From: Roseiflexus sp. RS-1
Lineage (GTDB): Bacteria > Chloroflexota > Chloroflexia > Chloroflexales > Roseiflexaceae
Assembly (NCBI RefSeq): GCF_000016665.1
Contig: NC_009523.1
Location: 3,595,501-3,659,500, forward strand
Length of the DNA: 64,000 nucleotides
Direction of reading: 5' to 3'
A program made the translations under genes and the position numbers. Below the pieces are notes generated by a model, which saw nothing but the letters and a program-made list of their open reading frames with translations, had not been told where the DNA came from and did not search any database. Shown here one piece after another: positions 1 to 64,000 of the stretch. How positions within the stretch are numbered: position 1 is the stretch's first letter; every line of letters starts with the position of its first letter.

Positions 1-180
1 GCGGTTGAACGTTCAGCCGGAAGCAGGCAGTGGGTGGAGCCGGAGTATTAGAGGCGACGTAGGGGCGCGCGGGTTGAAGGTTGCAGGTGGGAAGTTCGTC
101 TTTGAACTTCTCTGCGCGCCCGGCGTCTCGGCGGTGCGTTTTTGCAGCGAAGTCTTCAATAGAATACAGGAGAAGCATCT
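1..180. repeat. 5' flank with dispersed GACGCC/TTTTTGCAG repeat
   Basis: No gene is visible. Positions 100-160 carry one copy of a dispersed repeat (a CTCTGCGCGCCCGGCGTCTC block followed by GGCGGTGCGTTTTTGCAG) that recurs in the same or opposite orientation near 25690-25745, 43520-43575, 45985-46080 and 58870-58920. The segment ends with AGGAGAAG, the ribosome binding site of the next gene. Confidence 0.6.
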
Positions 181-1179
181 ATGCCACGTCCGGTCACTCT
201 ATTCACGGGCCAGTGGGCGGACCTGCCGCTGGCGACGCTGGCTGCGAAAGCGAAGAGTTTCGGATACGACGGGTTGGAACTCGCCTGCTGGGGCGATCAT
301 TTCGAGGTCGATAAGGCGCTCGAGTCTGACCGCTACATCCGCGAGAAGCGCGAACTGCTCGAACAGCACGGATTGCAGTGCTTTGCCATCAGCAACCACC
401 TGGTCGGGCAATGCGTATGCGACCGTATCGATGAGCGTCACAAGGCGATCATTCCGGCACGCATCTGGGGGGATGGCGATCCGGAGGGGGTGCGACAGCG
501 CGCTGCCGAGGAGATGAAGAACACGGCGCGCGCCGCCGCCGCCTTCGGCGTCAAACAGGTGAACGGCTTCACCGGTTCGTCGATCTGGCATCTGATCTAC
601 TCCTTCCCGCCCAACATTCCGGAGCAGATCGAAGCAGGATACGCCGATTTCGCCGCGCGCTGGAACCCAATTATGGATGTGTTCGATGAAGTCGGAGTGC
701 GCTTCGGTCTTGAGGTGCATCCGACCGAGATCGCTTATGATATTGTGACCACCGAGAAAACCCTGGCCGCCATCGGGCGCCGCCCGGCGTTCGGCATTAA
801 TTTCGACCCCAGCCACCTGATCCATCAGTTCGTCGATCCGGTGCTGTTTATCGAAACGTTTGCCGACCGGATCTATCACGTGCACGTGAAGGAGAGTCGG
901 CGTAACCTGAACGGACGCACCAGCATTCTGGCATCGCATCTCAACTTCGGCGATCCACGCCGGGGATGGGATTTCGTATCACCTGGACACGGTGATATTC
1001 AGTGGGATCCGATCTTCCGCGCGCTGACCCGCATCGGTTACACCGGTCCGCTCTCGGTGGAATGGGAAGACAGCGGGATGGACCGCGAGTTTGGCGCAGC
1101 AGAAGCCTGTGCGCTGGTCAAGAAGAGCGACTTCCCGCCCAGCGCCGTCGCCTTCGACGCGGCATTCCAGAAGTCGTGA
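181..1179 (+). CDS. Sugar phosphate isomerase/epimerase (xylose-isomerase-like TIM barrel)
   Basis: This 332-residue protein belongs to the AP endonuclease family 2 / xylose-isomerase-like TIM-barrel superfamily, whose members isomerise or epimerise sugars and sugar phosphates with a divalent metal. The expected metal-ligand strands are visible: [23 protein letters not shown] and LSVEWED near the C-terminus. The ATG at 181 has a good ribosome binding site (AGGAGAAG). It is followed after about 100 bp by an SDR dehydrogenase and then xylose isomerase, which suggests a role in oxidising or isomerising an uncommon sugar or polyol. The exact substrate cannot be told from sequence. Confidence 0.85.
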
Positions 1180-1222
1180 GGCGCCGGGAGGCATCCCTGA
1201 GCCACTTACATCGTCATCTTCC

Positions 1223-1247
1223 GCGCCGACGGAGTCTCCGTCGGCGC
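1223..1247. terminator. Intergenic hairpin, possible terminator
   Basis: A perfect 10-bp inverted repeat (GCGCCGACGG / CCGTCGGCGC, 5-nt loop) lies between the isomerase and SDR genes. No U-tract follows, so it may instead be a processing or mRNA-stability hairpin. Confidence 0.4.
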
Positions 1248-1281
1248 ATCACAAGGTCAGTCGCCAGACAGCAAAGCGCAT

Positions 1282-2058
1282 ATGAGCAGGTTACTTGACG
1301 GAAAAGTCGCTATTGTGACCGGCGCCAGTCGGGAGATCGGCGCTACGATGGCTGAATTGCTGGCGGCGCATGGGTGCGCAGTGCTGGCGGCGCACTTCGG
1401 TGAGGCGGAGCGTGCGGAGGCGCTGGCGGAACGCATTCGTGCAAACGGCGGGCGCATCCTGATCCACGACGCCGATCTATCGCGGGTTGCGGCGAACCAG
1501 GCATTGATCGCACGCGCCGTGGATGCCTTTGGGCGCGTCGATATTCTGGCGGCGAACGCCGGACTGACCATCAGCGCGCCCTTTCTCGCCACAACCGAAG
1601 AACAGTGGGACACCCTGTTCGATCTGAACGTCAAAGGATCGTTCTTCGCCGCGCAGGCCGCCGCACGCCAGATGATCGCGCAGCAAAGCGGCGGGCGCAT
1701 CATCTTCTCCGCTTCGGTGACCGGCGTGCAGGCAATTCCCGGCTTGAGCGCCTATGGGATCACCAAGGCGGCGCTGCGTCATATGGCAAAAACGCTGGCG
1801 TGCGAACTCGGTCTGTATGGCATTACGGTCAATGCGCTGGGCATCGGGGCCATTGTGAATGAACGCAACCGCAACGACGACCCGGAGTACGAAGCGCACT
1901 GGGGACGCGTCACACCCACCGGGCGCGTCGGACTGCCGACCGATGTGGCGCAGGCGCTCCTGTTCCTGGCATCGCCAGAAGCGGCGCACATCACCGGTCA
2001 GACCCTGATCATCGACGGCGGCTGGACGCTGACCAGTCCTCTGCCGCCATCTTCCTGA
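1282..2058 (+). CDS. SDR family NAD(P)-dependent oxidoreductase
   Basis: This is a classical short-chain dehydrogenase/reductase of 258 residues. Residues 13-20 (TGASREIG) form the glycine-rich cofactor loop, followed by the NAG motif (ILAANAGL). The catalytic Ser lies in IIFSASVTG, and Tyr158 and Lys162 form the YxxxK motif (YGITK). The C-terminus GQTLIIDGGW is typical of the FabG/glucose-dehydrogenase-like branch. Its place between a TIM-barrel isomerase and xylose isomerase suggests a sugar or polyol dehydrogenase. Cofactor and substrate preference are not determinable. Confidence 0.88.
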   Translation: MSRLLDGKVAIVTGASREIGATMAELLAAHGCAVLAAHFGEAERAEALAERIRANGGRILIHDADLSRVAANQALIARAVDAFGRVDILAANAGLTISAPFLATTEEQWDTLFDLNVKGSFFAAQAAARQMIAQQSGGRIIFSASVTGVQAIPGLSAYGITKAALRHMAKTLACELGLYGITVNALGIGAIVNERNRNDDPEYEAHWGRVTPTGRVGLPTDVAQALLFLASPEAAHITGQTLIIDGGWTLTSPLPPSS

Positions 2059-2168
2059 CTCCTGGTATCATACGCGCGGCGCGAACGCGCCGGTCAACAG
2101 ATAATGCAGCGCGTATGAATGGAACGCCGCCCGGTTGCGGCATTCAGGAGAAGAGAGGAGGAACAACG

Positions 2169-2591
2169 ATGAAACTGGCGCAGGTCGAAGGACTCGAACC
2201 GGATGTGATCGCCCGCCTCAGCGCGACAGGCATTGAGACAACCCATGATCTGCTGGCACGCGGCGCCGAACCTGCTGGCAGAGCTGAGATTACCGGCGCT
2301 TCCGGTTTGACCGAACCCGCCCTGCTCAGCATTCTGTTTCGCGCCGATCTGGAACGGGTGCACGGGATCGGGTGGGATTACGCCGGTCTGCTGGTGGAAG
2401 CCGGGGTCAGCACGGTGACCGATCTGGCGCATCGCCAGGCGGAAGAGTTACGCAAACGCCTGGCAGCAGTCAATGCTGAGCGCGGTCTGGTGAAGCGCGT
2501 ACCATCGCTGGCGCAGGTGACTGCCTGGATCGACCACGCGCGCACCCTGCCGGGTGTGCTCACGTTTGGCGGCGGCGGCGAAACATATTGA
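2169..2591 (+). CDS. DUF4332 domain protein (helix-hairpin-helix-like)
   Basis: This 140-residue protein resembles the DUF4332 family: two helix-hairpin-helix-like halves, with IARLSATGIETTHDLL and YAGLLVEAGVSTVTDLA as paired repeats. Such domains probably mediate nucleic-acid or protein contacts, but no function is established. The ATG at 2169 is preceded by a very purine-rich ribosome binding site (GAGAAGAGAGGAGG). An upstream in-frame start at 2115 is less likely. It sits 27 bp before xylose isomerase and is probably co-transcribed. Confidence 0.7.
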   Translation: MKLAQVEGLEPDVIARLSATGIETTHDLLARGAEPAGRAEITGASGLTEPALLSILFRADLERVHGIGWDYAGLLVEAGVSTVTDLAHRQAEELRKRLAAVNAERGLVKRVPSLAQVTAWIDHARTLPGVLTFGGGGETY

Positions 2592-2618
2592 TGACTTCCT
2601 GCGAAAGTGAGCATCCCT

Positions 2619-3788
2619 ATGAGTGACATGTACGAACCCAAACCCGAACACAAATTCACCTTCGGACTCTGGACGGTTGGCAACATCGGGCGTGATCCGT
2701 TCGGCGAACCGGTGCGCCAGCCTCTTTCGCCGGTCGAAATCGTCCATCTGCTGGCGGAAGTTGGCGCGTATGGCGTCAATTTCCACGACAACGACCTGAT
2801 CCCGATCGATGCAACACCGGCGGATCGCGACCGCATTCTACGCGAGTTCAAGGCGGCGCTCCAGGAAACCGGCCTCGTTGTGCCGATGGCGACGACCAAC
2901 CTCTTTGCCGATCCGGTCTTCAAGGATGGCGCCTTTACCTCGAACGATCCTAAAGTGCGCGCATACGCGCTACAAAAAACAATGCGCGCAATCGATCTGG
3001 GCGTTGAATGTGGCGCGAAGGTGTACGTTTTCTGGGGCGGTCGCGAAGGCGTTGAGAGTGACGCGGCGAAGGATCCGCAGGAAGGGTTGAAACGCTACCG
3101 CGAAGCGATCAATTTCCTCTGCGCCTATGTGAAAGACCAGGGGTACGACCTGAAATTCGCGCTCGAACCCAAGCCGAACGAGCCGCGCGGCGACATCTAT
3201 CTGGCGACTGTCGGGCACGCGCTGGCGTTCATCAACACGCTCGACTACCCGGACATGGTCGGGCTGAACCCGGAAGTCGCCCATGAAACAATGGCAGGAC
3301 TGAACTTCCTGCACGGCGTCGCGCAGGCGTGGGATGCTGGCAAACTGTTCCATATCGACCTGAACGATCAGGTAATCGGGCGCTACGATCAGGATTTCCG
3401 CTTCGGAGCGGTCAATCTGAAAGCCGCCTTCTTCCTGGTGCGCTTCCTGGAAAAGGTCGGGTACCAGGGGAGTCGTCACTTCGATGCACACGCCTACCGC
3501 ACCGAGGATTATGAAGGGGTGAAAGCGTTTGCCCGCGGCTGTATGCGCACCTACCTGATCTTGAAAGAAAAGGCGCGCCGCTTTGACGAAGATGCCGAGA
3601 TTCAGGCGTTGCTGGCGGAAATCTCTGCCGACGACGGCTCGATGGCGCCGTTCCAGGGCGGCTACAGCCGCGAAAAGGCTGCCGCGCTCAAGGCGCATCC
3701 GTTCGACCGGGCGGCGCTTGGGCGACGCGGGCTGGCGTATGAGCGCCTCGATCAACTGACGAACGAATTGTTGCTCGGCGTTCGTTAA
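2619..3788 (+). CDS. xylA: Xylose isomerase
   Basis: XylA interconverts D-xylose and D-xylulose. At 389 residues it matches the shorter (actinobacterial, class I) type. All catalytic and metal residues are present: His56 and Asp59 in FHDND, Glu183 and Lys185 in [15 protein letters not shown] with the metal Glu and His, [14 protein letters not shown] and RHFDAHAYR. The ATG at 2619 gives an N-terminus like known family members; a GTG at 2607 and an ATG at 2628 are alternatives. Xylulokinase lies 3.4 kb downstream on the same strand, which completes the pathway to xylulose 5-phosphate. Confidence 0.95.
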
Positions 3789-3818
3789 GCGGCGGAAGTG
3801 ACGTATCTGCTCTTGTAA

Positions 3819-3847
3819 CACAGGCGAAGGCGTTGCCTTCGCCTGTG
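3819..3847. terminator. Hairpin terminator after xylA
   Basis: A perfect 13-bp inverted repeat (CACAGGCGAAGGC / GCCTTCGCCTGTG) with a 3-nt loop lies 30 bp after the xylA stop. It is followed by a moderately T-rich stretch, consistent with an intrinsic terminator. Confidence 0.7.
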
Positions 3848-4058
3848 CCATTTCTGACTCTCTTCTTACAGCCATCTCCCCCGCTGATAACAATCTTTTC
3901 AGATTTATTGACGAAGCGCTCCATTTCTCCTTATAGTTCAGCCTGAAGCAATATGTCGTAGCAAAAGAGCGAAGCAGGACCATGTTTTGATGCCTGAGCG
4001 CCGCACTGCTCGCATCATGCGCCTGTTGTTGCGCCAAAACAGACGCCAGGAGCGAATT

Positions 4059-7034
4059 ATGCGATGCAATCGTGCCCTTGTATGGCTTGGAATCCTCCTT
4101 ATTGCGAGCATGCTGCCGGTTTCATCCCCCACCCACTCGACCGCCATTGCGCAGAGTGCGCCCGATGGACCACAACCGGGTGACGTGTTTCGTGAGTATG
4201 CATTTCCGCAACGCCTGACACTCTGCTTCCGTCCTTCCAATTCTGCATCGTGCAACAACATTCCGGTAGAACGCTCTGCGGGTCTGACATTCAACCCGGC
4301 TGGCGCAGTGCGCGCTGAACTGGCGGTCGAATACTGGGGCGGTCACATCGGAACCCGCCAGCATTTTCGCGTCAACAGTCAGGATTACTGGCAACCTTTG
4401 CCACCGATCCAGAATGTTCCCGCAGGCGCTCGCCAGCACTGCTATTTCCGCTCCGTGCTGGGACGCACCCTGCCGCTTGATCTGAGTCAATTGCGAAACG
4501 GCGAGAATCGCTTCCGCTTTACAATCGGGCACAACAATCAGTATGGTCAGGACATCAGTTGTCCAGGCAACTTTGGTTGGGGAACAACGTATGTCTACGG
4601 TTTCATCGCCCGCCTCTACTACACACCCGGCAGTATTCCCGCTCCCGGCGGCACAATCGTATCGCCCGCCCAAAACGCGACCATCGGTGAAATGCCGCAG
4701 ATCACCGTCCAGGCGACGCCTCCAACCGGACGGACAATAGCGCGGGTTGATGTGATCGGTGAGTATCTCGATTACGACTGGGATGGCAACGGCGTGTTGC
4801 GCGAATGGCAGTACCAGATGGCGCGCACCCAGATGCAACGCCATATCGGTCAGGCGGTGCGTGACGGAAATGTGTATCGCGTGGTGTGGAATACGACATG
4901 GATTCCGGATCAGGTCGATGCGAACGGCAACCCGTTGCCGGTCCGTCTCATGGCGAAGATCACCGATAGCGACGGGGTATCGATTATGACCGCAGCGCGC
5001 ACCGTATGGTTTCAACGCAGCGGTCGTCAGGTGCGTATGTACACCTCCTCACACGATCACGGCGCTTCAGCGCAGCGCGTCTTTGGCGTGCCGCAGAACT
5101 TTGGTCCGCGCAATTCGCAGACCGTGACATCGACCCTTACCATCGCCGATGATCCAACCGGCGCCGCCGCCGCACGCATGATCATCCATACATGGGCTGG
5201 CGATCAGACGAAAGAAGAGCCGACGGTTCGTGATCGTATCACGATCAACGATGTTCCAATCGTTAATGTCAATGCCCGCGCTCCCGAAACTCCCACCCCG
5301 CCGATTGGCGCCGATCATCACTGGAGTTTCGACTGGCGCGATGTGCCGGTATCGGCACTGATCCAGGGCGATAATCTCTTTCGTGTGTGGACGAATCGGC
5401 AGGGTCATCACCTGGAGATCGCGTGGCCCGGTCCGGCGCTGATGGTCGAATGGGTGGACGCTCCTTATGCCCATGACCAGGTGGTTGTCACTCCGGAAGA
5501 TACGCCGATAACAATCACGCTGACCGGATCGACGCCTTTTGTCAATCCATTGACGATCGCCCCGATCAGCAATCCTTCACGTGGAACGCTCAGCGGCGCA
5601 GGATCGACCCGTATCTATACGCCGCAGGCACATTACAACGGAACTGACCGGTTCGACTTCCGCGTTTCCAGCAGTGATGGGCAGGACAACGGAACGATCT
5701 ATATCGTCGTTACACCGGTCAACGACGCACCGGTGCTAAACCCTGCACCACGAACATTGCCATCCATCGATGAAGATATCCCTGACGCCAGCAATCCGGG
5801 CACAACGGTTGGCGCGCTGCTTACCGACATGGTTACCGATGTCGATTCTGATGCTCTTCCGGCAGGAATAGCGCTGGTGGGCGCCAGCGGCAACGGGACA
5901 TGGCAGTACTCGCTCGATGGCGCTGCATGGCTGGATGTCGGCACGGTATCGATAACCAGCGCGCTCACGCTCGAACCAACCGCCCGGATCAGGTTCCGTC
6001 CCGCACCGAACTTTTTCGGGCAGGCGAGTGTCACCTACCGCGCATGGGATCGCAGTGACGGCGCAGCCAATGGTCAGCGCGGCGTCAATCCTGGCAATGG
6101 CGGCGGAACGAGCGCCTACAGCAGCGCCACGGCAACGGCAACGATCACCGTGAATCCGGTCAACGACCCGCCGGAGATCACACTCTCCAGCAACGTTACC
6201 ACGACCCACATCCTGGCATTGTTCAATGTGAGCGGATCGGTCGTCGATATCGAAGACGAGACATTGAACGTGACGATCGATTTTGGCGATGGCGTGTCCA
6301 ATACCCTCACGTCGCAGCGCACATTCGATGTTACCCATCAGTACCAACGCAGTGGCGCCTATACTGTCACCGTGACGGTGCGCGACTCAGCACAGGCAAC
6401 TGCCAGCGCGTCGTTCGTTGTGCGCGCTGTGAACGATCCGCCCGAAGTGACGCTCGACGCGACCACCCCTTCTTCTGTGCATATCTTCACGCCATTCAGC
6501 GGCGCCGGTTCGTTCTCCGACACCGAAAATGACTCGATCACACTCCAGATCGACTTCGGCGATGGCACGCCTGCGCAAACGATAACTCCAGCGACGGATC
6601 GGACGTTCACCTTCAACCATCGGTATGAACGAAGCGGACAGTACACGATGACGGTCACCGTGCGCGACTCAGAATCGACAACGCGCACAACATACCCGGT
6701 GCGGGTGATCAATCATCCGCCGGTTGTCACCATCAGCGCACCAGCCCAGATCAAACGTGACGATCCCTTCGTCGGCGCCGGCTCATTCTCCGATGTCGAA
6801 GAGGTTCCGCTGAGCAACTGGAATGCGACCGTCGATTATGGCGATGGGAGCGGACCACAACCTCTCGCGCTGTCCGACGAGAAGCGTTTTGTGCTGAACC
6901 ACTCCTATGCGGAAGAGGGGACATACACCGTCACTGTGCGCGTCTCCGATCGTGAAGGGGCGATCGGAACGGCGTCGATCTCTGTTCGCGTGAGCCGATA
7001 CTTCGTCGTGTACGTCCCTATGGTCGTCCGCTAG
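4059..7034 (+). CDS. Secreted multidomain protein with cadherin-like and three PKD domains
   Basis: The 991-residue product starts with a signal peptide (hydrophobic WLGILLIASMLPV, cleavage near IAQS). An unassigned N-terminal beta-rich region (about 30-460) is followed by an Ig/cadherin-like module (EDTPITITL to VVTPVNDAPV, about 475-555), a second such module to about 700, and three PKD domains (about 703-975). Each PKD carries a DFGDG or DYGDG motif and a Y-x3-G-x-YT-V-TV-RV end. The start at 4059 is supported by AGGAG seven bases upstream. The C-terminus ends YFVVYVPMVVR, a short aliphatic tail with a final Arg. Likely an extracellular adhesin or carbohydrate-binding surface protein. It interrupts the xylA-xylB pair. 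Confidence 0.85.
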   Translation: MRCNRALVWLGILLIASMLPVSSPTHSTAIAQSAPDGPQPGDVFREYAFPQRLTLCFRPSNSASCNNIPVERSAGLTFNPAGAVRAELAVEYWGGHIGTRQHFRVNSQDYWQPLPPIQNVPAGARQHCYFRSVLGRTLPLDLSQLRNGENRFRFTIGHNNQYGQDISCPGNFGWGTTYVYGFIARLYYTPGSIPAPGGTIVSPAQNATIGEMPQITVQATPPTGRTIARVDVIGEYLDYDWDGNGVLREWQYQMARTQMQRHIGQAVRDGNVYRVVWNTTWIPDQVDANGNPLPVRLMAKITDSDGVSIMTAARTVWFQRSGRQVRMYTSSHDHGASAQRVFGVPQNFGPRNSQTVTSTLTIADDPTGAAAARMIIHTWAGDQTKEEPTVRDRITINDVPIVNVNARAPETPTPPIGADHHWSFDWRDVPVSALIQGDNLFRVWTNRQGHHLEIAWPGPALMVEWVDAPYAHDQVVVTPEDTPITITLTGSTPFVNPLTIAPISNPSRGTLSGAGSTRIYTPQAHYNGTDRFDFRVSSSDGQDNGTIYIVVTPVNDAPVLNPAPRTLPSIDEDIPDASNPGTTVGALLTDMVTDVDSDALPAGIALVGASGNGTWQYSLDGAAWLDVGTVSITSALTLEPTARIRFRPAPNFFGQASVTYRAWDRSDGAANGQRGVNPGNGGGTSAYSSATATATITVNPVNDPPEITLSSNVTTTHILALFNVSGSVVDIEDETLNVTIDFGDGVSNTLTSQRTFDVTHQYQRSGAYTVTVTVRDSAQATASASFVVRAVNDPPEVTLDATTPSSVHIFTPFSGAGSFSDTENDSITLQIDFGDGTPAQTITPATDRTFTFNHRYERSGQYTMTVTVRDSESTTRTTYPVRVINHPPVVTISAPAQIKRDDPFVGAGSFSDVEEVPLSNWNATVDYGDGSGPQPLALSDEKRFVLNHSYAEEGTYTVTVRVSDREGAIGTASISVRVSRYFVVYVPMVVR

Positions 7035-7057
7035 ATTTACGGGATGTCTTGTCGGGT

Positions 7058-7091
7058 TTCCGCTGGAGGGCAATACCGCCCTCCAGCGGAA
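7058..7091. terminator. Strong hairpin after the PKD protein
   Basis: A perfect 14-bp inverted repeat (TTCCGCTGGAGGGC / GCCCTCCAGCGGAA) with a 6-nt loop begins 24 bp after the stop codon. There is no clear U-tract. It is probably a transcription terminator or 3'-end stabiliser. Confidence 0.6.
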
Positions 7092-7222
7092 CCATGATAC
7101 GGGGAATTCTCCCTGAAGTGATTGTCAACCCTGTAGAATAAACGCTCCCGCTCCACCCTTGACGGCACGGCATAACCCGGTATGATCGCAGCAAGAACCA
7201 TTCTAGCCTGCGAGGGATTCCT

Positions 7223-8737
7223 ATGTCTGCCTGTCTTCTCGGTCTCGATATTGGCACCACCGGCGCCAGGGCGCTCCTCTGCGACGAACACGGTCGCGTT
7301 CTGTCGGTTGCAACCGCCGAATACCCGCTATCGACGCCCCAACCTCTCTGGAGCGAACAAAACCCGGAAGACTGGTGGCGCGGGGCATGTGATGCGTTGC
7401 GCGCCGTCGTCGCTCAGGCAGGTGTTGCGCCTGAGCAGATCAGGGGATTGGGACTGACCGGACAGATGCATGGATCGGTGTTTCTCGACGAACAGGATCA
7501 GGTTATCCGCCCGGCGCTGCTATGGAACGACCAGCGCACTGCGGCAGAGTGCGCCGAAATCACGGCGCGGGTCGGCGCCGAACGATTGATTGCGATCGCG
7601 GGCAATCCGGCGCTTACCGGGTTTCAAGCGCCGAAAATCCTCTGGCTGCGCAATCATGAACCGGAGCGATATGCGCGGGTAGCGCAGGTGCTCCTGCCGA
7701 AGGATTACATCCGCCGCAGATTGACCGGCATCAGCGCCACCGATGCCGCCGACGCCGCCGGTACTCTGCTGCTCGACCTGCGCCAGCGTGACTGGAGTGA
7801 TGAGATTCTGGCTGCGCTCGACATCCCGCGCGCCTGGCTCCCCCGTGTGTTTGAGGGTCCTGAAGTGACCGGCGAAGTGCGCCCTGACATCGCAGCGGCG
7901 CTGGGATTGCCCGCGGGTCTGCCGGTCGTTGCTGGCGGCGGCGATAATGCAGCGGCAGCAGTCGGCGCAGGCATCGTACAATCCGGCATCGTCAGCAGCA
8001 GCATCGGCACCAGCGGCGTTATCTTCGCCCATTCCGACGAGATTGCGCTTGATCCGCATGGGCGGTTGCACACCTTCTGCCACAGTGTGCCCGGTCGTTA
8101 CCACCTGATGGCGGTCACACTCGCGGCTGGCGGATCGTTCCGCTGGTTCCGCGACACGCTGCGTACCGTGACCGGTCAACATCTCGGGTACGACGATCTC
8201 ACCAACCTGGCGGAATCGGTTCCGCCCGGCGCCGAAGGGTTGATCTTCCTGCCGTACCTCAGCGGCGAGCGCACGCCGCATCTCGATCCGCTTGCCCGCG
8301 GCGCATTCATCGGACTTACGGCGCGCCACACCCTGGCGCATATGGCGCGTGCGGTGATGGAAGGGGTTGTGTTTGCGCTGCGTGATGGACTGGAGATTAT
8401 GCGCAACCTGGGGATGGCGCCAGACCAGATCCGCGCAACCGGCGGCGGCGGCAAAAGCCCACTGTGGCGGCAGATGCAGGCGAACATCTACGCAACCCCG
8501 GTGGCAACGCTGGCTGCCGAAGAAGGACCGGCATACGGCGCTGCTCTGCTCGCCGGTGTTGGCGCCGGACTCTTCCGCGATGTCGCGGACGCGGTCGACC
8601 GGTGCGTCACCCTGACCGCCAGCGTCGTCCCCGACGATCACGCGGTCGCACAGTATGATCGCGTCTATGCCATTTACCGCGATATGTACGCCGCCTTGCG
8701 CGACGGCATGCACCGTCTGGCAGGAGTGTCTGCGTAA
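7223..8737 (+). CDS. xylB: Xylulokinase
   Basis: XylB phosphorylates D-xylulose to xylulose 5-phosphate with ATP. The 504-residue protein has both FGGY-kinase halves: the N-terminal phosphate loop GLDIGTTGARALL, GLTGQMHG, the catalytic Asp241 in GGGDN, the IGTSGVIF loop, and the C-terminal adenosine motif ATGGGGKSPLW. The start is an ATG with GAGGGA upstream. It works with xylA and feeds the pentose phosphate pathway, for which rpiA is also present at 44.1 kb. Confidence 0.93.
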   Translation: MSACLLGLDIGTTGARALLCDEHGRVLSVATAEYPLSTPQPLWSEQNPEDWWRGACDALRAVVAQAGVAPEQIRGLGLTGQMHGSVFLDEQDQVIRPALLWNDQRTAAECAEITARVGAERLIAIAGNPALTGFQAPKILWLRNHEPERYARVAQVLLPKDYIRRRLTGISATDAADAAGTLLLDLRQRDWSDEILAALDIPRAWLPRVFEGPEVTGEVRPDIAAALGLPAGLPVVAGGGDNAAAAVGAGIVQSGIVSSSIGTSGVIFAHSDEIALDPHGRLHTFCHSVPGRYHLMAVTLAAGGSFRWFRDTLRTVTGQHLGYDDLTNLAESVPPGAEGLIFLPYLSGERTPHLDPLARGAFIGLTARHTLAHMARAVMEGVVFALRDGLEIMRNLGMAPDQIRATGGGGKSPLWRQMQANIYATPVATLAAEEGPAYGAALLAGVGAGLFRDVADAVDRCVTLTASVVPDDHAVAQYDRVYAIYRDMYAALRDGMHRLAGVSA

Positions 8738-8776
8738 CCGGACGGCGCATCCCAACGGTACATCAGCAGAAACGAC

Positions 8777-8830
8777 GGCGCGGCATGCCACATTCACCCG
8801 CTACGAGACAGCAGACCGGCATGCCGCGCC
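8777..8830. terminator. Long-loop inverted repeat after xylB
   Basis: A perfect 13-bp inverted repeat (GGCGCGGCATGCC / GGCATGCCGCGCC) encloses 28 nt, followed by CCTTTCC. It lies between xylB and the next gene, whose ribosome binding site (TGGAGATG) follows at once. Probable terminator or attenuator-like hairpin. Confidence 0.45.
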
Positions 8831-8849
8831 CCTTTCCTGGAGATGATCC

Positions 8850-9545
8850 ATGAGCACATTCGACTATGCCAACCAGGCGCTTCGGCGCGACATGATCGCC
8901 TATGCCCGGGCATTGCGCACAATTGTCGCAGCGCTGCCAGAAGCGCGGGCATTGTGCGATAAGGTGCTCAAGGAAGTGCGTCTGATCCAGGCGCTGCTGG
9001 CATTCACCAGCGGTCCGCAGATGGCGGCGCTGGCGCAGATCGCCTATACGCTCAGCAATCTCTGGTCCTACCGGGATCAATCCTTTGCGCGCACGCTGGG
9101 GTTTGGCGACGAGATCAACGAAGCGCGCGCCTACCGCGATGAAGCGCGTCGCGGCATCGCGCTACTGGCGCGTCACGCGGGGAACGATCCGCTGGCGCAC
9201 GAGTTGACCGTCTGTTTGAACAATATCATCGCGTATCTGGAAGAAGAAGAACGTCTGTTGATCGAATGCGATCAAGCCATTCGTCCACACGCTGAGAATA
9301 TGGAGATCACCCGCAAGCGTCTGAACCTCCTGATCGCCGCCATCGACGCGCGCATGCCAGCAACGCCGGAAACCGCCGCCACCCTGGCATCCTACAGTGA
9401 AGCGTCGCGCCTGCTGCACGACTGGGAGAGCGGCGTACCCCTCAATGATCACGGCGTCGAGATCCTGGAAACCTGTATCGACCTGCTCGAACGCGCCGGT
9501 CTGGTCTTTTCGGCACCGCCGCTCAACCCCGGACGCATGGCGTAG
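8850..9545 (+). CDS. Hypothetical alpha-helical protein
   Basis: The family is not recognised. The 231-residue product is strongly predicted helical (Ala/Leu/Glu/Arg-rich, few Gly or Pro until the last 30 residues), with no signal peptide or membrane span. A Glu-rich helix (IAYLEEEERLLIE) lies near residue 130. Codon use and GC content match the neighbours, and a convincing ribosome binding site (CTGGAGATGATCC) precedes the ATG, so it is probably a real cytoplasmic protein. It is convergent with the following minus-strand gene, with only 3 bp between them. Confidence 0.65.
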   Translation: MSTFDYANQALRRDMIAYARALRTIVAALPEARALCDKVLKEVRLIQALLAFTSGPQMAALAQIAYTLSNLWSYRDQSFARTLGFGDEINEARAYRDEARRGIALLARHAGNDPLAHELTVCLNNIIAYLEEEERLLIECDQAIRPHAENMEITRKRLNLLIAAIDARMPATPETAATLASYSEASRLLHDWESGVPLNDHGVEILETCIDLLERAGLVFSAPPLNPGRMA

Positions 9546-9548
9546 CCA

Positions 9549-10691
9549 TTACGATGACGCTACCGGCACCTGACGCGCAATAGTCGGGGGCACCGATAGC
9601 AGCGATACACTGACCCACCCCGTTGCAGCCGGCGCACGCACACGGTACCAGCGTCGATCTGCGCTGCGTTCGATGATGATCACAGCATCCTGAACATTCA
9701 CCTGCCCCACAATCCTGCCGCCGCCCGGTAGACTGCGGATCGGACCGGCGCGCTGCGCTGCGACAATCGGCTCCGGCGTGCGCTGAATGGTGCGAACCTG
9801 TGCCGGGGCGGCAATCGTCACTTTGCCATTGATATTGCTGATATCGATCCGAAACGTGGTCGAGAATACCTGTGAAGGTTGCTGACGAACGTTGCCGGCG
9901 GCAACTGCCTGAATACGCCGCAACATCCCGTCGTCGCAGAGCCAGAGTTGCACCGTTCCGCGCTGAATGTTCAGATCGAGCGGTGCGCTGGCATTCGTTG
10001 ATGCTGGCGGTACGAGTGGTCGCCCTAACGCTCCCAGCGCCGCTGGCGCCACCGCCGCGCCCGACTGGTACGCAGTGCAACGCCGCCCATCGATCGTCTC
10101 GGTGCGACCACGCGCCATCTCCGCCAGCGGGAGAACATTCCCCAACCGTCGCAGCATATCATCGAGACGGTACGGCGGCGCCAGAAACGACGGCACATCG
10201 GACCCCAGATCATACCAGACCGGTTCCGTCACTCCATGGATCGGCAGTGGACCAGGCGCATAGGTGACACCTTTCGCGCGCGCGGCAGTGATGCCGGTGG
10301 TCGGATCGACACCCTGACGCTCAAGGTCTGGCGCGCGCAGAACGAACGCATAATCTGCGCCATTATACTCGCCACGAAAATCGATCAGCGCCTCTTCGCG
10401 CGTCCCGCGAGCGCCCGCCACGACACCGGCGGCGCGAACGGTCACATCCATCTGATAGATCGCAATCTGCGCGGTGCGTTCCAACGCCGCCGCAAGCAGA
10501 CGTTCCGTTTCGCGCGCTGTTGCGCTGAGCGGCGTAGCCGTCGGACGCGGCGCGCCGTCCGGTTGCCGCACCGGCGTGGGAGTGACGGTTCTGATCGTCT
10601 GCGCCCCAACCGGCGTGGCTGCCGATCCGGGCATTGCCATGACCATCAACAGCGCGGCGCCGGTCACCAGAACAAACAAACGAATCTGCAT
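9549..10691 (-). CDS. Secreted protein with lipoprotein-carrier-like region and C-terminal SH3b domain
   Basis: The 380-residue product begins with a signal peptide (MQIRLFVLVTGAALLMVMAMPGSA). A Thr/Pro-rich linker follows, then a central beta-rich region (about 60-290) resembling LppX/LprG-type lipid-binding folds (YQMDVTVRAAG, YNGADYAFVLRAPDLE, GTVQLWLCDDGMLRRI). The C-terminus is a bacterial SH3 domain (GGGRIVGQVNVQDAVII to YRVRAPAATGWVSVSLL). SH3b domains commonly bind peptidoglycan or cell-envelope polymers. The start at 10691 was chosen because it places the signal peptide at the N-terminus, with GAGGG upstream. Confidence 0.72.
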   Translation of the reverse strand: MQIRLFVLVTGAALLMVMAMPGSAATPVGAQTIRTVTPTPVRQPDGAPRPTATPLSATARETERLLAAALERTAQIAIYQMDVTVRAAGVVAGARGTREEALIDFRGEYNGADYAFVLRAPDLERQGVDPTTGITAARAKGVTYAPGPLPIHGVTEPVWYDLGSDVPSFLAPPYRLDDMLRRLGNVLPLAEMARGRTETIDGRRCTAYQSGAAVAPAALGALGRPLVPPASTNASAPLDLNIQRGTVQLWLCDDGMLRRIQAVAAGNVRQQPSQVFSTTFRIDISNINGKVTIAAPAQVRTIQRTPEPIVAAQRAGPIRSLPGGGRIVGQVNVQDAVIIIERSADRRWYRVRAPAATGWVSVSLLSVPPTIARQVPVASS

Positions 10692-10904
10692 GGCATCGAT
10701 TCCCTCACACATATCTGGCGCCCAAAGTATACCCCAACCGACAACCAGGCAGGACAGTACTTTTGGGTGAGCCGGAGAAATGTGAAGGAAGCGGCATTGC
10801 ATTTTTAGAACACTTGTGCTATAATCCGCACATCTTCGAGCCTGCGCCTACCCGTGCGCTGCGCACGGGTCGAAACGCCTGCACAGACACAGAGGAGTTG
10901 CGCC

Positions 10905-11582
10905 ATGCTGCGATCATTCCTGTCCCCCTACGGTGCGGTGGTTGTGCTGGTCATCAGTGCCGTCATTCTGTATCTGGACTACCGGTATGCACCGCACTCC
11001 GTCATTTTTGACCGCTCATCGCAGCACAACGATATGTTATCGCTCTTCTGGTCAGCAACAGGGATGACCGCTGCCTTCGCACAATCGTCGTCAGCAGCGC
11101 ACTTCGAACTGGTCGGCGAAAGCGCGGCGCTGAGCCTTGCCGGTGATGTCGGCTACAACGTTCGCGCAGCGCTCGATGCCAGTAACGGCGCACTGCGCAG
11201 CATTACGATTCTTCCCGGGGAAACGTGGAGTTTCAATGCCAGCATCGGTCATCCATCTCACGTGAATGTGCGGGTTGTCGCTGGCGTACCCGGCGGTGGA
11301 TGGTGCGACCTTGCCAGCCGATACGTGCAGGCGCTGCGTCCGGTATTGCCGCCTGAAGCCTTCGCTTTTCCGAATCATGTGCGCACCGCCGGCATCGGTT
11401 TGCTGAACGTCGCCAATGAAGACGCCGTTGCCATCTGGAATATCGACGGTCAGCCCGGTTCGTTTGGCGGGCGACAGGATCTTCAGATTACCAATACAAC
11501 CAATACTGCCCTGCGGCTCGAAGTTGTCGAAGGACCGTTACCGGATCAGATTGTTGTGCGGGCGTTGCGGGTTGTCCAGTGA
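10905..11582 (+). CDS. VanW-like family protein
   Basis: This 225-residue protein has one N-terminal membrane anchor (YGAVVVLVISAVILYLDYRY) and an extracytoplasmic domain matching the VanW family: NVRAALDASNGALRSITILPGETWSFN followed by GVPGGGWCDLASRYVQAL, the counterpart of the conserved GGGxCQ-x-ST-x-YxA motif. VanW-like domains occur in many cell-envelope proteins but their activity is not established. The ATG at 10905 has GAGGAG upstream; an in-frame start at 10854 would bury the anchor. Confidence 0.75.
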   Translation: MLRSFLSPYGAVVVLVISAVILYLDYRYAPHSVIFDRSSQHNDMLSLFWSATGMTAAFAQSSSAAHFELVGESAALSLAGDVGYNVRAALDASNGALRSITILPGETWSFNASIGHPSHVNVRVVAGVPGGGWCDLASRYVQALRPVLPPEAFAFPNHVRTAGIGLLNVANEDAVAIWNIDGQPGSFGGRQDLQITNTTNTALRLEVVEGPLPDQIVVRALRVVQ

Positions 11583-11800
11583 AGGATGATGCTGGCGACC
11601 AGGTGGACAAAATGGCGGCGCGCGACTCCAGGGCGGACGCCATATCGTACAATACGGACAACTGGCGCGTGGAATCCTCCCGTCTGATACGGGTGTGAGA
11701 GCGCCATCGTACCGGGTGAGTCCAGCACCTGTCCAATTGCCTGGAGCGCACCAGGAAGCGGAACAATAGTTCAGAACGTGTGTGTTGTGCGGTAAGGAGA
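11583..11800. other. Intergenic stretch without recognisable gene
   Basis: Short open frames occur on both strands, but none has a ribosome binding site or a recognisable protein. No strong hairpin is seen. Confidence 0.5.
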
Positions 11801-11813
11801 CCTCCTGTTTCCC

Positions 11814-13091
<1,278 letters not shown>

Positions 13092-13102
13092 CAATCACAC
13101 TA

Positions 13103-13247
13103 AAAATAGTACGGAGCGACACGGTGACACCGCATCGCTCCGTACTTTCAGAACCCCCAGGAACCACATAACCGGGAGGGTGATCCAATGATCTCCCCGT
13201 AAACCTTTCGGTTTACCCGCCTGCCCAATGGCCTGCGTCCCGGTTCC
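13103..13247 (-). ncRNA. Candidate structured small RNA, about 145 nt
   Basis: Read on the minus strand, a TATACT -10 box (13259-13254) is followed about 7 nt later by a structured segment. An 8-bp closing helix (13170-13177 with 13238-13245) encloses a 7-bp hairpin capped by a GAAA tetraloop (13199-13216; GAAA only on the minus strand) and a GGG/GATC hairpin (13178-13197). A 12-bp terminator stem (13108-13119 with 13135-13146) and a T-rich tract follow. The -35 box is weak. No known RNA family could be matched from memory. A leader role is unlikely because no minus-strand gene start lies downstream before galT's 3' end. Confidence 0.5.
13108..13146. terminator. Bidirectional intrinsic terminator between galT and the GH4 operon
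   Basis: A perfect 12-bp inverted repeat (AGTACGGAGCGA / TCGCTCCGTACT, 15-nt loop). On the minus strand it is followed by ATTTTTAG, a proper U-tract. On the plus strand it lies 16 bp after the galT stop and is followed only by TT, so it may serve both directions. Confidence 0.8.
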
Positions 13248-13407
13248 GACTATAGTATAACGCATTGCGCTAAAAAGAGAGTTGCGCTTTGTTCACCTCT
13301 GCGTTGCGAGGCGATAACATATGGTTAATAGATTGTTAAACAAACGATAACGTTACCCACGGTATCGGACAGGGTTGCTTTCTGGAAATGCGCATCTCGC
13401 GAAGATG

Positions 13408-14814
13408 CTAATGATACACTGGCAACCAGTCGCCGTGCGCGGCGATCAGGTCATCCACCAGCGCCCAGATCTGATCCAGGTCGAGCTCGGCGGCGGTATG
13501 CGGGTCGAGCATCGCTGCGTGGTAGATATGCTCGCGTTTGCCGGTCAGCGCCGCCTCGACAGTGAGCGCCTGGACGTTGATATTGGTTTGCATCAGTGCG
13601 GCAAGATGGGGCGGCAACGCGCCGATCTTCGTCGGCTGAACGCCGTTTTTATCCACCAGACACGGCACTTCCACGCAGCATCCCTGTGGCAGGTTGTCGA
13701 TCAGACCATCGTTCGGCACGTTGCCATAAATAACACGCGGCTGACCCGTTTCCATACTGTGGATGATCAGCGAGCCGTATTCGTGGCTACGCACGACCTT
13801 TCCCGCCTCCAGGTCTTCGGCGGCTGTGATGACATACTCGATGAACTCATCGGTCAGATATGGGTTGGTTTTGGCGCGCGCATGCATCATCGCGCGCAGA
13901 TCGGCGCTCGTCGCTTCAGGATGGTCGAGTTTGTACTGCACGAATTCCCAACCCGCCAGTTGCACCTCGCAGCGACGGATGTACTCGTCCAGCGGAATAT
14001 TGAAACGCTCGATCAGATCGGGGCGATCGCGCTTGATGAACCAGGGTGTGTATTCACTGAAATGCTCACTCGATTCGGTGACAAAATAGCTGAGGCGACG
14101 GAAGACTTCGTACCGCACCCGATTCCACGCTGGCACGCGCCCTTCGTCATAGACCTTGCGGATGAGCGGGTAGAGGTCTTCGCCGTTGCGCTCGAACCGC
14201 AGGTAGAACGCCATATGGTTGATACCGGCGCAGATATAGTTGATCTCCTCGACCGGCACGCCAATATCGTGCGCCAGTTGTTCGGCGGTGCCCTGCACAC
14301 TGTGGCACAAGCCAACGGTCTTGATCCGGCTGGCGCGACTGATCGCCCAGCAGTTGATCGCCATCGGATTAACGTATTGCAGGAAGGTGACGTCCGGGCA
14401 GACCTCTTCCATATCCCGGCACATCGACAACAACACCGGAATGGTGCGCAACCCGCGCATAATCCCGCCGATGCCGAGCGTGTCGGCGATGGTCTGGCGC
14501 AAACCATACTTCTTCGGGATCTCGAAGTCGATCACCGTGGCAGGCTTATACCCGCCGACCTGGATCATACAGATCGCATAGTCGGCGCCGTCGAGTGCGC
14601 GCCGGCGATCAGTTGTCGCTTCAATCGTCGGGCGCGCATCGAGCGCTGCTGCGACTTTGTGCGCCACAATCTCGGAGGTGCGCAGGCGCTCCGGGTCAAT
14701 ATCGAACAACGTCAGCGTTGCGTCGGCAAGTTCGGGGAAGCTCAGAATGTCGCCCATCAGATTTCTGGCGAACACAGTGCTGCCCGCACCGATGAAGACG
14801 ATTTTTGGCGGCAT
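13408..14814 (-). CDS. Glycoside hydrolase family 4, probable alpha-galactosidase
   Basis: GH4 enzymes cleave alpha- or beta-glycosides through an NAD+- and Mn2+-dependent oxidation-elimination mechanism. The 468-residue protein shows the Rossmann start (KIVFIGAGSTVFARNL), the TLFDID strand end, the GH4 motif VNPMAI, the metal-binding Cys of CHSVQG and His of GINHMAF. The lack of a phosphosugar loop motif and its place next to a sugar ABC transporter and opposite galT favour an alpha-galactosidase (MelA type) over a 6-phospho-glycosidase. The start at 14814 has GAGG upstream; an in-frame start at 14856 is less likely. It is the last gene of the minus-strand operon. Confidence 0.85.
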   Translation of the reverse strand: MPPKIVFIGAGSTVFARNLMGDILSFPELADATLTLFDIDPERLRTSEIVAHKVAAALDARPTIEATTDRRRALDGADYAICMIQVGGYKPATVIDFEIPKKYGLRQTIADTLGIGGIMRGLRTIPVLLSMCRDMEEVCPDVTFLQYVNPMAINCWAISRASRIKTVGLCHSVQGTAEQLAHDIGVPVEEINYICAGINHMAFYLRFERNGEDLYPLIRKVYDEGRVPAWNRVRYEVFRRLSYFVTESSEHFSEYTPWFIKRDRPDLIERFNIPLDEYIRRCEVQLAGWEFVQYKLDHPEATSADLRAMMHARAKTNPYLTDEFIEYVITAAEDLEAGKVVRSHEYGSLIIHSMETGQPRVIYGNVPNDGLIDNLPQGCCVEVPCLVDKNGVQPTKIGALPPHLAALMQTNINVQALTVEAALTGKREHIYHAAMLDPHTAAELDLDQIWALVDDLIAAHGDWLPVYH

Positions 14815-14867
14815 TGGGGAACCTCGTTTCTCTTTTGCAGGGCGATCCTGCGACACAGATGCGGCTA

Positions 14868-15641
14868 TTATGCCACAACCCGCGCTGCCCTCACGCGACG
14901 CGCAAAGTCATTCGCTGCTGGCAGCAGGAAGGTCATTTCGATCACGTTCCACCAGAAGTGGACATCGATCCGTGGAGCGGTGGCAAAGCCCGGCAAACGG
15001 CAGAGGAACGTGTTTTGCGTCATATCTGATGTCGCCAGCCAGCCGTCGCGCCCAAAGAAACCGGGGAGACCCTGCGGTTGCAGATCGGTAATGCCGAGCG
15101 CGCCGAGTTCGCGCAGCGTCACCTGAAACCGCCACATCAGATAGGTATGCTCCAGGGTGTGAAACGCGGCGACGCCGAGCAACAACCATCCCCACCACCC
15201 GCGCATGCCAGCATGCACGAGATAAACACAGACCAGGAGAAACCCCCAGTTCCACACGAAGTGAACCCATTCCGAATTCGCTGCGGAGAGCAACCCATTC
15301 GAGCGGAACGAGGGCCAGCGCAAGATGTGGTACTGTGTCCATTGGGCAATATGTTCGATAGTATGAAAGCCCTGCAATGCCAGCAAAACGCAGAGCGTCA
15401 TTGCCGGAACGCCATAGCGTCTGGCATCATCACGCCACTTCAACAGCGCTGGCGGAAGGATCACCAACAGCGCGCCAGCTGTCGCCTGCCATAGTAGAAC
15501 ACGCACCAGCGTCACTGCAACGATGCTCCCTGCAATGCTCAGCGTCAACAAAAGAGCAAACGGCAATGTCTGCGACCGCAGATCGATCAGGTCAAGCAGC
15601 GGCGGACGCCTCTGAAGAGCGGAAGACCGTATCGTATGCAT
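14868..15641 (-). CDS. Polytopic membrane protein with paired FHT-x-EH motifs
   Basis: The family is not recognised by name. The 257-residue protein has about six hydrophobic segments and two matching motifs, FHTIEHIAQW (near residue 92) and FHTLEHTYLMW (near residue 161). A third His-rich segment, SEWVHFVWNWGF, lies between them. Paired His/Glu residues inside membrane segments suggest metal or haem binding, by inference. It starts 13 bp after the end of the FG-GAP/ASPIC gene and is almost certainly co-transcribed, so it may be the membrane partner of that surface protein. Confidence 0.7.
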   Translation of the reverse strand: MHTIRSSALQRRPPLLDLIDLRSQTLPFALLLTLSIAGSIVAVTLVRVLLWQATAGALLVILPPALLKWRDDARRYGVPAMTLCVLLALQGFHTIEHIAQWTQYHILRWPSFRSNGLLSAANSEWVHFVWNWGFLLVCVYLVHAGMRGWWGWLLLGVAAFHTLEHTYLMWRFQVTLRELGALGITDLQPQGLPGFFGRDGWLATSDMTQNTFLCRLPGFATAPRIDVHFWWNVIEMTFLLPAANDFARRVRAARVVA

Positions 15642-15654
15642 AGTTGCAAACCGT

Positions 15655-17355
15655 TCATTGGCGGAGGATACGCAAGCGATGCCGCGCCAGCGGACTCTCG
15701 ATCACCGAGACCGCCCCATCGGGCCAGCGCACCTCGAGCCGTTCCAGAACAGCATCGACAGGGAAACCAAAGTGCACCTGCGACGTCGCACCCGAAAGAT
15801 AACCTGCTGTTGCGCGCACATCGCGGTGGAATGCTCCAACATTCGTTATCAACGTCAGTTCGGCGCCAATCGCAGCGGCATTGGCGCTTCCCGGCATGCG
15901 GAGATCGACGAGGAGACTCGCGCCGTCGCAGAGCCGGTTCTCAAACAACTGTGCCGGTGTCATCAGATTGTTGACCACGATATCGAGGTCGCCATCACCA
16001 TCGAAGTCTGCCATCGCCATGCCGCGACCGCTGCGCTGCGCGCCAAGCCCCCACTCCGGCGCCATCGCAAAGCGACCGTTGCCAGTGTTGCGCAGCGCGA
16101 CGTTCGCCTCGACCAGCTCGCTGTCGGGCAGATAATCGAGCAATCCGGCAGCAATCATGCCATTGACCACATAGAGATCGAGCCACCCATCGTGATCGAG
16201 ATCACCAAAAACACCCGACCAGCTCCATCCGGTCGAGTCGATCCTGCGCTCGTAGGCTTCGTTCCGCCAGCGACCATCGGCGCCGCGCACCAGCAGCATA
16301 TTTTCGGCATACTGCGGGTCGGCACTGGACAGTGGTCTGGTCAATCGTCGCATTGCGGGGAGCCACTGCGCCATTGTCGCCTCGTCCTTGCGCACCGGTT
16401 TCATATCAGTCGCAAACAACTCCGCCATACCATTGTTATCGACATCTCCAAGATCGAGGCTCATCGGATTCTCACTGATCCGCTCAGGAAGAACGAACGG
16501 CGTCCATTCACTGATCGCGGCGCCCTGCGTCCAGACATAATCCGGACGATTGAAATCATTGGCAATCCAGATGTCGCGACGACCATCGCCATTCAGATCG
16601 GGCAACGCAATCGCCAGGGCATCCGCCTGATCGGTGAGGCGATGCGCGACGAAGGCGTCCCCGCGCCGTTCGTAGACGAACACGCCAACACCGCCGCCGC
16701 GGTACTGGAAAATCAATCCCTGCTGCTTCTGGATTTCGGTGTCGTATGACGCAGCAACCAGGTCAAGATCGCCATCACCATCCAGATCAGCCCAGGTATG
16801 GGCATAGAACCAGTTGTGAACACCGGGAAGCGTCGTTTCCTCAAAATGTCCGGCGCCAGCATTACGCCACCAGACCGGCTTATCGAACTGACGGGTTCCG
16901 ACGATATCCAGCCGTCCATCGCTATCGACATCGACAATCGTCAACCCGCGGATTCGCCCGTTGCCAAGCGGTTCAGCGCGAAAATGGAGATCGCCCTCGT
17001 TCCAGAGCAGCGTATTGGCGCCTGCCAGATTTGCCAGCACGATGTCCTGATCACCGTCGCCATCCAGGTCGCCGACCGCGAGACCCGCGCCGTTGCTGTC
17101 GTAGAGTGCGGGAATGCGTGTTGCAGCGCGGGTGATATGCGCCAGATCGTGCGCCACGAACGAACTGCACGGGTGATGTGGATCGAGCAACGGCAGAGCG
17201 TCGACTCGCGCAGCAACGATACGCGCCGCCGAAGGCGTGGTGTGCGGAGCAACCGGCGCGGGAGCGCAACTGGCGGCAGGCGCCGCGATAACGCCCAGCG
17301 CCAGCGCCAGCACAACCACACGCGACCTGAACACAGACGCGAACCAACACGCCAT
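15655..17355 (-). CDS. FG-GAP/VCBS repeat protein with ASPIC/UnbV C-terminal domain (CRTAC1-like)
   Basis: The 566-residue product has an N-terminal signal sequence with a possible lipobox (AASC near residue 30). Seven calcium-type FG-GAP/VCBS motifs form a predicted beta-propeller, including DLDGDGDQD, DVDSDGRLD, DLDGDGDLD, DLNGDGRRD, DVDNNGMAE, DLDHDGWLD and DFDGDGDLD. The C-terminal ASPIC/UnbV domain reads VHFGFPVDAVLERLEVRWPDG. These proteins are extracytoplasmic and bind calcium; enzymatic activity is not established. It lies 7 bp after the ABC permease gene, which ties it to the sugar-uptake operon. Confidence 0.88.
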   Translation of the reverse strand: MACWFASVFRSRVVVLALALGVIAAPAASCAPAPVAPHTTPSAARIVAARVDALPLLDPHHPCSSFVAHDLAHITRAATRIPALYDSNGAGLAVGDLDGDGDQDIVLANLAGANTLLWNEGDLHFRAEPLGNGRIRGLTIVDVDSDGRLDIVGTRQFDKPVWWRNAGAGHFEETTLPGVHNWFYAHTWADLDGDGDLDLVAASYDTEIQKQQGLIFQYRGGGVGVFVYERRGDAFVAHRLTDQADALAIALPDLNGDGRRDIWIANDFNRPDYVWTQGAAISEWTPFVLPERISENPMSLDLGDVDNNGMAELFATDMKPVRKDEATMAQWLPAMRRLTRPLSSADPQYAENMLLVRGADGRWRNEAYERRIDSTGWSWSGVFGDLDHDGWLDLYVVNGMIAAGLLDYLPDSELVEANVALRNTGNGRFAMAPEWGLGAQRSGRGMAMADFDGDGDLDIVVNNLMTPAQLFENRLCDGASLLVDLRMPGSANAAAIGAELTLITNVGAFHRDVRATAGYLSGATSQVHFGFPVDAVLERLEVRWPDGAVSVIESPLARHRLRILRQ

Positions 17356-17362
17356 ACTGCTG

Positions 17363-18256
17363 TCACGTCCCCTTGACAGCGCTGGCCGTCAGGCCCGACA
17401 TAAACTGACGCGACGCCAGGATGAACACCGTCAGAATCGGCACAATCGCCCCGGCAGCCCCCAGAATCTGCACACCGATCTCGGTGCCGCGCAGCGAACG
17501 AAGCGTGCTGAGCGCCACCGGCAGCGTATACTTCGACTCCTGCTTGAGAATCAGCAGGGGGAACTGGAACTCATTCCACTTGCCGAGGAACGTCAGAATT
17601 GCAAGCGCCGCCAGCGCAGGCACAATCACCGGCACGACGATATTCCAGTAGATGCGGAACTCATGCGCCCCATCGATACGCGCCGCATCGATCAGATCGT
17701 CGGGGATCGCCTGTGCGATATATTGACGCATCCAGAAAATGCCAAACGCATTTGCAATACCCGGAATAATGAGCGGATTCCAGGTATCGATCCAGCCCAG
17801 CGTGCGCATAATGACGAAGGACGGAATCAGACCCAGCACGCCAGGAACCATCAGCGTCGCCAGCAAAAACCCAAACAGCGCATTACGCCCTGGGAAGCGA
17901 AACTTGGCGAAGCCATACCCGCCCAGCGAACAGAAGAACAACACCAGCGCCGTATGGATGGACGAAATCGCCACGCTATTCCAGAGCGAATTCCAGAACG
18001 GCAGCGCCGCCAGCAGATCCTCATAGTTCTTCCAGAACGAACTGCCAAACCAGAGCGGCGGTGGAATGCGCAAAATATCGGCGCTGCGCAACGTCGAGCC
18101 AACGAGCATGAAATAGAAAGGAAAAGCGGTCACCAGCGCGCCGATCGTCAGCACAATATACAGCACCGCCATGCCGAACGGACCCATCAACTGATCACGC
18201 TGACTGCGACGCCGGGCAGACCGGACAGTAGCACGCGATTGGGTTGTCGTTGCCAT
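17363..18256 (-). CDS. Carbohydrate ABC transporter permease, MalG type
   Basis: This 297-residue inner-membrane permease has six predicted spans. The EAA loop that contacts the ATPase is visible near residue 190 (IDAARIDGAHEFRIYWNIVVPVIVPAL). The N-terminal 25 residues are Arg/Ser-rich and cytoplasmic. It follows the MalF-type permease by 12 bp. No ATP-binding gene is in the window, so the system probably uses a shared MsiK/UgpC-like ATPase encoded elsewhere. Confidence 0.92.
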   Translation of the reverse strand: MATTTQSRATVRSARRRSQRDQLMGPFGMAVLYIVLTIGALVTAFPFYFMLVGSTLRSADILRIPPPLWFGSSFWKNYEDLLAALPFWNSLWNSVAISSIHTALVLFFCSLGGYGFAKFRFPGRNALFGFLLATLMVPGVLGLIPSFVIMRTLGWIDTWNPLIIPGIANAFGIFWMRQYIAQAIPDDLIDAARIDGAHEFRIYWNIVVPVIVPALAALAILTFLGKWNEFQFPLLILKQESKYTLPVALSTLRSLRGTEIGVQILGAAGAIVPILTVFILASRQFMSGLTASAVKGT

Positions 18257-18268
18257 GCTCGCACTCCT

Positions 18269-19219
18269 TCAATCGGTTGGGTTGCGACCCTGCCAGCGGT
18301 TGTAGGCAATGCTGAACACCAGGATCATGAAAAAGAGGATCAATGCCATCGCAGCAGCATAGCCAAAATCGCCATACTTGAACGCCGTCCAGTACAACTG
18401 CACCATCGCCACCAACCCGGCACGATCCGTGCCGCCTGGCGACGACGATTGCGTGCCGCCCGCCAGCATCACCGGAATATCAAAGTTCTGCATCGCGCCG
18501 ATAATTGACAGAATGACCTGAAACAGAATCACCGGTCGCATCAGCGGCATGGTGATATGCCAGAAGACCTCACGCGTACTCGCACCATCGACTTTTGCCG
18601 CTTCGTACAACTCCGTGTTGATCGACTGAAGACCGGCAAGGAAAATGATCATGCTGTATCCCGTCCATTGCCAGATGATAACCATCGCAATGGAAGGTTT
18701 AATCCACGCAGCATCTTCAAGCCAGCGAATTGGACCTATTCCGACGAAACTGAGCGCATAGTTGAGCAAACCGTAGCGTGAACCAAAAATCGAGAGAAAA
18801 ACGATACTGATGGCGACTGAAGATGCAACGAACGGTGAGAAGAATGCCGCACGGTAAATATCCTTACCGCGAATATAATTGCTGTTGATAATGAACGCCA
18901 GAATCAGAGCAATCGTCAACTGAGGCACAGTTGCGCCGAAAAACAGCCAGATCGTGTTGTAAACGGCGTACCACCAGATATCATCGGCAAACAGGCGTGT
19001 ATAGTTGCGCAGACCGATCCATTGCATCGGTGATATGCCGTCCCATTTGAAGAAGCTCAACCAGACGCCATACAGCAGCGGAAACATGCCAAAGACGGCA
19101 TAGAGGATGTAGAACGGCGAGATAAACACATACGCCCAGATATTTCGTTTCATCTCGCGTCGCATGGAGCGCCGATCAGCAGCGCGTTGCTGATCAACAG
19201 AAACAGATGTGGTAGCCAC
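18269..19219 (-). CDS. Carbohydrate ABC transporter permease, MalF type
   Basis: This 316-residue permease has the MalF-like N-terminus (WAYVFISPFYILYAVFGMFPLLYGVWLSF) and an EAA loop near residue 210 (YEAAKVDGASTREVFWHITMPLMRPV). It pairs with the adjacent MalG-type subunit to form the transmembrane channel. It starts 89 bp after the binding-protein gene. Confidence 0.92.
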   Translation of the reverse strand: MATTSVSVDQQRAADRRSMRREMKRNIWAYVFISPFYILYAVFGMFPLLYGVWLSFFKWDGISPMQWIGLRNYTRLFADDIWWYAVYNTIWLFFGATVPQLTIALILAFIINSNYIRGKDIYRAAFFSPFVASSVAISIVFLSIFGSRYGLLNYALSFVGIGPIRWLEDAAWIKPSIAMVIIWQWTGYSMIIFLAGLQSINTELYEAAKVDGASTREVFWHITMPLMRPVILFQVILSIIGAMQNFDIPVMLAGGTQSSSPGGTDRAGLVAMVQLYWTAFKYGDFGYAAAMALILFFMILVFSIAYNRWQGRNPTD

Positions 19220-19308
19220 GACTCAGATCCTCCATGGAGGTCCCGAAGATCGCACGAATCTTCGGGACCCATCAGGATGTTCGGATACGACACGTTGGAC
19301 AGACGACG

Positions 19309-20667
19309 CTATCCTTGCAGATCGGGGATGCGCCTGAGCGCTTCTGCTTCGGCGTCCTTCGCAGCCTGAACGGGGTCCTTGCCATCCTGCAAGACCTTCG
19401 TCAGTTCTGCGCCAACGATGTCATCGAGCTGGAGATCGTTCGGTGTACGGAAGATAGCTTTGATATTGTCACCGATTTCGGTCCACAAGCGATAGGCGCG
19501 CTGACCGCCGAAGAACGGCACCGGTTCGTCGTAGAGTGGATCCTGCCAGGCTGGCTTGTATGCGGGAAACACGCCGGACGCCTTGAACATGATGTTCTGC
19601 CCTTCCGCCGTTGCGCATGCCCACTTGACGAACGTCCAGGCCGCCTCCTTGTTCTTGCTCTGCTCCGGGATCGCCATGAACGAACCGCCCCAGTTGTAAT
19701 TGGCTTCTGGAGCGCGTATGACACGCCATTTCCCGACCAGATCGGGCTGCTCGCGTGTCAGACCGCCCTGCATCCAGCAGGCAATCACCATTCCGGCAAA
19801 GGCATTGTCCTTCAAGCCGGTCTGCCACTCGGCGCCCCACCAGGGAATGTTGGCATCGATCCCCTCCTTGCGGGCGCGCGCCGCGAGCTGGAACGGACGG
19901 GTCGCCTTCTCTTCGATCAGCACTTTGTTGCCATCGGCATACCCCTCACCCTGCTGGCGATAGACGGCGCCATAAATATCAGTGCCGGCATCGGCAAAGA
20001 GGGACGTCTTCCCGCCGCTCTTTTCCTTGAGTTGTTTGGCAAAGGCGAAGAAATCGTCCCACGTGCGGTTCGGACCGCCGATCAACTCCTCTACCGCTTC
20101 CGGTTCGGTTGGCAAACCGAGCGCCTCGAAAATATCCGTGCGATACCAGACCCCAGCAGGACCGATATCCCACGGCAGGCAGACCAGGCGACCATCGGCA
20201 GTCGATCCCTGGGTCCATTTATAGGCGACCATATCATTCTTGAGACTGCCCGCATCGAACGGCGGCGCCAGCAGATCGGCAAGCCCGCCCTTGGCGGTAA
20301 AATTGCCGACGCGACCAATCTCGATCGAGGCGACATCGGGAGCGCCACTTCCGGCGGCGAACGAGGTCAGAAGTTTGTCGTGCGCATCGGCGAAGGGGGT
20401 GTTGACGAAGTTGAGTTTGATGTTGGGGTGCGCCTTCTCGAACGGTTCTTTCCAGACCTCACCGACCTGATCCCACCACCAGAAGGTGATTTCCGTGACA
20501 ACTGTGTCACCCTGAACCGGCGCTGCAGGTTGCGCCTGCCCGCCCGTTGGTTGACCGCCCTGAGGCGCTGCGCCGCCACAAGCCGCCAGCAGCGCCGTTG
20601 CACCAATGCCGCCTGCGCCCGCGGCAGCAACCTTGAGGAACCTGCGTCGTGAGAGTTTGGTGGTCAT
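19309..20667 (-). CDS. Sugar ABC transporter substrate-binding lipoprotein
   Basis: This 452-residue family 1 extracellular solute-binding protein captures the sugar for the two permeases. The N-terminus combines a Tat-like twin-arginine signal (SRRRFLKVAAAG) with a lipobox ending at Cys30 (LLAAC). A Gly/Gln/Pro-rich linker then leads into the binding domain (ITFWWWDQVGEVWKEPFEKAHPNIKLNFV; later VACWMQGGL-like and AWTFVKWA segments). The start at 20667 (GGGAACATC upstream) places the signal correctly. First gene of the operon. With GH4 and galT nearby the likely ligands are alpha-galactosides such as melibiose or raffinose, by inference. Confidence 0.92.
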   Translation of the reverse strand: MTTKLSRRRFLKVAAAGAGGIGATALLAACGGAAPQGGQPTGGQAQPAAPVQGDTVVTEITFWWWDQVGEVWKEPFEKAHPNIKLNFVNTPFADAHDKLLTSFAAGSGAPDVASIEIGRVGNFTAKGGLADLLAPPFDAGSLKNDMVAYKWTQGSTADGRLVCLPWDIGPAGVWYRTDIFEALGLPTEPEAVEELIGGPNRTWDDFFAFAKQLKEKSGGKTSLFADAGTDIYGAVYRQQGEGYADGNKVLIEEKATRPFQLAARARKEGIDANIPWWGAEWQTGLKDNAFAGMVIACWMQGGLTREQPDLVGKWRVIRAPEANYNWGGSFMAIPEQSKNKEAAWTFVKWACATAEGQNIMFKASGVFPAYKPAWQDPLYDEPVPFFGGQRAYRLWTEIGDNIKAIFRTPNDLQLDDIVGAELTKVLQDGKDPVQAAKDAEAEALRRIPDLQG

Positions 20668-21155
20668 GATGTTCCCTTTCCTATCCAGCATCGGATGACG
20701 GACTTCGCAGTCTCGCGCATGAACCGGTGCTCAGGCGAGACTTGCAGGAAACGATTTGTACGTTCGCACCTCTGTTCATCCAGAGGCATGCCAGGCGCTG
20801 CGCGACGGATAGAATCACGCCACGGCGACAATGCTCAACCAGAACCCTGGTTGAAAACGGTTCTCCAGATGACGCGACTGTGAGCGGTCACAAGTCAGAT
20901 TCCACTAATCAGTTGGCGGAGACTCTTTCATGCAGCACATCGCAAGGTTATCGGATTATAACCTGAGAGGAAGCAAACGTCAACCATGACATGCCCGTAA
21001 CATTTACGTATAATTGCGCCAACATATACCTGCCGCCCACCGTATGCCCATAGACACACTTCAACCCATCTTTCCCGCATTCCGATTCTGCGGCGTCCAT
21101 CGCGCTACGGCTGAATCCGGCAGGTTCTTCTATGCGTTGTGGAGGAGGATGTGAT
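20668..21155. promoter_or_regulatory. Divergent regulatory region with operator-like palindromes
   Basis: This 488-bp region separates the sugar-uptake operon (minus) from a metallo-beta-lactamase gene (plus). A 16-bp palindrome AACCAGAACCCTGGTT lies at 20837-20852, overlapped by a second inverted repeat AGAACC-N12-GGTTCT (20841-20864). Their position about 175-200 bp upstream of the binding-protein start suits a sugar-responsive repressor, but no regulator gene is adjacent. No further gene is seen here. Confidence 0.35.
20986..21014 (+). promoter_or_regulatory. Sigma70-type promoter for the metallo-beta-lactamase gene
   Basis: ATGACA (20986-20991), a 17-bp spacer and a perfect TATAAT (21009-21014). 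The predicted start near 21021 leaves a leader of about 135 nt before the ATG at 21156. Confidence 0.6.
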
Positions 21156-22115
21156 ATGGACACGCAACCGGTGGAACTGCATCCCGTCGATGCCGTCGAA
21201 GTGACCATTCTGGTGGATAACGTTATGGATGCGCTTCTCCCGAGCACCTCAAACGTGCACCGTGCGCCGTTGCGCTGGGAGAGTTTTGAGCAGACGCCGC
21301 TGCTGGCGGAGCATGGCTTCGCCGCGCTGGTGACCGTTGAAAACCAGGGACAGCGCACGTCCATCCTGTATGATACCGGCATGGGGCGCGAAACGCTGGT
21401 TCACAACATGGACGTGCTCGGCGTCGATCCCGGCATTCTGCGCGCGATTGTGCTATCACACGGTCACACCGATCATCACGGTGGCCTCTCCGGGTTGCTG
21501 GCGCGCATCGGTCGCCGGAATCTGCCTCTTGTCCTGCATCCTGATGCCTGGCGCGACCGCAAGGCAGTGTTTCCGGGCGGAAACGAACTGCATCTGCCGG
21601 CGCCCAACCGCGCCGATCTCGAACGTGAAGGCGTCGTCCTTGTCGAGCGGCGCGATCCGTCGCTGCTGATTGACAATCAGGTTCTGGTGACCGGGCAGGT
21701 GGAGCGTGTCACGTCATTTGAGCGGGGCATGCCCGGACACTTCGCGCGGGACAACGACGGTGATTGGACGCCGGATCCGTGGATCTGGGACGATCAGGCG
21801 CTGGTCGTCCATGTGCGCAACCAGGGGCTGGTTGTGCTGTCCGCCTGCAGCCATTCCGGGATCGTCAACATTCTCCACTATGCCCGCAAACTGACCGGCG
21901 TGACCGACATCTATGGCGTCATCGGCGGGCTGCACCTCTCTGGACGGGTGTTCGAGCCGATCATTCCCGATACGGTCGCTGCATTGACCGATATGGCGCC
22001 GAAACTGGTGCTGCCGGGTCACTGCACCGGCTGGAAAGCGCAACACGCGATTGCGCGCGCCCTGCCCGACGCCTATGTGCAGACCTGCGCCGGAACGCGC
22101 ATTCGCGTGGGGTGA
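21156..22115 (+). CDS. Metallo-beta-lactamase-fold hydrolase
   Basis: This 319-residue enzyme has the MBL signature HGHTDHHGG near residue 110, a further metal His in CSHSGI, and LPGHCTGW near the C-terminus. The arrangement (VTILVDN at the start, YDTGMG before the metal motif, GGLHLSG) is that of the dihydropterin synthase-like / beta-ribofuranosylaminobenzene phosphate synthase group. The real substrate is uncertain. The ATG at 21156 has an excellent ribosome binding site (GGAGGAGG). It is monocistronic and followed by a repeat island. Confidence 0.85.
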   Translation: MDTQPVELHPVDAVEVTILVDNVMDALLPSTSNVHRAPLRWESFEQTPLLAEHGFAALVTVENQGQRTSILYDTGMGRETLVHNMDVLGVDPGILRAIVLSHGHTDHHGGLSGLLARIGRRNLPLVLHPDAWRDRKAVFPGGNELHLPAPNRADLEREGVVLVERRDPSLLIDNQVLVTGQVERVTSFERGMPGHFARDNDGDWTPDPWIWDDQALVVHVRNQGLVVLSACSHSGIVNILHYARKLTGVTDIYGVIGGLHLSGRVFEPIIPDTVAALTDMAPKLVLPGHCTGWKAQHAIARALPDAYVQTCAGTRIRVG

Positions 22116-22648
22116 CGAGGCGATTCGTAGAGTTCTGCATTTCCAGGCGCGTTTGCCCCTCATCCCCCCAACCCCCTTCACCCACAAGGGGAAAAGGGGG
22201 AGTTTGGGTGTCCTGATGCCTGAAACGGAAGATGGCACACAGGGGCTTCTCAAAAACCCTCTCTTGTAAGCCTCCCCCCGCACTCCTTCTCCCACAAGGG
22301 GAGAAGGGGGAGTTTGGGCGTCCTGACGCCTGAAACAGAAGATGGCACACAGGGGCTTCCCCAACAACCCTCTCCTGTAAGTCTCCCCCCGCACTCCTTC
22401 TCCCACAAGGGGAGAAGGGGGACTTTGGGCGTCCTGATACCTTTTTTCCCTCACTCCCCTGCCCGTCTTTCCTGCACACAGGGGAGAGAAATTGGGCGTC
22501 CTGACGAACCAAAACGCGGCTGTGTGCGATCCCGCGATCAGACCGCAGGGCGTCCGTCATGCTCCATTCGCCGATGCGCGTCTCGCTTCCCTTCTGAACT
22601 CTCACAATCAGGAGAAAGGGGAGGATGCGGGTTGAGCCGCTCACCGTC
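22116..22648. repeat. Repeat island: three tandem copies of a 111-bp C/G-rich element
   Basis: Three head-to-tail copies start near 22155, 22271 and 22382, with a period of about 111 bp. Each has a C-tract/G-tract hairpin (CTTCTCCCACAAGGGGAGAAG), then AGTTTGGGCGTCCTGATGCC, then GAAGATGGCACACAGGGGCTTC. The third copy breaks off into unrelated sequence after about 75 bp. Single copies recur at 25065-25180 (plus) and 50490-50590 (minus). No gene is seen. Confidence 0.85.
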
Positions 22649-22882
22649 TTAACCACGGAACCACGGGCGCCGACGTTCCTGCGGTAGCAGTTCCGAATCG
22701 GAGGGTACGCACACTATCAACTCACCTGCAGACGAGGGAGCATGCAGCATCGCAGCCAGCGGAACGCCGAGCCGCTCCATCTGCTCAAGTTCGATCTGGT
22801 ACCCTTCCAGGCATCGGACTGCGCCGTACAACGTTTCGATCTGCTCAAATACAGTCACATCTCCTGCCGATGGGTCAATCAT
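22649..22882 (-). CDS. Small hypothetical protein
   Basis: A 77-residue reading frame (MIDPSAGDVTVFEQIETLYGAV) of acidic, mostly helical composition. It is divergent from the phosphoesterase gene with 44 bp between the starts. No ribosome binding site is obvious, and TATAGT lies only 5 bp before the ATG, so a leaderless mRNA or a GTG start at 22894 is possible. The last residues run into the repeat island. Family not recognised; it may be spurious. Confidence 0.35.
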   Translation of the reverse strand: MIDPSAGDVTVFEQIETLYGAVRCLEGYQIELEQMERLGVPLAAMLHAPSSAGELIVCVPSDSELLPQERRRPWFRG

Positions 22883-22926
22883 GGTACTATACACAAGATC
22901 GCATCACTCGTATCACCTGGAAACGT

Positions 22927-23808
22927 ATGAAAATCGCCGTTCTCGCCGATATTCATGGCAACCTCCCCGCACTCGCAGCCGTTGCCGCCGATATTGCCGC
23001 CTGGAACCCCGACGCCATCGCTGTCGGCGGTGATGTGGTCAACCGTGGTCCGTCCTCCGCCGCGTGCCTGCGCTTCGTCCAGGAGCGCTGCGCGGACAGT
23101 GGATGGCGTCTGATCCGCGGGAATCACGAAGATTATGTCATTTCCGTCGTGCATGATCCAACTGATCGCCCCGGCATCGAAGGGGCAATCCGGCGCAATG
23201 TGCGCTGGACGGCGGATCAACTCGGCGCGGCGGCGGCAGAACTGGAACGGTTGCCGGAGATTATCAGCATGCACGATCCCGCCGGCGGCGAGGTGCGTAT
23301 TGTGCACGCATCGATGCGTCACAACCGCGACAATGTGCTGGCAACCACCCCCGACGACGAACTGCGCGAGCAGATTGCGCCTCCCTGCCCCCTGATTGTG
23401 GTCGGGCATACGCATCGTCCGCTCATCCGGCGGATCGACTCAACGCTGGTCGTGAATGTCGGTTCGGTGGGATTGCCGTTCGACGGCGATACGCGTGCGT
23501 GTTATGGACGTATGGAGTGGCGCGATGGAATCTGGCACGCTGAAATCGTGCGCCTGCCGTATGACCGCGAACGGGCGGAATACGACTTTATTGCGACCGG
23601 GTATCTCGATACCAGCGGTCCCGTGGCGCGCCTGGTGTACGATGAGTTCCGCACCGGCTGGCCCCGTATTTACACATGGGTGTCGCGGTACCGCGAAGCG
23701 GTGCTGGCGGGTGAACTATCGGTCGATGAGTCGATTGACGAGTTGCTGGCGCTCTGCAATGGCGGACCACCCCCCGACTGGAAACAACCGGCAGCGCCGT
23801 TTTCCTGA
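22927..23808 (+). CDS. Metallophosphoesterase (calcineurin-like, YfcE/MJ0936 type)
   Basis: The 293-residue protein has the full set of dimetal motifs: DIHGN (residues 8-12), GGDVVNRG, GNHED, and GHTHRP with NVGSVGLP near residues 160-185. Such enzymes hydrolyse phosphodiesters or phosphomonoesters. A C-terminal extension of about 80 residues is helical. The ATG at 22927 starts the conserved KIAVLADIHGN strand directly. Upstream in-frame codons from 22870 lack support. IS110 copy 1 is inserted 39 bp after the stop. Confidence 0.88.
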   Translation: MKIAVLADIHGNLPALAAVAADIAAWNPDAIAVGGDVVNRGPSSAACLRFVQERCADSGWRLIRGNHEDYVISVVHDPTDRPGIEGAIRRNVRWTADQLGAAAAELERLPEIISMHDPAGGEVRIVHASMRHNRDNVLATTPDDELREQIAPPCPLIVVGHTHRPLIRRIDSTLVVNVGSVGLPFDGDTRACYGRMEWRDGIWHAEIVRLPYDRERAEYDFIATGYLDTSGPVARLVYDEFRTGWPRIYTWVSRYREAVLAGELSVDESIDELLALCNGGPPPDWKQPAAPFS

Positions 23809-23864
23809 ATGATCCCGGCGAATGGCGGGTGCGGGGCGCGGGCGCGGAGTAACTGTGTTGCTTG

Positions 23865-24827
23865 TCAAGGGGCGCTCGTATGCACAGCCGGATCCCAGGG
23901 CTTTTGCTGACGCAATATTGCGCCGAGAATAGTCAGCAGCTTGCGCATCGCAGCGACGATGGCGACCTTGCGCGGCTTGCCAGCTTGACACAGGCGCTGA
24001 TCGAAGGCGCGCCTGACCAGACGGCGCCGCGTGGCCGCCAGGGTCGCCATGTACAACACGCTGCGCACATCCCTCCTGCCGCCGGAGATATGCCGGGGTT
24101 TGTGCTGTGCGCCGCTCTGATTGGCATACGGCGCAACGCCCACAAAGGCCGCCGCTTCCTTGCGATTGATGGTCCCCAGTTCGGGCAGGCGGAGCAGCAG
24201 GTTCAGTGCGGTGATCGCGCCGATGCCGGGCACGCTTTCGCGCAGCTCCCGTTTCCGGCGCACCTCGTCGGTGCGCTCCGCCTCGTTGTCGCGTTCCTGC
24301 TCAAGCGCACGGATCTCCTGATCCAGCCAATCAATATGCTGCTGGATGCCCGGGCGGAGGTTCGGCGCGGCAGCCGTCAACCGATTGATCTCAGCCGTCC
24401 GCATCTGAATCACCTGCTCCCGCCGGACCAGCAGGTCGCGCAAGGATGCGCGCTGCTCGTCCGTCGCTTGGTGGTGCGGCGGGCGCACCCGTTCGGCAAA
24501 GCGGGCGAGCAACCGGGCATCCAGGCGGTCGGTCTTCGCCTGGCGTCCTTCCGCGTGCGCCAGGGCGCGCACGCGGCGTGGCTGCACCCGCGCCGTCGGC
24601 ACGCCAGCCTGGAGCAGTTGGGCGAACACCATGCGCTCCAGCCCGCCGGTCGCCTCCAGCACAATCAGGGTCGGCTGCAGGCGCTGGAGTCGCGTGACCA
24701 GGAGCTGGACACCTTCGTCGGTAGACGGTATCGTCTCGAGTGGCGCGTGCGGGTCGGCGCCAAACGCCACATCCAGCGTCTGTTTGGAGACATCAATGCC
24801 GATAAAGAGCGACTCACGGGAAGCCAT
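23865..24827 (-). CDS. IS110 family transposase (copy 1)
   Basis: This 320-residue DEDD transposase/recombinase has Asp12 (GIDVSK), Glu58 (VLEATGG), Asp100 and Asp103 (KTDRLDA), a central coiled-coil (about 125-195), a helix-hairpin-helix-like SVPGIGAITALNLL segment, and the Transposase_20 domain with catalytic Ser248 in HISGGRRDVR. It is intact and differs from copies 2 and 3 by only a few residues (for example LETIP, ELRES). The TGA stop lies inside the right-end TTGACA box. Confidence 0.95.
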   Translation of the reverse strand: MASRESLFIGIDVSKQTLDVAFGADPHAPLETIPSTDEGVQLLVTRLQRLQPTLIVLEATGGLERMVFAQLLQAGVPTARVQPRRVRALAHAEGRQAKTDRLDARLLARFAERVRPPHHQATDEQRASLRDLLVRREQVIQMRTAEINRLTAAAPNLRPGIQQHIDWLDQEIRALEQERDNEAERTDEVRRKRELRESVPGIGAITALNLLLRLPELGTINRKEAAAFVGVAPYANQSGAQHKPRHISGGRRDVRSVLYMATLAATRRRLVRRAFDQRLCQAGKPRKVAIVAAMRKLLTILGAILRQQKPWDPAVHTSAP

Positions 24828-24846
24828 ACACAGAACCTCCTGAGGA

Positions 24847-24982
24847 AAACGGCGCCAGCCTTGCTAGCATATGCGGGTTTGAGGGCCCAGATAACTGTTC
24901 GGCTTGGTCGCGTTGAAGGACACGGCTACCCAACACTCCGCGGCGATCTCGTGAACCTGGCGCAGAACGGTATACCGTGTCC
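24847..24982 (-). ncRNA. Predicted bridge RNA of IS110 copy 1
   Basis: Identical at every guide position to the copy 3 RNA described at 57610-57745: two stem-loops holding the target- and donor-binding guides. It lies between the element's left-end TATAAT and the transposase start. Confidence 0.72.
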
Positions 24983-24996
24983 CGTTAGATTATACT

Positions 24997-25312
24997 AGGC
25001 GCAGCGGGCGCGGAACGAACGCCGGGCGAGTCTTTGGGAGCGATAAGCGATGTTCTACATTCCCGTGCGCCTTTGCCCCTCATCCCCCCAACCCCCTTCT
25101 CCCACACGGGGAGAAGGGGGAGTTTGGGCATCCTGATGCCTGAAACGGAAGATGGCACGCAGGGGTTTGCCAAGAAATCTACCCGGTGAGGGGGCGCACC
25201 ACGGGCGCGGAATGAACGCCGGACACGCGCGGGGGCGCACCACGGGCGCGGAATGAACGCCGGACACGCGCGGGGGCGTAGGGGCGCACCACGGGCGCAG
25301 CGGCGCTGCGCC
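24997..25312. repeat. Repeat island after IS110 copy 1
   Basis: After the element end comes one copy of the 111-bp C/G-rich family (about 25065-25180). Then two direct copies of a 40-bp unit follow, built on GGGGCGCACCACGGGCGCGG and AATGAACGCCGGACACGCGC (25192-25275), and a third partial copy. No gene is seen. Confidence 0.75.
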
Positions 25313-25666
25313 CTACTTGTGCGTTGTTGCACTGCGACGACGCACCCTGGCAGTTGTGCGGACTGTATCGACGCTACGCACGGGTGCGTCGACAACATCT
25401 TCCGCTGGCAGGGTGACTTCGTTCGCCATCTCCGCCAGCCAGGTCAGAAACGTTTCGCGTGCGCAGCGCCACACGCCGAACCGTATCACCTGCACACCCG
25501 GCAGAGCATTGTGGCGCAACAGATGATGGAACCACGCCCGTCCAAGGCAGGCGATTGCATCGTGTGAGGTCAGCACAGCGGGCAGGGCATCGCCGCCGCC
25601 GCATACACGGAGACGCTCCTGTGCTCGACGGGCGCGGCTGGCTGCTGACTGAGGGCGGGGAGCCAT
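25313..25666 (-). CDS. Excisionase-like DNA-binding protein (HTH_17-like)
   Basis: The middle of this 117-residue basic protein matches the helix-turn-helix 17 / excisionase pattern: LTSHDAIACLGRAWFHHLLR, then PGVQVIRFGVWRCARETFLTWL, that is a helix-turn-helix followed by a wing and a final helix. Both termini are Arg/Ser/Thr-rich. The ATG has a good ribosome binding site (AAGGAGTGCACG). No integrase is adjacent, so it may be a stand-alone regulator or a remnant of a mobile element. Confidence 0.55.
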   Translation of the reverse strand: MAPRPQSAASRARRAQERLRVCGGGDALPAVLTSHDAIACLGRAWFHHLLRHNALPGVQVIRFGVWRCARETFLTWLAEMANEVTLPAEDVVDAPVRSVDTVRTTARVRRRSATTHK

Positions 25667-26075
25667 CGTGCACTCCTTTCATCATAACAATGGTGACTTC
25701 ACTGCAAAAACGCACCGCCGAGACGCCGGGCGCGCAGAGAACTTCAAACATATGCGCGGCGAAGCGTGAGGCGCTGGAGCGACTCGCTCTGGCATCGTCC
25801 GCTGCGAACGCTGCGCCGCTGCAGTGACCTACCCTTATTTGCAGTGGACTCAATGGTGCATGCGTGCGCATACGCCGGGCGGCAGGATACCATGAACCTG
25901 CATTTCATAAAAGAGGTCATTTTGTCCAGATACACAACCGGACAAACGGCGGATCAGCGGATAGGACTAAAGTCATGGAGCGCTGCGAGTCTGCTGCGTC
26001 TTTGCAGCGGACCCTGATCATCAGCACCGATGGCAAGACCTGGTTGCACAGGCGCCGCCACACCCGGCTGGCATG
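25667..26075. repeat. Intergenic region with one dispersed repeat copy
   Basis: Positions 25690-25745 hold a copy of the CTGCAAAAACGCACCGCCGA/GACGCC repeat also seen near the window start. The rest shows no convincing gene. Short plus-strand frames here lack ribosome binding sites and a plausible protein composition. Confidence 0.55.
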
Positions 26076-26549
26076 CTACCAGGCTGGCGCAGCGACTGTC
26101 ATCAACTGCGGGCGTTGCAGCAATGATGCGTAGCGCTGGATTGTTGAACGAGGAACCTCGATGCGCGGCGTATCAACCACGCGGGGCATATCCAGATAGT
26201 TGCCGAGCACGCGACGAAGCATCGCACGCTCAAAGGGAATGCGGAGGCTCCCATTTGCACCGAGCGCCTCGGCAAACATTGCAAGATCAGGAGAGGCGGA
26301 AAGGAAGATCACCGGAACATTGCGGGTGAATTGATCGGCGCGCAGGAAGAAGTAGATGTGCGGATTATCGGTAGCGCCGGTCAGTTCGAGGAGGATAACA
26401 TCCGGCGATGCCTGCCGCACTGCCTGCCGGAGCGCATCATTGAGACGGGAGCATGGGAACGGGTACAGGGTATGCCCCCAGGCGGCGATTTCTTCACGCA
26501 CTGCACGCACCAGTGAGACCGTGTCGGACAGGCAAACAACGCGCGCCAT
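26076..26549 (-). CDS. Degenerate response-regulator receiver-like protein
   Basis: The 157-residue product follows the receiver fold: ARVVCLSDTVSLVRAVREEI, HTLYPFP, SPDVILLELTG, VPVIFLSASPD and ANGSLRIPFERAMLRRVLGNYL. The phospho-acceptor position (normally LLDL) is Glu in LLELTG. The switch Thr/Ser is present (FLSA), but the conserved Lys is replaced in LRIPFE. It is probably a pseudo-receiver that binds a partner without phosphorylation. The start at 26549 has GGAGGAAG upstream. A longer frame reaching 26783 passes through a repeat and is less likely. Confidence 0.6.
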   Translation of the reverse strand: MARVVCLSDTVSLVRAVREEIAAWGHTLYPFPCSRLNDALRQAVRQASPDVILLELTGATDNPHIYFFLRADQFTRNVPVIFLSASPDLAMFAEALGANGSLRIPFERAMLRRVLGNYLDMPRVVDTPRIEVPRSTIQRYASLLQRPQLMTVAAPAW

Positions 26550-26994
26550 AGATGCTTCCTCCCTTACAATCTTTTCTACTGAATACAAATGCAGATATGC
26601 ACCGGAAAGATACGTGCCAATGCGCATGAGGTACGAATCCAGATCGTAGTATGTCAAAAGACTGAAATCAGGTAACTGCTCACACACACCTGGGGCGACA
26701 CACGCGCCTGGGAGCGAGGGCGGGACGCCCTCGTCACGTCCGTGAGGGCACGATGCCCTCGCTCCCGAAAGGCATGTGAACACTTACGAAATCAGGGAGC
26801 GCTCAGCGCACAGACCGCGATCGTGGTCAAATGACCTCAAAAAAAGGTTGCAATCTTGCGCGCTTTATGTCAGAATAAGAACTGTCAACGAACCCGGTCA
26901 GCGGTGTACCGCTTATCCGCGCCACGACATTCCGAACCATCTGCCAGTTCATTCATATCATATGGGTATCCAGGAACGTTGCTGTTTCGCAGGC
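26550..26994. repeat. Intergenic region with long inverted repeat
   Basis: A perfect 12-bp inverted repeat (GGGAGCGAGGGC 26710-26721 / GCCCTCGCTCCC 26755-26766) encloses a further GAGGGC/GCCCTC pair, forming a compound REP-like hairpin. The remaining sequence shows no supported gene. Confidence 0.6.
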
Positions 26995-27537
26995 TCAGGT
27001 TGCAGCAGCGACGTACAACACGCTGATCGTTCGCTGGCTCGCGCCACGGCACAGGGCGATACCGCTGGACAAAACATTGCGCCAGAAGTCCTGGTGGCGC
27101 CAGTTCGGTCGGAGCGTCGCTTCGATGACGAGTGAACGCGGGTAACCCAATACCGGATCGTAGGTGGCAAGAACACGAATGTGCGTTTCACATATACATC
27201 CGTGAATGCCACAGACAGGCGTTACAGTGCCGTCGCCTTCGGCAACGAGGAAGAGTGTTTCGATCGTGCGCGCGCGAAGATTGCAACTGTCGCGGTACCT
27301 GCCGGCGATCTGTCCCTGTCGTACCACCACGTCGTAGGTGCAGTCGCCATCTTCAACCACCAGGTGGTAATCGCGGAAGGGACGTCCTTCCCACAAGGCG
27401 CGCGCCGCAATACGTTCACGCGCTCTGGACAGACGTTCCTGCTCGCCGGCGCCGATCCAGGCGCTCACGGCGAGATACAGCACCAGAAGCAGCGCCAGTC
27501 CGATGAGGAGCGGTGTGGTGTGAGGTGTGTTTCTCAT
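26995..27537 (-). CDS. Membrane-anchored protein, DUF6174-like
   Basis: The 180-residue product has one N-terminal membrane anchor (LLIGLALLLVLYLAVSAWI) and an extracytoplasmic domain. The segment WEGRPFRDYHLVVEDGDCTYDVVVRQGQ to RTIETLFLVAE resembles DUF6174, in which a Y-x-Y strand, a Cys-containing strand and a TIxxLF helix are conserved. Five Cys residues suggest disulfides outside the cell. Function is unknown. It is divergent from the acyl-CoA dehydrogenase operon. Confidence 0.6.
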   Translation of the reverse strand: MRNTPHTTPLLIGLALLLVLYLAVSAWIGAGEQERLSRARERIAARALWEGRPFRDYHLVVEDGDCTYDVVVRQGQIAGRYRDSCNLRARTIETLFLVAEGDGTVTPVCGIHGCICETHIRVLATYDPVLGYPRSLVIEATLRPNWRHQDFWRNVLSSGIALCRGASQRTISVLYVAAAT

Positions 27538-27702
27538 GATGCGCAGTGTACCGCAAAAGTTACAGACAGGTGAAGACTTCTTTCCATACGATAGATGGTT
27601 CTTTCCTGCATGGCGCAGTGCGCATCGCTACAATCTGCAACGGATTTCCGTGAAGTCAGGTGCAAAGTGTACCGTGCGGTACGTTGTGAGGAGGAGCAGG
27701 CA

Positions 27703-29340
27703 ATGACCACTCTGGACGTTGAGACGCTTGATATGGTTCTGGCGACGCTGCGCGAATATGCAGCGCGAAAGTTGACGCCCGAATATCTCCGCCAACTCGA
27801 TCATAACGACGAATTCCCCGCCGAAGTTCTGAAAGACCTGTACGACCCCGACAAACTGGGCATTCATCTGTTGTTCATCCCAGAGGAGTACGGCGGTCTG
27901 GGCGGCGGCGCCTACGATATTTACCGGGTTTCAGAGGCGATGGCTGCAATTGACCTGGGTATCGCCACCGGCGTTCTGGCGACATTCCTCGGCACTGACC
28001 CGATCACGGTCGGCGGTACGGAGGAGCAGAAGAAATACTGGATGGGGCGCATCGCCGAGGAGGGCTTGCTGGTTGCCTACGGGGCAACCGAGCCGCAAGC
28101 CGGTTCCGACCTGGCGACGCTCACCACCAAAGCCGTGCCTGTGGTGGAAGACGGCAAGGTGATCGGTTACAAGATCAGCGGGCGAAAACAGTGGATCTCG
28201 AATGGCGGCGTCGCAAAGATTTATACCATTCTTGCAAACGCGCCAGGCGGCATTTCCTGGTTCATCGTCGAGCACGATGCACCCGGCTTCACCAAAGGCA
28301 AACCGGAGGATAAGCACGGCATTCGCGCCTCCAATACTGCGGCGCTGTTCCTCGATGAGGTCTTCGTACCCGCCGATCGTCTGGTCGGCGGCGTGGAAGG
28401 CAAAGGACTGGCGCAGGCGGCGGCAGTCTTCGGGTATACCCGCCTGATGGTCGGGTCATTTGGACTTGGCGCCGGTTGGGAAGCGATGCGGCGCGCCATT
28501 CGCTATGCGCAAACACGCATTCAGGGCGGCAAGCCGCTCAGCCAGCAGCAGGGTCTGACCCATAAACTGATTGTGCCGAATGTCGCGCGGCTTGAAGCGG
28601 CGCGCCACTATATCGAGTGGGTTGCCGAAACGATTGACGGCGGCAACGATCAGCAGCAAACCGAAGGCGCCGTTGCGAAGTATATGGCGACCGAAGCCGG
28701 CAACAAGGCTGCCGAAGATGCCATTCAGGTTCACGGCGGCTACGGCTACACCAAAGAGTACATGGTCGAGAAGATCAAGCGTGATGTGCGCATTACCTGC
28801 ATTTATGAGGGTACGTCCGAAATCATGGAGTGGACGATTGCGCGCGACCGCTGGCAACTCCATCTGAAGACCAAAGGCGCATACTACCACGATTGGGCGG
28901 CGCGGGTCGAACAGGCGCATCAGCGCGAGCCGAACAATGGCGCGAACGTCGCTGCACTGGCGATGCATGCGCTGGCGAATATCCTCGAACGCGCCCGTAT
29001 CGACCGCCTGACGCGCAATCAGCATATCCTGTTCCGCCTCGGTGAACTGATCGCCTGGGCAGAAACTGCGGCAATCTTCAGTGAGCGCGTGACCAGCAAA
29101 CCGACGGTTGCCTCCGGGCTTGATCTTCCGACCGAACAGGCGCTTGCCCGCATTTTTGCGCGCATGGCGGCGTATAAGGTGGCAACTGATGGGCTTGCCT
29201 GGCTGATCGGCGCTGGTCAGACCGATCCGAACCTGGCAAATACGCTCAACCTGCCCGCCATCTTTGCGGCGCAGGCAGGGCAGATCGCAGATATGGACTT
29301 TGTCGCGGCGAAACTGGTCGAGGCATTCCCGGCAACCTGA
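27703..29340 (+). CDS. Acyl-CoA dehydrogenase family protein
   Basis: This FAD enzyme oxidises acyl-CoA to trans-2-enoyl-CoA. At 545 residues it is longer than the 380-residue core, with a helical C-terminal extension (about 430-545). Core motifs: [52 protein letters not shown], and the catalytic Glu of IYEGTSEI. The ATG at 27703 has GGAGGAGC upstream. It is the first gene of a 15.7-kb operon and ends 13 bp before the giant lipid synthase. It could adjust the saturation of starter or product acyl chains, by inference. Confidence 0.9.
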
Positions 29341-29353
29341 AAGGGAGACAACG

Positions 29354-32300
29354 ATGAGTGACTCAGCAGAACGGGCGATTGCGATTGTCGGGGTGGGCGC
29401 TATCCTTCCCGATGCCCCCAATGCGCCTGCCTTCTGGAACAATATTCTGAACAAGCGCTATAGCATTACCGAAACGCCGCCGGAGCGCTGGAGCATCGCG
29501 GATTACTACGATCCCGATCCTGCCGCTCCAGATAAGACCTACTCGAAGATTGGCGGTTGGGTGCGCGGGTTCACCTTCGACTGGAAGCGATTCAAGATAC
29601 CGCCACGCGTTGCCGCTGCGATGGACGAAGGGCAGCAGTGGGCGGTTACAATCGCCGCCGAAGCGCTTGCCGACTATGGCTATCCCGAACGTCCGCTCGA
29701 TACCGATCGCACCGGCGTCATTCTGGGAACGGCAATGGGGGGTGAGTTGCACTATATTACGCACCAGCGCATTGTGTTCCCCGACTATGTCCATCTGCTC
29801 GAACGCACCGAAGCCTGGCGTCGCCTGCCGCGAGACGTGCAGCAGGCGCTGATTGCCCAGTGGCACGCAGAACTCGACCGCAGTCTCCCGCCGGTGACCG
29901 AGGATACGATGCCCGGCGAACTGCCGAATATCGTTTCGGGGCGCGTGGCGAATGTGCTGAACCTGCGCGGTCCGAACTTCATTACCGATGCCGCCTGCGC
30001 CTCGACGCTTGCGGCAGTCGATGCAGCGTGTGAACAACTCATCCATCATCAGTGCGACGCAGTGTTGACCGGCGGCGTGGATCGCAATATGGGTGCCAGC
30101 ACGTTTGTAAAGTTCTGCAAGATCGGCGCGCTCTCCGCCACCGGCACACGACCCTTCGGCGATGGTGCTGATGGCTTTGTGATGGGCGAAGGTTCCGCCG
30201 CCTTCCTGCTCAAACGGCTCGCCGACGCCGAACGTGACGGTGACCGGATCTACGCCGTCATCCGCGGCGTTGGCGGTTCGTCCGACGGCAAGGGGAAAGG
30301 GATTACCGCGCCAAACCCGATCGGGCAGATTCTCGCCGTCGAGCGCGCCTGGCAGGATGCAGGGCTTGACCCGGCGACGGCGACGCTGGTTGAGGCGCAC
30401 GGCACCAGCACGCGCGTTGGCGATGTCGTGGAGGTTGAAAGTCTGTCGTCCTGCTTCGGTCGAGCGGAGCGCGGCAGCATCGGGCTTGGTTCGGTGAAGA
30501 GCAATATCGGCCACCTCAAGGCGGGGGCGGGTGCGGCCGGGTTGCTGAAGGCGGTGATGGCAATCTATCACAAGATCCTGCCGCCAACCCTGAACTGCGA
30601 AAAGCCGAACCCGAATATCAACTTCAACGCGACACCGTTCTACCTGCTCACCGAAGCGCGCGAGTGGGAACGCCGCGGCAACACGCCGCGACGTGCCGGC
30701 GTCAGCGCCTATGGCTTCGGCGGCACGAACTTCCACGTCGTCCTCGAGGAGTATATTCCGGGAATGATCCGCACCGAGCCAAAGGTCTACGCCAGCGCCG
30801 CCGTTCCCCAAACCGGTACGACCAGCAGCACGACAGCAGCGATGGGCGTCGCATCGTCCACGGTGACCGCCAGCGCCCCACCCCCCACTGGACCAAAACT
30901 GCGCTCTGCCAAGATGCCACTGCGCGGCATTCTGGCGATCGGGGCGCCAACGCCAAAAGCGCTGAAGGACAAGATCGATGCGATCTACCAGAAAGTCGAG
31001 GGTGGTTGGACGCCGCCGGTTGCGCCGCCCGACCCGAACGAACTGGCACAGCCGGAACGTGTGGTGATCGACTTCGGCAACCATGACGAACTGCTTGATC
31101 GCCTGAAAAAGGCGCAAAAAGCGGCCGGTTTCGATAGTCCTGCGGCATGGAAGTCATTGCAGGCGCAGGGCGTCTTCCGCGGCAGCGGTCCCAAACCCGG
31201 CAAGATCGCCTTCCTCTTCCCCGGTCAGGGCAGCCAGTATGTCAACATGGGGCGAGAACTCCTCAGTGAACCGGCGTTCGCTGAGGTGATCAAAGAAGGT
31301 GATGCGGTGATGACGCCGATCCTGGGCAAACCGCTCACCAGTTACATTTATGTTGATGCAAATGACCCCGACGCGCTCAAGAAGGCTGAGTACGACCTGA
31401 TGCAGACGGCGATTACGCAACCGGCGATGCTGATGCTCGACGCTGCGCTCTGCCGCCTGCTCAAGGAATACGGCTTCGAGCCGGATATGGTGATGGGGCA
31501 CTCGCTTGGCGAGTATGCTGCGCTGAATGCGGCTGGCATTATGCCGTTCGCCGAGGCGCTGGAGGCGTCGGCGGCGCGTGGCGCCGAGATGAGCAAGGTG
31601 AAGGTTGATGATAATGGCTGGATGGCGGCGGTGATGGGTCCGCTCGATGTGGTGTTGAGCACCCTCAACGAAATTGATGGGTATGTCATTCCCGCCAATA
31701 TCAACTCGTACAACCAGGTGGTGATCGGCGGCGCCAGCAAAGCCGTCGAGCGAGCCATCGAGGTCTTCACGCAGAAAGGGTATCAGGCGCAGCGCATCCC
31801 GGTCAGCCACGCTTTCCATACCCGCATCGTCGCACCGGCGTCTGGTCCGCTGCGGAAACAGCTCGACCGCTTCCATATCGCCCCGCCCCGCATCCCGCTG
31901 GTCGCGAATGTGACCGGTGAGCTCTATCCAACCACGGTCGAAGAGATCAAGGATATTCTCGAAAAGCAGATCGCATCACCGGTTCAGTGGGTCAAGGGGC
32001 TTGAAACCCTCTACCGCGAGGGAGTGCGCTGCTTCGTCGAAGTCGGACCTAAGAAGGCGCTCAAGGGGTTCGTTGATGATGTGCTGGGCAATAAGCCCGA
32101 TGTGGTGTCGCTGTTTACCAACCATCCGAAGACCGGTACGCTTCAGAGTTTCAATCAGGCGCTCTGCGGTCTCTATGCGGCGGGGTATGGTCTCGCTGAT
32201 GAGACGATAGACGCTCGCCAGGATGGCGCGACACAGAGCAGCGCAACGGTCGCTGCGACGGTTGCGTCTGCTGCACCATCGGTTGCCAGTGCATCCGCAC

Positions 32301-35300
32301 CGGTCGTTAGCGCATCAGCGTCCGCATCTGCGCCGGTTGTCAGTGCACCGGTATCAACACCCGCGCCGGTTGCCAGCGCGACGGCCGTCGCCAGCGCACC
32401 AGCACGACCAACCACTGAAGAGGCGAATATGGTCAACGGCATACCGATCGATACGCTTGGGAAACTTCTCGTACAGGCGCTCCAGGGCGCGCAAGCCGTG
32501 CATCCTGCGACACCCGGCGCGCCGGTGTACGACCGCAATTTGCCACCAACCGGTTCGGTCGTTATTTCGGGTACGGGTTTGGGGTTGCCCGGCGCCGAGA
32601 AACCCGTGATGGATGAGCAGAATGCGTTGCGCATCCTGCACGGCGAGCAGTTCATCGACCTGATCCCGGAGCGCTTCCGCCGCCAGATGCTGGCGCATAA
32701 TATCACGCGCGTCGTCAAGAGCGAAGACGGCAGCGGCAGTTTTGAGACGCTGACTGAACCCGACGAAGTTATTCGCCTTGCCGGACGCCCCGGACCGTTC
32801 AATCTCAGTGAAGAGTATGGCGTGCCTGCCAAACTTGTCGAGGCGCTCGACTCGACGACCCAACTGGCGATGGCCGCCGGTCTTGATGCACTGCGCGAAG
32901 CGGGCATTCCACTGGTGCAGACCTACCGCCGAACGACCACCGGGAAAGACCTGCCGGATCGCTGGATGTTGCCCGAAGCCCTGCGTGATGAAACCGGCGT
33001 GATCTTCGCCTCGGCGTTTCCAGGTCTGGACCGGGTCGCGGAAGAGTTTGAACGGTACTACACCTACGAACACCGTCGTGAACAACTGGAGATGCTGGAG
33101 GCGCTCCGCCAGACAACGACCGACCCCGCAACACTGAGCGAAATCGTTCGACGCATCGGTGAACTGCGCAGCCTGCTGGAACGTGAGCCGTATGTCTTCG
33201 ACCGGCGGTTCCTCTTCCGCATTCTGGCGATGGGACATAGCCAGTTCGCCGAATACATCGGCGCGCGCGGTCCGAACACGCACGTCAATGCCGCCTGCGC
33301 TGCAACCACCCAGGCGATTGCCATTGCCGAAGACTGGATTCGCACCGGTCGCTGCCGACGCGTCCTTGTGATTGCCGCCGATAATGTCACCAGCGACCAT
33401 CTGCTGGGATGGATCGGCGCAGGTTTCCTGGCAACCGGCGCAGCTGCAACCGATGACCGCGTCGAAGAGGCGGCGCTCCCCTTCGACCGTCGGCGTCATG
33501 GCATGATCCTGGGGATGGGCGCATGCGCGCTGGTGGTCGAAAGCGAAGATGCGGTGCGCGAACGTGGTATGCGCGGCATCGTTGAGGTGCTCAGCACGGA
33601 AGCGGCGAATAGCGCCTTCCACGGCACACGCCTCGATGTTGAGCACATTTCCAGCGTGATGAACAGCCTGATGACCGCCGCCGAACGTCGCTTTGGCATC
33701 GACCGCCGAACGATTGCGCCGCACCTGGTCTTCGTCTCGCACGAGACGTTCACCCCCGCGCGTGGCGGCAGCGCATCGGCAGAAGTGGTCGCACTCCGCA
33801 AGACCTTCGGCGAAGCGGCGAATCAGGTGATCGTCGCCAACACCAAAGGCTTTACCGGGCACCCGATGGGGGTCGGCATTGAAGATGTCATCGCTGTCAA
33901 GATCCTTGAACACGGTATTGTGCCTCCGGTTCCGAACTATAAGGAGGTCGATCCCGATCTGGGCACGCTCAACCTGAGCCGTGGCGGACGCTACCCGGTC
34001 CAGTATGCGTTGCACCTGGCGGCCGGCTTTGGCTCGCAGATTGCGATGACGTTGCTGCGCCGCGTCCCCGGAAGCATTGATCGGATTGATAACCGCGCGC
34101 GCTACGATTACTGGCTCGACCAGGTGAGCGGGTATGATCACGCTGAAACGGAAGTGGTGAAACGTGTGTTGCGCATCAAGGCGCAAGGTGCGCCAGCGCG
34201 CCGCCCCGCGCCCAGTACGTGGCAACCTGGTACGGGTCCGACCCTGCGCGCTGCTGCACCGGGTGACAGTGTGACCGTTGCGCCGGCCACGATCCAGTAC
34301 GCGCCCGCGCCTCAACCCACGCCGGTCGCGCCACCTCCTCCGCCAAAGCCGGTTGAGCCGCCCGCACCGGTTGCTCCCGCGCCAATCAACGGCAAACCGG
34401 TTGAGACGGCGCCAGTCGCACCACCACCCCCGGCTCCCGAGCCGGTCGTTGCACCGCCAGTTGCACCGGCGCCTGCGCCGGTTGCGCCTGCACCCGCACC
34501 GGTTGCGCCTGCACCCGCGCCGGTTACCGCTGCACCAGCAATGGATGGGGTGACAGCAAAAGTGCTGCAAATCGTAGCCGAGAAGACCGGCTACCCGCCG
34601 GAGATGCTCGACCTCGACCTCGACCTGGAGGCCGACCTGGGGGTGGATACGGTCAAGCAGGCAGAAACGTTCGTTGCAGTGCGTGAAGCATTCGGCATTC
34701 CGCAGGTCGAAAATCTGCGACTGCGCGACTTCCCGACCCTGCGCGATGTGGTTGGCTTCGTCTACAAGCAGAAACCGGAACTCAAACCATCCGCGCCAAG
34801 TGTCGCCGCACCTGCGGTGGCTGCACCACCTGCACCAGCGCCTGCAGTTGCCCCCGCTCCGACATCGGTGCCCGCACCGGCAGCGGCGCCGGCAGTCGAT
34901 CCGGTCGCCGCAAAGGTGCTGGCAGTTGTAGCGGAGAAGACCGGCTACCCGCCGGAGATGCTCGACCTCGACCTTGACCTGGAAGCCGACCTGGGGGTCG
35001 ATACCGTCAAGCAGGCGGAGACGTTCGCCGCCATCCGCGAGGCGTTCGGCATCGAGCGGATCGAGAACCTGAAACTGCGCGACTATCCGACCCTGCGCCA
35101 CGTCATCGACTTTGTCTACGAACGCCGCCCCGACCTCAAGCCGTTGGCAGCGCCCGCTCCTGCGCCCGCAATGGCAATGGCTGCCGCTGCACCTGTGGCA
35201 GCGCCAGCCGCGCCTGCGGCAGCACCGGCGCCAGCCGCCGATCCGGTCGCCGCAAAGGTGCTGGCGGTCGTGGCGGAGAAGACCGGCTATCCGCCGGAGA

Positions 35301-38300
35301 TGCTTGACCTCGACCTTGACCTGGAAGCTGACCTGGGGGTTGATACCGTCAAGCAGGCGGAGACGTTTGCCGCCATCCGCGAGGCGTTCGGCATCGAGCG
35401 GATCGAGAACCTGAAACTGCGCGACTATCCGACCCTGCGCCACGTCATCAACTTCGTCTACGAGCGCCGCCCCGACCTCAAGCCGTCGGCAGCGCCCGCT
35501 CCTGCACCCGCAATGGCAATGGCCGCCGCACCCGCAGCAACGTCTGCACCCGTGACGGCGCCAGTCACACCTGCGGCAGCAGCGGCGCCGGTCGCCGACC
35601 CGGTGACCGAGCGTGTGCTGGCGGTCGTGGCGGAGAAGACCGGCTATCCGCCGGAGATGCTTGACCTCGACCTTGACCTGGAAGCTGACCTGGGGGTTGA
35701 TACCGTCAAGCAGGCGGAAACCTTCGCCGCCATCCGCGAAGCGTTCGGCATCGAGCGCGTCGAGGACCTGAAACTGCGCGACTATCCGACCCTGCGCCAC
35801 GTCATCAACTTCGTCTACGAGCGCCGACCCGACCTCAAGCCGACCGCCGCGCCAACGCCTGAACCGGCGGCCCCGCCTGTAGCGGTTGCTGCGGCAACGC
35901 CTGCCCCTGCAACAGCAACAACGGTTGCGGCAGACCCGGTCACTGCGAAGGTGCTGGCAGTCGTGGCGGAGAAAACCGGCTACCCGCCGGAGATGCTCGA
36001 ACTCGATCTCGACCTGGAAGCTGACCTGGGGGTTGATACCGTCAAGCAGGCGGAAACCTTCGCCGCCATCCGCGAAGCGTTCGGCATCGAGCGCGTCGAG
36101 GACCTGAAACTGCGCGACTATCCGACCCTGCGCCACGTCATCAACTTCGTCTACGAGCGCCGACCCGACCTCAAGCCGACCGCCGCGCCAACGCCTGAAC
36201 CGGCGGCCCCGCCTGTAGCGGTTGCTGCGGCAACGCCTGCCCCTGCAACAGCAACAACGGTTGCGGCAGACCCGGTCACTGCGAAGGTGCTGGCAGTCGT
36301 GGCGGAGAAGACCGGCTACCCGCCGGAGATGCTCGAACTCGACCTTGACCTGGAAGCTGACCTGGGGGTTGATACCGTCAAGCAGGCGGAGACGTTCGCC
36401 GCCATCCGCGAAGCGTTCGGCATCGAGCGCGTCGAGGACCTGAAACTGCGCGACTATCCGACCCTGCGCCACGTCATCAACTTCGTCTACGAGCGCCGAC
36501 CCGACCTCAAGCCGACGGGAGAGGCGTCAGCGACACCGGTTGCACCGGTGGCTGATCCTTCCGCACCGACCGCTCCCGCACCCGCAGCCCGACCAGCCGT
36601 GACGCTCGTTCCGGTCGAGAACGCCGATATGGTTCCGCGCCGCGTCGTCGTCCCGGCGCTGCGCCCGCCTATCGAACTGTGCAAGCCAACCGGCGTCGTA
36701 CTCGACGGTAACACACGCGTCGTCGTGATGATGGATCGTGGCGGCGTCGGCAAGGCGTTGCTCAACCGGCTGGAGAAGCGCGGCGTCGGCACGCTGGTGT
36801 TCGACGAACCACCATCCGCCGAAGCGCTCGAACAGCAACTCAAAGGCTGGCTGGCAGAAGGACCGATCCACGGCGTCTACTGGCTGCCAGCGCTCGATGT
36901 CGAACCGGCAATTGAAGACATGGACCTGGCGACGTGGCGCGAGCATAACCGGGTGCGTGTCAAGAATCTCTACCTGACCCTGCGAACGCTGTATGACACG
37001 CTTGTCGGACCCGGCACATTCCTGGTTTCGGCAACGCGGCTCGGCGGTCTGCACGGCTACGGACCGGAGGGCGCCAGCGCACCTCTCGGCGGCGCCGTCG
37101 TCGGATGCACCAAGTCGTACAAGCGCGAACGGCAGAACATTCTGGTCAAAGCGGTTGACTTCGAACCGGGACGCAAGACAGCAGAACCGGCAGACCTGCT
37201 GATTGCCGAGACCCTCTTCGATCCCGGTGTTGTCGAAGTTGGCTACCGTGACGGTTTGCGCTACACGGTCACCTTCGAGGAGCGCCCGGCAGTCGATGGC
37301 ACACCAGGGATGTATCTCGGCAAAGATACCGTTTTCGTTGTCACCGGCGCGGCCGGTGGCATCACATCGGCTATCACTGCCGACCTGGCAGCGGCGTCGG
37401 GCGGTGTTTTCTACCTGCTCGACCTGACGCCGAAGCCAGACCCGGACGATCCCAACATTGCGCTGTTCCGCCAGGACAAAGAGGCGCTCAAGCGCAAGTT
37501 GATCGACGACTTCCGCGCGGCTGGCGAGCGACCGACGCCGGTCATGATCGATCGCAAGATCCTGGCGATCGAGCGTGAAGAGGCGGCATTGCGCGCTATT
37601 GAGGCAGTCCAGGCTGCAGGCGGTACGGCGCACTACTTCAGCGTCAACCTGCTCGACGGTCCTGGCGTTGCTGCGGTCATCGCCGATGTGCGCGAGCGCT
37701 ATGGGCGGATCGATGTCCTGCTGCACGCCGGCGGGATTGAGATCTCCAAGGCGCTGCCAGACAAGGAGCCGAAGGAGTTCGACCTGGTGTTCGACATCAA
37801 GGCGGACGGCTACTTCAGCATCCTGAATGCGGCGAAAGGTATGCCGATTGGCGCGGCGGTGGTGTTCAGTTCGGTCGCCGGTCGCTTCGGCAACAGCGGT
37901 CAGTCCGACTACTCATCCGCCAACGACCTGCTCTGCAAGGTGACGAGCAGTATGCGCTCGTGGCGACCGGAGACGCGCGGCATCGCCATCGACTGGACTG
38001 CGTGGGGCGGCATCGGGATGGCAACCCGCGGGTCCATTCCGAAGATCATGGAAATGGCCGGCATCGACATGCTGCCGCCGGAAGCCGGTATCCCGACGAT
38101 TCGCCGCGAACTGACGCAGAGCGCCTTCCGTGGCGAAATCGTCGTCGGGCAGCGACTCGGCATCCTGGGGGCGGAGTTCGACGAGACCGGCGGCCTTGAC
38201 CTGTCAAAGGTCGATACCGGCGGTCGCCTGATGATCGGGTCAGTCAAAGCCTTCAAACTGTACGGCGGTATCGAGGTGGAGACGACCCTTGATCCGAAGG

Positions 38301-39085
38301 AGCAACCGTTCCTCTACGATCATCAGATCGACGGGGTGCCGGTGCTACCGGGCGTGATGGGAACCGAAGCATTTGCTGAACTGGCCACCCTTCTCACGCC
38401 GGGTTTCCGCGTCGCCTCGATCACCGAGCAGTTCAGCAGCCCGTTCAAGTTCCACCGCAGTCAACCGCGCACACTCTACATGAGCGCGACGATCCATCCC
38501 ACGGGTCACGGAACGCTGGTAGCGAAGACGACGTTGCGCGGCATGGTGCAACCGCGCCCCGATATGCCACCGCGCTTCGATACTCACTTCGTCGGTGAGG
38601 TATACCTTACGACGGCGCCGGTTGAGGAGCGGACGATCAACTTCACGCCGCCGTCTGCCGAAGCGCTCGACATCGACCGTGAACGCATCTACCGGGTCTA
38701 CTTCCACGGTCCGGCGTACCAGGTGATGGAGCGTGTCGGCGTGATGGGCGATCAGGCAGTGGCGTTGATGACCGACGGATTACCGCCGAACAGCGTGCCG
38801 GAGACGCCCATGCTGGTTGCGCCGCGGTTGATCGAACTCTGCTTCCAGACGGCTGGCATGTGGGAAATGGTGACGCATCGGGCAATGGCGCTACCGGCTG
38901 CCATCGGGAGCGTCACTATCTACCGGCATCCGGAGAGTGCGGAAGGGCGACGCCTCTACGCACTCGTCACCGCCATCAATAACGGATCATCGTATGACGC
39001 GCACGTGGTCGATACCGACGGCAACGTGTATGTCGAACTGCGCGGCTATCGCACGGTGCGATTGCCGGGCGAGGTGAATGTGTAA
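29354..39085 (+). CDS. Pfa-like iterative polyketide/polyunsaturated lipid synthase (KS-AT-KS-ACPx6-KR-DH)
   Basis: A 3243-residue type I synthase. Domains: KS1 (1-470; Cys215 in [23 protein letters not shown]); AT (about 610-930; Ser717 in GHSLGEY); Ala/Pro linker; KS2 (about 1065-1590; Cys1315 in NAACAATT, with SHETFTP and FTGHPMG supplying both His); six carrier domains with Thr1766, 1884, 1998, 2117, 2229 and 2341 in GVDTVKQ; a two-part KR (NADPH loop TGAAGG near 2663, Tyr2853); and a hotdog DH (His2990 in [10 protein letters not shown]). No ER, methyltransferase or thioesterase is present. The order resembles PfaA fused to KS and DH functions. Every carrier has Thr instead of the usual phosphopantetheine Ser. 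AGGGAGA precedes the ATG. Confidence 0.93.
34549..36513 (+). repeat. Six tandem acyl-carrier-domain repeats inside the synthase gene
   Basis: Six homologous coding repeats are separated by Ala/Pro linkers. The last two units form near-identical 336-bp direct repeats (about 35841-36176 and 36177-36512), including their linkers, which shows a very recent duplication. Units 2-4 differ mainly in linker length. Confidence 0.92.
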
Positions 39086-39154
39086 TCTCACCGTATGCGG
39101 GGCGTCGGGTATGCTCTCCGCCGGTCCTGACGCCCCGCCTCACAGGTCTACCCC

Positions 39155-39916
39155 ATGATGCACTGGCTGATCCAGACGCTCGCCGATCATCCTGCGCTCG
39201 CCCGCGCTGAAGTCCCGGAAGGGATGCTCAGTATGGGCGAACAGGTGCGCTTCCAGTCGCTGAAACGCGACAAGCGCCGCCGCGACTGGTTGCTGGGACG
39301 CTGGACGGCGAAGCGTCTGACAGCACAGTATATTGAGTCGATCACCGGACGGCGACCCGCACTGAGCGACATCGTGATCACAACCGATCCAGACGGTGCA
39401 CCCCGTCTGCACAGTCGAAACGGATATGCCTTCATCAATCGGCTGGCGATCTCGATCAGCCACAGTCACGGGTATGCTTTTTGTGCGCTGACAGACGTTC
39501 CAGGGCGCCATCCAGGCGCCGACATCGAATATATTGAGCAGCGCAATCCCGCATTCGTGAGTGATTTTTTCACTGACGTAGAGATCGAGCGGGTGCACCG
39601 GGCGCCGCCATCGGCGCAACCCTTGCTGACGACGGCGATCTGGAGCGCCAAGGAAGCCGCTCTCAAGTCGATCCGTCGCGGGTTGACGGTGGACACGCGC
39701 TGCATTATCTGTCTGCCCGAAGAGCCTGTGGCAGACGGATGGTCGCCGGTGACGGTGATATGCTCCCCTGAACTGAACGCAACCGTTCGCTGTGGTTGGT
39801 GGCGACAGATCGGCAGGTTTGTGCTCACCCTGGCGACCGCAGACAGCGAACAGGCGACCCACGCCGCCGTTCCGATTGCAGAAGTGCAACGGATTGGAGA
39901 TGGAGTTTCACCATGA
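39155..39916 (+). CDS. 4'-phosphopantetheinyl transferase, Sfp type
   Basis: This 253-residue enzyme would transfer 4'-phosphopantetheine from CoA to the carrier domains of the adjacent synthase. Visible motifs: LLGRWTAKRL, AISISHSHGYAFCAL, the Mg-binding GADIEYIE, and WSAKEAALKSIRRGL. It lies 69 bp after the synthase stop and overlaps the carboxyltransferase start by 4 bp (ATGA), so it is translationally coupled. Its dedicated position suggests it is matched to the unusual Thr-type carriers. Confidence 0.92.
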   Translation: MMHWLIQTLADHPALARAEVPEGMLSMGEQVRFQSLKRDKRRRDWLLGRWTAKRLTAQYIESITGRRPALSDIVITTDPDGAPRLHSRNGYAFINRLAISISHSHGYAFCALTDVPGRHPGADIEYIEQRNPAFVSDFFTDVEIERVHRAPPSAQPLLTTAIWSAKEAALKSIRRGLTVDTRCIICLPEEPVADGWSPVTVICSPELNATVRCGWWRQIGRFVLTLATADSEQATHAAVPIAEVQRIGDGVSP

Positions 39917-41457
39917 CGAGTATGCAGGAATACATCGAGAAACTGCGCCAGCGCAAGGCGATTGCTCGCGGAACGGCGCAGGACGTTGAAGCGCAACACA
40001 AGAAAGGGCGTCTGACGGCGCGTGAGCGGATCGACCTGCTCTTCGACCCGGGCACGTTCGAGGAGATCGACACGCTCGTGCTTCCGCGCTACGACGTGTA
40101 CCCTGGCGGGAAGCGTTCCCGCTACGGCGATGGTGTTGTGACCGGCTTCGGATTGATCAATGGGCGTCGCGCATTCGTGGCGGCGCAGGACGCATCGGTA
40201 ATGGGCGGATCGCTTGGCGAAATGCACGCCAACAAGATCGTCAAGGCGATGCACATGGCATTGAAGTACGGCTGCCCTTTCATCGCCATCAACGACTCCG
40301 GCGGAGCGCGGATCCAGGAGGGTGTCGATAGCCTTGGCGGGTATGCGCGCATCTTCGACGCAAACTGCGAAGCGTCGGGCGTCATTCCGCAACTTTCGCT
40401 GATCATGGGACCGTGCGCTGGCGGCGCGGTTTATTCACCGGCGCTGACCGATTTCATTTTCATGACCGAAAACGCCTACATGTTCATCACCGGTCCTGAG
40501 GTCGTGCGAGCAGTGATGCAGGAAGATGTCACGCAAGAGCAACTCGGCGGCGGGCGGGTGCACGCTGAGGAAAGCGGTGTCAGCCACTTCCTGGCGCGCG
40601 ACGATCAGGAATGCCTGGCGATGGCGCGCGAACTGCTCAGTTACCTGCCGCTCAACAATCAGGACGACCCGCCATATGTGCGCCCGGTGGACGACCCGGA
40701 GCGACGCTGCCCGGAACTGGAAGAGATCGTTCCGGTCGATCCCTCCAAACCTTACGATGTCCGCAAGGTGATCAGCAGCATTCTTGATGATGGACGCTTC
40801 TTCGAGGTGCACGCCCTCTGGGCGCAGAATATGGTCGTCGGATTCGGTCGACTCAACGGCTATGTCGTCGGAATCGTCGCCAACCAACCAATGGTGCTCG
40901 CCGGTTGCATCGATATCAAAGCGTCGATCAAGGCGGCGCACTTTATCCGCATCTGCGATACATACAACGTCCCGATCATCACCTTGCAGGATGTTCCCGG
41001 CTTTCTGCCCGGCACCAATCAGGAATACGGCGGCATCATCCGCAACGGCGCGCGGATGATCTACGCCTATTCCGAAGCGGTCGTTCCCAAACTGATGATC
41101 ATTCTGCGCAAGAGTTACGGCGGCGCCTACTGCGTGATGAGCAGCAAAGGGTTGCGCGGCGACCTGTTGTACGCCTGGCCCAACGCTGAACTTGCGGTGA
41201 TGGGCGCGGCGGGAGCGGTCAACATCCTGTACCGCAACGAAGTCAAGAGTGCGCCCGACCCGGAGGCAAAGCGGCGAGAACTGGTCGAAGAGTACCAGGA
41301 GCGCTTCAACAACCCATATGTCGCCGCCGCGCGCGGGTTGATCGACGATGTCATCGAGCCGCGTGATTCGCGGCGGGTGCTGATCAAGGCGCTGGAAGTC
41401 ACCCTGTCGAAGCGTGAGCGGCATGTGCCGCGGAAGCACGGAATCTCGCCGTCCTGA
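39913..41457 (+). CDS. Acyl-CoA carboxylase carboxyltransferase (beta) subunit
   Basis: This 514-residue subunit transfers CO2 from carboxybiotin to acetyl- or propionyl-CoA. It resembles propionyl/acyl-CoA carboxylase beta chains: KGRLTARERIDLLFDPGTFEE, AFVAAQDASVMGGSLGEMHA, NDSGGARIQEGVDSLGGY, MGPCAGGAVYSPALTDF in the first crotonase-like half, and DVPGFLPGTNQEYGGIIRNGA with MSSKGLRGDLLYAWPNAE in the second. The key residue choosing acetyl or propionyl cannot be settled here. It starts at 39913; a second ATG at 39922 is possible. It supplies malonyl- or methylmalonyl-CoA for the synthase, by inference. Confidence 0.92.
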   Translation: MTSMQEYIEKLRQRKAIARGTAQDVEAQHKKGRLTARERIDLLFDPGTFEEIDTLVLPRYDVYPGGKRSRYGDGVVTGFGLINGRRAFVAAQDASVMGGSLGEMHANKIVKAMHMALKYGCPFIAINDSGGARIQEGVDSLGGYARIFDANCEASGVIPQLSLIMGPCAGGAVYSPALTDFIFMTENAYMFITGPEVVRAVMQEDVTQEQLGGGRVHAEESGVSHFLARDDQECLAMARELLSYLPLNNQDDPPYVRPVDDPERRCPELEEIVPVDPSKPYDVRKVISSILDDGRFFEVHALWAQNMVVGFGRLNGYVVGIVANQPMVLAGCIDIKASIKAAHFIRICDTYNVPIITLQDVPGFLPGTNQEYGGIIRNGARMIYAYSEAVVPKLMIILRKSYGGAYCVMSSKGLRGDLLYAWPNAELAVMGAAGAVNILYRNEVKSAPDPEAKRRELVEEYQERFNNPYVAAARGLIDDVIEPRDSRRVLIKALEVTLSKRERHVPRKHGISPS

Positions 41458-41468
41458 GAGGTATCATC

Positions 41469-42950
41469 ATGTTTCGGACTCTTCTGGTTGCCAACCGTGG
41501 CGAAATTGCCGTTCGCATCATACGCACCTGCCGCGACATGGGCATTCGAACGGTCGCACTCTATGACGACACCGACCTCAGTTCGCTCCACGTGCGCCTG
41601 GCTGATGCGTGCGTGCGTCTGAGTTCGGGCGCGATCTATCACGATGCCCCGGCGCTGGTTCAGATCGCGCGCGACTGCGGCGCGGACGCCATTCATCCCG
41701 GCTACGGCTTTCTTGCCGAGCACGATGAGTTTGCGCGCGCATGCGAGGAAGCCGGGATTGCGTTCATCGGTCCGTCCAGCACAGCACTCGCGCGTGTGCG
41801 CGATAAGATCGCCACGCTCGAAACCGTGCGCGCTGCCGGTTTCGCTGTGCCACGCCATTCACCGCAGGCATACCGCGCTTCTGAGTGGGAGGCGCTGCGT
41901 GCCGCTGCCGGGCGACTCGGCTACCCGCTGGTGCTCAAGTCGTACAGTGGCGGGCACGGTCACGGCACGCGCCTGGTGCGTGAGCCAACACACCTGGAGA
42001 GCATCGCGCAGCATGCGCATTCAGCGGCGCTGACTGCATCCGGTGACGACCGGCTCTATCTGGAAGAAGCGTTTCTCCCGGCGCGCTATCTGGAAGTCCA
42101 GATCGTCGGCGACCGCTACGGCAATCTGGTGCATCTGGGCGAACGCGATGGCACGATCCAGCACAACCATCACAAGGTCGTGGCAGAGTCGCCAGCGCCA
42201 TACCTGACCGATGCACAGCGCGAAGACCTGTGGCGGCAGGCGCTTGCGATCGGGCGTCTGCTGGGATGCTCCAACATCTGCACAATCGAATTCGTCCTCG
42301 ATGCGCAGGGACATGTCTACTTCACCGAAGTCAAAACGCGGATTCAGGTCGAGCATCCAGTCACCGAAATGCGTACCGGTATCGACCTGGTACGCACGCA
42401 GATTCGGATCGCTGCGGGCGAACCGCCTGGCTTTTCGCAGGACGATGTCGCTCTGCGCGGATGCGCCATCCAGGCGCGCATTAATGCAGAGGATCCCTGG
42501 AACGATTACCTGCCCAGCCCTGGGCGCCTGCGCCGGTTTCGCTTTCCGGGCGGACCGGGCGTGCGCGTTGATACCTACGCCTACGGCGGTTGCGATGTGC
42601 CGGTGCGCTACGACCCGCTGCTGGCGAAGGTTATCGCCTGGGACGATACGCGCGCAGGGGCGCTGCAACGGTTGCGCCGCGCAGTCGCCGATTTTGCGAT
42701 CAGCGGCGTGCAAACGAACCTGCCGCTGGTCCAGCGCATCCTGGACACACCCGAATTTACCGCTGGAACGTATGACTCGGAATTCAACCGGCAACCCCTG
42801 CCGGGCGCTGAGGTTCCCGATGATCACCTCCGCGATCTGGCAGTTGCAGCTGCACTGGCGTACCTCCGCCGGAGGAGTGACACCGCTGGCGCTCTCCCCA
42901 ACCGCGCCGGTTCTGGATGGCACCGTGATTCGCGCAGATTGCCGCAATAG
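41469..42950 (+). CDS. Biotin carboxylase subunit of acyl-CoA carboxylase
   Basis: This 493-residue ATP-grasp enzyme carboxylates biotin. Motifs include the N-terminal LLVANRGEIAVRIIRTCRDMGI, HPGYGFLAE, the glycine-rich lid KSYSGGHGHGTRLV, EEAFLPARYLEVQI, RDGTIQHNHHKVVAESPAP, the catalytic FTEVKTRIQVEHPVTE, and a C-terminal biotin-carboxylase domain (INAEDPWNDYLPSPG). Two family residues are altered: the usual SxQRRHQK is TIQHNHHK and the usual MNTRLQVEH is VKTRIQVEH. It is 11 bp after the carboxyltransferase gene, and no biotin carrier domain is fused. Confidence 0.92.
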   Translation: MFRTLLVANRGEIAVRIIRTCRDMGIRTVALYDDTDLSSLHVRLADACVRLSSGAIYHDAPALVQIARDCGADAIHPGYGFLAEHDEFARACEEAGIAFIGPSSTALARVRDKIATLETVRAAGFAVPRHSPQAYRASEWEALRAAAGRLGYPLVLKSYSGGHGHGTRLVREPTHLESIAQHAHSAALTASGDDRLYLEEAFLPARYLEVQIVGDRYGNLVHLGERDGTIQHNHHKVVAESPAPYLTDAQREDLWRQALAIGRLLGCSNICTIEFVLDAQGHVYFTEVKTRIQVEHPVTEMRTGIDLVRTQIRIAAGEPPGFSQDDVALRGCAIQARINAEDPWNDYLPSPGRLRRFRFPGGPGVRVDTYAYGGCDVPVRYDPLLAKVIAWDDTRAGALQRLRRAVADFAISGVQTNLPLVQRILDTPEFTAGTYDSEFNRQPLPGAEVPDDHLRDLAVAAALAYLRRRSDTAGALPNRAGSGWHRDSRRLPQ

Positions 42951-42961
42951 GGGGAAAGACG

Positions 42962-43456
42962 ATGAGCAAACTGAGCATTACCATCGATGGACGAACCTTC
43001 ACCGTCGAAACGCCGCCGTTGCCCCGCACAACCGGCGAGATGACGGTGCAGGTCGACGGGCAGACCGTCAATGTATTGGTGCATGATACGGGCAGTTCCG
43101 AACTCCTCGACTGGCTCATCGTGGAAGGGCGCCCCTACGAACTGGTTATCGATCCCAATCTGCGCTGGATCCGCTCGCGCTTCGGTTTGCACCAGGTTGA
43201 GGTACGCGATCTGGAATCCACGATTGCGCGCCCGGCAAGTGGCGATGGGCGGATCAAAGCGCCCATCCCTGGCCTGATCACCCGCGTCCTCGTCAGCCCT
43301 GGCGAACCGGTCGAGGTCGGGCAACCGTTGCTGGTGTTGGAAGCGATGAAGATGGAGAACGAAATTCGCGCTCCACGGTCTGGTCGCGTGACACAGGTCA
43401 ACGTCGCCGCCGGGCAGAGCGTTGCTCTTGGAATGGTGCTTGCGGAAGTGGAATAG
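42962..43456 (+). CDS. Biotin carboxyl carrier protein
   Basis: This 164-residue carrier has a C-terminal biotinyl domain with Lys130 in EAMKMENEI and the flanking GLITRVLVSPGEPVEVGQPL and VTQVNVAAGQSV strands. The N-terminal 85 residues are a beta-rich domain (SITIDGRTFTVETPP, DGQTVNVLVHDTG) like the BCCP-linker region of acyl-CoA carboxylases. It lies 11 bp after biotin carboxylase, completing a three-gene carboxylase at the end of the lipid operon. Confidence 0.92.
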   Translation: MSKLSITIDGRTFTVETPPLPRTTGEMTVQVDGQTVNVLVHDTGSSELLDWLIVEGRPYELVIDPNLRWIRSRFGLHQVEVRDLESTIARPASGDGRIKAPIPGLITRVLVSPGEPVEVGQPLLVLEAMKMENEIRAPRSGRVTQVNVAAGQSVALGMVLAEVE

Positions 43457-44130
43457 GGTGAGGTGGGTGAAGGCAGTGCCTTTGCCCACCACGGACGTCT
43501 GCTATTGCGAAGATTGAACGTTTGACTTCACTGAAAAACGCACCGCTGAGACGCCGGGAGCACGGAGAACCCTGAAAACGGACCTTGACCTTGATGGATG
43601 CACGGCATCTCGCGCCTCACGCGGCGACCGATGTGCATCAGACCGGCTCACGCGGAGGCGCGGAGGCGCGGAGATGAGGAGCGCAGCGAAGCGGGCGTCT
43701 CACGCGCCACGGCAGACCCGGACAGGGGTCAATGTATCTGAGAACTGCTATAATCCGGTATACGCTCTTGCCGTCGGGCTCATGGCGATTGAGCATTAAA
43801 TCCGCTCTACCGAACGAGCCGTGGGGCTGATGGAGATTGAGCATTAAATCCGCTATACTGCGCTAGCCGTGGGGCTGATGGAGATTGAGAAATAAATCCG
43901 CTATCCCGCGCTAGCCGTGGGGCTGAAGCCCTCGGCTAGCCAAGGCGAAGCCCGCCTGCGCGGGCTATGGCGGAATAATTACTCAAAGACCATAAGCCCT
44001 CGGCTAGCCAGGGCGAAGCCCGCCTGCGCGGGCTGTAGCGGATTATTTACTCAAAGACCATAAGCCCTCGGCTATGCAGGGCAAAGCCCGCCTGCGCGGG
44101 CTATGGCGGAATAATTACTCAAAGACCATT
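43457..44130. repeat. Repeat island after the lipid operon
   Basis: This 674-bp island contains, in order: a GACGCC-type dispersed repeat (43520-43575); an unoccupied IS110 target-like sequence with the AG core at 43656-43657; a promoter-like dispersed motif GAGAACTGCTATAATCC (about 43741); three short GTGGGGCTGATGGAGATTGA units; and three tandem copies of a roughly 69-bp element whose core is the hairpin AGCCCGC-CTGC-GCGGGCT (first at 43949-43966) ending in ATTACTCAAAGACCAT. No gene is seen. Confidence 0.85.
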
Positions 44131-44832
44131 TTATTGGCGCGCCGATGGAGCGTGCAACTCCACAATCCCATCGGGACCGGCGATCACCGCCAGTGACGCC
44201 ATACCGAGAAACAACCCGTGCGCCACGACGCCCGGAATAGCGCAGATCGACGCCGCGAGCGCTTCCGGATCGGCAATAATGCCAAAATTGCAGTCGAGGA
44301 TCAGGTTCCCCTCATCGGTCACAAACGGTGCGCCGCTGCGGTCACGGCGCAGCGCCGGCGCACCGCCGAGCGCCTTCAGACGACGCGCACAGAGCGGCAA
44401 CCCAAACGCCACGACTTCGACAGGGAGCGGCGAGCGCTCTCCCAGGCGTTCGACACATTTACTGACAGCCGCCATCACCACGAAGCGCGCTGCGGAAGCC
44501 GCCACAATTTTCTCGCGCAGCATCGCTCCACCCAATCCCTTGATCAACCGCAGTTGCGGATCGATCTCATCAGCGCCATCCAGCGCCAGATCGAGGTGCG
44601 GCTGACGATCCAGCGTTGTCAGCGGGATGCCGAGTTCGCGCGCCAGCGCCGCCGTCACTTCCGATGTCGGCACGCCGGTGACCCGTTGCAGGCGACCATC
44701 AGCCAGACGCGCTGCAAGCCCGTACAGCATGAATGTGGCAGTTGAGCCGGTTCCCAGCCCGATCGTCATCCCGCTTTCGACATGCCTGAGCGCATGTTCT
44801 GCTGCACGCTGACGGTAGAGATTGTCGTCCAC
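44131..44832 (-). CDS. rpiA: Ribose-5-phosphate isomerase A
   Basis: RpiA interconverts ribose 5-phosphate and ribulose 5-phosphate. The 233-residue protein has GLGTGSTATFMLYGLA, LDGADEIDPQLRLIKGLGGAMLREKIVA (with the catalytic Asp/Glu and substrate Lys), SKCVERLGERSPLPVEV and NLILDCNFG. It lies 13 bp downstream of the cupredoxin-like gene on the same strand. It complements xylA/xylB in pentose metabolism. Confidence 0.95.
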   Translation of the reverse strand: MDDNLYRQRAAEHALRHVESGMTIGLGTGSTATFMLYGLAARLADGRLQRVTGVPTSEVTAALARELGIPLTTLDRQPHLDLALDGADEIDPQLRLIKGLGGAMLREKIVAASAARFVVMAAVSKCVERLGERSPLPVEVVAFGLPLCARRLKALGGAPALRRDRSGAPFVTDEGNLILDCNFGIIADPEALAASICAIPGVVAHGLFLGMASLAVIAGPDGIVELHAPSARQ

Positions 44833-44845
44833 GTCGTCTCCTGAC

Positions 44846-45217
44846 TTATTCCCGCGACACGACGATGCGGAGACGCTGCGACTGGTGCAGCGTACAGATC
44901 AGTTCGTAGACTCCAGGATTATAGTAGCGCTGCTCGAACTGCTGACCGGGATCGATTTTGAACGGTCCCACCTGGATCGGCTGCACATCCTCGTTGCGAA
45001 TGACGAGCGTATCCTTCCCCCGCAGCGACAGTTCGATCGTCTGCGGCAGAATATCGAGTTGCTCGCCGGAAGCCAGGCGCGCCACACTGCCCGGAGGCAC
45101 GGTGAACACCAGATAACGTTCCGCATTGCGACGCTGATGCTCGTACCAGACGCCCGTGCCTGCAATGCCAGCCGCCAGGAGCGCCAGGATCAGCAACGCT
45201 GTACGATGCGACCACAT
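44846..45217 (-). CDS. Membrane-anchored cupredoxin-like protein
   Basis: The 123-residue product has an N-terminal membrane anchor or signal (ALLILALLAAGIAGTGVWY) and a single cupredoxin-like beta domain: DTLVIRNEDVQPIQVGPFKIDPGQQFEQRY and NPGVYELICTLHQSQRLRIVV. Cys and His of a copper site are visible in CTLH, but the first His expected in the NxD-x-xxH strand is Gln or absent, so the copper site is incomplete. It lies 3 bp after the SCO1 gene, which suggests a partner role in copper handling or cytochrome oxidase assembly. Confidence 0.7.
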   Translation of the reverse strand: MWSHRTALLILALLAAGIAGTGVWYEHQRRNAERYLVFTVPPGSVARLASGEQLDILPQTIELSLRGKDTLVIRNEDVQPIQVGPFKIDPGQQFEQRYYNPGVYELICTLHQSQRLRIVVSRE

Positions 45218-45220
45218 TGC

Positions 45221-45814
45221 TCAGGCGCCTCCCTGCCGCACCAGGTAGCGCAGGTCGCTGACAATGTCGTCAACCGGCATGCCGTGGGTGAACAGTAATC
45301 GCCAGCGCCCGGTCGCATCGATCACATAGATGAAGGTTGAGTGATCAATGGTGTACTTGAGCGCCGAGTCGGGCAGTTCGCGGCGGATCGAGGTCACGCC
45401 GTAATCCTGCATCACCGGGCTGAGTTCCGCTTCACTGCCACGCAATCCGATAAACGTCGGATCGAAAGCAGTCACATACCGTTTCAGGCGTTCCGGCGTG
45501 TCGCGGTCTGGATCGAGTGAAACGAAGACACCCTGCACCTTCTCTGCATCGGCGCCGAGTTTGCGACGAGCAGCCGCCATATCGGAAAGGGCAGCCGGGC
45601 ACATATCAGGGCAGTTAGTGAACCCAAAGAAGAGAATGACAATTTTGCCGCGCTGTTCGCTCAGGCGAAACGGCTTGCCGTCAAAGTCGGTCAGGGTAAA
45701 ATCGGGCGCTTCTTTCGGCGGGTCGAGCGTGACGCCCCGGAACTCATACCTGCCGCACGCGCTGACGACGGTCACGAGTGCGAGCAGGACGAAAACTCGG
45801 AAACCTCGCAGCAT
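45221..45814 (-). CDS. SCO1/SenC family copper chaperone lipoprotein
   Basis: This 197-residue protein delivers copper to cytochrome c oxidase or acts as a thiol reductant. It has a lipobox ending at Cys20 (VVSAC), a thioredoxin fold, the copper-binding Cys68 and Cys72 in CPDMC, and the third ligand His158 in TIDHSTF. The start at 45814 (AAGGAACGCC upstream) places the signal peptide correctly. It forms an operon with the cupredoxin-like gene and possibly rpiA. Confidence 0.92.
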   Translation of the reverse strand: MLRGFRVFVLLALVTVVSACGRYEFRGVTLDPPKEAPDFTLTDFDGKPFRLSEQRGKIVILFFGFTNCPDMCPAALSDMAAARRKLGADAEKVQGVFVSLDPDRDTPERLKRYVTAFDPTFIGLRGSEAELSPVMQDYGVTSIRRELPDSALKYTIDHSTFIYVIDATGRWRLLFTHGMPVDDIVSDLRYLVRQGGA

Positions 45815-46089
45815 GGCGTTCCTTTCAGAACATTGACCTTTTTTCGCACAACGCTCCATAGTATACCACTCGCACGCATGGCGTGGATGCAGCACAGCGC
45901 CTGTTTATCGTCGGGTTGCCGGGTCTTAACAGACACCGCATATAATGACACCACACGGTCTCAATAGCCATGGTGCAATTTCAGTGCAAAAAGGTCACTT
46001 CACCGTAGAGCCGCAGCGGACAGCGATTAATGGAAACCGCTGCACGCCCGGCGGCTCGACGGTGAGTTTTTGCGGAGCGGACTCGGGCG
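45815..46089. repeat. Divergent intergenic region carrying a dispersed repeat
   Basis: Positions 45985-46080 hold a GCAAAAAGGTCACTT and GGCGGCTCGACGGTGAGTTT inverted pair of the GACGCC/TTTTTGC repeat family. The repeat ends right at the ribosome binding site (GCGGAGCGG) of the following membrane-protein gene. Confidence 0.6.
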
Positions 46090-48075
46090 ATGCGTCTACC
46101 GATGGCTGTTTTTCTGATCCTCAGCGGTTTCTACCTGCTCACGATGAGCGGGCACACCTACTCGTCCGACGAAGAAACGATGCTTGCCGTCACCCGCGGA
46201 CTGATCGAACGCGGAGATGTGGCGGTCGTTGTCGAAGACGGCGCGCCAGTATCGGCACTCCGTCCGGGACACGACGGCAGAGTCTATTCACCCTACGGCG
46301 TCCTTCCTTCCCTGCTGGCAATCCCGCTGCATCTTCTGGGTACGCTGATCGCGCCGTCCGGTCTGCAAGCCGATTATGCGTCTCGTTTCACAACGACGAT
46401 GCTCAACTGTCTGCTGACAGCGGCTACATGCGCCATCCTGGTTCAATGGACTCAACAGCTCGGCGCAACTGGCAAATGGGCGCTGACGCTGGCGTTCCTC
46501 TATGGTCTGGCGACATTCGCCTGGACGTATGCCCGAACGTTCTTTTCTGAGCCGCTGGCCGCCCTCTTGATCCTTGGCGCAACCGAACGCGCCTGGAGCG
46601 CCTTTCGCGTCAATTCCCCCGGCGCGCAGCAAAAGACGCTGTTCGTATCAGGGCTTCTGGCGGGATTGCTGCCAGCAACCCGGATTGCTGCCGCTATCGC
46701 GCTCCCGGTCATCGGTCTGTACGTGCTTTGGGAAACGCTGAAAACCTGGTCAGCAAAACATGAGCCCACTGCAAAAAGGGTAGGTCACCGCAGAGGCGCG
46801 GCGTTCGCAGAGGAAAATCCTGCATCGCGTCAATCAAACGTGAGCGGCTTGATTATCTGGATCGCCGGTTTGCTTCCCGGTTTTGCACTTGCCGGATGGT
46901 ACAATCTGTCGCGCTTCGGAACGCTGCTTGCGTCCGGTTATGGAAGCGAAGCGTTTCAGTTCACGACGCCGCTTGCTGAAGGTCTGTTTGGGTTGCTCCT
47001 CAGTCCGGGCAAAAGCGTGTTCCTGTACGCCCCGCCTCTCCTGCTGGCTTTTCCCGGCGGTTTCGCTCTCTGGCGGCGTGGTGAACGAACCACGGTTCTG
47101 GTGATAGCGGCGCTCTTCCTGTCGCATCTGCTGCTCTACGCGCGCTGGGGTCAGTGGCCCGGCGGCGGCGTCTGGGGACCACGCTTCCTGCTGCCGGTCG
47201 TGGCGCCGGTTACGGTCCTGGCTGCCGGTCTTGACATCTTGACACCTATGCAACGCCTGAGGCTGCGTCGATTGATTCCGGCGCTCGTGCTGGGTGGTGT
47301 GGGATTCATCAGCAATCTTGGCGGCGTTCTGCTCAACTTCGACACATATGCAGTTTCCACCCCCTTCCACACCGGTGTCTATACTTTCTCCGGTTCCCCG
47401 CTGGTCGGGCACTGGCGCCTGTTGATCGAACGATGGGCGCATTATAGTGTGCCACCACCCTTCTGTCGGCTGGGCGATGGCTTGTATGCGAGTGAGGCCA
47501 CCGATAACCGGGCGCTGCCGCGACGCACCGGATCGAGCGGGGAAGTGTTCTGCACAGTACGCCGTGAAACGCGAATCACGCTGGTTCTCGATGACCGACG
47601 ACCCGATGGAGCGCCGTCCAGTCAGTTGCGCCTGCGGTTGAACGAACGTGACCAGGGGTTGTTGCCGTCCGGCCAGCAGCGAACCTACCACTGGCTCGTG
47701 CCGCCTGGTCACGTCCATCTGGAAATTATTGCGCAAACGTGGAATCCCTTTGAGACAGGCTTCAGTGATCGCAACGATCCCTTAGGTCCGGCAATCGTCG
47801 CATTGCGTGGACAGTCTGATGACGGCGCCGCACTTGCACTTGTCGATACGGCTGTGGCGCCGCTGCCGACGCTTCCACGTCCGCGCTGGGCCTGGTACTA
47901 CGATCCGCCGAACCAGCATCTGGTCGACCACTGGCTCTGGTATCTGCCGCGCTCCGAACTCACGGTCAACCAGGCGCTGGCGATGGGCAGTCTGGTCGTC
48001 CTCACCGGAACGATCAGTCTCGTCATCGGGATACGTCTGATGCTGACAGCCATTCGTAAACGTAGTGTACAATAA
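46090..48075 (+). CDS. Polytopic membrane protein, GT-C glycosyltransferase-like
   Basis: The 661-residue product has about ten membrane spans. The N-terminal part resembles GT-C / PMT-like glycosyltransferases: a short first span, then YSSDEETMLAVTRGLIERGD with the acidic DE pair in the first outer loop, then YSPYGVLPSLLAIPLHLLG. The C-terminal third (about 440-630) is a soluble beta-rich domain, followed by one last span. Residues 226-252 are encoded by an in-frame copy of a dispersed repeat, in a loop between spans. Substrate unknown. Confidence 0.72.
   Translation: MRLPMAVFLILSGFYLLTMSGHTYSSDEETMLAVTRGLIERGDVAVVVEDGAPVSALRPGHDGRVYSPYGVLPSLLAIPLHLLGTLIAPSGLQADYASRFTTTMLNCLLTAATCAILVQWTQQLGATGKWALTLAFLYGLATFAWTYARTFFSEPLAALLILGATERAWSAFRVNSPGAQQKTLFVSGLLAGLLPATRIAAAIALPVIGLYVLWETLKTWSAKHEPTAKRVGHRRGAAFAEENPASRQSNVSGLIIWIAGLLPGFALAGWYNLSRFGTLLASGYGSEAFQFTTPLAEGLFGLLLSPGKSVFLYAPPLLLAFPGGFALWRRGERTTVLVIAALFLSHLLLYARWGQWPGGGVWGPRFLLPVVAPVTVLAAGLDILTPMQRLRLRRLIPALVLGGVGFISNLGGVLLNFDTYAVSTPFHTGVYTFSGSPLVGHWRLLIERWAHYSVPPPFCRLGDGLYASEATDNRALPRRTGSSGEVFCTVRRETRITLVLDDRRPDGAPSSQLRLRLNERDQGLLPSGQQRTYHWLVPPGHVHLEIIAQTWNPFETGFSDRNDPLGPAIVALRGQSDDGAALALVDTAVAPLPTLPRPRWAWYYDPPNQHLVDHWLWYLPRSELTVNQALAMGSLVVLTGTISLVIGIRLMLTAIRKRSVQ
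46765..46845 (+). repeat. Dispersed repeat inside the membrane-protein gene
   Basis: About 40 bp (GGCGTTCGCAGAGGAAAAT to ATCGCGTCA) match the non-coding repeat at 58803-58842, and the preceding CACTGCAAAAAGGG belongs to the same family. The insertion keeps the frame and adds about 27 residues. Confidence 0.75.
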
Positions 48076-48116
48076 TTGCGTATGCATACTGAAACAGCAC
48101 AGAGGAGCACGAGCGT

Positions 48117-48488
48117 ATGCCCAGACTGACAGTTGCAGGCAAAACGGCTGAATGGAGCGCGGACAAGCGATTGGTCAACGCGATTGAGGACATGGGCATC
48201 CACATTGGTCATCGGTGCGGCGGTAAGGCGCGCTGCACGACATGCCGGGTGACGTTCATCTCCGGTGAACCCGATACGATGACCGCTGCCGAGTACGAGA
48301 AACTCAAAGAGCGCGGACTCCTCGGCGAGTACCGCCTCTCCTGCCAGATCCTCTGCACCCACGATATGGAAGTCGAGGCGGTGATGACCCTGGAAAATCA
48401 GGAAGGATGGACAGACACCGGTCCGCGCCCGGCGGATACGGTCGAACCGGCGGCGGAATGGTTTCCTACATCGACATTCGGTGCATAG
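48117..48488 (+). CDS. [2Fe-2S] ferredoxin
   Basis: This 123-residue electron carrier has four cluster Cys: Cys34, Cys40 and Cys43 (C-x5-C-x2-C in HRCGGKARCTTCRV) and Cys76 (RLSCQI). The C-x5-C spacing is of adrenodoxin type, not plant type. An extra Cys80 is near the last ligand. The C-terminal 30 residues are an acidic tail. Its redox partner is not evident; it lies 41 bp after the membrane-protein gene. Confidence 0.9.
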   Translation: MPRLTVAGKTAEWSADKRLVNAIEDMGIHIGHRCGGKARCTTCRVTFISGEPDTMTAAEYEKLKERGLLGEYRLSCQILCTHDMEVEAVMTLENQEGWTDTGPRPADTVEPAAEWFPTSTFGA

Positions 48489-48516
48489 CCGGAAGAATCT
48501 TACCCTGCTACTCTGT

Positions 48517-48545
48517 GAGCGAAGGCGGATGCGTCGCCTTCGCTC
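48517..48545 (+). terminator. Terminator after ferredoxin gene
   Basis: A perfect 10-bp inverted repeat (GAGCGAAGGC / GCCTTCGCTC, 9-nt loop) lies 28 bp after the ferredoxin stop and is followed by TCTTCGTGTT. Confidence 0.65.
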
Positions 48546-48882
48546 TCTTCGTGTTATGAAGATTGAGCCCTTAATCCGGTCTGCGCCGCGTGCCGTCGGG
48601 CTGATGGAGATTGAGCATTTCATCCGGTCTGCGCCGCGCGCCGTCGGGCAGAGGAATAGCCGATAGCCGATAGCCGATCGGAAAGCTTGCCGTCGGGCAG
48701 AGGAATAGCCGATAGTCGATCGGAAAGCTTGCCGTCGGGCTCATGGAGATTGAAAATTATAGCAGTTCTCACAAAGATTGGTCTTGTCGGGCAGGGTTGC
48801 ACCCGCCATCGAAAGCGGACGCCGTGTGCGCCATCCCTCCGCGTGCTCCGCGTCTCTGTGTGCATCAGACCGGCTCACGCGG
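48546..48882. repeat. Repeat island left of IS110 copy 2
   Basis: Holds two units of GCCGTCGGGCTGATGGAGATTGA type, short CCGATAG heptad runs (48657-48680 and 48706-48721), an inverted copy of the GAGAACTGC promoter-like motif (about 48757-48770), and CCTCCGCGTGCTCCGCGTC at 48838-48856, which matches the uninterrupted target of IS110 copy 3. No gene is seen. Confidence 0.75.
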
Positions 48883-48899
48883 AGTAACTGTGTTGCTTG

Positions 48900-49862
48900 T
48901 CAAGGGGCGCTCGTATGCACAGCCGGATCCCAGGGCTTTTGCTGACGCAATATTGCGCCGAGAATAGTCAGCAGCTTGCGCATCGCAGCGACGATGGCGA
49001 CCTTGCGCGGCTTGCCAGCTTGACACAGGCGCTGATCGAAGGCGCGCCTGACCAGACGGCGCCGCGTGGCCGCCAGGGTCGCCATGTACAACACGCTGCG
49101 CACATCCCTCCTGCCGCCGGAGATATGCCGGGGTTTGTGCTGTGCGCCGCTCTGATTGGCATACGGCGCAACGCCCACAAAGGCCGCCGCTTCCGTGCGC
49201 TTGATGGTCCCCAGTTCGGGCAGGCGGAGCAGCAGGTTCCGTGCGGTGATCGCGCCGATGCCGGGCACGCTGTCGCGCAGCTCCCGTTTCCGGCGCACCT
49301 CGTCGGTGCGCTCCGCCTCGTTGTCGCGTTCCTGCTCAAGCGCACGGATCTCCTGATCCAGCCAATCAATATGCTGCTGGATGCCCGGGCGGAGGTTCGG
49401 CGCGGCAGCCGTCAACCGATTGATCTCAGCCGTCCGCATCTGAATCACCTGCTCCCGCCGGACCAGCAGGTCGCGCAAGGATGCGCGCTGCTCGTCCGTC
49501 GCTTGGTGGTGCGGCGGGCGCACCCGTTCGGCAAAGCGGGCGAGCAACCGGGCATCCAGGCGGTCGGTCTTCGCCTGGCGTCCTTCCGCGTGCGCCAGGG
49601 CGCGCACGCGGCGTGGCTGCACCCGCGCCGTCGGCAAGCCAGCCTGGAGCAGTTGGGCGAACACCATGCGCTCCAGCCCGCCGGTCGCCTCCAGCACAAT
49701 CAGGGTCGGCTGCAGGCGCTGGAGTCGCGTGACCAGGAGCTGGACACCTTCGTCGGTAGACGGTATCGTCTCGCGTGGCGCGTGCGGGTCGGCGCCAAAC
49801 GCCACATCCAGCGTCTGTTTGGAGACATCAATGCCGATAAAGAGCGACTCACGGGAAGCCAT
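48900..49862 (-). CDS. IS110 family transposase (copy 2)
   Basis: Intact 320-residue DEDD/Transposase_20 protein with Asp12, Glu58, Asp100, Asp103 and Ser248. Differences from copies 1 and 3 include GLPTARV, ARNLLLRLPELGTIKRTEAA and PRETIPSTDEG. The stop overlaps the right-end TTGACA box. Confidence 0.95.
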   Translation of the reverse strand: MASRESLFIGIDVSKQTLDVAFGADPHAPRETIPSTDEGVQLLVTRLQRLQPTLIVLEATGGLERMVFAQLLQAGLPTARVQPRRVRALAHAEGRQAKTDRLDARLLARFAERVRPPHHQATDEQRASLRDLLVRREQVIQMRTAEINRLTAAAPNLRPGIQQHIDWLDQEIRALEQERDNEAERTDEVRRKRELRDSVPGIGAITARNLLLRLPELGTIKRTEAAAFVGVAPYANQSGAQHKPRHISGGRRDVRSVLYMATLAATRRRLVRRAFDQRLCQAGKPRKVAIVAAMRKLLTILGAILRQQKPWDPAVHTSAP

Positions 49863-49881
49863 ACACAGAACCTCCTGAGGA

Positions 49882-50017
49882 AAACGGCGCCAGCCTTGCT
49901 AGCATATGCGGGTTTGAGGGCCCAGATAACTGTTCGGCTTGGTCGCGTTGAAGGACACGGCTACCCAACACTCCGCGGCGATCTCGTGAACCTGGCGCAG
50001 AACGGTATACCGTGTCC
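49882..50017 (-). ncRNA. Predicted bridge RNA of IS110 copy 2
   Basis: Identical to the copy 3 RNA at all guide positions. The actual insertion site of this copy (GCGC-CT-CCGCG) agrees with the left (CTGCGC) and right (CGCGGAG) target guides except at outer left positions. Confidence 0.72.
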
Positions 50018-50031
50018 CGTTAGATTATACT

Positions 50032-50837
50032 AGGCGCGGAGGCGCGGAGAGCGCGCGCAGGTCTTGCAAGGTCTGTCAGACGGGGCTGCACCCGTCGCTG
50101 GAAACGAGCGCTTCACGCGCCGCCTCGAGGCGGCGCCGTGGGGGGCACGGCATGCCGTGCCCCCACACCCGTCGCTGGAAGTGGGCGCCTCGCGCGACAC
50201 GGCAGACCCAACCAGGGGTCAATGTATCTGAGAACTGCTATAAATCCGCTCTACCGCGCTAGCCGTGGGGCTGAAGCCCTCGGCTAGCCAGGGCGAAGCC
50301 CGCCTGCGCGGGCTGGAGCGGATTATGTACTCAAAGACCATAAGCCCTCGGCTATGCAAGGCGAAGCCCGCCTGCGCGGGCGCGACGTTGCTCGTGCGGG
50401 CTGAAGCCCTCCCTGAGCACGGGGAAGCCCCTGCGGGGCTGGCGCGCGGGCGCTCGTGCGGGCTGAAGCCCTTGAGCATGTGGAAGCCCCTGCGTACCAT
50501 CGTCCGTTTCAGGCATCAGGACGCCCAAACTCCCCCTTCTCCCCGTGTGGGAGAAGGGGGCGGGGGGGATGAGGGGCAAAAGGCGCGGAATGCAGCACAC
50601 CGCGCATTGCTCCCAAGAACGCTCCCTTGAGAGGGGAATACTCCTCACCATCCGTGCGCATCCGTCATAGCGGCCCCTATCGGCTATCAGCCACCGACTA
50701 CCGACTACCGGCTATCGCCTATCGCCTATTAGCTATCGGCTATTTTAGTCTGGTTGCAGGCGAGGGGCGGACACGTTAACATGAAGCCTGTTCCAGCCAC
50801 TGCTGTGGTTGCGCTGCAACTTGAGATCGGCTATGCA
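50032..50837. repeat. Repeat island right of IS110 copy 2
   Basis: Contains a GAGAACTGCTATAAATCC motif (50229-50246), two AGCCCGC/GCGGGCT hairpin elements (50297 and 50367 regions), two GGGGAAGCCCCTGCGGGGCT-type units, one minus-orientation copy of the 111-bp C/G-rich family (50490-50590), and a degenerate CTATCGG heptad run (50685-50745). No gene is seen before the DUF6883 gene. Confidence 0.8.
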
Positions 50838-51170
50838 ATGAAGATCCCGAATGCTGATCGCGCCGTCATCGATGCAGGCAAGCTTGTTGACTACCTGCTG
50901 AACCCGGAGCATCGGCGCGGCGGCAGCAAAGCCGCCTTGCTTATCTCCTTCGGGTATTCCAGTGCAGCCTGGCAACAGCTGGAAGAAGCGCTACGTCGTG
51001 ATCACCTGTCCCAGGACGTATTCCGTGTGCGCCAGAGTGCGTATGGTACACGCTACGAGATCAGAGCACACCTGAGTACCCCAATCGGACAGCCGTTGAT
51101 GTTGCGGAGTGTCTGGCAGGTCGACACGGGAACGGATGTGCCCAGATTCATTACCGCTTACCCTGATTAA
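50838..51170 (+). CDS. DUF6883 domain protein
   Basis: The 110-residue product starts MKIPNADRAVIDAGKLVDYLLNPEHRRGGSKA, the typical opening of DUF6883, and ends with a TPIGQPLMLRSVWQVD strand. The function of the family is unknown, and it is often found next to DUF4926 genes in accessory regions. The start at 50838 fits the family; in-frame ATGs at 50754 and 50781 would add 19-28 residues. It is 13 bp upstream of the DUF4926 gene and the two surely form one unit. Confidence 0.7.
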   Translation: MKIPNADRAVIDAGKLVDYLLNPEHRRGGSKAALLISFGYSSAAWQQLEEALRRDHLSQDVFRVRQSAYGTRYEIRAHLSTPIGQPLMLRSVWQVDTGTDVPRFITAYPD

Positions 51171-51183
51171 CCCGGAGAAGTCT

Positions 51184-51447
51184 ATGGATTTCCCTCTCTA
51201 CGAAGACGTTATTTTGCTGATCGATATACCGGACGAGGGGCTTGCTGCGGGCGACGTCGGCACGGTTGTCGAGCGACACGATGTGCCCGGACTCGAACCA
51301 GGCTATAGTGTCGAGTTCTTCGATATGCTCGGGAATACCGTTGCGGTTGTGACGGTCGCAGCGAGTGCGCTGCGTCGCCCGACCGCCGCCGATCGCCCGG
51401 TGGTGCGCCAGGCGCGCGTCGAGTCGCCGGTGGGAGATGGCCGATAG
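51184..51447 (+). CDS. DUF4926 domain protein
   Basis: The 87-residue product matches DUF4926 (LYEDVILLIDIPDEGLAAGDVGTVVERHDVPGLEPGYSVEFFDMLG, a small SH3-like beta barrel). The ATG at 51184 has GGAGAAG upstream. Its stop codon TAG is the first heptad of a CCGATAG array. Together with DUF6883 it forms a two-gene module of toxin-antitoxin size in a repeat island; that role is inference. Confidence 0.72.
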   Translation: MDFPLYEDVILLIDIPDEGLAAGDVGTVVERHDVPGLEPGYSVEFFDMLGNTVAVVTVAASALRRPTAADRPVVRQARVESPVGDGR

Positions 51448-52924
51448 CCGATAGCCGATAGCTGATAGCCGATAGCCGATAGCCGATAGCCGATAGGGTC
51501 ATCGTTGACCATTGTTCCTATCCGCCGTGTCGCGCAAGGCGCCCGTGTCCAGCAAAGTGTAGACCGAAATTCATTTCGGTCATCGCGTGGGGTGCGCTAT
51601 TCCCAGGAGTATTCAACCTTGCCCATTAGGTTCGACCTTTGTGAGAACTGCTATAATCCGGTATTCACCTCTTGCCGTCGGGCTCATGGAGATTGAGCAT
51701 TAAATCCGGTATGCCGCGCTAGCCGTGGGGCTGATGGAGATTGAGAAATAAATCCGGTATGCGCCGCGTGCCGTCGGGCTAAAGCCCTCGGCTACACGAG
51801 ACGAAGCCCGCCTGCGCGGGCTAGAGCGGAATATTTCTTCAAAGACCATAAGCCCTCGGCTAGCCAAGGCGAAGCCCGCCTGCGCGGGCTATGGCGGAGG
51901 GAATACTCCTCATCATCCGTGCGCATCCGTCATATCCGTGCCAATCCGTGGTCTATTCCGACTCTCCGAGGCGAAGCCCGCCTGCACGGGCGCAACGTTG
52001 CGCGTGCGGGCTGAAGCCCTTGAGCACGGGGAAGCCCCTGCAGGGCTGGCGCGCGGGCGCTCGTGCGGGCTGAAGCCCTTCCTGAGCACGTGGAAGCCCC
52101 TGCGGGGCTACGGCGTTCTCACCGCTGAGAGCAATGGGCAAAAATGATTGAACTACGTGCGGCCTGGGTGCGCGGGCGTCCCCGCCCGCATGCGGAGACG
52201 GCGGGCTGATGGAGATTGCGAAATAAATCCGGTCTGCGTCGCGTGCCGTCGGGCTGAAGCCCTCGGCTATGCAAGGCAAAGCCCGCCTGCGCGGGCTATG
52301 GCGGAGGGAATACTCCTCACCATCCGTGCGCATCCGTCATAGCGGCGCCGATCCGTGTTCTATTCCGACTCTCCGAGGCGAAGCCCGCCTGCGCCAGGCT
52401 ATGGCGGATTATGTATTCAAAGACCATGACGCCGGGAGGTAGATGGTCAGTGTTCGCAAGATGCAATCTGGTTCGGGCGGTGTTTTCCGAACAGCATAAG
52501 GGCCGTGACCCATAGCAGATCACGGCCCTCGCGTATGCGCCGCTCCAGGCGTCGGCGGGTGTCCGCCTACCACAGGGAGCGGCGCGGGTACTGTTTGGCT
52601 CGCTCAGGGCAAACCGGGAACCGGCCTGTCGTTCTCCTTGAACACCCCGGCGCCGTGCCCCCCTGATTGACTCAGGGCGTCGCGGCGCATTTCCGGCGGG
52701 CGAGAAGCGCGATACCATAGCCAATAGCCGATAGCCGATAGCCGATAGCCGATAGCCGATAGGGTCATCGTTAGAGTTCGCGTTACGCGATGGTCGGCAC
52801 GCGCACGCCGTCGGCGTAAACGCCCTGGTTCGAGTCGCAAAGGCCGACTCCGCGGCCTCATGAGCTGCCGGGCGGACCGGAGCAGAGCCAATGACAACAG
52901 CAGGAATAGCCGACATCGCCGGAC
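51448..52924. repeat. Large repeat island with heptad arrays and hairpin elements
   Basis: No supported gene in 1.5 kb. Contents: a CCGATAG array (51439-51497) ending in GGGTCATCGTT; the hairpin GACCGAAATTCATTTCGGTC (51562-51581); a GAGAACTGCTATAATCCGG motif (51644-51662); at least four AGCCCGC/GCGGGCT elements (51780-52420); a single GCGGGCGTCCCCGCCCGC hairpin (52173-52190); and a second CCGATAG array (52724-52763), again ending in GGGTCATCGTT and followed by a 100-bp unit that recurs inverted at 59935-60050. Confidence 0.82.
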
Positions 52925-53299
52925 TTACGTCTCGTTCTTGAGTTTGCACACGCTAGCGACAAAGATTGCCGTCAGTTCGCTCGTTTCCGCCAGCAACGAC
53001 TCCAGCCGTAGCGCGGCAATCAGATCAGCCTTGACCAGTAAGCGCAGCCAGTAGGCCGTTTCTTCCAACTCCTTGATGCAGATCTGTTGCCTTGCGGCCT
53101 TATCAGCCAGGCTATGAGAACGGATCGCCTCAGCGTAGTTCGCGCCTACCGATGTACCTGAACGCAGCAGTTGTTTGCCGAGCACCTGAGCAACCTGGTG
53201 GCCTGACGCGGGATAATCCGGCAATGCGTTGTACACAGCAATAATGCGCAGCGCATAGTCCTCCAAACGCTCCATGAGTTGTTGTTCAAAAGGAGTCAT
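52925..53299 (-). CDS. Four-helix bundle protein (23S rRNA intervening-sequence protein family)
   Basis: The 124-residue product fits the four-helix-bundle family first seen in 23S rRNA intervening sequences: RLEDYALRIIAVYNALP, LGKQLLRSGTSVGANYAEAIRSHSLADKAARQQICIKELEETAYWLRLLVKADLI. The family is common in mobile or accessory regions and its function is not established. Here it is not in an rRNA gene but lies between two heptad-repeat arrays. Confidence 0.85.
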   Translation of the reverse strand: MTPFEQQLMERLEDYALRIIAVYNALPDYPASGHQVAQVLGKQLLRSGTSVGANYAEAIRSHSLADKAARQQICIKELEETAYWLRLLVKADLIAALRLESLLAETSELTAIFVASVCKLKNET

Positions 53300-53862
53300 T
53301 GACTTGCGTATCAGCTATTGGCCATCACCCATCCACCACCGCCATCCGCCATCCGCCACCAGACATCGGCCATCCGCCACCGGCTATCAGCTACCAGCTA
53401 TCGGTTATCGGCTATCAGCTATCAGCTATCGCCTATCGGCCATCCGCCACCAGACATCGGCCATCCGCCACCGGCTATCAGCTACCAGCTATCGGTTATC
53501 GGCTATCAGCTATCAGCTATCGCCTATCGGCCATCCGCCACCAGACATCGGCCATCCGCCACCGGCTATCAGCTACCAGCTATCGGTTATCGGCTATCAG
53601 CTATCAGCTATCGCCTATCGGCCATCCGCCACCAGACATCGGCCATCCGCCACCGGCTATCAGCTACCAGCTATCGGTTATCGGCTATCAGCTATCAGCT
53701 ATCGCCTATCGGCCATCCGCCACCAGACATCGGTCATCCGCCACCGGCTATCAGCTACCAGCTATCGGTTATCGGCTATCAGCTATCAGCTATCGCCTAT
53801 CGGCTATCGCCTATCGGCTATCAGCTATCGGCTATCGGCTATCGGCTATCAGCTATCGGCTA
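53300..53862 (+). repeat. Large CTATCGG heptad array with 91-bp higher-order repeat
   Basis: Nearly 560 bp of 7-bp units (CTATCGG, CTATCAG, CCATCCG and close variants). From 53348 to about 53800 they form five copies of a 91-bp unit (13 heptads), marked by AGACATCGG at 53361, 53452, 53543, 53634 and 53725. All three plus-strand frames stay open, giving spurious Ser-Ala-Ile-Gly-Tyr-Arg-Leu repeats. On the minus strand every frame meets TAG each 21 bp. The array abuts the stop codon of the NACHT-FGE gene. Confidence 0.93.
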
Positions 53863-56800
53863 TTAGCAAGAGGAGAACAAACGGGCGAGACGAAACCCGA
53901 TGATGACGAGGACGTGGCCAGGGTTGAGGACGTTGCGGCAGGCGCAACGGGCGCCGTCGCGAAGGCTGTTCCACGAGCCGCCGCGCAGCACGTATGTTCC
54001 ACCAGCACGTTTGTTTTTTGTGTAAAGACTTTCTGCGCTCACCTCGCCTTTGAACGGATACTTCAGAGGTGGCGTGCTGCACCACTCCCAGACATTCCCC
54101 GCCAGTTCCTCCGCCCCGCAGGCTGCCGCGCCGTGGGGGAAGATGCCCACCACCGAGGTTCCGCTGATCTTGCTCTCGTCGATGTTAGCCTGAATGCTGG
54201 CAATCATACTCCCGCTGGTCGCGGTTGTCAACTCCGCGCCCCAGGGGTACTCGCGCCGCCCGGTACGGGGGTCGCTGCCCGGCAGGGTCGGCGGGTAGGC
54301 CGCCGCCCGCTCCCACTCGGCCTCGGTGGGCAGGCGCACCTCCTCGCCCTCCTTCAGTACACCCAGGGCGCGCAGCCAGGCGTCGGCCCACCAGGCGAAG
54401 GCCGTGGCCGCATACCATGTGACGCCGACCACCGGGTGGTTGCCCTCGCCGGCCCGGTAGCGCGCGCCGGGCCAGAAGTACGGGCGGAACCCGTTATACG
54501 TTTCCGGGGTTTCTCCGTGCTGCTTCATCAGATCCTTCAGCCGATTCGCCGCCGCGACGGCTTCGGGCGCGCCGCGCCCGGCCAGGGCCTCGACGAAGAG
54601 CAGGTACTGGCGGTTAGTCACCGGGAAGCGCGCCAGGGCGTAGGGCCGGCGGATGGTGTAGTCGAACTGCGGCTCTTCGCGGTCGTATGTGCTGTTCGTA
54701 TCACCCATGCTGAACGTCCCCGGCTCGATGCGGTTCGCCCAGTAGTCGGGCTTCGTCAGGTCAAGCCCCGGACGCTCAGTATCGGCATCCAGCCGGTCGA
54801 GCATGGTGGCGGCGCGGTTGCGCAGCGCGGGGTCGGGGTGGGCGGCGCTGCGCCAGTCCTCCGTGAGGGCGGCGAGGGCGCGCAGGCGGGCGGTGGCTTC
54901 ATCGCGCAGGTCGGCGAGGTCCTCGACCACGCCGACATCGGCAAGAGCAGCGGCGGCGAGCAGCAGGTTTTCGGGATCGCGCCTGTCGAGCAATCCCCGC
55001 AGGAGCCGCTCCGTCTTACGGATCTGCTGACCATTGCTCCAGTAGCCGGCGGCGAGCAGCAGGGTCTCGCGCCAGCGCGCGTCTGCGCTGCGCTCCAGAA
55101 GAAACGCCACGCTGTCCGGCGCGCCGTCGCGGTTGTCGAGGCTGTCGAGCGCTCGCGCCGCCAGATACTCCTGAAACGTGTAGTGCGAAAAGGCATAGCG
55201 CTCCTCGCGCTGCTGGATGATCCCGCTGTCGACGGCAAGGCGGCGCAGCAGATCATGCACCCGCCTGTCGGCTTCTTCGCGGTCAATCTTCAATCGTTCG
55301 ACATACAGCGGGCTGAGCCATTCCTGCGCCTGGCGGAGGGTCACCTCGCGCACCTGCTGCGGCTGTTGTTGCATCGCGAGGGCGAGCGCTTCCAGCCGGC
55401 GTTGCTCGGACGCAAGCTGCGCAACGCTCGTCACCAGCGTGTCGCTGGCAACATTCTGCCTGCGCCAGAGGTCGAGGAGGAGTTCGATCAACTTCTCGTA
55501 CAGTTTCGCGCGCTGGTCGGGGAGCCGGACGCTGTTGAACTGGAGCAGCGCCATCACCGTCAGCAACAGCGGATTCGTCGCCATGTCGCGCAGGCGATCA
55601 TTGCGCTCAATGACTTCCCAGAGCTGCGCGGCCTGATCGGCAGCGGCGTCCTGTCGCCGCCGCCCGATCGCGTGCAGGCGCGCATACACGGCATCGAACC
55701 ACTTGCGCAGCAGCGCCTGCGCTTCCTGCTCATCGAGCGGGCTGAGGTGCCGCTCCAGGAAGTCGGGCAGGTAGACCAGCCCGCCGTAGCCTGCCGTGCG
55801 ACTTGCGACGACGTAGCGCTGCTTATCATACCGGCGCGCGAGATTGTCAATCACCTGCGCCAGGTACGCGCGGCGCTGTTCATCGCCCGCCTCGTCCAGT
55901 CCGTCGAGCAGGAGCAGCACGTTGCCGTCGTTCTTCCCGATCAGCGACGAGAGCGCGCCCTCCTGAATCTCGCAATGCCTTGCCGCCTCGCGATCCAGCC
56001 ACGTAAGGAACAGGTCGGCCGGCGCGCCAGCGTAGCGCTCCCGCTCCTGCGGCGGCAGTTCGCGCAGATCGGCCGGGATCGACGCGGCAAAAAGCGTCAG
56101 GCGCACATAGATGGGCAACGGCGCCCGCTGCAGATGGAGATGCAAACCGGCGGCATCGCTCGCCAGCAACGCAGCATCGCCCCGGCGATACGCCTCAGCC
56201 AGGCGAAGCGCGGCATAGCGCAGGGTCGTTGTTTTCCCGCTTCCCGCATCGCCAAGCAGCAACAGGCGCGTGGTAGTCACCGGCGACGGAGATTCATCAT
56301 CGCCTGATACCCCTCTGGTCGGAGGCGTCTGGCGCGCTGCCAGCAACTCCGGCTCACTCAGCAGTTCAAACACATACCTGCTGCGACGCTCCCCGGCGGG
56401 CAACTCCCGCTCCGGCCCTTGCCGCTCTTCGCCGCGCATGCGCCGGCGGTGGGCCTCAATCGCGCCGCGTTCGACAACCCGCAGCGGCACGTGAACCGAT
56501 TCGAGACTGAGTTGCACCTGCTCGGTGGCGATACCGAGCGGCTGCGTAAAACCGTACTCCGCCTGGAGCCAGTCGAGATAGTGCGTAATGCCGACCTGCA
56601 ACTGCTCCTGGAATTGTCGAGCTTGCCGTTCGGCTTCGAGCCTCTTCTTCTCTTCCTCACGCTGCACCTCATCTTCAACATCGCTCCGTACCCCGCCGAT
56701 GAGACGATCAACCCGGCGCAAGAGACGCTCGCGCCAGGGTTTCACAACGGAAACAGCGACAACCAGCGCCATGATGACCACAAGCAGCGCCGGCTGCCAG

Positions 56801-57105
56801 GCGAACAGGGTGACGAGGGTCTCAACCGGCTTCTCGCCGCTGAGAATCCGGTCAATGGCCTCCGGCACGGTGAGCGTCGGCTCAGGGGTCGGCAGCGCCA
56901 CGGTCGGCACGGGCGGCGCCACGGTCGGCGCGGGCGGCGCTGCGGTCGGCGTGGGTGGCGCCACAGTTGGCACGGGGGTTGCAGGGAGTGCTGTAGCCGT
57001 CGGCGCGGGCTGCTGCGCCGCCACCGGGTTGAGCGCGCCGAACACCAGCGCGACAGGCAGCGCGAGGGTGAGTGCAATACTGGAAGGATGTCGTCTGATG
57101 TGCAT
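53863..57105 (-). CDS. Membrane-anchored NACHT NTPase fused to FGE-sulfatase domain
   Basis: A 1080-residue protein: signal-like N-terminus (1-30), Pro/Thr/Val low-complexity repeat (about 33-78), membrane span (about 100-122), coiled-coil (about 130-170), NACHT/STAND NTPase with Walker A GDAGSGKTT (285-293) and Walker B LLLLDGLDE (397-405), a helical repeat region (about 560-810), and a C-terminal formylglycine-generating-enzyme-like C-type lectin fold (about 815-1080: FSMGDTNS, FPVTNRQYLLF, HPVVGVTWYAATAFAWW, RLPTEAEWERAAA, ELAGNVWEWC, VLRGGSWN, GFRLAR). The last 36 residues from Trp1045 look like a hypervariable region of a diversity-generating retroelement. Likely a conflict or signalling receptor; the FGE domain is probably a ligand-binding module, not an enzyme. 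Confidence 0.88.
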   Translation of the reverse strand: MHIRRHPSSIALTLALPVALVFGALNPVAAQQPAPTATALPATPVPTVAPPTPTAAPPAPTVAPPVPTVALPTPEPTLTVPEAIDRILSGEKPVETLVTLFAWQPALLVVIMALVVAVSVVKPWRERLLRRVDRLIGGVRSDVEDEVQREEEKKRLEAERQARQFQEQLQVGITHYLDWLQAEYGFTQPLGIATEQVQLSLESVHVPLRVVERGAIEAHRRRMRGEERQGPERELPAGERRSRYVFELLSEPELLAARQTPPTRGVSGDDESPSPVTTTRLLLLGDAGSGKTTTLRYAALRLAEAYRRGDAALLASDAAGLHLHLQRAPLPIYVRLTLFAASIPADLRELPPQERERYAGAPADLFLTWLDREAARHCEIQEGALSSLIGKNDGNVLLLLDGLDEAGDEQRRAYLAQVIDNLARRYDKQRYVVASRTAGYGGLVYLPDFLERHLSPLDEQEAQALLRKWFDAVYARLHAIGRRRQDAAADQAAQLWEVIERNDRLRDMATNPLLLTVMALLQFNSVRLPDQRAKLYEKLIELLLDLWRRQNVASDTLVTSVAQLASEQRRLEALALAMQQQPQQVREVTLRQAQEWLSPLYVERLKIDREEADRRVHDLLRRLAVDSGIIQQREERYAFSHYTFQEYLAARALDSLDNRDGAPDSVAFLLERSADARWRETLLLAAGYWSNGQQIRKTERLLRGLLDRRDPENLLLAAAALADVGVVEDLADLRDEATARLRALAALTEDWRSAAHPDPALRNRAATMLDRLDADTERPGLDLTKPDYWANRIEPGTFSMGDTNSTYDREEPQFDYTIRRPYALARFPVTNRQYLLFVEALAGRGAPEAVAAANRLKDLMKQHGETPETYNGFRPYFWPGARYRAGEGNHPVVGVTWYAATAFAWWADAWLRALGVLKEGEEVRLPTEAEWERAAAYPPTLPGSDPRTGRREYPWGAELTTATSGSMIASIQANIDESKISGTSVVGIFPHGAAACGAEELAGNVWEWCSTPPLKYPFKGEVSAESLYTKNKRAGGTYVLRGGSWNSLRDGARCACRNVLNPGHVLVIIGFRLARLFSSC
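53872..53973 (-). other. Candidate DGR variable region
   Basis: This is the 3' end of the NACHT-FGE gene, from the Trp of GGSWN to GFRLAR. Most codons where families usually show Asn are NNC here (AGC, GGC, TGC, GTC, CTC, GGC, CAC, GTC, CTC, GTC, ATC), the footprint left when AAC codons of a template repeat are randomised at adenines. No template repeat or reverse transcriptase is in the window. Confidence 0.5.
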
Positions 57106-57593
57106 CAGCGTCTCTCGGACAGAATGACGGGTTCACATCGCATACGGGCGCTGCGCCCATGATAATGATAATCGAGAGCGCATAGCGAGGCAATTTCCAG
57201 CACCGGAGGATAGGGGGTTCTGCTCTTTCCTGCCCTGAGCGCCCGGTTCCAGACAAAGCGCCCGGCGCTCCCGGCGGTGATTCTGTTGCGCCGCAGAGCC
57301 GCAGCGGACGCGGAGTCCTCATTTTGGCCGTTCTCACATATGGTCTTTGAATAAATAATCCGGTATAGCCCGCGCAGGCGGGCTTCGCCCTGGCTAGCCG
57401 AGGGCTTATGGTCTTTGAATAAATAATCCGGTATAGCCCGCGCAGGCGGGCTTTGCCCTGGTTAGCCGAGGGCTTCAGCCCCACGGCTAGCGCGGTATAG
57501 CGGAATAAATTCTCAATCTCCATCAGCCCCACGGCTAGCGCAGTATAGCGGATTTAATTTTCAATCTCCATATGTGCGACATTCCTCCGCGTG
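57106..57593. repeat. Repeat island upstream of IS110 copy 3
   Basis: Two inverted-orientation AGCCCGC/GCGGGCT elements with GGTCTTTGAATAAATAATCC spacers (57340-57500), then two TCTCAATCTCCATCAGCCC-type units, and the IS110 target CCTCCGCGTG-CT. No gene is seen. The NACHT-FGE promoter should lie within 57106-57330, but no clear -10/-35 pair was found. Confidence 0.75.
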
Positions 57594-57597
57594 CTAG

Positions 57598-57603
57598 TAT
57601 AAT
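57598..57603 (+). promoter_or_regulatory. Left-end TATAAT box of IS110 copy 3
   Basis: A perfect -10 hexamer 2 bp inside the element end. In the inserted form it has no matching -35. In a circular intermediate the right-end TTGACA (58724-58729) would sit exactly 17 bp upstream. Copies 1 and 2 are identical. Confidence 0.7.
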
Positions 57604-57609
57604 CTAACG

Positions 57610-57745
57610 GGACACGGTATACCGTTCTGCGCCAGGTTCACGAGATCGCCGCGGAGTGTTGGGTAGCCGTGTCCTTCAACGCGACCAAGCCGAACAGTTA
57701 TCTGGGCCCTCAAACCCGCATATGCTAGCAAGGCTGGCGCCGTTT
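57610..57745 (+). ncRNA. Predicted bridge RNA of IS110 copy 3
   Basis: Stem-loop 1 (target-binding) is closed by GGACACGG (57610-57617) and CCGTGTCC (57667-57674). It holds CTGCGC (57627-57632), same-sense as the left target half, and CGCGGAG (57650-57656), complementary to the right target half CTCCGCG. Stem-loop 2 (donor-binding) is closed by 57681-57691 with 57732-57740 (nine pairs, two bulged A). It holds ACAGTTA (57694-57700), identical to the right end of the element, and ATGCTAG (57722-57728), complementary to the left end CTAGTAT with one G-T wobble. This is the IS621-type bridge-RNA plan. The 3' end is uncertain. Confidence 0.75.
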
Positions 57746-57764
57746 TCCTCAGGAGGTTCTGTGT

Positions 57765-58727
57765 ATGGCTTCCCGTGAGTCGCTCTTTATCGGCATTGAT
57801 GTCTCCAAACAGACGCTGGATGTGGCGTTTGGCGCCGACCCGCACGCGCCACGCGAGACGATACCGTATACCAACGAAGGTGTCCAGCTCCTGGTCACGC
57901 GACTCCAGCGCCTGCAGCCGACCCTGATTGTGCTGGAGGCGACCGGCGGGCTGGAGCGCATGGTGTTCGCCCAACTGCTCCAGGCTGGCGTGCCGACGGC
58001 GCGGGTGCAGCCACGCCGCGTGCGCGCCCTGGCGCACGCGGAAGGACGCCAGGCGAAGACCGACCGCCTGGATGCCCGGTTGCTCGCCCGCTTTGCCGAA
58101 CGGGTGCGCCCGCCGCACCACCAAGCGACGGACGAGCAGCGCGCATCCTTGCGCGACCTGCTGGTCCGGCGGGAGCAGGTGATTCAGATGCGGACGGCTG
58201 AGATCAATCGGTTGACGGCTGCCGCGCCGAACCTCCGCCCGGGCATCCAGCAGCATATTGATTGGCTGGATCAGGAGATCCGTGCGCTTGAGCAGGAACG
58301 CGACAACGAGGCGGAGCGCACCGACGAGGTGCGCCGGAAACGGGAGCTGCGCGACAGCGTGCCCGGCATCGGCGCGATCACCGCACTGAACCTGCTGCTC
58401 CGCCTGCCCGAACTGGGGACCATCAATCGCAAGGAAGCGGCGGCCTTTGTGGGCGTTGCGCCGTATGCCAATCAGAGCGGCGCACAGCACAAACCCCGGC
58501 ATATCTCCGGCGGCAGGAGGGATGTGCGCAGCGTGTTGTACATGGCGACCCTGGCGGCCACGCGGCGCCGTCTGGTCAGGCGCGCCTTCGATCAGCGCCT
58601 GTGTCAAGCTGGCAAGCCGCGCAAGGTCGCCATCGTCGCTGCGATGCGCAAGCTGCTGACTATTCTCGGCGCAATATTGCGTCAGCAAAAGCCCTGGGAT
58701 CCGGCTGTGCATACGAGCGCCCCTTGA
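57765..58727 (+). CDS. IS110 family transposase (copy 3)
   Basis: Intact 320-residue protein with Asp12, Glu58, Asp100, Asp103 and Ser248. It differs from copy 1 at a few sites (RETIPYTNEG, ELRDS). The ribosome binding site AGGAGG lies 9 bp before the ATG. The TGA stop is part of the right-end TTGACA. Confidence 0.95.
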   Translation: MASRESLFIGIDVSKQTLDVAFGADPHAPRETIPYTNEGVQLLVTRLQRLQPTLIVLEATGGLERMVFAQLLQAGVPTARVQPRRVRALAHAEGRQAKTDRLDARLLARFAERVRPPHHQATDEQRASLRDLLVRREQVIQMRTAEINRLTAAAPNLRPGIQQHIDWLDQEIRALEQERDNEAERTDEVRRKRELRDSVPGIGAITALNLLLRLPELGTINRKEAAAFVGVAPYANQSGAQHKPRHISGGRRDVRSVLYMATLAATRRRLVRRAFDQRLCQAGKPRKVAIVAAMRKLLTILGAILRQQKPWDPAVHTSAP

Positions 58728-58744
58728 CAAGCAACACAGTTACT

Positions 58745-59133
58745 CCGCGTCTCCGCATGCATCGGACCGGCTCACGCGGAGGCGCGGAGGCGCGGAGATG
58801 GGGAGCGCAGCGTTCGCAGAGGAAGATTTCATATCGCGTCACGCACACGCAGGCTTTGCCATGTTTCCATCAAGGTTCTCTGTGCCCTCGGCGTCTCAGC
58901 GGTGCGTTTTTGCAGTGAAGTCAATAATCCAGCATAGCCCGCGCAGGCGGGCTTTGCCTTGCATAGCCGAGGGCTTATGGTCTTTGAGTAATTATTCCGC
59001 CATAGCCCGCGCAGGCGGGCTTCGCCTTGGCTAGCCGAGGGCTTCAGTCCCACGGCTAGCGCGGGATAGCGGATTTATTTCTCAATCTCCATTAGCCCCA
59101 CGGCACGCGGCGCATACCGGATGAAATGCTCAA
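58745..59133. repeat. Repeat island right of IS110 copy 3
   Basis: Includes an unoccupied IS110 target-like site (AG core at 58780-58781), a GGCGTTCGCAGAGGAA-type unit (58803-58842) also found inside the membrane-protein gene at 46.8 kb, a GACGCC/TTTTTGCAG repeat (58870-58920), and two inverted AGCCCGC/GCGGGCT elements (58935-59045). No gene is seen. Confidence 0.78.
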
Positions 59134-59900
59134 TGTGCGGGCGGGGACGCCCGCGCTCCCAGGTTGCACGTGGTGCGCTCATTCCGCTTTCGCCGCATGC
59201 GGGCGGGGACGCCTGCGCTCCCAGGACGTGCGTGGTGCGCTCATTCCGCCTTCGCCGCATGCGGGCGGGGACGCCTGCGCTCCCAGGACGTGCGTGGTGC
59301 GCTCATTGCGTGCGGGCGGGGACGCCCGCGCACCCAGGACGTGCGTGGTGCGCTCATTCTGCCTTCGCTGCGTGCGGGCGGGGACGCCCGCGCTCCCAGG
59401 TTGCACGTGGTTCGGTCATTCCGCCTTCGCCGCATGCGGGCGGGGACGCCCGCGCTCCCAGGTCGCACGTGGTTCGGTCATTCCGCCTTCGCTGCACACG
59501 GGCGGGGACGCCCGCGCACCCAGGACGTGCGTGGTGCGCTCATTCCGCCTTCGCCGCATGCGGGCGAGGACGCCCGCACTCCCAGGACGCACGTGGTTCA
59601 GTCATTCCGCATTCGCCGCACGCGGGCGAGGACGCCCGTGCACCCAGGTCGCACGTGGTTCGGTCATTCCGCTTTCTCCGCATGCGGGCGCGGATGCCCG
59701 CGCTCCCAGGTCGCACGGGGTTCGGTCATTCCGCCGTCTCCGCGTGCGGGCGCGGATGCCCGCGCTCCCAGGTCGCACGGGGTTCGGTCATTCCGCCGTC
59801 TCCGCGTGCGGGCGCGGACGCCCGCGCTCCCAGGTCGCACGGGGTTCGGTCATTCCGCCGTCTCCGCGTGCGGGCGCGGACGCCCGCGCTCCCAGCATCG
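59134..59900 (+). repeat. Tandem array of a 62-bp hairpin-bearing unit
   Basis: About twelve units, most 62 bp long, start at 59136, 59198, 59260 and onward. Each contains TGCGGGCGGGGACGCCCGCG (a GCGGGCG/CGCCCGC hairpin), CTCCCAGG, CACGTGGTGCGCTCATTCCG and a variable TTCGCCGCA end. Units diverge gradually along the array (GGGGACG to CGGATG), and the last four are almost identical. As 62 is not a multiple of 3, all plus frames read open. There are no spacers, so it is not a CRISPR array. Confidence 0.9.
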
Positions 59901-60156
59901 GGTTCAACCTTTGCGAGAACTGTTATAGGACTGCCCGACAGCTCATGAGACCACTGAGGCAGCCTTTGCGACCCGATCCGGGTCGTTTACGCCGATAGAC
60001 GTGCTCATGCTGACCACCGCGTAACGCGAACCCCAATGATGACCCTATCGGCTATCGGCTATTAGCTATCAGCTATCGGCTATCAGCTATCGGCTATCAG
60101 CTATCGGCTATCAGCTATCGGCTATCAGCTATCGGCTATCAGCTATCGGCTATCGG
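59901..60156. repeat. Inverted flank unit and CTATCGG heptad array
   Basis: A GAGAACTGTTATAGG motif (59914-59928) is followed by a 100-bp unit that is an inverted relative of 52765-52875, then CCCTATCGG and about 17 heptads (60046-60170). The array runs into the 3' end of the helicase gene. Confidence 0.85.
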
Positions 60157-62763
60157 CTATCGGCTATCGGCCACCCCCCGGTACAGCGCATTTGCTTCGG
60201 CTTCGATGGCAGCCAGCGCCGATCTGCCAGCGTCATCGCTGATGGCTGTGCGCCCGGTGGCAATCCGATAGCGCAACGCAACCAGCATGGCCGTGCGACG
60301 CACACCCGGAGGTTCGGTTTTCGCGCGCGCCAGTTGCTGTTTCAGTTCTTCGATCAGCGCCGATCCCTTCCCATGTCCACCGAACGCGCTCCTTGCCGGC
60401 GGCGTATGTCCCGTCAGCAGCGCCGCAAGCGTCGCCGCCCCGATCTTCGACAGGTGTTGATTGCCATTGCCGCACTTCGGCGACTGAATGCACGCCGGGC
60501 ATCCCTCGCTGCACGGACAGTCGATCAGCAACCGCCAGGTCTGCTCCCACCACTGCGCTGCCTGTTCGTATCCCACTTCTGCGATCCCCACACCGCCCGG
60601 TACGCCGTCATACACAAAGATCGTCGCTGCGCCGGTATCCGGGTGAACATCGATCGATAGCCCGCCAATATCACCACGGTCACATTGAGCAAAGAGCGGC
60701 AACAACCCGATTGCCGCGTGCTCCATTGCGTGCAGCGCATCGATCACTCCATCGCACACCTGCTCGACCTGCCGACAGATTGGATCGGGGACTGTCCACC
60801 ATACCGCAATAGTGCGAAATGTTTGCGGCGGCATCGTCAGGTCATGCTCACCGAGCACTTCATCGGTGTAGTGCTGCTTGCGCCGGTAGCCAACCACGCG
60901 GCGCGTCACCTCGACAACGCCGAGAAAGAGGGTCGCCGGTCCGATGTTGCACTGCTGGCGCACCTGCTCGATGGTGATGTCGGTTTCGTCCAGGGTCTGG
61001 GTATAATACTCAACCCGCGCCCGTCGCGCCAGCGCCCGCCGCGGGGTCAACTCGACGACAACGTAGGTATCGCCCTGGTGCATGTAGACGGCGCCGGGAA
61101 AGACCTCGAACGGCGCGCGGGTGGCGGCGATCTGCTCGATCCGACGATCAGTATCAATGTCGATCAGGTCGATCGGGTCGCCATCGGCGCTGCGGATGTT
61201 GACCCCGGCGGCCGGTCGGGGATCGCCGGCATACGCGAATCGACCGTCGGGCAGCGCGGCTAATTCACCGCGCCGGAGCAACCAGTCACGCAATTTTGCG
61301 AAGGTTGCGCCAAACCAGAGATCATCGGCGTCATGCAGCGGGAGTTCGGCGGCGGCGCAGCGCACCTGGTCACGCAGAATGTACGGATTGTCCAGCGCGA
61401 CGCGGGCATATTCGTGGGGACGGCTGAAGAACTCGGCCGGATGCCGCATGTAAAACTGGTCGAGCGGGTCGTCCTGCGCCACGAGCGCCGCCAGACTCTG
61501 CCCCTGCGAGCGTCCGGCGCGCCCTGCCTGCTGCCAGGCGCTGGCAATCGTTCCCGGAAAACCGCCCATGACGACAGCATCCACGCCGCCAATATCGACC
61601 CCCAGTTCAAGGGCGTTGGTCGATACCAGACCACGCAGATCGCCGCCGGCAAACGCCTGCTCCAGACGCCGACGCTCCTCGACCGTGTATCCCGCGCGGT
61701 AGGCGGCGATCTGCCCGGTATCCGGTTGTCGTGTTTCGGTTATGTCACTTCGTATCGAACGGTCACGCCCGTTATCCGGCGGCGCGTTATTTTCCAGCGC
61801 CTCGCGCGCATAGCGCAGCACCAGTTCCGCGCTGCGCCGGGTGCGCGTGAATGCCAGCGTCTTGACGCCAGCACGAACCAGCAGCGCCAGTACGCTGGCA
61901 GTCTCGACGTTGGTGCTGCGTCGTTGTCCCTGTTCCGACAGCCAGGACATACTGCGTTGCCGGTCGGTCAGCGGCGGGTTCCAGAACAGGAAGGTGCGCG
62001 CTCCCTGTGGTGCGCCATCGTCGTCGATCACCCGCACCTCATCGCCGACCAGCGCTGCCAGGTGCTGCTGCGGGTTGGCGCTGGTCGCCGAGCAGCAGAT
62101 AAACTGCGGCGCGCTGCCGTAATGGGCGCACAACCGTCGCAGCCGCCGCATGATCAGCGCGACGTGCGTACCGAACACGCCGCGATAGACGTGTGCCTCA
62201 TCCAGCACCACATAGCGCAACCGCGCCAGGATCCCCTGCCAGCGCGCGTGATCGGGCAACAGCGTGCGATGGAGCAGATCGGGGTTCGACAGAATGACAT
62301 GCGCCCCGGTGCGCAGTCGGTCGCGTGCTGGTCGAGGCGTATCGCCGTCCAGGGTCGCTGCCGTAAGCGCTGGACCGCCTGCCGCTTTGAGCGCTGCAAG
62401 GAGACTGTTCAACGCGCGCAACTGGTCGGCGGCGAGCGCCTTGGTTGGAAAAAGAAACAGCGCGCAGGCAGTGTGATCGGTGATCGCCGCTTCAATGGTC
62501 GGCAACTGATAGCAGAGAGTCTTCCCCGATGCCGTCGCCGTCACGATGCCGATATGATAACCGGCGCGCGCTGCATCGAGCGCAGCCGCCTGGTGGGTAT
62601 AGAGGCGCGTGATTCCGCGTGCAGCAAGCGCCGCAGCGAGCGGTTGCGGCAGCGGCGCGGAAGGTTCCGCAAAGCGCGCAGCGCGCGCAGGGAGACGTTC
62701 GATATGCGCAATCTGACCGGCATAACCGCGCGCGCCGCGCAATAGTTCAACAAAATCGGTCAT
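60157..62763 (-). CDS. mrfA: MrfA/YprA-type superfamily 2 helicase with DUF1998 zinc domain
   Basis: This 868-residue ATP-dependent 3'-5' DNA helicase resembles Bacillus MrfA, which acts in repair of mitomycin-type adducts and cross-links. Visible features: Q-like YTHQAAALDAA, Walker A TATASGKT with Lys81, DEAH box 188-191, CCSATSANP (motif III), VSTNALELGVDIGGVDAVVMGGFPGT and QQAGRAGRSQ (motifs V-VI). The C-terminal DUF1998 domain has four Cys in CPCSEGCPACIQSPKCGNGN. The MrfB exonuclease partner is not adjacent. The last residues (GVADSR) and the TAG stop are encoded by the first CCGATAG heptads of the downstream array, so the native C-terminus may have been altered by array growth. Confidence 0.93.
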   Translation of the reverse strand: MTDFVELLRGARGYAGQIAHIERLPARAARFAEPSAPLPQPLAAALAARGITRLYTHQAAALDAARAGYHIGIVTATASGKTLCYQLPTIEAAITDHTACALFLFPTKALAADQLRALNSLLAALKAAGGPALTAATLDGDTPRPARDRLRTGAHVILSNPDLLHRTLLPDHARWQGILARLRYVVLDEAHVYRGVFGTHVALIMRRLRRLCAHYGSAPQFICCSATSANPQQHLAALVGDEVRVIDDDGAPQGARTFLFWNPPLTDRQRSMSWLSEQGQRRSTNVETASVLALLVRAGVKTLAFTRTRRSAELVLRYAREALENNAPPDNGRDRSIRSDITETRQPDTGQIAAYRAGYTVEERRRLEQAFAGGDLRGLVSTNALELGVDIGGVDAVVMGGFPGTIASAWQQAGRAGRSQGQSLAALVAQDDPLDQFYMRHPAEFFSRPHEYARVALDNPYILRDQVRCAAAELPLHDADDLWFGATFAKLRDWLLRRGELAALPDGRFAYAGDPRPAAGVNIRSADGDPIDLIDIDTDRRIEQIAATRAPFEVFPGAVYMHQGDTYVVVELTPRRALARRARVEYYTQTLDETDITIEQVRQQCNIGPATLFLGVVEVTRRVVGYRRKQHYTDEVLGEHDLTMPPQTFRTIAVWWTVPDPICRQVEQVCDGVIDALHAMEHAAIGLLPLFAQCDRGDIGGLSIDVHPDTGAATIFVYDGVPGGVGIAEVGYEQAAQWWEQTWRLLIDCPCSEGCPACIQSPKCGNGNQHLSKIGAATLAALLTGHTPPARSAFGGHGKGSALIEELKQQLARAKTEPPGVRRTAMLVALRYRIATGRTAISDDAGRSALAAIEAEANALYRGVADSR

Positions 62764-62862
62764 AGGCGCCCGCCGATGCGTCTAACTTCAGACACCGCAC
62801 CATCATGGCACGGCGCCGAACAGATGTCAAGACCACTGAGATACGATCCCCATTCGTGCGAT

Positions 62863-62911
62863 ACCGGATCGTAATCAGCCACATGCACGTTTGCACAGGT
62901 TACGATCCGGT
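62863..62911 (+). promoter_or_regulatory. Inverted repeat upstream of the MshEN-like gene
   Basis: A perfect 12-bp inverted repeat (ACCGGATCGTAA / TTACGATCCGGT, 25-nt loop) is followed by TTT. It could be an attenuator hairpin, a terminator or a pair of operator half-sites in the leader of the gene at 63010. TTGCAC (62891-62896) with a 17-bp spacer to a TAGCAT-like -10 overlaps its right arm. Confidence 0.4.
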
Positions 62912-63009
62912 TTTAGCATACTTAACCAAAAGACAACAACAACCCGTTTGTCAAGAATGCCATGATGCACTTGCACCATTCAATGTCACGCAGGAACCAC
63001 GACGTCGCA

Positions 63010-63759
63010 ATGAACCAAGCCTGTTCCCGCCCATGCCCATTCGTTCAGCGGCATCGGCATGACCTCATCCGGCTGCGCGATCATCTCGCCGAAGGTCATC
63101 GCTGCGCTGACGCATGGATCGCGATAGCGCATCTGGTGCATGAACCGTGGCAACGCCTGGACTGTCTGGAACGTGCGTGCGCCATCGACCCCGATGACCA
63201 GAACCTGCAGATCGCCCGCCTCGAACATTATGTCGTGCTGCATCCAGAAGACGCACACGCAGCGGAAGAACTGCGCGAAGCAAAAGCCCGCCGTGCGCTG
63301 GAACGTTACAAGCCGCGCGTCTTTCGCCACCAGGACGCTTCGCAGCCGATCGGCGCCATTCTGCGCGCGCTGCGTGCCATCAGCGACACCGATCTGGAAG
63401 TTGTGCTGGAAGAGCAGGATCGTCTCCGCCGCCTTGGACGCCCGCTGCTCCTGGGCGACCTGCTGGTGCGGCGTGGCAGGGTAGCGCCGGAAACGCTGGC
63501 GCGCGCACTGACCCTGCAAAGCCGCCTCCGTGCGGTGAACGGCGCTGTGCCGCGCACACTGGGAGAGTATCTGATCGCCCAGGGGCACGTTACCCCTGAT
63601 CAACTCGAACGCGCTCTGATCGAACAGATCCGTCTGCGCGCATCCGGCGCCCATGAACCGCTCGGCGAAATCCTGCTGCGTCACGGCGCCGTCGATGCCG
63701 CCATCCTGCAACGCGCCTTCCAGCAGCATATGCACGACGCAATGACGGCATTCGAGTGA
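63010..63759 (+). CDS. TPR-like protein with three MshEN/GspE-N-type repeats
   Basis: The 249-residue product has a helical, TPR-like N-terminal half (WIAIAHLVHEPWQRLDCLERACAIDPDDQNLQIARLE) and three C-terminal repeats of the type II secretion ATPase N-terminal (MshEN) pattern: LLGDLLVRRGRVAPETLARALTLQ, LGEYLIAQGHVTPDQLERALIEQ and LGEILLRHGAVDAAILQRAFQQ. In MshE this repeat binds cyclic di-GMP. Conservation of the LG-xx-L-xx-xG and L-xx-xL-xx-Q positions suggests that here too, though the leading Arg is missing in all three. No ATPase domain is fused. The start at 63010 is a choice among several in-frame ATGs from 62962. Confidence 0.65.
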   Translation: MNQACSRPCPFVQRHRHDLIRLRDHLAEGHRCADAWIAIAHLVHEPWQRLDCLERACAIDPDDQNLQIARLEHYVVLHPEDAHAAEELREAKARRALERYKPRVFRHQDASQPIGAILRALRAISDTDLEVVLEEQDRLRRLGRPLLLGDLLVRRGRVAPETLARALTLQSRLRAVNGAVPRTLGEYLIAQGHVTPDQLERALIEQIRLRASGAHEPLGEILLRHGAVDAAILQRAFQQHMHDAMTAFE

Positions 63760-64000
63760 TAAGAATATAAACTGGTATTTGCCCCTTGCAGTCGGGCTGA
63801 TGGAGATCGAGAATTTACAGCATTTCTCAGATACGTTGACCATCGTTCGCGTCTGCCATGTCGCGCGAGACGCAGTGTAGACCGAAATTCATTTCGGTCG
63901 CCGCTCGTAGACCGAAATTCATTTCGGTCATCGCGTGAAACGCGCTATTCCCAGGAGCGGTCAACCTTGTCCATCAGGTTCAACCCCGTTGAGAACTGCT
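63760..64000. repeat. Repeat island at the right edge
   Basis: Contains a CAGTCGGGCTGATGGAGATCGA unit, two copies of the perfect hairpin GACCGAAATTCATTTCGGTC (63881-63900 and 63911-63930), and the start of another GAGAACTGCT motif at the window end. No gene is seen. Confidence 0.75.

Follow-up and report, generated by a model that had tools for sequence, protein, structure and literature searches.

Evidence for a conserved cloverleaf RNA gene between galT and a GH4 alpha-galactosidase gene in Roseiflexus

Does the short intergenic region between galT and the GH4 alpha-galactosidase gene of Roseiflexus sp. RS-1 encode an RNA of its own, and if so, of which kind? The original prediction, made from the letters alone, placed a complete, unassigned small-RNA gene on its minus strand. 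Our analysis covered the window (the whole 64,000-nucleotide stretch of DNA) and the genomes of its relatives, and it indicates that the intergenic RNA between these two sugar-metabolism genes is very probably a real, conserved structured RNA. The fold, its compensatory changes, the promoter, and the terminator are kept in six genomes, and there is no Rfam match, in agreement with that prediction. The gene and its surroundings are as follows (window coordinates).

12057..13091, plus strand: galT, the convergent neighbour, part of the listed open reading frame 11973-13091 (TIGR00209, 468.7 bits)
13408..14856, minus strand: GH4 alpha-galactosidase gene, the upstream neighbour (PRK15076, 710.5 bits, cut-off 486; PF02056, PF11975)
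13254..13288, minus strand: predicted promoter, CGCAAC...CGCAATGCG...TATACT, from conservation in six genomes
13103..13247, minus strand: putative RNA gene of about 145 nt, its 5′ end placed 7 nt past the -10 box and its 3′ end in the U-tract
13102..13146, minus strand: intrinsic terminator, an 18-bp stem with an ATTTTT tail

The -10 box TATACT was found where it had been proposed, at 13259-13254 of the minus strand, immediately downstream of the palindrome CGCAnTGCG (13269-13261); a good -35 hexamer is absent from the predicted promoter. In six genomes, 25 of the 43 columns of the promoter stretch are invariant versus 15 of 51 directly upstream, and the promoter 17-mer is unique in the genome with up to 2 mismatches tolerated. 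The centre of the palindrome is A, T, or G among the homologues, two of the six starting with TGCA instead of CGCA. Farther upstream (13297-13345), a TTAACnnnnnnTTAACC...TGTTATCG block, possibly an operator, is largely common to the Roseiflexus copies and not shared by G009, the copy from the other genus. At the opposite end, the predicted terminator is there, with a stem of 18 bp and not 12: the hairpin at 13146-13108 has 18 pairs, a 3-nt loop, and ATTTTT after the stem, and the terminator scan listed none at the same site on the opposite strand. All six homologues carry a hairpin followed by T-rich sequence, with double changes in the terminator and 12 of its 56 columns invariant; the form is retained and the sequence is not. 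From these sequence features, it is indicated that the RNA is driven toward galT by its own promoter and ended by its own terminator.

The minus-strand 150 nt fold with an energy of -79.5 kcal/mol, compared with a mean of -50.6 in 200 dinucleotide shuffles (z -7.9), none of which was as stable. The z value is still -3.35 when the terminator is removed. A coding region was ruled out as the explanation, as the sense ORFs of the six sequences are short and none is common to them. As had been proposed, the RNA and galT converge at their 3′ ends and no coding region lies behind the RNA. The fold itself is a cloverleaf, in which a closing helix (P1) encloses three hairpins (P2 to P4) and is followed by a linker and the terminator. 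The junction of a closing helix with at least two hairpins proposed originally is therefore real, the count being three.

13239..13245, minus strand: 5′ strand of P1, AACCGGG, paired in six of six sequences; RNAalifold finds the same helix
13218..13237, minus strand: hairpin P2 with an AUUG loop (13229-13226), GCCAUUGGG invariant in six of six
13199..13216, minus strand: hairpin P3 with a GAAA loop (13209-13206), every pair retained in six of six
13178..13197, minus strand: hairpin P4 with an AUUG loop (13189-13186), UCAUUGGAUC invariant in six of six
13170..13176, minus strand: 3′ strand of P1, CCCGGTT, paired in six of six sequences; RNAalifold finds the same helix
13148..13169, minus strand: linker, consensus UUrCCUGUGGGUyCUGA, 12 of 24 columns invariant

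Compensatory changes, the lack of which would have counted against the original prediction, were observed: four core pairs show two-sided changes, in six cells. In P1, G009 reads AACCAGG/CCUGGUU, a G-C to A-U double change. P2 has a double change at one pair, and one P2 pair is open in three of the six sequences; P3 has double changes at two pairs. P4 has none, with 97.9% of its cells paired and an A-A mismatch in the stem of the window copy. Overall, 97.2% of the 179 core pair cells in the six sequences are standard pairs. Four double-change pairs arose in 10 of 500 shuffles and six such cells in none. Furthermore, the core covariation score was 0.180, compared with 0.112 for the shuffled alignments (0 of 500 reached the observed value) and at most 0.044 when slid. 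RNAalifold, unaided, returned the same cloverleaf. In the alignment used (A1), the G009 terminator is misaligned (consensus energy -43 versus -89 for its own fold), so that pair counts over the whole RNA understate the terminator helix; hence, we relied on the core counts.

Conservation and covariation together show a cloverleaf with twin C-AUUG-G hairpins, to the extent that six aligned sequences can. The structural support is good but not deep: the sequences come from two genera and three of them (G002, G003, and G005) are close relatives, so the independent events are few. Of the 81 core columns, 51 are invariant in the six genomes, and the strongest constraint falls on hairpins P2 and P4 (GCCAUUGGG and UCAUUGGAUC), which share the invariant C-AUUG-G loop about 40 nt apart; the linker is less constrained. 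The predicted GAAA tetraloop is present in the window, but it is not constant, since the P3 loop reads GGAAA, GAAAA, or GGAA among homologues. The linker may form a 3-bp hairpin, ACC-UGUG-GGU (RNAalifold). The window copy, with CCUGGGGGU, lacks part of this hairpin and departs from the consensus of the other copies. The minimum-energy closing helix of the window copy (CGGAACC/GGUUCUG) differs from the conserved AACCGGG/CCCGGUU, which costs about 7 kcal/mol relative to this alternative in the energy model. Read by eye, the alternative GGAACC/GGUUCU helix can be built in G009 and survives in weaker form in G004; G002, G003, and G005 have lost it.

The core is 76.7 to 78.8% identical to the window in G002, G003, G004, and G009, where the four-fold sites of galT are 43.2 to 55.8% identical, a comparison that leaves out G005 because a contig end cuts its galT. 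As judged from these identities, the core is under purifying selection, which counts against a chance fold.

Where else does this RNA occur? Among 60 related genomes (the window genome included), blastn gave strong matches in the window genome, which carries a single copy, and in five others, of which four are congeneric and one belongs to a different genus in the family. A covariance search with the core model scored the same six genomes at 98 to 122 bits. Strong matches were thus present in six of 26 genomes of the family and absent from the other 20, and the same six were the only ones among 158 of the class. The phylum sample gave strong matches in 5 of 400 genomes, G002 not being among the matches listed. 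Any match within the E-value limits was seen in 7 of 26 family, 12 of 158 class, and 9 of 400 phylum genomes; beyond the six loci, the matches were weak (17 to 23 bits). Twelve such places were rescored and, taken together with two in L083, gave 14.5 to 22.6 bits; the best 8 of these 14 were inspected as alignments. Because in none of these eight do both AUUG loops occur together with sound helices, the weak matches are treated as chance, and a wider family was rejected on the alignments inspected.

A pattern search, GCCATTGGG-gap-TCATTGGATC, returned 22 stretches in 84,980 species genomes. Five are the relatives already found; in the other 17, and in five viral stretches, the covariance model did not match where the pattern had hit. 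The phage and plasmid collections gave no match to the RNA. Viral contigs scanned with the GH4 protein gave nothing, in a scan of little use. Within these searches, the RNA does not occur beyond Roseiflexus and a single neighbouring genus.

The location of the RNA is equally constant. It has galT downstream and convergent in all six genomes and GH4 upstream on the same strand in five of them, roughly 80 to 180 nt away, the contig of G002 ending too early. The apparent loss in G001 is not established: in that genome galT is followed by an insertion-like element at a contig end, and the contig with GH4 breaks off less than 100 bases past the gene, so the RNA site falls in an assembly gap. This element (in L120) is about 1 kb long, has inverted repeats at its ends, and runs from the galT stop to the contig end. 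The more distant G006 and G011 have GH4 and galT on separate contigs; in the sequence retrieved around each of the two genes, the covariance model had no match. On the far side of galT, TTCTCGG units repeated in tandem about 27 times (7/14-bp repeat; 11809-11998) extend up to its 5′ side, and G002 has an unrelated array of 32/65-bp units upstream of galT (L125 1592-1946).

Comparison with Rfam 15 (4227 families, gathering threshold) returned only CRISPR repeats for the whole 64-kb window; these lie at 43944-59026 on both strands (RF01356, 11 matches). With E values up to 10, the region 12900-13500 gave four matches; these fell at 13306-13497, beyond the RNA, and their scores were far short of the threshold. 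The motifs of a survey of 224 motifs are said to have entered Rfam. A 6S RNA match (RF00013, 57.1 bits, above the family cut-off) sits at another place in the genome, G000:C1:3863934-3864106, and a 6S identity was ruled out on this ground. No 6S match was seen in G009, despite its completeness rating of 100%. The housekeeping role suggested at the outset is not supported by these results, given an RNA limited to two genera, a 6S RNA elsewhere, and 20 of 26 family genomes without a strong match; the trans-acting role suggested along with it is possible. Judged by titles and the beginnings of abstracts, no study of sRNAs from Roseiflexus or related Chloroflexota, or of this RNA, came up in the literature searched.

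Neither Hfq nor CsrA was found in the window genome, searches that were positive in 5 and 3 of 14 control genomes, respectively. An Hfq-dependent sRNA and a CsrA decoy were thereby rejected, and the usual chaperone and decoy models do not apply as such. We tentatively favor another reading, a docking RNA whose partner engages the twin AUUG hairpins, which we consider plausible without holding it to be probable. The RNA would be the product of a stand-alone, lineage-specific gene, limited to Roseiflexus and one neighbouring genus, with its own promoter driving minus-strand transcription toward galT and its own terminator ending it. Its cloverleaf would present the two identical invariant C-AUUG-G hairpins, which together with the conserved linker may form the working surface. 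The partner docking there would most likely be an RNA-binding protein, and the docked RNA may serve as a scaffold or decoy, needing neither Hfq nor CsrA. Four-base loops in strong stems seem to fit protein recognition better than pairing with mRNAs. Galactose use is the first candidate process, on the basis of the neighbourhood, i.e., the fixed site between the alpha-galactosidase gene and galT; however, shared ancestry alone could explain this site.

The constraint on the loops, the lack of detectable Hfq and CsrA, and a null result for target pairing lead us to place docking above the next reading, a base-pairing regulator that would bind mRNAs through its linker CCUGUGGGUyCUGA or through its loops, without Hfq. 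Many bacterial sRNAs have their seed just upstream of the terminator, and the linker here is partly conserved, single-stranded, and placed likewise; the adjoining genes are galactose genes, and pairing of Spot 42 at galK of E. coli is published (PMC8577784, in the part of that source available). But duplexes with the start regions of galT and GH4 were no better in energy than shuffles in nine regions (not every one of the six genomes supplied both starts), no Hfq match is present, four-base loops are poor seeds, and the window linker (CCUGGGGGU) is unlike the others. Such a regulator is, in our opinion, rather unlikely. Less likely again is an element of the GH4 mRNA 3′-untranslated region, whose structure and terminator would protect or end that transcript and which is perhaps released as a 3′UTR-derived sRNA. 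It would agree with the short same-strand distance from GH4 in five of six genomes, and a scan of 12500-14000 gave no second minus-strand terminator-like site. Against it, conservation across genera covers TATACT and the roughly 35 nt preceding it and is far stronger there than in the sequence further upstream, and an invariant cloverleaf is needless for a simple 3′ end.

Another reading is an orphan riboswitch, in which a terminator would follow an aptamer for a ligand and read-through would yield RNA antisense to galT. It has in its favor an aptamer-like four-way junction, a terminator close behind, and the direction of read-through into galT. A riboswitch stands as the leader of the gene that it controls; this RNA ends against galT with no coding region downstream, matches no Rfam riboswitch, and has no conserved anti-terminator, the GGAACC/GGUUCU helix being weakened or lost in the four genomes named above, which makes this reading very improbable. 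A chance fold in intergenic DNA, carrying no functional RNA, draws on the ease with which GC-rich DNA folds, and in the face of the covariation, the purifying selection, and the conserved promoter, we give it hardly any weight.

If docking is correct, the twin C-AUUG-G hairpins might be the recognition elements of a new RNA-binding regulator of Chloroflexota and the RNA the founder of a new class of protein-docking sRNAs, an extension that we regard as doubtful. The usual handles on sRNA networks, Hfq and CsrA, are not detectable in this genome; here, two identical invariant loops provide a bait for a partner search, and the location between the alpha-galactosidase gene and galT offers a simple physiological test.

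How does this RNA compare with known systems? Like 6S RNA (RF00013), it is a structured RNA that stands alone in a bacterial genome, and the two are in a similar length class. However, 6S RNA has the shape of a long bulged rod, whereas the RNA here is a multi-hairpin cloverleaf without an Rfam match. Its repeated hairpins with the same loop resemble those of CsrB/RsmZ-type RNAs and are suggestive of a protein decoy. CsrA sites carry GGA in the loop; here the loops are AUUG, the genome has no CsrA match, and by reading, any GGA in P2 or P4 sits where the loop and stem of P4 meet, not as a repeated loop. With Spot 42 (spf), it shares a terminator and a galactose-gene context, but it differs in the lack of an Rfam match, of detectable Hfq, and of pairing with the galT and GH4 starts; to our knowledge, the Spot 42 gene does not lie beside galT. 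The Chloroflexi-1 motif (RF01698) is likewise a candidate structured RNA from Chloroflexota, from which the RNA here is set apart by the absence of an Rfam match. In the available part of PMC2864571, Chloroflexi-1 is tabulated for Chloroflexus aggregans only, and Chloroflexota appear among the groups given for the pan motif. What was found here, a conserved fold with compensatory changes, is what characterizes stand-alone structured sRNAs, and on sequence grounds it forms a new family of this known kind, belonging to one lineage only.

What the first reader, a model, noticed from the sequence alone, without database searches (positions are those of the whole stretch)
53863..57105. Membrane-anchored NACHT-FGE protein with a DGR-like variable tail
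The C-terminal 36 residues after GGSWN are in the exact place of variable regions of diversity-generating retroelements in C-type-lectin/FGE proteins. Many codons in the tail are NNC, as expected from adenine mutagenesis of AAC codons. STAND NTPases with diversified FGE/lectin domains are known in conflict systems of multicellular bacteria. Here the receptor also has a signal sequence and membrane span, which is unusual.
Basis: partly seen in the sequence, partly recalled or inferred. Interest (0 to 1): 0.72.

Follow-up and report, generated by a model that had tools for sequence, protein, structure and literature searches.

The report
Fossil hypervariable receptor, mutator machinery lost
A filamentous photosynthetic bacterium carries an immune-receptor-like protein whose tail was once randomised by a self-mutating retroelement (a DGR), but the mutating machinery has since been replaced by repeats, leaving one frozen variant plus a scrap of the machinery's RNA.

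Summary
In detail: 53863-57105(-) encodes a 1080-aa protein (signal sequence, Pro-rich stretch, membrane span, NACHT, FGE/C-type-lectin domain) whose last 34 codons are strongly NNC. The tail is a genuine DGR variable repeat: an orthologue in a related genome (G026) sits in an intact DGR (target, RT, Avd, template repeat), and the window tail lines up without gaps with that template. Tails from two species of the genus differ at 20/25 template-adenine sites but only 7/77 others. But this genome holds no DGR RT and no template; its only RT is the one beside cas1. Between the variable repeat and a 190-nt structured RNA segment (which directly follows the template in G026, and survives here once, 85% identical), the RT-avd-TR block is replaced by heptamer arrays and an unrelated four-helix-bundle gene. 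A sister genome shows an intermediate, the first 29 RT codons cut off by the same heptamers. So this is a stranded DGR target: formerly diversified, now frozen, ORF intact. NACHT-FGE DGR targets, and repeat arrays replacing DGR parts, are published; complete loss with a retained DGR-RNA relic is the new part.

The parts
53863..57105 (-). Former DGR target gene: signal sequence, Pro-rich stretch, TM, NACHT, FGE/CLec domain (1080 aa)
   Evidence: orthologue 56% identical in an intact DGR locus
53884..53985 (-). Variable repeat (VR), 102 nt, RGGSW...GFRLA
   Evidence: ungapped match to the G026 template; A-site mismatches 14/25 vs 11/77 elsewhere (codon positions 1+2: 14/25 vs 3/43, p 1e-5); 20/25 vs 7/77 against the G003 VR, p 4e-11
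53881..54729 (-). FGE-sulfatase / C-type-lectin-fold domain (residues 793-1075)
   Evidence: FGE and EgtB-type structures match by sequence
55666..56268 (-). NACHT NTPase domain (about residues 280-480), Walker A 285, Walker B 397
   Evidence: fold match to NLRC4/NOD2/NLRP3
56737..56799 (-). Predicted membrane span (about residues 103-123)
   Evidence: hydropathy, conserved in L120, L121, L088
57013..57105 (-). Signal-sequence-like N-terminus (residues 1-31)
   Evidence: hydropathy, conserved in L120, L121, L088
53300..53862 (.). GATAGCC-type heptamer array occupying the place of RT-avd-TR; begins about 12 nt behind the VR
   Evidence: the same repeat type cuts the RT stub in sister genome G005
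52925..53299 (-). Four-helix-bundle (23S IVP-type, TIGR02436/PF05635) gene, 124 aa; not the DGR Avd
   Evidence: 80% identical gene at the same place in G005; no match to G026 Avd
52717..52764 (.). Second heptamer patch
52526..52716 (-). Relic of the structured RNA segment that directly follows the template in G026 (Sp-like part of the DGR RNA)
   Evidence: 85% over 179 nt, single copy in the genome; covarying structure; CM match 201.8 bits (the window sequence is itself one of the four the model was built from)

Best explanation
The gene encodes a membrane-anchored STAND (NACHT) NTPase whose C-terminal FGE/C-type-lectin domain was diversified by a cis-encoded DGR in an ancestor. The RT, Avd and template were later lost and replaced by heptamer arrays plus a four-helix-bundle gene, leaving one frozen VR variant and a relic of the DGR RNA (Sp-like segment) behind. 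Shown: VR ancestry, absence of RT and template genome-wide, both flanks of the lost block, a truncated RT in a sister genome. Inferred: that the protein works, or worked, as a sensor (lectin domain binds a ligand, NACHT oligomerises, an effector response follows), that the NACHT and FGE domains face the cytoplasm, and that the frozen variant is still used.
For: Intact DGR around the orthologue in G026: RT with IGNLTSQ and YADD (phrog_1423 E 2e-130), Avd (PF22296; DivGenRetAVD over cutoff), template with 18 A-site and 0 other mismatches to its VR in 80 nt. Window VR ungapped to that template and A-biased; within-genus VR comparison 20/25 vs 7/77, p 4e-11. VR framework third positions differ 3/34 against 39/100 in the 300 nt upstream, as expected of a stretch recopied from a template. 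Control: an ordinary FGE tail differs at 0-2 of 36 residues in the genus, the VR at 16 of 34. No RT or template in the genome. RT stub cut by heptamers in G005. Sp-like relic: single copy, 85% identical, covarying structure, CM hit right behind the template of an untrained locus, L092.
Against: No population data, so present-day invariance of the VR is inferred from missing machinery. The template used for comparison is from another family of the order, so some non-A differences are plain divergence. Sister loci are from MAGs. The L092 covariance-model hit is weak (E 0.01), and the four strong hits are the training sequences.
Confidence: 0.93

Rival explanations
1. Active DGR target, diversified now by an RT and template elsewhere in the genome (in trans).
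For: VR shape and A-bias; diversification best explained by trans activity is reported in Thiohalocapsa (PMC10907252).
Against: Complete single-contig genome with no DGR RT and no template. The only RT lies beside cas1.
Confidence: 0.03
2. Ordinary FGE domain with a GC-rich tail; DGR resemblance is chance.
For: NNC codons are common in a GC-rich gene (38% of the rest).
Against: Direct alignment to a real template; A-site-restricted divergence p 4e-11; RT stub at the sister locus and Sp-like relic here; ordinary FGE tails in the genus are conserved.
Confidence: 0.01
3. The whole locus, receptor included, is a decaying pseudogene with no remaining function.
For: Frameshifts or a stop in the sister copies G003 and G005; IS110-type copies and arrays around the locus.
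Against: The ORF here is intact over 1080 codons, and L120 and L121 are open as far as held; dN/dS about 0.25, though this averages over time before the loss.
Confidence: 0.25
4. The four-helix-bundle gene is the DGR's own Avd retained after RT loss.
For: Avd and 23S-IVP proteins are four-helix bundles; the gene lies in the block where avd was.
Against: The window gene matches PF05635/TIGR02436, not bAvd, gives no match to the G026 Avd, and a dissimilar TIGR02436 gene sits there in G003.
Confidence: 0.04

Closest known systems
DGR-diversified STAND/NACHT-CLec putative antigen sensors of multicellular bacteria (Dore et al. 2024, PMC10907252)
   Same: NACHT plus C-terminal FGE/CLec domain with VR; filamentous Chloroflexi named among hosts; membrane topologies reported; MITE-like repeat arrays replacing RT or TR reported
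   Different: here RT, Avd and template are all gone genome-wide, and a structured RNA relic of the DGR remains
DGR-linked FGS domains of VMAP ternary conflict systems (Kaur et al. 2020, PMC7159879)
   Same: FGE/FGS domain with hypervariable C-terminus as putative invader-binding part
   Different: STAND NTPase fusion, not the vWA-MoxR-VMAP system
BPP-1 DGR (PMC3240598, PMC12875486)
   Same: A-specific VR/TR logic; structured spacer (Sp) 3' of TR that recruits RT-Avd; G026 has RT, Avd, TR
   Different: gene order target-RT-avd-TR-Sp in G026; in the window only target and Sp-like relic remain
23S rRNA IVP / TIGR02436 four-helix-bundle proteins
   Same: family of the 124-aa neighbour
   Different: stands between heptamer arrays at a DGR scar, not in an rRNA gene

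Membership tests
Diversity-generating retroelement (active) | DGR reverse transcriptase in the genome | tested here: not met
   only an RT next to cas1
Diversity-generating retroelement (active) | Template repeat with A at variable positions | tested here: not met
Diversity-generating retroelement (active) | Avd accessory gene | tested here: not met
   neighbour is 23S-IVP type, not bAvd; no tblastn match of G026 Avd in the window; not searched genome-wide
DGR target protein (by descent) | VR aligning to a template with differences concentrated at template A | tested here: met
   against G026 template, p 8e-5 (all sites); against sister VR, p 4e-11
DGR target protein (by descent) | Orthologue inside an intact DGR | tested here: met
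   G026 C98
DGR target protein (by descent) | C-type-lectin fold carrying the VR at its C-terminus | tested here: met
   FGE-sulfatase domain by Pfam and PDB sequence matches; the AlphaFold model is unreliable in this part
STAND/NACHT sensor | NACHT with Walker A/B and NLR-like fold | tested here: met
STAND/NACHT sensor | Ligand-triggered oligomerisation and effector response | not testable with these tools
   no effector domain recognised
DGR RNA spacer (Sp) | Structured segment directly 3' of the template | tested here: met
   9 pairs with compensatory change, 0 of 500 shuffles as high; position in G026 and G029
DGR RNA spacer (Sp) | Needed for RT-Avd binding and cDNA priming | not testable with these tools
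   by analogy with BPP-1 (PMC12875486)

The most novel reading that the evidence does not exclude
Heptamer arrays together with TIGR02436 four-helix-bundle genes form a mobile or recombinogenic element that repeatedly removes DGR machinery behind the VR. All three Roseiflexus loci whose 3' side is held (the window, G005, G003) carry such a gene within about 0.6 kb of the VR, two of them (window and G003) without detectable similarity to each other, while the window genome has only two such genes in 5.8 Mb; all three TIGR02436 genes checked for it lie by period-7 arrays.
Probability: 0.2. Interest if true: 0.7.

Novelty: new variant of a known kind. Interest (0 to 1): 0.55.

Why it matters
It gives a documented series from an intact DGR (G026) through a truncated one (G005) to a fully stranded target (window). 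This lets one ask whether a hypervariable bacterial sensor can be frozen and kept as a fixed receptor, much as germline-fixed immune receptors are. It also supplies a comparative, covarying model of the DGR RNA segment behind the template in Chloroflexales, which can be used to find DGR relics that RT- or TR-based searches miss.

Tried and rejected
Own-genome RT as a DGR RT: rejected, it lies next to cas1 and matches the group II/Cas RT type. Neighbouring 124-aa gene as Avd: rejected. Divergent template by BLAST and relaxed patterns: none. Rfam scan: only dispersed repeats scored as CRISPR-DR28. Full-length AlphaFold model: good for NACHT, poor for the FGE C-terminus, so VR surface exposure was not judged from it. 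First pair count failed for a string of the wrong length and the second was one column out of register; the corrected one is. Literature: no paper in the held library joins Roseiflexus with DGRs; a search for decayed DGRs found nothing relevant.

Full report
Observation. The window lies in a complete 5,801,598-base single-contig genome; the size matches Roseiflexus sp. RS-1 from memory, and a named orthologue comes from Roseiflexus sp. SKYB12. The ORF 53863-57105(-) is real with NACHT and FGE-sulfatase domains, a signal-like N-terminus, a Pro-rich stretch and a membrane span. The tail codons are NNC in 21 of 24 positions between GGSW and GFR, p 7e-7 against the rest of the gene.

No machinery in this genome. 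The only RVT_1 matches belong to one RT frame beside a cas1-like gene. A template search allowing each VR base or A with up to three mismatches found only the VR itself. The DGR RT of a relative found in this genome only that same RT plus trivial scores, and the relative's template found only the VR. So no DGR is present now.

The tail is nevertheless a DGR variable repeat. The orthologue in G026 (same order, 56% identical over the aligned part) is followed by an RT with the IGNLTSQ motif (phrog_1423), an Avd (PF22296; phrog_3206; NCBIfam DivGenRetAVD over its cutoff) and a template repeat. That template differs from its VR at 18 adenines and no other base in 80 nt. A second VR in the same genome differs at 16 of 25 A sites and 1 of 77 others. 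The window VR aligns ungapped to this template: 14/25 A sites differ against 11/77 others, or 14/25 against 3/43 at codon positions 1 and 2. The strongest test uses two members of one genus: the window and G003 VRs differ at 20/25 template-A sites and 7/77 others, p 4e-11, while third positions of the VR framework differ less (3/34) than in the 300 nt upstream (39/100). An ordinary FGE tail in the genus differs at 0-2 of 36 residues; the VR differs at 16 of 34.

How the machinery was lost. In G026 the order is target, RT, Avd, template, then a conserved segment of about 190 nt. That segment is found once in this genome, at 52526-52716(-), 85% identical over 179 nt; once in G005; and behind a second template in G029. 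Four sequences support one secondary structure with nine pairs showing compensatory change (0 of 500 shuffles as high; slid controls at most 3). A covariance model built from them also scores weakly (E 0.01) directly behind the template of a more distant DGR locus not used in training, L092:9671-9845. By position it corresponds to the Sp segment of the BPP-1 DGR RNA, which folds and recruits RT-Avd (PMC12875486); that functional equation is inference. In the window, the space between VR and this segment holds a heptamer array (53300-53862), a four-helix-bundle gene (52925-53299) and a second heptamer patch. In sister genome G005 the VR is followed by the first 29 codons of a DGR RT (MKTYRNLYPQVYACENLYESYRAARRARY), cut off by the same heptamers, followed by an 80% identical four-helix-bundle gene and then the RNA relic. 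G003 carries a different period-7 array at the matching point behind the VR and a dissimilar TIGR02436 gene; the RNA relic was not found there.

State of the gene. It is an intact ORF here; two further orthologues (L120, L121) are open as far as the contigs reach, and dN/dS against them is about 0.25. G003 has two frameshifts and a stop, G005 one frameshift, with the caveat that both are MAGs. The dN/dS value averages over time before the loss, so present function is not proven.

Mechanism. The NACHT part resembles NLRC4/NOD2/NLRP3 in fold. With a cleaved signal and one membrane span, NACHT and FGE would face the cytoplasm (inference). The likely working model is that of published DGR-diversified NACHT-CLec proteins: the lectin domain senses a ligand, the STAND NTPase oligomerises and triggers a response; the effector here is unknown. 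What is special is that ligand choice is now frozen.

Comparison. NACHT/STAND-FGE DGR targets, and repeat arrays that replaced an RT or a TR, are described in Thiohalocapsa (PMC10907252). There other DGR loci remain in the genome and diversification was still seen at most incomplete loci. Here the whole genome has lost the machinery. I therefore call it a new variant of a known kind.

Noticed in passing
window 52925-53299; L089:10205-10573; L125: All three TIGR02436 genes checked for it in Roseiflexus lie next to period-7 repeat arrays, suggesting a heptamer/IVP element.
   Followed up: partly
window 48877-50033 and 57594-58750: Two 99% identical inverted copies of an IS110-type (by recollection of the family) transposase region flank the locus.
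   Followed up: no
window 59126-59950: About a dozen 62-nt tandem repeat units read through as long Pro/Arg-rich ORFs.
   Followed up: no
window 43944-44103, 51800-51891, 57366-57457, 58935-59026: Rfam CRISPR-DR28 hits are parts of dispersed ~68-nt repeats, not a CRISPR array.
   Followed up: no
L088:10807: The G026 VR gene itself has a 2-nt length change near the VR end that shifts its frame out of GFRLAR (real or assembly error).
   Followed up: no
L092:9671-9845, L093, L095: Motif GRGCCRAANA is shared behind the templates of distant Chloroflexales DGRs, possibly a core of the DGR RNA.
   Followed up: partly
L124:9396-12308: Oscillochloris sp. ZM17-4 has an orthologue with a VR-like tail and no DGR RT within the 20 kb held.
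   Followed up: no
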